Assembly (NCBI GenBank): GCA_947650365.1
Contig: OX393555.1
Span: 16,480,251-16,544,250, forward strand
Origin: Chamaelirium japonicum
Lineage: Eukaryota; Streptophyta; Magnoliopsida; Liliales; Melanthiaceae
Length of the DNA: 64,000 nucleotides
Direction of reading: 5' to 3'
In this document: positions 1-64,000 of the stretch, piece by piece
Numbering within the stretch: the stretch's first letter is position 1
Layout: every line of letters starts with the position of its first letter
Position numbers and translations under genes: made by a program
Notes under the pieces: model-generated
What the model saw: only the letters and a program-made list of their open reading frames with translations
Told to the model about the DNA's origin: nothing
Database searches by the model: none

Positions 1-129
1 ACAGTAATAACCGGTTATGCTGTCCCGCGGGTTATCATACCACCGGTCCACTACAAGGTACAGGGGTCGGGTCGTCGGGGTGCTCGGGATTTATTTCCGC
101 GCAGGTCGCTCGGGCCGCTCGGTTGCTCC

Positions 130-370
130 TCTCTTTCGATGCGACGAGGCACCAGCACCAGCCGCACCACCAGCGATCCTCTCCTCCGCCGGGGCTAGGG
201 TTTGCATGAGTGGCGGCCGGCGGCACCAGCACCAGCCGCACCACCAGAGATCCTCTCCTCCGCCGAGGCTAGGGTTTGCAAGGGAGGGGACTGGCGGCAC
301 CAGCAGATATCCTTTCCTCTGCCGGGGCTAGGGTTTGCAAGGGAGGGGACTGACGGCACCACCACTCCTT
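130..370. repeat. GC-rich irregular tandem repeat upstream of the hAT gene
   Basis: Three diverged copies of a unit holding a run of cagccgcaccaccag-like sequence, a cctctcctccgcc block and ggctagggtttgca. The ggctagggtttgca block recurs at about 74 and then 59 bp spacing (it ends near 206, 280 and 339). The region is GC-rich and precedes the hAT transposase, so it may be subterminal repeat or 5' leader of that element. Reading frames across it are by-products of the repeat. Confidence 0.6.
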
Positions 371-582
371 CGATCCGCCTCTCTCGTCCACTCTGCCTCC
401 TCCAGTGACCCACTCCTCCGTCGAGGCTCTGGATTTTGGCCGACAGCAGCACTCTCCTCCGCCGGGGCTCAAGGTAAGAGGATACCCTCACGCCTTTCCT
501 TTTCGTACTCATCTTCTTCCTCTTTCCCTCATCTTCTTCCTTTGAGATCTTTTTCTTCCTTGTATGTGTGTGTCTGCATACC

Positions 583-690
583 CACAGCAGGCCGAAGCCT
601 CTTCCCTCGTGGCCTCGCCACAGCAGGCCGGAGCCTCTTCCCTCGTGGCCTCGCCACAGCAGGCCAGAGCCTCTTCCCTCGTGGCCTCGT
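583..690. repeat. 36-bp tandem repeat, three copies
   Basis: Three near-identical 36-bp units start at 583, 619 and 655, each beginning cacagcaggcc and ending with gtggcctcg. Because 36 is a multiple of three, the plus strand reads as a 12-residue proline-rich repeat (HSRPEPLPSWPR), but there is no gene context to support translation. It lies between the GC-rich block and the transposase start, so it is probably part of the hAT element leader. Confidence 0.75.
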
Positions 691-1066
691 CTCATTGCTA
701 CTTCTCTGTGTAGACTGTGTGTAGGCAAGCCCGACCTAGCAACGCCAGGACTTTTATTGAATTGCAGCCACCGCTTTTTAGCCCCAATTTCAACCTTTCA
801 GGTATGGATCAAAGCTTTGAATACATCAATTGTTGGTTTGTGTTGTTTTCTCCATCATTGTTATGCTCTTCACTCTTCAGTCTTCACTATAGAAGAATTA
901 GGCTTACATTTTGCAAGTTTTGTTTGACTGTATGTTTTCATCGCTGAATACTGCAGCGTGTGCTATGATGTTATCTAGTTGCAAGCAAAGTGGCAAATGA
1001 TTTTGTTTATTGCATCATCTTGTTTTTATTTATGGATAATGCTATTAAATTGTAGATTTTCGCAAA

Positions 1067-3224
1067 ATGCCTAGAGGAAGGGATCCCTTTTGGGAATATT
1101 TACAAGAAGAGGAGGGAAAGATTCGGTGTCTATTCTGCAAAGAGTTGTTTGTTGGTTCTATAACAAGGATGAAAATCCATCTATCAAAGATAACAGGGAG
1201 GGATGTCCGTGCATGTCCATCTGTACCTGATGGTGTTTGTGAAGCAGCAAAGAAATCTATAATTGAGATTGACTCAAGGAAGAAGCCTAAGGTATCAGAT
1301 TTTTTGAGGCCAACGTCATCAACACCATCATCAGTTGGTAGTTCAGGATCAATGACTACTTTTTGTAGTCCTTCAAGAGAAGGAGTGTCTGGCGTGCATC
1401 AACTAAAAATCAATGAGTTGATTAAAAAAAAAAAGAAACAGGTTGCCGACAATCTTATAGTGAAGGCTATGGTAGCAAATAACCTTTCCTTCAATCTACT
1501 AAGATCTAAAGAGTTCGAAGAAGCATTAGCTGCTGTTGCAATTGTTGGTCCTGGATATTTTCCCCCTAGCAGTGAGACAGCTAGAACGAAGATATTGGGA
1601 TATTGGAAAGGTGAAGTGGAAGAATATATCAAAACGATGAAAGAATCATGGGCGCATTCAGGATGCACCTTAATGTCAGATGGGTGGACTGACACAAGGA
1701 AGAGACCACATTTGAACCTATTGGTTACTTGCCCTAAGGAAACCGTTTTTCTGAAATCAGTATGCACGGTTGGAAGGAAGAAGGATGGAAACTTCATTGC
1801 AGACTTCATATGTTCCGGGATTGAAGAGGTGGGTCCAAACAATGTTGTGCAAGTGGTGTCGGATAATGCATCCAATTATGATGTAGCGGGAGCTATCATC
1901 GAAGAGAGATATCCACATATCTTCAAGACTTCATGTGCGGCACACTGTTTAGATCTTATTTTGGAGGAGATAGATGAATTGCCTCATGTGAAGCCTATTC
2001 TAGCATCTGCAAGAAAGATTGTAAAGTTCTGTTACAAGTATCAACATGTTTTGGATTTGATGAGGTTGCATACTCATGGTAGAGAGCTGAAAAGGCCAGG
2101 TGCAACTAGATTTGCAACCGAATTCCTATGTTTGAAATCAATCATCAAAGAAGAACAAGCACTTCGATTCATGGTCGCTTCGAATGAGTGGAGGTCTCTT
2201 CCCCAAAGCAAGATTGAAGGTGTAGTTATGCAAATGACAATCCAAGGTAGTGAATTTTGGTTAATTGGAAAGGAAATAATATGTAGTGTTGAACCTTTAG
2301 TGAGGGTGTTAAGGATGGTTGATGGTGATGGTTCCACAATGGGTTATTTATACGAAAGCATGGATCGTGCAAAAGAAGCAATCAAGGAAGTTTACAAAGG
2401 GGATGATGAGAAGTATATGCCTTATTGGAAAATCATTGATAAGAGGTGGAACAAGACATTACATAGCCCTCTACATGTCGTTGCTGGTTTTCTCAATCCT
2501 AGCTTGTTTGTTTCCAAATTGGTGAAAATGGATAGAGAAGTAAAAAGCGGATTTGAGAATGTTTTACAAAAGATGGTGCCGGGACCCGATGCGAGAAAAG
2601 CTTTTCTTACCGAGATCAAATTCTACCACCAAAAAGATCCAAAGATATTTGCACCTATGGCAATCGAGTCCTTGAGCATAGAGCATCCAAGTGCGTATTC
2701 TTTTTTTTACTATAGTTTTTTAAAGTTTGATTAGTTTGTTGCTTGGTTGTTTTTATAATTTGATAATTGGGATTTTGTATTTGTATGCATTGTGCTATAT
2801 AGGAGTTTGGGGGCACATGTGGGGAGATGAGGTTCCAACTCTTCAACAGTTGGCAATCAAATTGCATAGTCAACCATGTAGTGCTTCGGCATGCGAAAGG
2901 AATTGGAGTGCTTTTGATGCCGCACACACAAAGAAGAGGAACCGGTTGGAACCCAAGAAGCTACATGATTTGGTTTTCGTTCGAATGAACTTACATTTCA
3001 TGAAGACAACCAAAGATAAAGAAGCCAATGATTCTCAGCCGATCAATGTGGAGAACATATTGCCTTTCAAGGATGTGGAGGGGGAAGCCGATCTCAAAGA
3101 TGTCCAACTTTCTTCCGATGATGAGTCTGATGACATGGAATTCTTGGAGGATGAAGAGAATGAAGCAAGGGAGGATGATACTAGTTTGGCATTGGATGCT
3201 CTCGATGACATGATCGATGCTTAA
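1067..3224 (+). CDS. hAT superfamily transposase, two exons, open reading frame intact
   Basis: Exon 1 is 1067-2690 and exon 2 is 2803-3224, joined by a GT-AG intron (donor after catccaa, acceptor ctatatag). Together they give 681 codons with no internal stop. The N-terminus is a BED-type zinc finger: DPFWEY near residue 5, then CLFC with a later H and C spaced as in zf-BED. A DUF659-like block follows (LMSDGWTDTRKRPHLNLLV) and then the conserved VVSDNASNY and SCAAHCLDLILEEI motifs around the catalytic fold. Exon 2 holds the hAT C-terminal dimerisation motif (CERNWSAF then HTKKRNRLEPKKLHDLVFV) and ends in an acidic tail. The product is a nuclear DNA transposase. The start was chosen as the ATG directly before the BED domain; an acceptor-like ttgtag just upstream suggests a leader intron. 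No terminal inverted repeat or 8-bp duplication was confirmed, so element borders are unknown and a domesticated copy is not excluded. Confidence 0.92.
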
Positions 3225-4315
3225 TTTTTATTTTCTATTATATTTTGATGAGTGACAGTTAAACAAAGAACATCTTAAGTTTTGTAATATTTTATTTTGA
3301 GATGGCGTTATCAACTTAACATGATGTTAGTAACTTAGTATGTTACTTTATCATTTTGTTGTTGCTTTGTTGCTTACTTGCTTACTTGCATTTGGTAGTA
3401 ACTTTGTTAACTTTTCTTGCTTTCTTATCATCTTTAAATCACGTTCGAAATGTCTTAGTTGCTTAAATAGTTAAATGTAGGCCAAAACTTTGTTGATTTG
3501 TTGTTGTCGATCTATCATCTTTATATAAGTCATGTAAAAATGTCTTAGGTGCTTAAATGTAGGCTAAAAACTGAAATTTTGAAGGCCCCGAACTTTCCGA
3601 TTTTTTCCAAATTTTACCCTCGCCGATTAAAACCCGAACCCGTTTTTTTCCCCGACTTTTACCCGTTTTTTTCCCGAACTTTCCGATTTTCGCCGAACTT
3701 TTCCGAGTTTTTCCCTCGCCGACTTATTGCCGAACCCGAACTTTGTGACTATGGTTTCAAATGAGTTCTTTCTTTAAGTTGGGTTTCAAATGAGTTTTTC
3801 TTCATATAATGAGCATGGTTTGAAACAGTATAAGGGGCACTATTGTCCTTTTTCATTCTTGTCTTTATTGCAAAACATAACTTTTGGCCATGGACCCGAG
3901 CTCCAATTTGAACTTAGCGTGTCTTGCAAGTTGCAGCTCAAAAGGAAGTTGTAAAAAGGACTTTTCGGCGTTCGCGAACTCCCCCTTATTAAGACCAATA
4001 CGATAAATGTACTAAAACATCAAATTCGAGTAGGAAGTTTAAAAGGTGTAACAAATTAGAAATTTTAAGCCACTAAAACACAAATAAAAAAATAAAAATA
4101 CAAAAAGTTATTGGTCGGGGGATACAACCTAAAGAAAGAAAATATATTAACATGAAGTGTAAAAGTAATCAAACTGGAAGGGAGATCTTAACATAACATA
4201 ATTTTAGTGTTTAAGAATGGTAAAATACCATATAAACTTGATGTACAAGTAAATGTGTCATGTCCTTCTAGGTCAATTAAGAAACAGAATTAGATGTCAA
4301 GAGACCAAAAGATAC
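3225..4315. other. Region between the hAT gene and the last visible kanadaptin exon
   Basis: No gene was seen on either strand. Between about 3590 and 3740 there is a degenerate run of short repeats built from cccgaactttccga and ttttcccgac. This may be the subterminal repeat of the hAT element on its 3' side. The rest is AT-rich and without recognisable structure. It is probably part of an intron of the minus-strand kanadaptin gene. Confidence 0.5.
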
Positions 4316-24186
<19,871 letters not shown>

Positions 24187-24299
24187 GGTTTCAACAGGAT
24201 TTCAGCACAGGAGGAGGGAGGGAGGGAGGGAGGGAGGGCGGGGGGGAAAGGGAGAAGGGGAGTGGGCGACTGGGCGGAGGAGAGGGGGCATCCTCCCCC

Positions 24300-24308
24300 G
24301 CGGGAAAA
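24300..24308 (-). promoter_or_regulatory. Candidate E2F-type site upstream of the kanadaptin-like gene
   Basis: The plus strand reads gcgggaaaa, whose complement ttttcccgc matches the E2F consensus TTTSSCGC. It lies about 115 bp upstream of the start codon, beside a run of gggagggaggg. This is a sequence match only; short sites of this kind occur by chance. Confidence 0.25.
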
Positions 24309-24371
24309 TTTTCAGCACATCCTGCGTGCCATACAACCGCGGGGCCCACTGCGCCCAGAGCTGGAGAGTGT

Positions 24372-24556
24372 TTTTGTTCCAACCTCCTTACAGAGGTTGG
24401 AGCATCACCCTCTCTCTCAATGATTCATTTCAAAGGCATATATGTCATTTCCCACTATTCAACATGGTGAAATAACAACAAAAAAAAAAAAAACTGGAAA
24501 TGACCCAATGAGAGAGAGGGTGATGCTCCAACCTATGTAAGGAGGTTGGAACAAAA
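24372..24556. mobile_element. MITE with 50-60 bp terminal inverted repeats
   Basis: The left end reads ttttgttccaacctccttac and continues aggttggagcatcaccctctctctc. The right end is its complement, gagagagggtgatgctcc continuing to taaggaggttggaacaaaa. Only a few bases differ. The centre is an A-rich loop. It lies 186 bp upstream of the kanadaptin-like start codon, so it is within the promoter region. Confidence 0.85.
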
Positions 24557-24575
24557 TTGTTCTCTATGTGCTAGG

Positions 24576-25072
24576 TTTTACTCCTCTCCGCTGATGATCA
24601 TCTCCCCTATCGGTCGCTGATGATTTGGGGAGCGACATGTGACGATTTAATTATGAATGGCCACAATCTATGACCATGGGATAAACCGAAGAGAGGATGC
24701 CACCACCTTTGACCGCCTCCCACCACCTGTCGCCGTCAGACGGCCATCGTCCTCGCCGTCGCTGTCGGCAACCACCCGTGAAATAGCCGTCCACCACCCT
24801 TGCCAACCACCGACGGCGGAAGATGGTGGCCGGTGGTCTGCAGGAATGGTCACCGATGGTGATAGTGGCCGGTGGTCGGCGACAGCGGTGGCCAAAGGCA
24901 ACAGGGACGCTGCCCGGACGACGACGACAGGTGATGGGTGGTGGCATCCCCTAGGGTTCATCCCATGGCCATAGATAGTGGTCGTTGGTTTTCGGATTGC
25001 CACATGTAGCTTCCCAAATCGTCAGTGACCCATAGGGGAGACGATCATCTGTGGAGAGGAGTCGAACCCATT
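24576..25072. mobile_element. Mutator-like non-autonomous element with long TIRs (copy 1)
   Basis: The ends are inverted repeats of over 100 bp. The left has ctcctctcc, gatgatcatctcccctat, gatttggggag and gccaccacc in order. The right shows the same blocks reverse-complemented, ending ggagaggagtcgaaccc. The interior is GC-rich with ccgtcgccgac-like blocks. Flanks show a 9-bp near-duplication, tgtgctagg (24567-24575) and tgtactagg (25073-25081), which fits Mutator-type insertion. A second copy lies at 63027-63639. Open frames inside follow from the repeats. Confidence 0.75.
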
Positions 25073-25662
25073 TGTACTAGGGACTCGCAACCCCATGTCT
25101 CTTGGATCGCAGTATGCCTCGCAGTTGGTCAAGACTATCCCATTTGTATGTTCAAGTAGGCATTTTCGTTTACCAAAAGACCGGAAGAGATAGGCTGGAT
25201 TTTTGTGAGCACTGTCGGAACAGAAAAAAAAAAAAAAAAAAAGACTTAGTGATTGATCAACTAGCCTAAAGGATAGTCAGTTGCCAGGACAAAATTATAC
25301 CCAACTTATACCCGAAACCCGAACCAAAACCCGAAACCCAATTGGGTATGGACCTCTTCTAACCGAATGGGTATGGATAGGGTATGGACTCTACCATACC
25401 AGAATGGATATGGGTATGGATAGAGGTAGGGTCCGACCCAAGCCCGACCAATTGCCACCCCTAGTTCTACATCTCACCCAGCTTCTGTTTCTAGCCTTTT
25501 CTGCTCTTCGATCTCTGGTGATCCCCTTTTCTTTATCCTGCATCCTTTAATTTGGTAATTGCTGCTCTGTTTTTTTTTTTTCCCCTTTATTGTATGTTGA
25601 AGTGTATTTGCATCGTTAGAATTGGATTTGATGATCTGGACGAAGATTCAAGGGTTATAATT

Positions 25663-26089
25663 AGGGCTGGTAATGGATCGGGTCGCATCGTATCGTGTCA
25701 ACAACCCCTAAACCCAAGCCCGGCCCGTTTAACTAATCGTGTCTAGACCCTAAACTTACCCGATCCGTTTATAAACGAGTACACCCGTTTACATATCCAT
25801 TCTCTGATATATTTTTTTATTATTCTTATATTTCGCTGCAACTTTCCATTCATGAGTGTCATGATCACAGTCGTCCATTGTACCTAGCGCAAACCAATGA
25901 TCACATTGAACCTGGACGGTAGGCTAATTGGCCAAGTAATGCCGGGTAGACCAGACCCGACCCATTGAATCTTAAACGGGTCAGAAATAAAACCTGAACC
26001 CAACCCACTTACTAATTGGGTTAGTCGTGTCGACCTGTTTGCAATCCAAACCCGTTTAACCTAGAGTCGGGTCGTTTTGCGAGCCCTAC
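25663..26089. mobile_element. hAT-type non-autonomous element with 8-bp target duplication
   Basis: The element is flanked by the perfect direct repeat ttataatt (25655-25662 and 26090-26097). The left tip is agggctggtaatggatcggg and the right tip ends gggtcgttttgcgagccctac, so agggct is inverted at the two ends. The interior has repeated acccgtttaa and gacccgacccattgaat motifs like other plant hAT derivatives. No transposase. A related fragment, with a right end of the form caattgccacccctag, lies just to the left near 25270-25465. Confidence 0.75.
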
Positions 26090-26097
26090 TTATAATT

Positions 26098-27838
26098 GGT
26101 TATTGTCTTATTGATATGCAATTTGTTTAGCTCTTTATCACCAGATCAAAAACCAACCAACTGCAGTTTTGTATAGATGATAGCTCGTATCACCAGTTCT
26201 TGATCTCTGCCTAAACTGTCATCTTGATATTCGTTCCAGGTTGAGGGGATGCTGTGAAAAATGGTGAGAGGTTCTGCTGATGTTGCTACCCCCCCCCCCC
26301 CCCCCCCCGGCGAGACCATTGACGCGATAGCGGTGGGGGAACCTACTGCTGCTGCTGCTGATTACCAGGCAATGGATTTTCGGCTGCACCTACTCCTGGT
26401 GGACTGCCATGGTCATAACGGCTCTGCTCGTTACCGGTGCTGCGATATCCTTGATGTTTTCACATCTGGGACATAGGGGCCGGTATGATTTGTAGGAATT
26501 CATCCAACAAACTCGGATCTCAAGATGAATCGATTGGGATGAAGACAAACATAAATGTTGCCATGGGAGCGGATGCCGCGCACGTGAGAGAGATGGTGTG
26601 CGCGAGAGGCGATGCGAGTCGTGATCCTTCCGCTCCTTCACTTTAGTTCTCTATCCGGATCCTCAGAGATGATGGGATGCCTCTGAGAGAGAGAATAACG
26701 ATTAGGGTTGGAGAGGGGAACCAAGCCCAAGTATTTATTGAACCAAGCCCCCTATACTCAACCCATCGAAGAGTTAGAGTTAAACGGCTCAATCAACTTG
26801 CGCTCTACACATATAGACTAGCCCACACTCTAACTGAACCACACCCTTTGGCGGAAGTGCGACTTGAGACGATCTGACCCGGCCAAATCATGATCACACC
26901 AAAATAGGGTCCACGACACTGGTCAAGCCTTCAAGACGGTGTACATAACCTATTTAACTCATGTAGGCCCACTTAAAGGAAAAAAGTCTAACATGATCGT
27001 CATTGTGATTTTATACATGGTGACGATTACTTGCTTCGATGTAGGGATGACTTATGCTTATTTCTTTTTCTCTTTAGTTCCCTTGATCCCTCTCTCTTAT
27101 ATGAAAGACACATGTGTGAAAACTTGTCTTATGAATAGTAGTACATTCATTAGGGTACTTTGATCTACTAGGAGTGAGATCAAGGACGGAACCAGCATTT
27201 CATCTTGGACGAAGCCAAAGCGGGAAAGAAAAAACTGTCACTCATTCAAGAATGAGAAATATACTAAGATCCAAGATTAAATTAATACACAAAAAGTAAA
27301 ACTAACATATCTTGTGTACTGACAAAATATAAATAAAAAAAAAAGACACAAAATAATTGTTCCTTAATACATTTCAGCTCAACCGTCAATCAAATAGGAG
27401 AAGGCTCGGATAATTGCGTGGAGAGAGAGAGAGAGAGAATACAAAAGGTTTAATGTGGTTCGGCCAACGTCCACAGGTCTTGTATATAATATTATTAGAA
27501 TCCCCGGCTTACATAAATATAGAGGTGCAGCATAATAGAACCTTATTTGTGTAACTGATTGGTAAAATGGTTACAATAAATGGGATTTAGAGACGCCCAG
27601 CTAAATACTTGTGGGGAGCATCCGATTGAGCGCGCCTTTTTGGGGCGTGTGCTTCGAGATGGCGCCCCTGTATGTACCATAATATTATCATAAGGCTAGC
27701 CAATTAGCAATGGGGCACGTGGAAGCAGGAGAGTATATAGGCAGCCGACTATGGATGTCGATGGGGCCTGGTGCGATTCATCTGGTCGACCTAATTCGGT
27801 GGTCGCAAGTTAAAAATAGAACCGTTTGATCAAGTGCC
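26098..27838. other. Intergenic region left of the nested retroelements
   Basis: No gene was recognised. There is a run of about 20 C at 26289 and a short GA tract at 27419. From there to 27838 the sequence (containing ggtttaatgtggttcggcc) looks like a decayed LTR fragment, but no partner was found. An open frame at 26261-26476 spans the C run and has no recognisable domain. Confidence 0.5.
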
Positions 27839-28525
27839 TGTGGGTGCAAAATCTGGCTAACGCCCAACGGTAGAACCCGCAGCCTTGCCTGGGGCCCACG
27901 AGTCCAACGGTGGGACCCGCAGCCCTGCTTGGGGGCCACGAGTACGACGGTGGGACCCGCAGCCCTGCTTGGGGCCCACGAGTACGACGGTGGGACCCGC
28001 AGCCCTGCTTGGGGCTCACTTGCACTATCTAGGGTCTGACAAATGCCCCCGAGTATTTACCAAACACGAGATATTACTGAAAAATATTCATGGAATATTC
28101 CCTAAATAAACCAAACCTCTATAGATAGTAGACTCTTTAAATGACTCAAGATCCAAAGTTCTAGACCAGAAACCCACTTTCTGTTTTCCAGAGCTTTTTG
28201 AGTTTTTTGGTTTTCAGACTCCTTTTCCACCCTCTGATTACTTGTAAGAAGCACTCCTCGGCCTGTCGAGAGTAGCTTTACTGTTTATTTAAAGATAGTG
28301 GATTCAAAGGTTGCATCTTACCGCACAGAGATGTAGGCTTCGGCCGAACTCCGTTATCACATCCTGTGTTATCTTTTTCTCTACTTTTCTACTCTACAGT
28401 GCTTGTGTGACAGCCCAGTAAGTCACAACTCAACGCTTCGAAGCGCGCCACATCCCGAAGGGTCAAACCTTCAATCTACTGTTGGAGGAGGGTCAAGTAC
28501 GACAGCCATGAAATCCTCCCCCATA
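27839..28525 (+). repeat. 5' LTR of the outer element
   Basis: It begins tgtgggtgcaaaatctgg and ends near aatcctccccca/ta. Near its start, a subrepeat of about 40 bp (agt-acgacggtgggacccg and agccctgc) is present four times, against five in the 3' LTR, which explains the 39-bp length difference. The later part (cctcggcctgtcgagagtag and gaactccgttatcaca) resembles the same part of the inner element's LTR, so the two families are related. Confidence 0.85.
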
Positions 28526-28528
28526 GTT

Positions 28529-28545
28529 TGGCACCGTCTGTAGGA
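28529..28545 (+). promoter_or_regulatory. Primer-binding-site region of the outer element
   Basis: tggcaccgtctgtagga follows the 5' LTR after three bases. It is the same motif, with changes, as tggcgccgtctgtggga in the inner element. The motif is usual just after the 5' LTR in this Gypsy lineage. The primer tRNA was not determined. Confidence 0.6.
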
Positions 28546-28642
28546 TCCGTCCTATCAACTTGCAACTTACAAGCTTCCCAGATCCTTCGGTAACAGCTAC
28601 CGATCGCCCGAGCAATCTGTTTATTTCCATCGCTACACCTAA

Positions 28643-29377
28643 ATGGTGAAAACACCGATGGACCAGCCGGAGGAAAGCAGCATGCACCCAGATGCTCACA
28701 TCCAACGACTCGCTCAATGAGTTGTCGGTTTGCAACAAGCCAATACCCGAAATAATAACTCGCTATTAATTCAAGGGTCGCCCGTCGGTTGATCGCGCTG
28801 CGCAGGCTCAACCTCGACAATCACCTCAACTAGTTGACCAAATTCCTCAGCGCTTGAGGAAAGCCCATGTCCCTCCCAGTACCGGTGCTCAAGTGTCATA
28901 CCAAATCACAGCAGAGGACTTCCAACTCCTCACCCTCATAAAGCATAATACTGCTCTCATTGTGGAGAGCGACTCCCTTCGATAGATTGCCCTCAAAGCA
29001 GGAACTGACCTCCCACGGTCTGTCGCTGGCATCAAGGACGGAGCAAACGTCTACTAATCGATAGACCGATCTCCCGTTCCTTCCAGATGATCCGTCGTTG
29101 ACATCCCTCGATGTTCTCTCAAATCCTTCTCGAGAGAACCCTCGCCTATTCCTCCCAGGCCGACTGTCTGGGAGTGTCTAATGAGTCTGCTCACCATCTC
29201 AAGTCTCTCGGCTCCGAGTCATCCTCCGAGCCCTTCATCGTGAGGGATGTTCGGAATGATAGGCACCGCTCCAAAGTTCGGTAATATTACAAAGGCGATC
29301 GAACCCCAATCGGGCATCGAATGACGAGATGGACTCCAACGCCCTCTCTGCCTCCTCTTCGTCCGAGACGCCCCTCC
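28643..29377 (+). pseudogene. 5' part of the outer element gag, decayed
   Basis: An ATG at 28643 opens a frame beginning MVKTP, matching the MVKAS start of the inner gag, but it stops after 25 codons. Further on, a segment reads as YQITAEDFQLLTLIK, the counterpart of the inner YEISAADFQLLNLIK, so this is homologous gag with frameshifts and stops. The segment ends at the insertion point of the inner element. The target duplication cctcc is at 29373-29377. Confidence 0.75.
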
Positions 29378-29993
29378 TGTGGGTGCAAAAATTGTACCGG
29401 ACCAGATCAGAGCAGCATGGGTCCGCGCAACGGCCCAAATGGGTAAGCCCGCCTGGGCTCACATGGGCCCACTCTACGAGGCTCACAAATCAAGCCCTAC
29501 CCCTTATTGGGCCCGAACAACGGCCCAATAAGGGCCCAGCAAGGAGGCCCAGAACCAGTGCCACGTCATCAGCGCCACGTCATCACTGCCATATCGGGCA
29601 CGTGCCTACGCTACAAAAGGACCCCCAAGGCATCCAGGAAGGGGGTTGGTCATTCAATCAGAGGAGGAGAGGATCCAGAGCCAGAGTCAGAGCCCTCTAT
29701 TCTCCCCACCTTGTTCTCTTCTAGTTGCTCCGCGCAACCCCACTGTACGAAGCTTCTCTCGGCCTGTCGAGAGAACGCTCACCCTTTAAATTCAAATTAT
29801 AGTGAAGATCAGGTGGCACCTCTCGCCCGGAGACGTAGGTCGTAAGACCGAACTCCGTCACCAATCCTTGTGTCATCGCTCTTTATTCTCTCTATCTATG
29901 CTCCCATCTCTCTAACTCTACAAACAATCCAATTCAATCAAGGCTGTGGGGGCGGGATTCTCGATCAAGGCAGCTCGAAAATTTCTCCCCACA
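29378..29993 (+). repeat. 5' LTR of the inner element
   Basis: 616 bp from tgtgggtgcaaaa to ttctccccaca. It carries a tandem gccacgtcatc pair near 29560 and a TATA-like ctacaaaagg at about 29611. It ends in CA before the primer-binding region. The frame that seems to open gag at 29870 starts inside this LTR and is not the natural start. Confidence 0.95.
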
Positions 29994-29998
29994 ATCTT

Positions 29999-30015
29999 TG
30001 GCGCCGTCTGTGGGA
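29999..30015 (+). promoter_or_regulatory. Primer binding site region of the inner element
   Basis: tggcgccgtctgtggga begins five bases after the 5' LTR. Its first eight bases match the tRNA-Asp-type primer site seen in many plant Gypsy elements. The remainder diverges, so the exact primer tRNA is open. Confidence 0.7.
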
Positions 30016-30133
30016 TATCGTTAGAGGTCTTACCCACACCTCTACCGACTCCTATTCAACTTGTGGTGACGAGCCACAAGTCCTCCTCCAAATCAACCTC
30101 AACGCCTTCATCACGCCAACATCAACACGCTCG

Positions 30134-31786
30134 ATGGTGAAGGCCAGCACCAACCCACCAAAGGCGGGTGCTGAACGAATAAATGATATACTGATCGAAG
30201 AAGAACAAGAAGTCTCGGTTGCAACCAACCGAAGAAAGGTTCGTGAACGACTGGGGCCGCAAGGCAGCCTTCCAGAAGGGCACAGCGATCGGCGAGACCC
30301 ATCATCCTCGAGGCTTCGGTTCGGCAAAGAACCTGCTGTTCAAGGGAACGAGCCTCAGGCTACATATGAGATCTCGGCTGCTGACTTCCAGCTGTTAAAT
30401 CTCATCAAGAAGAATGCGGCCCTCGAACAAGAGAGAGACTCCTTGAAGAAAGTAGCTGAGAGGGCGGGGGTTATGATCCTCAACTCTCCTGCTGCGACTG
30501 AAGGCCCACTGAAGACTCACCCAGCTGCGAGTCATCATCTTGAAGAACCGTATGTGTCGCGGATCGAGAGGCGTCAGGTGTCCACACAAGCACCAAGGCA
30601 AACGGTGTGGGATCGCCTCGATGTCGATGGTGCACTAAGTTATCGCCGAGAAGGATCGCCTCAGTCAACAAGGTCCACTGGACGTTCTATCCCTTCGCAC
30701 ATGAAAGCAACAAATGCCCGCGAGCTGCTCAACCGATTAAGGCATACCGCCGACATGGGACGCCGTCATCAAGACCGTAGACAGCTAATCACCTCGGTGG
30801 GGCCACTGCATCCCCAGGTTCTAGTAACCCCATTTCCTATGGGTTGGCGAACACCGAGCCTGCCAAAGTTCAACTGCATCAAGGGAGACCCTGCTCTCCA
30901 TATCCTAGCCTACAAGCAGGCCCTGACGCCGTACGAGTATGAGAACCATGTTCTTTGCCGTATGTTTGCGGGAAGCCTCGAGGGACCTGCCCTCGACTGG
31001 TACTACACACTGCCTACTGGTACGGTGACCACATTCAAAGAATTGGCTGAACTCTTCATGGACCATTACCGGCTAAACTTAAAGCCGGAAAAGAAGCTGG
31101 ATACACTCCACCGGCTGAAGATGGGCTCCGATGAGTCTCTAAGGAGCTTCACGATGAGGTTTCGTAATGAGCACTCTGAGCTCACCGGTCGGTCCCAGAA
31201 TGAGGAGGCCATCATGCTGGCATTCCAGAATGCTATCCGGCCAGAGCTCCACGTCTACACCGACTTCATCCGGTACCCTCCCAGTACCTTAGAGGCAATG
31301 TTCAAGCGCGTACAGCGGGAAATAGAGGTGGAAGACAATCAGCAGGTCAGAAGATTACGCGAGCCCCGCGAGTATCGTGACTCCCGACATAAGAAAGATG
31401 ATGAAGCTCCTAATGAAGCACGCTACAAGAAGTCTGCCCATGCTGCGTCCGACCAAAAGGCCCAGGCCAAAAGGTACAATGAAGATCCGAAAGCCCCTCC
31501 AGCAGAAAAGAGGCGAACTCCAAGGGAGCAAAGGGTGTTCACTGAGCTGAACACCTCCATTGAAGACATCTTCGCCTACTTACAGAATGAGCCCTTTTGC
31601 AAGTGGCCACAGCCTCTCCCTCCAAATTCCGACCAGGCGCCAGATACGACAGCCTACTGTGAGTTTCATCGCAGCCATGGCCACCCAACCTCTACATGTC
31701 GGAAGCTAAAGCATCACATCGAAGACCTGATCCAAGAAGGGCGGCTCGATGGCTACCTCGCTAATAAGGAACCAGGTCGAGAGTAG
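30134..31786 (+). CDS. Gag protein of the inner LTR element
   Basis: 550 codons, open, starting at the ATG that gives MVKAS. The frame is also open upstream into the LTR, but this ATG matches the start of the related outer gag. After a charged N-terminus and a short coiled-coil-like stretch (LIKKNAALEQERDSLKKVAE), residues about 225-345 form the Retrotrans_gag domain (RMFAGSLEGPALDWYYTLP, then LNLKPEKKLDTLHRLKMGS). Near the C-terminus is a knuckle of the form C-x2-H-x4-H-x4-C (CEFHRSHGHPTSTC), standing in for the usual CCHC. Gag makes the particle that packages element RNA. In full elements the polyprotein continues into protease and RT, but here it stops after NKEPGRE. An AATAAA occurs at 31881. 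Confidence 0.93.
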   Translation: MVKASTNPPKAGAERINDILIEEEQEVSVATNRRKVRERLGPQGSLPEGHSDRRDPSSSRLRFGKEPAVQGNEPQATYEISAADFQLLNLIKKNAALEQERDSLKKVAERAGVMILNSPAATEGPLKTHPAASHHLEEPYVSRIERRQVSTQAPRQTVWDRLDVDGALSYRREGSPQSTRSTGRSIPSHMKATNARELLNRLRHTADMGRRHQDRRQLITSVGPLHPQVLVTPFPMGWRTPSLPKFNCIKGDPALHILAYKQALTPYEYENHVLCRMFAGSLEGPALDWYYTLPTGTVTTFKELAELFMDHYRLNLKPEKKLDTLHRLKMGSDESLRSFTMRFRNEHSELTGRSQNEEAIMLAFQNAIRPELHVYTDFIRYPPSTLEAMFKRVQREIEVEDNQQVRRLREPREYRDSRHKKDDEAPNEARYKKSAHAASDQKAQAKRYNEDPKAPPAEKRRTPREQRVFTELNTSIEDIFAYLQNEPFCKWPQPLPPNSDQAPDTTAYCEFHRSHGHPTSTCRKLKHHIEDLIQEGRLDGYLANKEPGRE

Positions 31787-31880
31787 GAGAGGTTGCAGCA
31801 GTGGAGAAAAGAAAGACAATGTAATACGTGGATGCCGCGGGGCAACCTCTGAAAAAGTGTAACTGCAACTTTGTTATATC

Positions 31881-31886
31881 AATAAA
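31881..31886 (+). terminator. Candidate polyadenylation signal after gag
   Basis: AATAAA lies 95 bp after the gag stop and is followed by a T-rich stretch. It could end a short gag-only transcript, separate from the genomic RNA that must run into the 3' LTR. This is a sequence match only. Confidence 0.4.
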
Positions 31887-31959
31887 GTGTCCTTTTTTTT
31901 CTCAAAATCAAACCTCTCGAAGTTCGATTCCACCATATTAAGGCAAAAAAAAAAAAAAA

Positions 31960-32735
31960 AAAGCTCCTGGCAAACCAGGTCAACCAAAGACCTTCGATTC
32001 CGCCCATTCAAGTCGGAAGCTCGAAGGCAATTCGGCTACGCCCTCTCGAGGCTAAAGTCCGATAAAAAGGCTCCTGGCAACCCAGGTCAACCAAAGACCT
32101 TCGATTCCGCCCATTCAAGTCGGAAGCTCGAAGGCAATTCGGCTACGCCCTCTCAAGGCTAAAGTCCGACAAAAAGGCCCCTGGCAACCCAGGTCAACCA
32201 AAGACCTTCGATTCCGCCCATTCAAGTCGGAAGCTCGAAGGCAATTCGGCTACGCCCTCTCGAGGCTAAAGTCCGATAAAAAGGCCCCTGGTAACCCAGG
32301 TCAACCAAAGACCTTCGATTCCGCCCATTCAAGTTGGAAGCTCGAAGGCAATTCGGCTACGCCCTCTCAAGGCTAAAGTCCGACAAAAAGGCCCCTGGCA
32401 ACCCAGGTCAACCAAAGACCTTCGATTCCGCCCATTCAAGTCGAAAGCTCGAAGGCAATTCGGCTACGCCCTCTCGAGGCTAAAGTCCGATAAAAAGGCC
32501 CCTGGCAACCCAGGTCAATCAAAGACCTTCGATTCCGCCCATTCAAGTCGGAAGCTCGAAGGCAATTCGGCTACGCCCTCTCGAGGCTAAAAGTCCGATA
32601 AAAGGCTCCTGGCAACCCAGGTCAACGAAAGACCTACGATTCTGCCCATTCAAGGCGGAAGCTCGAAGGCAATTCGGCTACGCCCTTTCAAGGTGAAAGT
32701 CAGATAAAACGCTCCTAACAATCCAGGTCAAGCTA
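31960..32735. repeat. 107-bp tandem array, about seven copies
   Basis: The ctcctggcaa block recurs at 31964, 32071, 32178, 32285, 32392, 32499, 32606 and 32712, a period of 107 bp. Each unit has inverted pairs: cctgg/ccagg around caac, cttcga/tcgaag around the centre and cctctcgagg. It follows gag in the place where pol would start. Adjacent copies differ by a few bases. Confidence 0.9.
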
Positions 32736-32768
32736 AACTATCAACTATACTCATATGAGGCAATGAGA

Positions 32769-33850
32769 ATAAGTCCGAGGCGACCAGTGCCTCGGCACTC
32801 TACAAGCCCAAGGCCCAGCCCTTGGCACTCGAAGACAAAGTCCAAGGCGATCAATGCCTCGGCACTCTACAAGCCCAAGGCCCAACCCTTGGCACTCGAA
32901 GACAAAGTCTGAGGCGACCAGCGCCTCGGCACTCTATAAGCCCAAGGCCCTGCCCTTGGCACTCGAAGACAAAGTCCGAGGCGACCAACGCCTCGGCACT
33001 CTACAAGCCCAAGGCCCAGCCCTTGGCACTCGAAGACAAAGTCCGAGGCGACCAGCGCCTCGGCACTCTATAAGCCCAAGGCCCTGCCCTTGGCACTCGA
33101 AGACAAAGTCCGAAGCGATCAATGCCTCGGCACTCTACAAGCCCAAGGCCCTGCCCTTGGCACTTGAAGACAAAGTCCGAGGCGACCAATGCCTCGGCAC
33201 TCTACTAGCCCAAGGCCCAGCCCTTGGCACTCGAAGACAAAGTCCGAGGCGACCAGCGCCTCGGCACTCTACAAGCCCAAGGCCCAGCCCTTGGCACTCG
33301 AGGACAAAGTCCGAGGCGACCAGTGCCTCGGCACTCTACGAGCCCAAGGCCCAGCCCTTAGCACGCGGAGAAAAAGTCCGAGGTGACCAATGCCTCGGCA
33401 CTCTACAAGCTCAAGGCCCAGCCTTTGGCACTCGGAGACAAAGTCCGAGGCGACCAGCGCCTCGGCACTCTACAAGCCCAAGGCCCAGCCCTTGGCACTT
33501 GAAGACAAAGTCCGAGGCAACCAGCGCCTCGGCACTCTACGAGCCCAAGGCCCAGCCCTTGGCACTTGAAGACAAAGTCCGAGGCGACCAGCGCCTCGAC
33601 ACTCTACAAGCCCAAGGCCCAGCCCTTGGCACTTGAAGACAAAGTCCGAGGCAACCAGCGCCTCGGCACTCTACGAGCCCAAGGCCCAGCCCTTGGCACT
33701 TGAAGACAAAGTCCGAGGCGACCAGCGCCTCGGCACTCTACAAGCCCAAGGCCCAGCCCTTGGCACTTGAAGACAAAGTCCGAGGCGACCAGCGCCTCGG
33801 CACTCTACAAGCCCAAGGCCCAGCCATTGGCACTTGAAAACAAAGTCCGA
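32769..33850. repeat. 67-bp tandem array of nested hairpin units, about 16 copies
   Basis: ttggcactcg-type blocks recur every 67 bp (for example 32822, 32889, 32956). Each unit has an outer inverted pair gcctcgg/ccgaggc enclosing an inner pair ccaaggc/gcccttgg, a two-level hairpin. Because 67 is 1 modulo 3, long open frames pass through all three reading phases and yield a 67-residue periodic peptide (frame 32854-33636). I regard that as incidental. Confidence 0.92.
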
Positions 33851-34246
33851 GACGTTGTCGCCGACGTATTGGCATTCGATCAAAAGTCCAAGCTTAGTCT
33901 TGTTACTCAGGTCCAAGCATCAGATCATCACTGGCCATCACCTTTTTTTTTGACGACTAACGGTTCCAAACCGGTCAGGGGGTGGTTGGTCTGACTCTGG
34001 CAGTGCGTGTCTCCATACTGGTGCAGTCGACGGTGGGTAACACGGGATAAAATGGTGCTTCCATGATCCTGGCCAAGCCAACACCCTCACGTGACCGTAG
34101 TACCTGGTGAATACAGTAACCAGGTGCGGTAATACATTGGGTGAAGACCGGCTGGCCATCATGCGGCGTCATCCTAGATTATCTCTAAGAAACCCCCTCA
34201 AATATAGCGTTGTCCCTCGCCGATATCCCCGCGCGCTAGAGTTTTA

Positions 34247-34319
34247 CCGAAAAAGTGTCGGTTTCAAATGGGGCTGAAATTCGAAAAATACACTATTTTC
34301 AATACCGACACTTTTTGGC
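34247..34319. repeat. Isolated 15-bp-stem inverted repeat
   Basis: ccgaaaaagtgtcggt at the left is matched by accgacactttttgg at the right, separated by about 40 bp. It lies just before the 119-bp hairpin array and uses the same cggt/accg theme. Confidence 0.7.
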
Positions 34320-34349
34320 CTCTTCTAGCAGCCCCAATAATGGGGTGTC

Positions 34350-35235
34350 AGCATCAAGCAGCCCCCCCCTCGGTTTCGCACAAAAACTGAGTGGGGAAGG
34401 GGTGACGGCACACCATCAGCGGCACACCCCTCGGTTTCGTCAGAAAACCGAGAGGGGGTGTGTGTCGGCATCAACAAGCAACCCTCCCTCGGTTTCGCAC
34501 AAAAATCGAGTGGGGAAGGGGTGACGGCACACCATCAGCAGCACACCCCTCGGTTTCGTCAGAAAACCGAGAGGGGATGTGTGTCGGCATCAACAAGCAA
34601 CCCTCCCTCGGTTTCGCACAAAAACCGAGTGGGGAAGGGGTGACGGCACACCATCAGCGGCACACCCCTCGGTTCCGTCAGAAAACCGAGAGGGGGTGTG
34701 TGTCGGCATCAACAAGCAACCCTCCCTCGGTTTCGCACAAAAACCGAGTGAGAAGGGGGTGACGGTACACCATCAGCTGCAACCACCCCTCGGTTTCGTC
34801 AGAAAACCGAGAGGGCGTGTGTGTTGGTATCAACAAGCAGCCCCCCCTCGGTTTCGCACAAAAACCGAGAGGGGGTGTGTGTCGGCATCAACAAGCAACC
34901 CCCCCTTGGTTTCGCACAAAAACCGAGTGGGGAGGGGGCGACGGCACTCCATCAGCACACCCCTTGATTTCGTCAGAAAATCGAGAGGGGGTGTGTGTCG
35001 GCATCAACAAGCAACCCTCCCTTGGTTTCGCACAAAAACCGAGTGGGGAAGGGGCGACGACATACCACCAGCGTCTCACCCCTCGGTTTTGCACAAAAAA
35101 CCGAGTAGGGAAGGGGTGACGGTGCGCCATCAGCAGCCCACCTCTCGGTTTCGACATAAAACCGAGAGGGGGGGGTGTATGGCATCAATATCATCCCACC
35201 CCTTTGGTTTCGTCAGAAAACCGAGAGGGGGGGTG
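34350..35235. repeat. 119-bp tandem array with two hairpins per unit
   Basis: cggtttcgca recurs at 34371, 34490, 34609 and 34728, a 119-bp period. Later copies are partly truncated or rearranged. Each unit has ctcggtttcgcac followed by aaaaaccgag, and ctcggtttcgtcagaaaaccgag with a stem of eight bases. Both are hairpins with the ctcggttt/aaaccgag stem. The open frame at 34579-35259 is produced by the repeat. Confidence 0.9.
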
Positions 35236-35564
35236 CTCGGTGTCATCCACACACGATGATTAGCCAAAGACGAAGAGTTATCTTCCATTGGGTTGGTTGA
35301 ATAGCATCTCCACCAAACCTATTGAGTTGGTTGTACAAACTTCACAAGCAAAATTCCTCCTTCTTATCTGGGGGTGAACTCGTGGTAACCGCCGCGTCAT
35401 CGCTAGGACCTGACTGCAGTCCCTAGTGAATACAGTAACTAGGTGCAGTTGGGTGTCGAACAGAGACGGATGAGTTACCGCGTATCGATGCCTCTTCAAG
35501 ACGCGCGTAGGACACTCGGCCAATGCGTTCTTTAGAGTCATCTCTTTATGAAGGTGATTACCGA

Positions 35565-36060
35565 AAAAGTTACTCGTCAAGGTGTGCGATGTTTCACGTC
35601 CACTTTGATCGATTTTTCGGCGCCTACGCAACGACACCTTATACGCATTGACCCGACTTGTGTATGAAAAGTTATGACTGTCGGAAGGTTTCAAGGTCTT
35701 TTTCTTCGAAGACATGCATTGGAAATATTACACGCAAAGGTGCCCAACGCTTTATGTCCACTTTAACCAGTTTTTCAGTGCCGACGCAACAACGCCTTAT
35801 ACGCATTGATCTGGCGCGTGTATAAAAAGTTATAACAGTTAGAAATTTTCGACGCCTTTTTCTCCGAAGGCAGGCATCCGAAAGGTTACACGTCAAGGTG
35901 TGCGATGTTTCACGTCCACTTTGATCGGTTTTTTGGCTCCGACACAATGACACCTTATACGCGGTGATCCGACGTGTGTATGAAAAGTTATGATTGTCTG
36001 AAGACTTCGAGACTCATATCTCCAAAATAAGGCATCAGGAGAGTTACACGTCAACGCACG
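35565..36060. repeat. 158-bp tandem array, three copies
   Basis: The tccacttt block after cacgtc/tatgtc occurs at 35599, 35757 and 35915, giving a 158-bp period. Copies share ccttatacgc and gtgtatgaaaagttatgac. The copies are more diverged than those of the 67-bp array. Confidence 0.85.
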
Positions 36061-36717
36061 CCGGGTTTCGCCCTTCGGTGTCAGCACAACGCCGCCGTCC
36101 CGGACGCCCGCATGCATCCCTCCACCTGCACGTAATCCTCCGCATGGCAGCAACGAACCCAGGGGGGAGATTCGACTTCTCTTCAACCGGAATGTCCCCG
36201 GCGACACCGGCGAGGGGGACAGGTCCTCGACGCAAAGGCTCTCTTGTGCAGACACCGCCCACGGCTCTCTCTCCGACTCGCACCCGGCTCCCTCTGCCAC
36301 TGGCGCATGGGTCCGCCCACCGCTTGCGTGCGACCCGGCCTTCCTCTCAGCTCGCATAGATCTGCAGCAATCCGGCTCTACAGCACTCGCCACAACAATG
36401 AAGGACTCTTTCATACCCTCAACTTGGCTCGCAAAGCTCCTCGCTCAGGGCAAAGCCTTTCCCCGCATCTGCACGCCCTCCAAGCGGCGGCGGCCGTCTT
36501 GGGCGACGCCAACTCGTCCACGTGAGACGCTAGCCCATGGTTCTCTCCATGCAGCGTGATGCCTACTCCTCCATGCGAGCCTCTCCTCGCAGCCGACCGA
36601 GATAACGCGGAGGGGGTCAGACGAACCGAGCTCCCTCCCATCGCGCGCGCGTCAATCCCGATCCAGGCCTTCTCCTCCCAACCGCCACCACCGCTCTCCG
36701 CCGCACCGGGACCAACA
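36061..36717. other. Unassigned GC-rich block inside the inner element
   Basis: About 650 bp with high GC, between the 158-bp array and the COMT fragment. Several open frames exist on both strands but no domain was recognised. It could be further captured host DNA, such as the leader or promoter of the COMT donor gene, or of another gene. I cannot decide from the sequence. Confidence 0.4.
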
Positions 36718-37370
36718 ATGGGCTCCGTCGAGAACCAGCCCCCGGTGGCGGCTGCCGATGACGAGATGGCGTGCATGTACGCGATGCAGGTGGTGAGCTT
36801 CTTCGTCCTCCCCATGACCCTCAAGGCCGCCGTCGAGCTCGACCTGTTCGAGATCATCTCCAAGGCCGGCCTCGGCGCCTACCTCTCCCCCTCCGAGATC
36901 GCCGCCCAGCTACCGACCGAGAACCCGCAGGCCCCCGTGATGCTGGACTGGATCCTACGCCTCCTCACCAGCTACTCCATCCTCACCTGCTCCCTCTCCA
37001 CCGGAGACGACGGCCGCGTCACCCGGCTCTACGGGGCGACGCCGGTGACCAAGTTCCTGACGAGGAACGAGGACGGGGTGTCGATGGCGTCGGGGGTGCT
37101 GGTGATCCAGGACCGGGTCCAGATGGAGAGGTGCTGGAGGGTGGGATCCCGTTCAACAAGGCGTTCGGGATGTCGGCGTTCGAGTACCACGGAACCAACC
37201 CGAGGTTCAACAAGGTGATCAACGACGGCATGCGGGGCCACTCCACCATCATCACGAAGAACATCCTGGAGCGGTACGGCGGGCTTCGACGACGTCAGGG
37301 TGCTCGTCGACGTCGGCGGCGGGATCGGCGCCTCCCTCCACCTCATCGTCTCCAAGCACGCCGGCCACCA
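36718..37370 (+). pseudogene. Captured caffeic acid O-methyltransferase (COMT) fragment
   Basis: The ATG at 36718 opens a frame that is clearly the N-terminal half of a plant COMT, the lignin-pathway enzyme that methylates caffeate and 5-hydroxyferulate-type substrates using SAM. Recognisable pieces are the dimerisation part ([31 protein letters not shown]), [35 protein letters not shown] and the SAM motif [12 protein letters not shown]. Three defects are visible. After 413 nt, about 22 nt are missing at the place where COMT genes usually carry intron 1, and no intron is present. A one-base insertion lies before the FDDV part. Homology ends after the IVSK motif near 37370, so the catalytic half is absent. 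It is in the same orientation as gag. The codon usage is GC-rich, unlike the host introns. It cannot make an active enzyme. Confidence 0.88.
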
Positions 37371-37574
37371 CTTGCACACCGGACCCCGACTCGCCGCGCC
37401 ATCGCTGCTGTTGCTGCCGACCTCCACCGCTGCTGCGCTGGCCCGCCCGACCCAACCTCGACCTCGCGTCGACACCGCCGCCCGCAGTGCCACATGCGTC
37501 GCCCATGCCCACCACCTGGGCCTCGCATGCGCCCGGCCTCTGTGCCGTCGTCGCCGCTGTTGCTGTGCCTACGC

Positions 37575-37955
37575 GAACAAAAAAAAAAAAAAAAAACAGA
37601 GAAGGAAAGAGAGAGAGAGAGAGAGAAAGAAAAGAGAGAGAGAGGGACTCTCTCTCACGTGAATGAAAAACAGAGAGAGAGAGGGGCGTCCACTCTCACA
37701 TGCAGGTCAAAGCCAAAGAAAGGGGAAAGAGAGAGAGAAAGGAAAGAGAGAGCGGGGGTACGCTGCAATCTCCCGTGAACCAAAGAGGAAAGAGAGAGCG
37801 GGGCACGCTGGGGATTATCTGTTGGGTGCCATCGGACGGACTGTGATGCAGCCGGACTCAGAACGATTGGAATGAATCCGCCAAGAATAGAAAAAACAAA
37901 AGCAAAGAAAGGAAAGAGAAGCAAAGAAAGGAAAAAGAGAAAAAAAACTGTTCTC
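37575..37955. repeat. GA-rich low-complexity tracts
   Basis: After an A run, the sequence is dominated by gagagaga and aaagagaga on the plus strand up to about 37800, and again near 37890-37950. Charged reading frames over it are artefacts. It separates the COMT fragment from the last array of the element. Confidence 0.75.
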
Positions 37956-37959
37956 TCAC

Positions 37960-38285
37960 CAAGAGGGTCTCGGTATGCTCTCGGTACCCTCTCGGTATGC
38001 ACTCGGTATGCTCTCGGTACCCACTCGGTATGCACTCGGTACCCTCTCGGTATCCACTCGGTCGGAAAACGCACTGCCTTTTCGGAAACACCCCCATGCA
38101 AAACCGAGACTTTTTGGCTTGCACCAAAAGGGTCTCGGTAACCACTCGGTATGCTCTCGGTACCCACTCGGTATGCACTCGGTACCCTCTCGGTATCCAC
38201 TCGGTCGGAAAACGCACTGTTTTTTCAGAAACACCCCCTCGCAAAACCGAGACTTTTTGGCTCGCGCCAAAAAGGGTCTCGGCAT
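37960..38285. repeat. Short ctcggta array with two large hairpins
   Basis: Dozens of 10-12 bp units of the form actcggtatgc, actcggtaccc and tctcggta are arranged in two blocks. Each block is followed by a hairpin of the form accgagactttttgg, short loop, ccaaaagggtctcggt. The blocks are about 150 bp apart and nearly identical, so this is also a tandem duplication. Confidence 0.85.
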
Positions 38286-38405
38286 CGGCGGAAGAAGGCT
38301 CTGCTAATACGAACCGCGGCACCGACAACCCTCGCCAACCGCGCCAGGATCCTAAAGCGTTTGCACCTTGGAATCCCAGCCGACCCAGGGGGTCCTGACC
38401 CGACT

Positions 38406-38414
38406 GGGAGGGGG
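38406..38414 (+). promoter_or_regulatory. Polypurine tract of the inner element
   Basis: gggaggggg followed by taat lies directly before the 3' LTR at 38419. The outer element has the same tract before its own 3' LTR. It serves as plus-strand primer in reverse transcription. Confidence 0.85.
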
Positions 38415-38418
38415 TAAT

Positions 38419-39034
38419 TGTGGGTGCAAAAATTGTACCGGACCAGATCAGAGCAGCATGGGCCCGCGCAACGGCCCAAATGGGTAAGCCCGCCTGGGCT
38501 CACATGGGCCCACTCTACGAGGCTCACAGATCAAGCCCTACCCCTTATTGGGCCCGAACAACGGCCCAATAAGGGCCCAGCAAGGAGGCCCAGAACCAGT
38601 GCCACGTCATCAGCGCCACGTCATCACTGCCATATCGGGCACGTGCCTACGCTACAAAAGGACCCCCAAGGCATCCAGGAAGGGGGTTGGTCATTCAATC
38701 AGAGGAGGAGAGGATCCAGAGCCAGAGTCAGAGCCCTCTATTCTCCCCACCTTGTTCTCTTCTAGTTGCTCCGCGCAACCCCACTGTACGAAGCTTCTCT
38801 CGGCCTGTCGAGAGAACGCTCACCCTTTGTATTCAAATTATAGTGAAGATCAGGTGGCACCTCTCACCCGGAGACGTAGGTCGTAAGACCGAACTCCGTC
38901 ACCAATCCTTGTGTCATCGCTCTTTATTCTCTCTATCTATGCTCCCATCTCTCTAACTCTACAAACAATCCAATTCAATCAAGGCTGTGGGGGCGGGATT
39001 CTCGATCAAGGCAGCTCGGAAATTTCTCCCCACA
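38419..39034 (+). repeat. 3' LTR of the inner element
   Basis: 616 bp, identical in length to the 5' LTR. I count six substitutions by eye: one near 38463, one near 38529, two adjacent near 38828, one near 38866 and one near 39019. It ends ttctccccaca and is followed by the target duplication cctcc. Confidence 0.95.
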
Positions 39035-39039
39035 CCTCC

Positions 39040-39816
39040 AACCAACGAGATGATCGTCAGAACAATCACACCTCCGAAGGGCCACTTCATCAGCACATTC
39101 TCCGAGCCCTATTTCCTCGAAGTTGGAAAGCTCTCGCTCTCTTCAAGTTCAACTGCCTGACTGTAGATCCAATGCTACACATCCTCACCTTCAGGCAAGC
39201 ATTGACACCACATAATAGCGACAACCAGGTTCTATGTCGTACCTTTGCTGGTAGCCTGGACAAGATGTCGCTCAATTGTTATCATAACCTCTCGACCGGT
39301 TCCGTGAGTTGGTTCGAGGATCTGATAGACCTCTTTGTTCAACACTATCAGCTGAACCTCAAGCCAGAAAAGAAGCTGGACTCCCTTTACCAGCTCAGGA
39401 TGGGATCAGATGAAACCCTCCGAGAGTTTTCTCGAAAGTTCCGGAACGAGCATGCTGCACTCTCTGGACACCACCTCGACGATGAAGCCATCATGCTCGC
39501 ATTCCAGAATGCCCTATACTTTTACCTCCATATCTATAATGACCTCATCCGCAATCCTCATACCTCCCTCGGAGTGCTATTTGATCGAATTCAAAAGAAG
39601 ATCGAGATGGAGGACGATTAAGTCGCTCGCAAGAAATGTGACTTCGAGAAGTGCCTTTCTGATAAGGAACTAACGAGACCAACAACTCAAGCCCACAACG
39701 CTCAGGCTGACAAAGATGGAATCTCCAAGAGACCGAGGCAGGTAGGCGATAGACCCATAAAGCCTCAAAAGACCACGAATACCAAAGGGAAGCAGCCCAT
39801 CCACCGATCAGAGTAG
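39040..39816 (+). pseudogene. 3' part of the outer element gag
   Basis: The frame from about 39106 to 39621 encodes a Retrotrans_gag domain closely parallel to the inner gag: RTFAGSLDKMSLNCYHNLS, LNLKPEKKLDSLYQLRMGS and HLDDEAIMLAFQNAL. It is interrupted by a TAA at 39619. The same frame then stays open to a TAG at 39814 and encodes a basic tail without the zinc knuckle. With the 5' part at 28643-29377 it forms one gag split by the inner insertion. It is not functional. Confidence 0.85.
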
Positions 39817-39954
39817 AAAGGCCTCCGGTGACTGTCAACAACTCGGAATGTCGCTCATCTGAAATCCATGATGTAACATCTTCGAGTTATCAATGAAATG
39901 ATAAATTGTTTCAAGTTATATCGAAGACTATCAAATTCTATCTCAACTTCTATT

Positions 39955-41105
39955 AAATACTCTAGTTAGTTCGGTTCGCATTGCGACACGGTCGACTAAC
40001 TTGGAACGTTACAAAACTATATGTCCCGATACGTAGGTTTGACTGAAATGGCACTTCGTCTAAGTCCAATCGATACAAGGCCGCTATGTTGATTACTCCG
40101 AATCATTGGTGTCGCACATGCTCCCGTTGTCACGTAAGGACATATGCACTAGTGTCTCGCCACAGTTAGTTTGGTTCACGTTATGACACGGCTAACTAAC
40201 CTGCAATGGTACAAAAATACATGTCCCGATACGTAGGTTCAACTGAAACGGTACTTTGCCTAAGTCCAACCGATACAAGGGCGCTACATTGAGTATTTCG
40301 AATCATTGGCATCGCATATGCTTCCGTTGTCACGTAAGGACACATGCACTAGTGTCTTGCCACAATTAGTTCGGTTCATATTGCGACACGGCCGACTAAC
40401 CTACAACAGTATAAAGCTACGTGTCCCGATACATAGGTTCGACTGAAACGACACTTTGCCTAAGTCCAACCGATACAAGGGCGCTACGCTGAGTACTCCG
40501 AATCATTGGCGTCGCACGTGCTCCCGTGGTCACGTAAGAATACATGCATTAGTGCCTCACCATAATTAGTTCGGTTCTTACGACACGGCCGACTAACCTG
40601 CAACGGTACAAAGCTACGTGTTCCGATACGCAGGTTCGATTGAAACGACACTTCGCCTAAGTCCAACTGATATAATGGTGCTACACTGAGTAATCTGAAT
40701 AATTGGCGTCACACATGCTTCCGTTGTCATGTAAGGACACACGCACTAGTGTCTCGCCACAGTTAGTTCGGTTCGCGTTGCGACATGGCCGACTAACCAG
40801 CAATGGTACAAAGCTATGTGTCATGTTACATAGGTTTGACTGAAACGGCACTTCGCCTAAGTCCAACCGATACAAGGGCGCTACGCTGAGTACTCTGAAT
40901 CATTGGCGTTACACACGCTCCCGTTATCACATAAGGGCACATGCACTAGTGCCTCGCCATAGTTAATCTGGTTCGTGTTACAACATGGCCGGCTAACCTG
41001 CAATGGTATAAAGCTACGTGACCCCCGATGTAGGTTTGACTGAAACGGTGTTTCTCCTATGTCAAATCGATACAAAGGCACCACACTGAATACTCCGAAT
41101 TCTTA
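39955..41105. repeat. 200-bp tandem array, about six copies (outer element)
   Basis: The agttagttcgg block recurs at 39964, 40164, 40364, 40564, 40761 and 40961, a 200-bp period. Each unit has cgacacggccgactaacc, tacaaagctacgtgtcccga and cgatacaagggcgctac. Copies have drifted by several bases each, in keeping with the greater age of this element. Confidence 0.9.
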
Positions 41106-41109
41106 CCCC

Positions 41110-42400
41110 CATCGACTAGTAAGTCCAAGGTCTCGCCCTTGGCATTCGAAGACAAAGCCCGAGACGGCAACATCGCCTCAGCCCAAGGTGGCAACCTTGG
41201 CATTCAAAAGCAAAGCCCGAGGCAACCTCCACCTCCTCGGCACCTGCCAAAGTCCGAGACGTTAACACCGTCTCGACTCGAGGCGACCTCTGCCTCGACA
41301 TGAGCAGACAAAGTTCAAAGTGATCAACTCCTCAACACTTAACAAGCCTAAGGCCCTTCCCTTGGCACTCGATGATAAAGTTCGAGACAGGTCCTGCCAC
41401 CTTGGCACCTGACGAAGTCCGAGACGTCGGCACCGTCTAGGCCCGAGGAAACACTCACTTCGGCATTCAAAGACAAAGTCAGAGGTAAGCTTCATCGCCT
41501 CGGCACCTGACAAAGCCAAGGCGTCGGCATCGTCTCAGACCGAGGAGACATTCGCCTCGATATTCAAAGACAAGGTCCGAGGCAAGCTTCACCGCCTCGG
41601 TATCTGACGAAGCCTGAGAGTCGGCACCGTTTCGGCCCGAGGCGACCTTTGCCTTGACATTTAAAGAGAAATTCCGAGGTAGGCTTCGCTGCCTCAGCAC
41701 CTGACGAAGCCTGAGACTTCGGCACCATCTCAGCCCGAAGCAGCCTTCGCCTTGGCATTCGAAGACAAAATCTGAGGCAGCCTTCGTTGCCTTGGTACCT
41801 AACGAAGCCAGTGACGTCGGTACCATCTCGGCCCGAGGCGACCTCCGTCTCGGCATTCGAAGACAAGGTTCGAGGCAGGCTTTGCCGCCTTGGCACCTGA
41901 CGAAGCCCGAGACGTCGGCACCATCTCGCCCCAAGGCAACCTTCGCCTCGACATTCGAAGACAAAATCCGAGACAGGCTTTGCCGCCTCGGTACCTGACG
42001 AAGCCCGAGACGTTGACACCGTCTCGGCCTAAGGCGACCTCCGCCTCAACATTCGAAGACAAAGTCCGAGGCAGGCTTCACCACCTCAGCACCTGACGAA
42101 GCCCGAGGAAACCCCTGCCTCGGCATTCGAAGACAAAGTCCGAGGCAGGCTTCGCCACCTCGGCACCTGACGAAGCCCGAGACTTCGGTACCATCTCAGC
42201 CCGAGGCAACCTTAGCCTTGGCATTCGAAGATGAAGTCTGAGGTAGGCTTCGCTGCCTCGGCACCTAACGAAACTCGAGACGTTAGCACCATCTCGGCTC
42301 GAAGCGACCTTTGTCTCGGCATTCAAGGACAAAGTCTGAGGTCGCCATCACCGCCTCGGCACTCGACAAAGTTTGAGGCTGCCGTCGTCGCCTTGGTGCC
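41110..42400. repeat. About 98-bp tandem array of hairpin units (outer element)
   Basis: The ggcacctgacgaag block repeats about every 98 bp (for example 41892 and 41990). Units carry ccgagacg/cgtctcgg and gaggcg/cgcctc inverted pairs. They share attcgaagacaaagtccgag with the 67-bp array of the inner element, so the two arrays have common ancestry. Confidence 0.88.
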
Positions 42401-42409
42401 CAACAAAGA

Positions 42410-42850
42410 ATACGATGACAGGCACGACGACCGTCGCCGATCAGCACATCGGTCGACACACCCCCGCCCGGCCCTTGGCAAGGGGTCGGCGGGCGCGACA
42501 GCCGACGCTAGACAACACGGAGACGACTGACGCTGGACAACGCGTTGATAGGCACGATGCCCGTCATCGGACAACACATCGGCGAACGCACCCCCAGCCG
42601 GCCCTTTGCAGGGGGTTGGCGGGCACGACGGTCGACACCAGTCAATGCGACGATGGGCACGATGGCCGATGCCAGACAACGCGTCGATAGGCGCGATGCC
42701 CGTCGTCGGACAACACATCAACGGACGCACATCTGGCTGGCCCTTGGTAGGGGATCGGTGGGCACGACCATCGACGCTGGTCAACGCAGCAACGGGCGTG
42801 ATGGTCGACGTCGGACAACGGACGTCAGATAACGGGCGGCAGCTGCGTTG
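42410..42850. repeat. About 130-140 bp GC-rich tandem array (outer element)
   Basis: Blocks of the form acatcggcgaacgcaccccc, ggccctttgc and gggcacgac recur near 42446, 42573 and 42714. They are interleaved with gatgcccgtcgtcggacaac. Reading frames here are rich in Arg, Asp and His and are repeat artefacts. Confidence 0.8.
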
Positions 42851-42899
42851 CCTGTAACATCCGCGAGCCCGATGTCACATTGCCCGTCGTCAAATTGGC

Positions 42900-43860
42900 C
42901 TATTGGATCTTGGCTATTGGCCTATTGGATTTTGGTCGTCCATTGCTCGTCGTCAAACAACATATCGGCGAGCCCGACGGTCGATGTCCAACAACATGCA
43001 CCGACAAGCTTATTTGAGTTTGTTGGGTTACAAGGCAAGCTCAAGCAAGCCAAAGCTCGGCTCGGCTCGTGTCGACCCACTCCAGTTTCAACTGTGTAGC
43101 CCCTTTTCTCGGATTTTTGAGTGGGTGTGTGTGAGAAAGAGAGTTAGAGTGTGTGAGGGAGAAAAAAAAACAAAACATCTTGCAAGACCCCCCCCCCCCC
43201 CCTTACAAGAACCCCCTTCGGCCACCCTCGCGCCCGGCAACCGCCTACCACCGCTCCGGCCACCCCCTCCCACCGCCCTCCGGCCACCCTCGCGCCCGGC
43301 CACCGCCTCTCGCCACCCTCGTGTAGCCTGGCCTCCCACCTGACAACCCGACCCCTCCCGGCTGTCGTCTCTTCCCCGTGTCCGGCTGCCCCTGAACCCG
43401 CGCTGCCCTGCTCCGTCCGCACCCCTGTCGCGCCACCCCTCCGGCTGCCGTCCCTTCCCCTCGCCCGGCCTCCTCCACTGCCGCAACTGCCACCCGAGCC
43501 ACCACCGCTCGACTACCTCCTCCCTCCCCTGTTAATCAAACCCTGCGGCCCGACCCCGATTTTTTCCCTTTTGCTCAAAACCCCCCAACCCTGCAACTTT
43601 TGCCAAACCCCCCCAGCTGCCAGATTTGACTAAAAAACACTGCCCAACATTTTTTGCAGAAAAACCCCTACCTCCCAGAATCTTTGATCAAACCCCCCTG
43701 CACCATTTTTTTTTGGCCAAACCCCCCTGCCCCTAATATTTTTGGACCAAAGCCCCCCCCCCCGGTTTTTTGGCCCGAACCGTCCTGCGCGTGGTTATTT
43801 TTGTGACCCCAGTCAACCTGGTTAACACCTACCCAACTGGGAGGGCGTAACACACACGTA
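42900..43860. repeat. C-rich low-complexity interior of the outer element
   Basis: From about 43180 there are C runs and ccgccaccctcgcgcccggc-like repeats, followed by degenerate units of the form aaacccccctgc near 43560-43770. Near 43828 a copy of the polypurine-tract region (gggagggcgtaac) precedes the real one at 44089. No coding sequence was recognised. Confidence 0.65.
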
Positions 43861-44088
43861 GTCGGTCTCACGCAACGGGATGGCAGACGCACAACAGTCG
43901 GCCCAGACAGGGGACGACAGACGCATAACGGTCGGCCCCGGACAGAGGGTCGGCAAGCTGACAATGGTCGACCCCAAGCAACTGGCCGACAGATGTACGG
44001 CGAAAATTTCCAAAAAGATGGTTGACAGACAAGCAACCAGCTTTGCTCCAGAAAAATCCCAACCAGTTTGGTTAACACCTATCTAGTT

Positions 44089-44097
44089 GGGAGGGGG
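44089..44097 (+). promoter_or_regulatory. Polypurine tract of the outer element
   Basis: gggaggggg then taac directly before the 3' LTR at 44102, the same arrangement as in the inner element. Confidence 0.8.
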
Positions 44098-44101
44098 TAA
44101 C

Positions 44102-44827
44102 TATGGGTGCAAAATCTGGCTAACGCCCAACGGTGGGACCTGCAATCCTGCTTGGGGTCCACGAGTCCAACGGTGGCACTCGTAGCCCTGCCTGGGGCCC
44201 ATGAGTCCAACGGTGGGACCCGCAGCCCTGCCTGGGGCCCATGAGTCCAACGGTGGGACTCGCAGCCCTGTTTAGGACCCACGAGTACGACGGTGGGACC
44301 CGCAGCCCTGCCTGGGGCCCACTTGCACTATCTGGGATCTGCTAAATCCCCCCGGGTATTTATCAAACCCCGGATATTCCTAGGAGTATTCATGTAATAT
44401 TCCCCAAATAAATCAAACCTCTATAAATGGAAGACCCTGTAAATGACTCTAGATCCAAAGTTCCAGACCAGAAACCCACTTTCTGTTTTCTAGAGCTCTT
44501 CGAGTTTTCTGGTTTTCAGACTCCTTTTCCACCCTCTGATTACTTGTAAGAAGCACTCCTCGGCCTGTCGATAGTAGCTCTACTGTTTACTCAGATATAG
44601 TGGATTCAAAGGTTGCGTCTTACCGCACGGAGATGTAGGCTTCAGCCGAACTCCGTTATCACATCTGTGTCATCTCTTTCTCTACTTTTCTACTCTACAA
44701 TGCTTATGTGACAGCCCAAGCCAGTCACAACTCAGCAATTCGAAGCGCGCCACATTCCGAAGGATCAAATCTTCAATCGACTGTTGGAGGAGAGTCACAT
44801 ACGACGACCACAAAATCCTCCCCTACA
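44102..44827 (+). repeat. 3' LTR of the outer element
   Basis: 726 bp, beginning tatgggtgcaaaatctgg (the expected TG is mutated to TA) and ending cctcccctaca. It has five copies of the roughly 40-bp cggtgggacccgcagccctg subrepeat. Right after it comes gtacc, matching gtgcc left of the 5' LTR at four of five bases. Confidence 0.85.
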
Positions 44828-46040
44828 GTACCCCAAACGACGTCAAATGGCCAAGGCTCATCACTTAGATAAGCCAAGCATCTGTCGGCCGTTAGAAGGG
44901 GTCGTAGGTTAAGCATTTGAGGTAAGCACTTTGAGTCTGAGCTTACTCTCAACACGATCATCAATCAATATCCAGGATTCGCCCAGGATTCCCATCCGAT
45001 CGGCACAAACAAGGATTAGGAGAGCACACTCCGTGTAGCAGTACTCAGTAGCACTCGCCGAGCCTGGCCTGCCCCATTGTTGGTCGGTCGACGGAAAGGT
45101 TCGAGCCTAGTCGGTCAGTCGAGACCACCAGTTGTTGGTCAGTCGACGAGAAGGGGCCGGGCCTGATCATTTGAAGAGAGATGGTGCGGGAGTTGAGCTG
45201 AATCATACCCTCATTTTGAATCTCTCACTAGTATGATTCACGGAACAATCATCGGATGGTTGTGACATATCTACATCAAGTAGCATAAGAAATGAGGGGG
45301 GTGGAATTATTGAGGCCCACCCATTCACCCCTATCACCGTTGGAGAGAATAAAAGAAGTGGGAACCATCACTTCTTTAATGGGGGAATAGCTAGAGCATC
45401 AAGTGGCAACCATCGACCGGCTAACTGGTCAGCCAAATCAAGGGCTCTTGATTGAGGGTGTTACTATCAAGCAACCCTTTCACAGTGGGGGTTAATCACC
45501 AGGAGGTCATCCGATCATACATTGGGTTTGATATCGTCGTTGAATCATTGAGTGTAAAAGGGAAGCAGTTATACCTACAAGAATAAAGTCCACTAGCCCA
45601 TAGCACCACCAACGGACCGACTGACTGCACTAACAATCGACCGACCGACTAATACAAGGGGGAGCATCCTACTACACCTTGGCCGACCGAGTTAAAGAAG
45701 GCTGAACTTTTCAGACTTGTGTATACCTTGACGAATGGAGGCCGGCCGCGCGCTTCGTATGCTCAAGTAGAGATCGGCTGCACATTTCATCGCGGGCCGG
45801 CCGCATGCTTCATTCGCCTGGGACAGGCCGATCGCGCGCTTCGTTTGCCCGAATGGAGACTAGTCGTAAACTTCATCGCGGGCTGGCCGTGCACTTCGTC
45901 ACTGGCTGGCCGCGCACTTCGTTATCAGCTGGTCGCGCACTTCGTTCGCCTCAGAAGGAACAGGCTGCACACTTCATTACCGGCCGGCCGCGCGCTTCGA
46001 GGGGAACCTGTTCTCTCCGACCCAGGGAAGTTTTGATATT
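44828..46040. other. Intergenic retroelement-like debris
   Basis: No gene was recognised. From about 45735 to 46000 there is an irregular array of ggccggccgcgcgcttcg-like units in which cgcgcacttcgt recurs every 25-50 bp. Around 45060-45160 there are repeated gtcggtcagtcga blocks. It is probably the interior of another decayed retroelement. Confidence 0.5.
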
Positions 46041-46079
46041 CACGCAATGAGTCCATGTAAAAGCCCACGTGCCAAGATC

Positions 46080-46392
46080 GTGCAGAAGTTATTTATGAGA
46101 ATCTCGGACGGGCGACGGTTACGGGAAGACAACCCACACCCCGAGATTCTCGGTTGACCAGTATGGCAAGTAGCACCCCAGACCATAACTACTGAGCACC
46201 TGCCGGACGACACGTCGCCCCTACGCAAGCAGTTGAGCAAGTTACAGGAGCACGTCATCAATGTCGTCCCGCACGAAGCGCCCCAGTTGTCACCCCAAAG
46301 CACTATAAAAAGGGGGCCTACCCCTTTAGAGAAGAAAAATCCGATTTCTGGAAGGGGAGGTGCTACCCAATTCTTTCCAGAGTTTTTGGTAT

Positions 46393-46456
<64 letters not shown>

Positions 46457-46700
46457 TTGAGAGGTCGGGATGTTGGGAGGCCAATCCTCTCTAGGTATAA
46501 GTGGGTCTAGGTGAGTGCTTGTAACTTGTTTGGCCTACTAGTGCATTCTCGCCTCGTCCCGTGTTTTTTTCCCTTCGACGTTGCGAAGGGTTTTTCCACG
46601 TAAACCTGGTCCACTTCATTCCTTGATTTGTTAGATTGTGCTTACCAACCGAACCGTCCAATTCCGGAAAAACCCCCCACATCGCCTATATCTCCATTTA
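46080..46700 (+). repeat. LTR-like sequence with a TATA box and GA tract
   Basis: tataaaa at 46304-46310 is followed by a leader-like stretch and a long GA tract (about 46395-46452). Then comes a stretch with gcgaagggtttttccacg, of the kind common near the 3' end of plant Copia LTRs. No second copy occurs in the window, so it may be a solo or truncated LTR. Borders were not defined. Confidence 0.4.
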
Positions 46701-47235
46701 GGGAGAGCAGTCGAACTATGTTCGCCACTTAGGCATGTTTGGTTACGTGCAGTTGTAACTCGTAGATCAACACCGCACTACCACAGGGTTGTGTCTGTTT
46801 CATTCCATGTAGTCCCGCCCAATTCATGTAGTTTGAACTACTGCGTAGCCAAATTTCTATAGAAAACCTGGTAAAAGCTGTGTGGTCCAACAACACGTAC
46901 CAACCACTGCACGGTGTAGTAAGAACCGTAGCAAACCAAATTACCATCACCGTAACTTCGGGGCTCCCATCCCGCCCCTAACATACGCCACAACCATGCC
47001 TTGTCCTCCTCCTCTCATTAGATCCTCAATGAACCAGAACATTGCAAATCCCTCATGCGCTCTCTCCACCATTCCTCTGATTCCCCCTTGCCAATTGCCA
47101 TCGTGATCCCTGCTATCATATCAACCATTTCAAGGTTTGTAGTTGTGAGGTTTAAAAAATTTCCTATTGATCTTTGATAAACTAGCTAAAACAACAGTTC
47201 TCATACAAAATACATTGGAAATAGTAATTGACATG

Positions 47236-47945
47236 ATTAGGGTTTAGTGTTAGGATTAGGATTAGGTTTAGGTAAGGTCAGGTTTTACGATTAGGGTTAG
47301 AGTTAGAGTTTATGGTACGGGTAGGGTTTAGGGTTAGGTTTAGGGTTAACCCTAAACCTAACCCTAATCCTAATTCTAACCCTAATCATAACCCAAACCC
47401 TAACCCTAACCCTAATGCTAACAATAAAATTAATCATAAATCTAACCCTAAAACCTAACCCTAACCATAGTTCTTATGCAAAATACATTGGAAATAGTAA
47501 TTGACATGATTTTTTAAAATCGGTAGGAATGAACGTAACCCTAAAACCTAACCTAGAAAAGCTAACCTAAAACCTAACCCTAACCCTAACCATAGTTTAA
47601 ACAGAACAAACAGTTCTTATGCAAAACACATTGGAAATAGTAATTGACATGATTACCCACTTCTTCGAATTAGTGTTTAGGATTAGGTTTTAGGGTGAGA
47701 ATTAGGATTAGGGTTAGGTTAGGATCAGGGTTTACAGTTAGGGTTAGGGTTTACAGTTAGGCTTAGGGTTAGGTTTAGGGTTTAGGATTTGGTTAGGGTT
47801 AGGTTTAGGGTTAACCCTAAACCTAAACTCTAAACCTAATCCTAATCATAGCCCTAACCCTAGCCCTAACAATAAAACTAATCCTAAATCCAACCCTAAA
47901 CCCAGCTAACCCTAAAATCTAACCCTAACCATAGTCACAAGGTCT
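47236..47945. repeat. Interstitial telomere-like repeats, head to head, duplicated
   Basis: Degenerate ttagggttt/ttaggat units run from 47236 to the centre ttagggttaaccctaa near 47345, then continue as ccctaa units to about 47470. A second block with the same inverted layout spans 47570-47935, with its own ttaggGTTAACCctaa centre near 47815. Both blocks are preceded or followed by the same 45-bp flank containing tacattggaaatagtaattg (near 47205, 47485 and 47625). The units mix ttaggg and tttaggg types. The plant telomere unit is tttaggg. Confidence 0.85.
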
Positions 47946-48639
47946 CCGATTTTTTCAATAAATCTCCTAATATTGACGCTTTAAGAGAATAAATTTGGGG
48001 AAGTTTGACACAAGCCCATTTTGAGAGATAACTTTTAGTTACAGAACATGTTAATTTCAAAATATAGCTCAAGTCCCTCCCTATGAATATATGCTCTTTC
48101 TGAAGACGAATGTATACTCTTTCCTAATTAAATGAATGCATACTCTTTTTGAAGACGAATGTTTACTTGTAGGTACCTTAGCTAATATAGAAAATTGTGG
48201 TGTCCTGCAGCTAATATTGCAAAATAGTTAAGGACCTATACCTAAATTGTCAAAAAAAATTTAGCCCCCCCCCCCCCCCCCCCTCTCCGATCTCCCCTCT
48301 CCGGCTCCATCCTTCTCTCCTCCTCCTCCTCCTCTTTTCCTCCCCCTCTGATATGCCCCCCTGCAGCTCCTTTTGGGCCCTAGCTGCCGGTGCAACAACT
48401 ACCGACCACAAGGAGGAGGAGAGAAAGGAGGAGGCCGGAGTTCGAATCGGGGGCAGGAGAGAGAGATGGGGGAGAGGGAGACGATGGGGAGGGGACTCAC
48501 CGGAGAGGGAGACGATGCCGAAGAGGGAGACGATGCCGAAGAGGGAGGTCGCAGGACGAATCGAGGCGAGCAGAGTGAGAGGCAGGCAGAGATGGTACCA
48601 AAAGGAGGGGGTTGGAATCCAAACAGTTGATAAAAAAAA

Positions 48640-48887
48640 TATTATATTGACACACCATTTATGTTCCGTCGGTAATATAATCTATTATACCGACAAGAAA
48701 TATAGTAACTATCGGTAAAATTATTCATACAGATGGATTAAAAATACTCGTCGATATTAAATATTAAAAAATAAAATAAAATCAATGATGTTATACCGGT
48801 GGAGAATTATATTTCTGTCGGTATTAAGCATACTTATACCGATGGAATAAAATATTACCGTCGGCAATAAACGTCTTTCTTGTAGTG
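48640..48887. mobile_element. Right terminus of a CACTA-type transposon
   Basis: The sequence ends tttcttgtagtg, the complement of the standard cactacaagaaa tip of CACTA elements. The preceding 230 bp contain repeated subterminal motifs (ccgtcggtaa, taccgacaag, tataccggtgg) in both orientations, as expected for this superfamily. The left tip is not seen in the window. The polypyrimidine/GGA-rich block at 48255-48620 may be part of the same element. Confidence 0.75.
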
Positions 48888-49026
48888 ATGTTGCTTAGTA
48901 TCCATACCTTCCACAGCAGGTTATGGGATTTATGAGGAAAAATGCAATGCAGCATAATAGAGTGTTCGGCACGGTTGCCGTCGGTGCTGACTTTCCGGCA
49001 ATCTCCGAAGGCGAACCGAGAACTAA

Positions 49027-49267
49027 AGGGTCGTTTGGTTCCTGTGTTTTAAGCCAGTGATTCTGAAAACACATGTGCAAATAGTTTAGGGTTGTTCGGT
49101 TAATAGGATGTGTATTGTGTAAATAAATACACACTTACTTAATTTGTATAGCTTTTGTATATAAAATTGTGCAAATAAAATTTCACCTAAACACATAAAA
49201 TTTTAATTGCACGTCACATGTGCAAGCAGCTGTATGCACATTATTTGCACGACAACCAAACGACCCC
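49027..49267. mobile_element. MITE of the PIF/Harbinger (Tourist-like) type
   Basis: The left end is agggtcgtttggtt and the right end aaccaaacgacccc, inverted repeats flanked by TAA on both sides (49024-49026 and 49268-49270). A three-base TAA duplication is typical of PIF/Harbinger MITEs. 241 bp, AT-rich, no coding. Confidence 0.75.
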
Positions 49268-49724
49268 TAAAAGTCTTTAGAGATGTGTGAATGAAGAGGC
49301 CCATGTAGCCCACCGCTCTGTAGGCCCCTTGTGACGTTGGAGCCGAGGAGAGAGAAACCATGTGGGTTGTGCATGTGGCGCTTTCTCTCTCTTCAGTAAC
49401 ATGGTAAAATAGTGGACACCACATAATATTAGTTAGGGGTGCAACTTGGGTAAAACTGAGAACCGACATAATTCGACCTAACTGGTCAGGTGATTTGGGT
49501 ATTTTTACCAAACGTGTTGGTTCGGTTCTATGTTTTGTGGACCAGACTAAATATAGTTCGGTTCCAGGTTGGGGATCGAATAGACCCGTCCCAACCCAAG
49601 AACTGAGTTCCTATAAATTACTCCACATCTATATGTTACGATCTGAAACTTAAGCTCTAAAAAATGCAATATTAGAACTTAGGTCCAGCATAAGAATTCC
49701 AAAATTTGATGTCAACCCATATCT

Positions 49725-50170
49725 TTTTTTGGTAGATTGAAGGGGGAGGTCACCACCGGACCTCCAGGAGGCATCACAGCGCAACAAGAAAGCCCGCCCC
49801 GCCGAGAGCTACATACCAACACCACACTAGGCTGAGAAACAAACACAATAAGCCGATAGATATCACACAACCAAACAAACCAAAGACCACACCTGGCGAA
49901 GACAAGGAGCATAAGCTCTCTTGAAACAAAAAAAAAAAAAAACATTCACACAAAAAGAACCCCTCGGCTCCATGGACGACATCGCACAAGACCTCCCGCT
50001 GCCGCATTCGCCACCTTGAACCGCTTTGCCTAGGAGAGGAGGGGATCTTGAGACCTTGAGTCAGAACATTCGCAGAGTGCAATCGGAAAGAGGCTGCTAT
50101 CCCGACGCCAAGTTTTGGCCGTGAATCGAGTAAGAGAGGGCCGTGCGGCCTCAGAAATACGATCATAAAA
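49725..50170 (-). mobile_element. Possible 3' end of a LINE or other retroposon
   Basis: On the minus strand the segment ends ccttcaatctaccaaaaaaa, a short A-tail. Upstream it is more GC-rich than the flanks, with an internal A run near 49940. There is no RT domain in view. The call rests on tail and composition only; a processed pseudogene fragment is an alternative. Confidence 0.3.
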
Positions 50171-50186
50171 CCGGCTATGCCTATGA

Positions 50187-50505
50187 GATTTCTTCTATCT
50201 CAAAACCTAGGTATTGAGATGAGGTCCAATCATACATATAAGGATCGTTTCCGTCCTCTAGTTTACCGAGATGGGACTAATCCTCCAACACTCCCCCTCA
50301 CATGCAGGCTAATCTTTTTGTAGTCCTGGCCACGTGGATGATAGATGAGTGGGGACCACACCCGGAAGGTGAGTGGTATGGTTAGGCTCTGATACCATAT
50401 GAGATTTCCTCTATCACAAAACCAAAGTATTAAGATGAGGTCCCATCATACATATAAGGATCGCTTCCGCTCTCTACTTTACCGATGTGTGACTAATCCT
50501 CCAAC
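50187..50505. repeat. Direct repeat of about 105 bp
   Basis: The block atgagatttc, tcaaaacc, tattgagatgaggtcc, catacatataaggatcg and gggactaatcctccaaca occurs at about 50187-50293 and again at 50398-50505 with a few differences. The stretch between them contains gggctgatacc-like LTR-border sequence (ggttaggctctgataccat). These may be the remains of short repeats of a retroelement. Confidence 0.6.
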
Positions 50506-51607
50506 AATACTAGAGCTGAAACCCCTATTTACAAGGGAGGGAAGGGGAGAGCCGAATCCAACCCAAGAGACTCAGTTGACGTCCTGAGCACCAAAACCCT
50601 AGAACAGGGGAAAGGGAAAGGGGGAGAGGGCGCTCCTGTTCTAGCTTGATTCGAGCATTTCAAATCAAATGTGCTGCAAAATATTTACTATATAACACAT
50701 TATTAATTAGAAGATACCTCACAACACAGAACTCAAATGGGCCAGAGTATGTAGACTTCAATTTCCTCCCATATCTCATATTCAAATTCTTTAAATCTCA
50801 GGACTGAAAAGTAACTCTAAATTCTTTCTTCGATGATTAATGGTTTATACAAATACCTCAATAGCTAAGGTTGATTCGTGGAAGGAGGGGAAGAAAGATT
50901 ATTTCACATTCGAGAAAAGAAGGTGCATGACTAACACAAGTAATTGCAGGGCCTCCTAAGGGCAATGTATAGTTCATCCTTTTCTTCCACCTAATTTCCA
51001 TGGAAGGGAACATGCGAAGTGAGCGGGTAAATAACAATCATTACACCGGGATGATTTACTCACACTTCTTACCCAAATTTGAAACTAAGGTTGTGTTTGG
51101 CCAACCTTGATCACAAAAAAGAAAGAAAAAAAAAAAATCAAGTTTCAGTGAACCTTTCAGATATTTAGCATACAAAGTGTGATTAGAATCTAAACAAACC
51201 ATCTAGTTGGTTCAACAATTCACTCACTCTGTTCTCTAAGAAACTGATCACCTCTTAAACTCATTTCTCATTTCGGTGAGGAATGAAACTCGCACAGCTG
51301 AAAACAATTATTACAGAAAAATCGGAGTTCCAACTCTCCAATTCATGCTCCCCCCAATCAACATGAAATACGAAATCCCCGGATGTAGTGAACTTACGCA
51401 ATAATTCGCAAATCCTTCGCTACAAGCCATGTATTGCATGAAACTCAACCTAGGTATTGAGTTAACCTTTACTTATTGAATGAAGCAAAGCTTATAACAT
51501 GACCACCCACATCTCTGATGGGGTACTGAGAGAATTCTACAAACCAATATATGCACACCATCTGCGAGGCATCCTGCTTCCGTTGCACGAGTGGATGATC
51601 TCTGAGC

Positions 51608-59457
<7,850 letters not shown>

Positions 59458-59983
59458 GCTGAAACGCTTAAGATTGAAATACCCAGAACCAGTACAGAGC
59501 TGAAAGATCCCTTTTTCCGATTCAAATATGGGCTGAAGGCCAAAGACAGCTACGAACTGAATCACCGAATCAAGATCCTTGTCCGAACCGAAAGGATTCG
59601 TCCTTAGGACATCAAAAAATCGAATCTTTTACGCAGAAAACCTCAAGAAATCGCTTCCCCAGGAGTGGAATTTGAATTCTGCTACGGCCTTGCCCTCAGA
59701 TTCCGAGGAGCTGCAGAGGTGAAGAACGTCGAGAATGGCAGGAACAACCCAACACCCCCCTAAAAAATATGCGCACAAGGGAAACCCTAATTGCTGACGG
59801 AAACTTAGAGAGAGAGAGAGAGAGAGAGAGAGAACTCCGTATCGTTCAAGTATCGTAGCGTGCTGATCTCTCTCTCTCTCTCTCTAGAAAATTTTCTCTG
59901 GTTTTCCTCCTCTTCTCACCGGAGGTTGGGGACTAGAGAGGGGGAGTGGGACTGGAGAGAGAGAGAGGGGGGGGGGGATTTGG
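59458..59983 (-). promoter_or_regulatory. Leader and promoter region of the AVT6-type gene
   Basis: This 526-bp stretch upstream of the start codon has a GA tract (about 59807-59832), a CT tract (59868-59884) and a G run near 59968. There is no clear TATA box. GA/CT tracts close to the start are common in plant promoters and leaders. No leader intron was defined. Confidence 0.4.
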
Positions 59984-60209
59984 AGAAAAATGCTATTCAA
60001 CCAGATGAGTAAACAAGACAAGTTTACGACGGCTTACGTGGCATTGATCACATCCGTAGGTTTTCACCAGGCCTGACAAGTGGACGGCACTCTGCTCCGA
60101 CTAGCAATCAAACAGACAGCGGACAATAATTACAAACGGCTGTGATCAATGCCACGTAAGCCATCTGCACACTTGTATGTATACTCGTCTGGTTGAATAC
60201 CATTTGTCC
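59984..60209. mobile_element. MITE with about 60-bp inverted ends
   Basis: The left arm has gctattcaaccagatgagta and ggcttacgtggcattgatca. The right arm has tgatcaatgccacgtaagcc and tactcgtctggttgaatacc, the same blocks inverted. No clear target duplication. The tips resemble those of the neighbouring element at 60428-60609, so both may belong to one Mutator-like family. It is just upstream of the AVT6-type gene. Confidence 0.75.
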
Positions 60210-60427
60210 GTTTTAAAAACAGAACCATCTCCCATGGAAAATTAAAGGGTATAATGGGGCTACATTGCGACCGGAATTATGTTATGCTTTTACGGCCCCT
60301 ATTATTCCTTTTTTTTTTTTTTTTTTTGAGTGGTAACCTATTATTCCATTTTAATGGTACATGTGGCAGGGCCCGATTAGGGTAGCAAAAATGCTCTCTT
60401 TTCCTTAGGATTTTTTTTTTGTTAAAT

Positions 60428-60609
60428 AGAAATGTTATTTAGCTCGAAGGTTTTTCCAATTCCGCTAGGCACAACTAACATTGCAACGTACAACTGATGG
60501 TGTTAAAGATTGAAATGTCGCTAGTGAAATTCAGCCACCGATTGTACGCTGCAATGTCAATCATATCGAACGGAATCGAAAAAACCTTCAGGTTGAATAG
60601 TGTCTCACT
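60428..60609. mobile_element. Mutator-like MITE with 9-bp target duplication
   Basis: Flanked by the perfect 9-bp repeat ttgttaaat (60419-60427 and 60610-60618). The left tip has tatttagctcgaaggttttt and the right tip aaaccttcaggttgaatagt, an imperfect inverted pair. Deeper blocks acattgcaacgtacaa and ttgtacgctgcaatgt are also inverted. A 9-bp duplication fits the Mutator superfamily. Confidence 0.75.
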
Positions 60610-60797
60610 TTGTTAAATCTTTTGCCAACTGTCCGTTGCCTATTCGATGATTACTATTGGGGTGGTGGGTCCGGCTAGCATCACAGCCACATGCAATCAG
60701 CCGGAGTATGATTCACTCCGGGTCGCCTGTCATCGTGCGGCTATTACAGGCGCCAAGACCACCGACCCTGGCTGATCGACTGGAGGAGATCTGAACT

Positions 60798-61476
60798 CCA
60801 TGGAATTAGTAATGGCACCCAAATCTTTCTTGACCCCCAACCCCTTTTGGCCAACTGTTCTTAGCACCCACAGTAATACCAAAATACCTCCCCTTCTTTC
60901 TGAGTCCCCCCCCCCGCTCCCATCATCCATGTCTGATCGCACACCCCTCCACGGCCAGCCCTGCTCACCTAGCCTCCCTCCTTCCTCCTCCCGCCTCTTT
61001 CTTCCTACTCCATCTTTTTCGTGCCATAACCCTAAGTTGTTGGTCCTCCTCCTCTTCCTCCTGCCTCCTTCCTCCTATTGCCTCCCTCCCTCCTCCTCCT
61101 CCTCCTCCTCCCTCCTCCATCTTCCTCGCTCTAGGGTTCAGCCACGAAGAAGATGGAGGAAAAAGGAGTGGGGAAGAGGAGGAGGAGGAGGAGGAAGAAT
61201 GAAGGAGGAAGAGGGCTAGCTGCTTAGGTTTTTGGTGCGAAAAAGATGGAGGAAGAAGGAGGAGGATGGAAGAGGAGGAGGAGTAAGAAGAAAGAACGAA
61301 GGAGAAGGAGGAAGGGGATGGTGTTGTCGGAAAAAAGAGATGGCGGAGGAGGTTGGGGTAGCAGTCGAGGCAGAGAGCAATGGGGGCGATATCAATGGCG
61401 ACCATCTAAAGGTCAGGGATGAGGGTAAAAATAATTTTTTTTTTTTAAAAAATAGGTGCCTAAACTAATTCCATGG
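60798..61476. mobile_element. Inverted-repeat element with polypyrimidine/polypurine arms
   Basis: The tips ccatggaattagt and actaattccatgg are complementary. Inside, a left arm of cctcctcctcttcctcc type is mirrored by a right arm of ggaggaggaggaag type. The blocks aaccctaagttg/cttaggttttt and tctttttcgtgcc/gtgcgaaaaaga are inverted. The two arms are about 250 bp each. Reading frames rich in Ser/Pro or Glu/Lys here follow from composition. Confidence 0.55.
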
Positions 61477-61579
61477 GTGCAATCGGATGTCCCATCAGTA
61501 GTCTGATCATTCCACATCAGGTTGGTAAAGAAAAGTTCAAAAAGCGGACCGGCAAATATCATTTTGCTTCCTTTTAGAA

Positions 61580-61834
61580 TGGATAAATTATACATAGACC
61601 CCTGTAGTTTGATCGGTTATCACTTATACTCCCTCATGTTTAAAATCCTACAAATACACCTTATAGTTTGAAAAACACACCGCTTCCACCCCCTTCAGAG
61701 AGGTTTATGTGTATGATTTTTTAAACTATAGGAGAGTATTTGTAGGGTTTTAAATATTATTTGTAGGGTTTTAAATATGAGGGGAATGTAAATGATAATC
61801 GGTCAAACTACAAGGGTCTATGTGTAATTTATCC
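61580..61834. mobile_element. MITE with about 50-bp terminal inverted repeats
   Basis: The left end has ggataaattatacatagacc and ctgtagtttgatcggttatca. The right end has tgataatcggtcaaactacaa and ggtctatgtgtaatttatcc. The flanks ttttagaa and ttttataa match at seven of eight bases and may be the target duplication. No coding. Confidence 0.75.
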
Positions 61835-62024
61835 TTTTATAATTAATATAAAGAGCACGACTCATTTGCTGAGTCAACATCCGCCCCAATAGAATGAGTG
61901 TACACCACGATTACCCATTATCCCCGAGCTAATGGATGACGTGGCACATCATGATTGGGCAGTAAGCAAGTGCAGCAAATCAATCGGTAACAAAAATGCC
62001 CTCGTCCTACTTATAACATACACT

Positions 62025-62632
62025 TGTCCGAATAAGATAGGAGGAATATTATAATGGCATTTATATTTGAGCCACTAATTAAGGCACTAATAGCTGGTAT
62101 AGTGGGCTCCACTTGATGTGACGTCCGGTCCCATTGTTTCAAACAATATGGTTTTTTTAAAAAAACCCTTAACTTAGTCACCACCGTGGTTCGCATTCGA
62201 CCATTTATTCCGTCATGGTTTGGATTGTCCGAATAAGATAGGAGGAATATTATAATGGCATTTATATTTCAGCCACTAATTAAGGCACTAATAGCTGATA
62301 TAGTGGGCTCCACTTGATATGACGTCCGGTCCCATTGTTTCAAACAATATGGTTTTTTTAAAAAAACCCTTAACTTAGTCACCACCGTGGTTCGCAATCG
62401 ATCATTTATTCCGTCATGGTTTGGATTGTCCGAATAAGATTGGAGGAATATTATAATGGCATTTATATTTCAGCCACTAATTAAGGCACTAATAGCTGGT
62501 ATAGTGGGCTCCACTTGATGTGACGTCCGGTCCCATTGTTTCAAACAATATGGTTTTTTAAAAAAAACCCTTAACTTAGTCACCACCGTGGTTCGCATTC
62601 GACCATTTATTCCGTCATGGTTTGGATTGTTA
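62025..62632. repeat. 200-bp tandem triplication
   Basis: Three copies of a block starting tgtccgaataagat and ending cgtcatggtttggatt, beginning near 62025, 62226 and 62427. The copies differ at only a few bases. Each contains the AT hairpin ggttttttt/aaaaaaacc and a tgacgtccggtccc stretch. The high identity indicates recent duplication. Confidence 0.9.
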
Positions 62633-63026
62633 AGATATACATGCCACCGGAAGAACACCAAGGGGCTCCCATCATGAGGGCCGGGTGATCAAACAGATAG
62701 GCACAGGTGTCGATAGGTAGACCTCAAACCATGGTGATTCTGTGATTCGATCTTTTTAGAGGTTTTTTTTTAAAAAAATAATATTATCTAAATAGCATCT
62801 GATAAATTCGATATACCATACCGAATCCATCTCCACCATCCATTTTATTTTTCATGCATCGCTGTGGCAGGAGAATTATTCTAGGGGCCATGGGATGAAC
62901 CTAGGTGGATGGATGCCTGAGATCCACCAGAGTGCCATCCAATGGTCCCTATGAATTTTGGTACAGTGCCGAAGTGGATACCATAGAATTTCCAAAGACA
63001 TAATGTCAAAAGTGTACGTTGAAAAA

Positions 63027-63639
63027 CAGGGTTCGACTCCTCGCCCGCTGATGATCGTCTCCCCTATTGATTGTTGACGATTTGGGGAGAGGCATGTGGC
63101 GATCTGAAAACGAACTGTTATGATCTATGGCTATGGGGTGAATCCAAGGGGTGATGCCACCACCTCCGGCTGCTGCCCACCACCTGCAGTCGCCAGTCGA
63201 CCATCTTTATGGTCGCAGACAACCACCCTGCCATAACTAGCCACCACCGTCACCGACGACCACCCCTGCTGACTACTAGCCACCAACCGCTGCCCTGTCT
63301 GCCACCACCCTCTGTCAGCGAGGGTGGTGGCCGGCGAGTGGCCGCTTGTCTGTAGGGGTGGTCGCTGGCGGTGGTGGTGGCCAGCGGCGGCGGGTGGTGG
63401 CTGGCGTTTGGTAGGGGTGGTTGTCGGCGGTTACCGACAGTCAATGGCGGCGGCCGACGAGTAAGGTGGTAGGCGACGATGGCAGGTGGTGGACGGCAGC
63501 CGGGGGTGGTGGCATCCCCTATTGGGTTTATCCCATGATCATTGATCGTGACCGTTCATTCTCGGATAGCCACATGTCGCTTTCCAAATAACGTCAACGA
63601 TCGATAGGGGAGACGATCATCAGTGAAGAGGAGTCGAAC
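63027..63639. mobile_element. Mutator-like non-autonomous element with long TIRs (copy 2)
   Basis: Same family as 24576-25072. The ends gttcgactcctc and gaggagtcgaac are inverted, with gatgatcgtctcccctat, gatttggggag and gccaccacc blocks on the left mirrored on the right. The GC-rich interior is longer, with many ggtggtggc/gccaccacc units. The flanks gttgaaaaa (63018-63026) and gtggaaaaa (63640-63648) match at eight of nine bases and may be the duplication. Confidence 0.7.
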
Positions 63640-63648
63640 GTGGAAAAA

Positions 63649-64000
63649 ACATTGCAGTGTCAGTGTTTTTGCAATATGATGTTTGACACGGTATTATAAT
63701 TATAGGTGTAGGAATAAGGCATGCATGTTGCCTATGTCATTTTCCCTTGTGTTGCATGTAGGACTCTTAACGGCCAGGCTCAGCACGTGCATATTTACAG
63801 TCCAACGTTTTGTGTAGATTTCAACGCTGGTGCATCTGATGAGACTAGGGGATGATTAAGAAAGGTATAACATGTATACACTACTATTTCTTTCTCATTC
63901 ATACTTGTCACACTTCACAAATGTAGTTCACTTTGGTCTTTCTAATATGTGACTTTTACACGCCATTGGGACATAATTTAAGTTTATAGATGAGTGAATG
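63649..64000. other. AT-rich end of window
   Basis: I see no gene, repeat or element in these 352 bp. Confidence 0.6.

Follow-up and report, generated by a model that had tools for sequence, protein, structure and literature searches.

Within the window analysed here (a 64,000-nucleotide stretch of the Chamaelirium japonicum genome), two nested gag-only LTR retrotransposons carry tandem arrays behind their gag, and the repeating module of several of these arrays is a hairpin. Our confidence is about even in the explanation that we prefer, namely, that this is a Tat-like hypervariable region in which the module is the hairpin and which is remodelled by exchange at shared arms that restores the hairpins. 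It fits a known but poorly understood kind of post-coding repeat region, and part of the way in which such arrays grow and change may be explained by the hairpins.

Two nested gag-only elements

The outer, older element (27839..44827, plus strand) is delimited by LTRs at 27839..28526 and 44102..44827, which are identical at 609 of 685 aligned bases (88.9%), and by 5-bp flanks (GTGCC/GTACC) with one mismatch. Its 5′ LTR is followed by the PBS-like TTTGGCACCGTCTGTAGGA, and the PPT-like GGGAGGGGGTAAC precedes its 3′ LTR. The inner, younger element (29378..39034, plus strand) has LTRs at 29378..29993 and 38419..39034 (610 of 616 bases identical, 99.0%), a CCTCC target duplication (29373-29377 and 39035-39039) and, after its 5′ LTR, TGGCGCCGTCTGTGGGA, a putative PBS. 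At an assumed substitution rate of 1.3e-8 per site and year, the LTR ages are ca. 0.38 My (inner) and ca. 4.7 My (outer), figures that rest on this assumed rate and are indicative only.

The inner element sits within the gag of its older relative. Its own gag lies in a stop-to-stop open frame at 29846..31786 (plus strand; the start overlaps the 5′ LTR) with a match to PF03732 (E 8.1e-9), and tblastn with this protein recovered the outer gag on both sides of the insertion, upstream at 28851..29180 (36% over 112 aa, E 8e-11) and downstream at 39052..39633 (53% over 194 aa, E 6e-74; PF03732, E 1.2e-6), both on the plus strand. The nesting of two retroelements, as originally predicted, is thus borne out by the LTR pairs, the target duplication and the outer gag that flanks the inner insertion. 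With their LTRs, short target duplication and Retrotrans_gag-family gag, both are Ty3/gypsy-type LTR retrotransposons; the inner gag protein also matches Ty3_capsid (E 0.005), under that family's cut-off. A search of viral and prokaryote contig collections with 307 aa of the inner gag returned no relative, a result that is silent on rarity in plants.

None of the 63 ORFs of at least 80 aa that were scanned holds a protease, reverse transcriptase, RNase H or integrase domain at the Pfam cut-off, and by this measure the elements are gag-only. A weak integrase-SH3 match in the 139-bp array (PF18103, E 0.064, 13.9 bits against a cut-off of 25) is no stronger than chance matches to Herpes_LP and Ferlin_C elsewhere in the scan. 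The arrays had been proposed to replace pol; pol is indeed missing, but the arrangement is better described as a Tat-like post-coding array region directly behind gag, and only 170 bp separate the inner gag stop from the first array. A fragment of an O-methyltransferase has been captured in the elements. We rejected the possibility that the arrays encode protein repeats, because their periods (67, 107, 119 and 98) are not divisible by 3, stops are present in every frame of the four arrays concerned, and no Pfam family reaches its cut-off there; the long ORFs across the 67- and 119-bp arrays pass through differing frames of successive units. An Rfam search of 27800-45000 (E up to 1) gave no structured-RNA match, and ARAGORN found no tRNA within the whole window.

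The arrays and their folding

Tandem-repeat detection recovered all four of the predicted arrays (107, 67, 119 and ca. 98 bp), but three more in the same elements (158, 200 and 139 bp) had been omitted. The inner element contains array A (107-bp unit, 7.3 copies, 31957..32731, with stems CCTTCGA..TCGAAGG and CCTGG..CCAGG), array B (67-bp unit, 16.1 copies, 32771..33851, two hairpin modules per unit), array C (119-bp unit, 34342..35230, comprising 15 modules of two hairpin types at a spacing of 58-63 bp; the tandem call, 34345-35171, covers 7.0 copies of 119 bp), array D (158-bp unit, 3.1 copies, 35565..36054) and 11-bp CTCGGTAHSC repeats (37968..38205) in two blocks, 37968-38062 and 38134-38205. 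The outer element contains array F (200-bp unit, 5.7 copies, 39964..41100), single diverged hairpin modules partly homologous to array B (41101..41357), array G (41355..42377, a 98-bp unit that comprises three hairpin modules; the tandem call, 41355-42107, covers 7.7 copies, with more 98-bp copies up to 42362) and array H (139-bp unit, 2.6 copies, 42416..42820). All of these are given on the plus strand; an isolated fold-back between arrays B and C (34247..34318) is given without strand. In B and G each repeating module measures ca. 33 nt, and a unit holds two or three of them; in C the module measures 58-63 nt. Arrays B and G are homologous (e.g., 76 bp at 82% and 97 bp at 78%) and therefore count as one observation, their common stem being at least partly inherited. 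The units of A, B/G and C are unrelated in sequence.

To assess folding, the energy of each real array was compared with that of tandem arrays of shuffled units (p values, given as sense/antisense, are not exactly repeatable, since random seeds vary per run). Arrays B (p 0.03/0.007; unit z -3.43/-2.97) and C (p 0.013/0.003; unit z -2.10/-3.06) fold better than shuffled. Arrays A (p 0.10/0.05; unit z -1.86/-1.92) and G (p 0.06/0.09) are borderline, and a single 98-bp unit (41849-41946) is unremarkable alone (z -1.13/-1.15; 25 and 29 of 200 shuffles as good). Arrays D (p 0.25/0.06) and F (p 0.26/0.05), with window z near zero on both strands, have no unusual sense fold, and the fold of array H is marginal (p 0.07/0.28; z -1.46). 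The isolated fold-back was matched by none of 200 shuffles (z -3.61), and the modules preceding array G have a mean z of -2.79/-1.78 over three windows. Foldability beyond shuffles, as originally predicted for the units, therefore stands for two arrays (67 and 119 bp); two more (107 and 98 bp) are borderline, and on the sense strand the 158- and 200-bp arrays do not show it. The two isolated hairpins noted near 38.1 and 38.25 kb (ACCGAGAC..GTCTCGGT, plus strand) are real by the shuffle test (38103..38139, z -4.25, 0 of 200 shuffles; 38247..38282, z -3.47, 3 of 200), but they represent a single event, since a 143-bp tandem duplication (37990-38282) carries one of them in each of its copies.

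It is conceivable, although we think it unlikely, that all of this reflects passive amplification, in which a chance palindrome was duplicated, the fold of each array was inherited and the hairpins had no role in origin or function. In keeping with this, every array amounts to a single observation, B is homologous to G, the 38-kb hairpins arose by one duplication, and D and F lack a sense fold; moreover, single-copy parts are also mildly negative (mean sense z -1.21 for the inner 5′ LTR, -1.21 for the outer 5′ part and -1.01 for the outer 5′ LTR), close to the mean window sense z of array A (-1.53). Passive amplification is harder to reconcile with the covariation between hairpin classes described below and with the common leaning of the unrelated units A, B/G and C and the 38-kb hairpin; the p values of arrays A, B, C, D, F and H combine to 0.0019 (sense) and 0.00004 (antisense), or to 0.0033 and 0.0003 when G replaces B. 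The combined antisense value is partly due to D (0.06) and F (0.05), and an unrelated 201-bp array reached 0.053 antisense too.

Of the stems named in the original prediction, CCGAGG/CCTCGG occurs in the 67- and 98-bp arrays and CTCGGTTT/AAACCGAG in the 119-bp array, but the stems of the 107-bp array are different ones, and neither CTCGG nor CCGAG occurs there (0 of each). In B, C, G and the 38-kb block, these two motifs exceed first-order expectation ca. 5- to 20-fold; in the part of the window that lies outside the elements, they are about as frequent as expected. Such enrichment would suit repeats acting as DNA dyads, i.e., regulatory or silencing palindromes by analogy with the Sirevirus palindromic motifs that attract host small RNAs, the reading that we rate lowest. 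The Sirevirus motifs are described as sharing a CGG-CCG dyad core while other bases vary (PMC2829016), and a small-RNA excess is reported at Sirevirus palindromes (PMC10760457). Many 110-nt windows here fall below -40 kcal/mol, the threshold used in PMC10760457 (48%/100% in array B and 63%/76% in array C, by strand); however, array H (65%/77%) and the antisense O-methyltransferase fragment (46%) pass the same threshold, which thus tracks G+C as well. Array A, in addition, lacks the motif, and the Sirevirus motifs occupy the LTR and sites upstream of env, whereas the present hairpins are in the internal region.

Proposed module exchange and tests of compensation

In our preferred explanation, modules would be gained, lost and swapped between copies when the recurring hairpin arms recombine or serve as points of strand transfer, most likely while the element is being reverse-transcribed, and the hairpins may themselves promote the exchange events. 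Because the modules of one array share arms, exchange there would rebuild the hairpin, so that the fold lasts while spacers and period shift. Three junctions fall in shared arm stretches. Two belong to chimeric modules of array C, one at 34847 (type-1 linker and loop, type-2 3′ side) and the other at 35082 (type-2 linker, type-1 loop and 3′ side); of the remaining 13 modules, 11 are unmixed and 2 unassigned, type-1 3′ sides having been read by eye. The third lies at 42098 in array G, where a module deletion between two CCGAG arms leaves a unit of only 74 bp; the CCGAG of one hairpin is joined to that of the next, and a hairpin still forms. Tandem arrays occur widely among Tat elements, Ogre included, and one proposal ascribes them to abnormal strand transfer between co-packaged copies (PMC7004042; see also PMC11963269). 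The mean pairwise distance within array B (0.073) exceeds the inner LTR divergence (0.0098), which indicates that most of the growth and diversification of the array preceded this insertion. Hairpins are not necessary for array formation, given that D and F are tandem in the same region without an unusual sense fold. Several points weigh against this explanation: there are only three junctions, from one locus; any homologous exchange between the two module types of array C would necessarily fall in stretches common to both, and the arms are such stretches; unequal crossing-over in DNA would give identical junctions; and covariation between hairpin classes exceeds what exchange alone predicts.

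This covariation favours another account, possible but rather unlikely, in which the hairpins would be a selected cis-acting RNA structure that binds Gag or aids dimerisation or packaging, partner enzymes would copy the gag-only element, and compensation would keep the fold. Across the arms of 12 hairpin classes, 8 compensated pairs were found versus 2.02 in simulations (p 0.00005) whose ancestor (CCGAGGC/GCCTCGG) and 85% transitions were both our own choice, and class arms pair 92% in register versus 21-50% when slid. However, distinct kinds of double change, a conservative count, number only 4 versus 1.78 simulated (p 0.053). The shuffle tests of covariation ignore the kinship of copies; one covariation test used idealised class arms and the other the actual copies, class G3 differing by one base. 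The first hairpin scan placed several class-2 hairpins of array G out of register (e.g., 41607 and 41802), adding noise, and the classes were re-examined.

Inside the arrays, RNA-level selection finds less support. Changed pair cells kept paired by a double change number 0 of 16 in array A, 0 of 17 in array B and 1 of 76 in array G, as counted on one fold of a consensus per array rather than on hairpin modules; a figure for array C (6 of 62) was discarded, as it mixed two module types and misaligned linkers. In the core helix of array C, one G-C pair did turn into A-U by a double change, with G-U as an intermediate, and the helix's changes in 11 of the 15 modules are rich in C>T (C>T 6, G>A 1, the latter compensated, and T>C 1), compared with C>T 3 and G>A 7, among others, outside the helix (raw counts, uncorrected for base content), but 96 of 500 shuffles do as well as this helix. 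In the stems of array B, C>T changes are not in excess (C>T:G>A 10:6 versus 11:7 outside), nor are polymorphic columns fewer (10 of 28 versus 12 of 39; Fisher p 0.79). Stem conservation in array B as a sign of selection (0.030 versus 0.061 per site and copy) was set aside, the difference being gone by column. Also at odds with a selected RNA structure are arrays D and F, which lack an unusual sense fold, and the antisense scores, which equal or better the sense scores in A, B and C.

Stems therefore vary largely without compensation inside arrays but not between the older hairpin classes, whose arms co-vary, and the idea of a kept foldable design is reasonable when applied to the older past of a single hairpin family, though not within arrays, where compensation is almost absent. 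That kept hairpins suggest selection does not follow from the data, because common descent, shared arms and arm-to-arm exchange account for much; the scarcity of within-array compensation is more in line with a mutational origin than with strong selection. We consider it quite improbable that the hairpins are a selected RNA device, a Gag-binding or dimerising array that would let pol-less elements compete for a partner's particles and enzymes, with the four compensatory kinds as its trace and array growth as a by-product of arm-to-arm strand transfer; if true, this would give the unexplained Tat-type arrays a function.

Relation to known retroelement systems

The present elements resemble gag-only non-autonomous elements (TR-GAG) and large retrotransposon derivatives (LARDs) in retaining LTRs, gag sequence and primer- and polypurine-like sites and in being devoid of pol, and differ by adding multiple tandem arrays and the captured O-methyltransferase fragment. 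Sirevirus palindromes likewise occur in many copies in non-coding retroelement DNA and combine a CCG/CGG core with inner bases that vary (PMC2829016). However, as described there, they are 10-20 bp long and belong to Ty1/copia elements, in which they lie in the LTRs and upstream of env; ours are 33- or ca. 60-nt hairpin modules in head-to-tail arrays of Ty3-type gag elements, and these arrays are internal, with only 0-2 CTCGG/CCGAG per LTR in the three LTRs counted. Soybean Gmr9/GmOgre has interleaved minisatellite families 3′ of the coding region, as here, but possesses gag-pol, and its published description, in the portion available, does not mention hairpin structure (PMC3305785).

The closest likeness in architecture is to Tat (Retand/Ogre) elements, in which several arrays of unrelated units lie between the coding part and the 3′ LTR (PMC11963269, PMC7004042, PMC3305785), and which share a long internal region and a 5-bp target duplication and also include non-autonomous members. 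Arrays of at least 3 copies occupy this position in the inner element (A, B, C, D and the 11-bp repeats) and in the outer one (F and G; H has only 2.6 copies). Since pol is lacking, Tat-likeness rests on architecture and not on RT/INT phylogeny or the extra (archaeal-type) RNase H domain. An antisense ORF with Transposase_28 (PF04195) is reported in 97% of Retand clusters (PMC11963269), whereas none of our 29 antisense ORFs of at least 80 aa matches it (E up to 0.1, or 0.01 in one scan). The words “hairpin” and “inverted repeat” are absent from the available main text of PMC11963269, PMC7004042 and PMC3305785, and none of the papers among the matches listed, mainly from the open literature, deals with arrays built of hairpins in Tat or gag-only elements. 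Tat arrays are also described as seeding satellite DNA (PMC7004042), and a 2025 survey regards the origin and eventual function of Retand arrays as still unknown (PMC11963269). If such arrays are often built of hairpins that share their arms, array origin becomes testable, as junctions would be expected in the arms and hairpin content would be expected to differ between expanding and non-expanding arrays.

Two nested gag-only elements

Self-comparison and LTR alignment resolved two LTR elements, one nested in the other. The inner element (29378-39034) has 616-bp LTRs, identical at 610 of 616 positions, and a CCTCC target duplication; the outer element (27839-44827) has LTRs identical at 609 of 685 positions and flanks of GTGCC and GTACC. 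The inner element is inserted in the outer gag, and homology to its own gag is found in the outer element on both sides, upstream at 28851-29180 (36% over 112 aa, E = 8e-11) and downstream at 39052-39633 (53% over 194 aa, E = 6e-74). Both elements match Retrotrans_gag in Pfam (PF03732; E = 8.1e-9 and 1.2e-6), and both carry the primer-site-like TGGCRCCGTCTGTRGGA 3' of the 5' LTR and GGGAGGGGGTAA ahead of the 3' LTR. A forced alignment of the inner against the outer LTRs gave an identity of only about 50%, so we regard the elements as relatives rather than copies. Despite this overall divergence, an identical stretch, CTCGGCCTGTCGAGAG, is common to both inner LTRs (29758-29773 and 38799-38814) and the outer 5' LTR (28257-28272); judged by eye, it could form a small hairpin and is possibly a conserved R/U5 signal. 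Both outer LTRs contain a 40-bp minisatellite (27865-28019, 3.9 copies; 44127-44322, 4.9 copies).

Sixty-three stop-to-stop ORFs of at least 80 aa (34 sense, 29 antisense) from 28527-29377, 31787-38418 and 39040-44101 were compared with Pfam, together with the inner gag ORF. None of the 63 matched a protease, reverse transcriptase, RNase H or integrase family at the Pfam cut-off, and none of the 29 antisense ORFs was a Transposase_28 ORF. A weak integrase SH3 match in array H of the outer element (PF18103, E = 0.064, 13.9 bits versus a cut-off of 25) was taken as chance, since Herpes_LP and Ferlin_C matched equally weakly in the same ORF set. In the inner element, array A begins 170 bp after the gag stop. 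A piece of a plant gene resembling caffeic acid O-methyltransferase has also been captured by this element (36718-37359), with PF08100 at E = 2.2e-19, PF00891 in other frames and a best E of 1.5e-45 against solved O-methyltransferases.

Elsewhere, a hAT-type transposase occupies two open frames at 1049-3224 (DUF659, zf-BED just above the cut-off, and Dimer_Tnp_hAT), and degenerate telomere-like TTAGGG/CCCTAA tracts lie in inverted arrangement at 47229-47937, with a 60-bp repeat in three copies nearby.

Folding of the tandem arrays

The inner element carries arrays A, B, C and D (units of 107, 67, 119 and 158 bp), and the outer element carries F, G and H (200, 98 and 139 bp). Homology links arrays B and G, with an intermediate form in the single diverged modules at 41101-41357; the segment 41306-41381 matches array B at 82%.

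Windows of 120 nt were folded against 60 shuffles each, and z was averaged per strand (sense/antisense throughout). Mean z was -2.88/-2.99 in array B (16 windows) and -3.18/-3.58 in C (13 windows), followed by A (-1.53/-1.86, 11 windows), G (-1.86/-1.79, 15 windows), H (-1.55/-1.05, 5 windows), the 38-kb block of short repeats and hairpins (-1.34/-1.39, 4 windows), D (-0.40/-0.31, 8 windows) and F (0.03/0.33, 17 windows). Single-copy parts were mildly negative in sense (-1.21 in both the inner 5' LTR and the outer 5' part), and z was -0.3 to -0.4 outside the elements (1-27800, 462 windows; from 44900 onward, 316 windows). Windows with z below -3 made up 50%/44% of B and 38%/62% of C, versus 3-4% outside the elements.

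Under a stricter null, in which a tandem pair of the consensus unit was compared with tandem pairs of 300 shuffled units, the original prediction of hairpin-unit arrays was confirmed in part: B (p = 0.030/0.007) and C (p = 0.013/0.003) folded better than shuffles. D (p = 0.249/0.060) and F (p = 0.259/0.053), which that prediction did not list, were not unusual in sense. Values for A, G and H were 0.096/0.050, 0.063/0.086 and 0.073/0.279; a single real G unit folded ordinarily (z = -1.13/-1.15). Fisher combination over A, B, C, D, F and H gave 0.0019 in sense and 0.00004 in antisense, the latter owing in part to D and F. Antisense scores equal or exceed sense scores in A, B and C, so a function of the sense RNA in particular is not favored. 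The 40-bp LTR array gave p = 0.34/0.57; a 201-bp unit in three copies at 62024-62630 (97% matches) was likewise not unusual in sense (p = 0.36/0.053).

An isolated fold-back, CCGAAAAAGTGTCGGT...ACCGACACTTTTTGG, at 34247-34318 between B and C (z = -3.61) could be an inserted MITE-like element or small foldback. The inner element continues beyond array D with CTCGGTAHSC repeats inside a 143-bp duplication (37968-38205), some 200-450 bp ahead of the inner 3' LTR; their period of 11 bp is close to one turn of DNA, and the row looks like a series of putative binding sites.

Compensation and proposed exchange at shared arms

One reading in the original prediction, selection on the fold, found little backing in compensation within arrays: double changes that keep pairing numbered 0 of 16 changed pair cells in A, 0 of 17 in B and 1 of 76 in G, and the retention of pairing after single changes approximately matched that predicted from the mutation spectrum (0.38 versus 0.45, 0.59 versus 0.58 and 0.47 versus 0.49, respectively). 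By column, array B stems are no less variable than the rest (10/28 versus 12/39 polymorphic). The 15 modules of array C (10 distinct) have 98.8% of core cells paired and one G-C to A-U double change; this pairing was equalled in 96 of 500 shuffles and is not exceptional.

Between classes, compensation was seen. Arms were located through their resemblance to consensus arms, with complementarity playing no part, and among 71 hairpins (45 distinct arm pairs) both pairing (p = 0.0016) and covariation (p = 0.0002) exceeded arm shuffles when distinct pairs were counted. Twelve hairpin classes showed 8 compensated pairs versus 2.02 simulated (p = 0.00005), with 92% pairing in register and 21-50% after sliding; distinct kinds of double change numbered 4 versus 1.78 (p = 0.053). 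The fold has therefore been retained during class divergence, with few independent events behind this claim. It is possible that the RNA fold is under selection.

Array C comprises two module types that alternate in its first half. Eleven of its 15 modules are unmixed, two have no assignment, and two (34847 and 35082) are chimeras that switch inside a stretch common to both types, namely a stem arm. One 74-bp unit of array G fuses the CCGAG of one hairpin to the CCGAG of the next. Shared arms can thus serve as exchange points at which the hairpin is restored; a switch at an identical stretch is also expected from any homologous exchange. Most array B diversity predates insertion, given a mean difference among copies of 7.3% versus 1.0% between the inner LTRs.

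Relation to known elements

The cited passages on Tat/Retand/Ogre elements describe tandem arrays after the coding region as a known trait, propose abnormal strand transfer between co-packaged copies as their cause and term their function unknown (PMC7004042, PMC6317226, PMC11963269). For Sirevirus elements, PMC2829016 describes palindromic repeats built around a CGG-CCG core, and PMC10760457 recounts an excess of small RNAs at Sirevirus palindromes. The present elements share the architecture of the former and the dyad theme of the latter, membership in either being not proven here. The most economical reading is that these are gag-only elements related to the Tat type, with arrays that consist in part of hairpin modules reshaped through exchanges at the arms they share.
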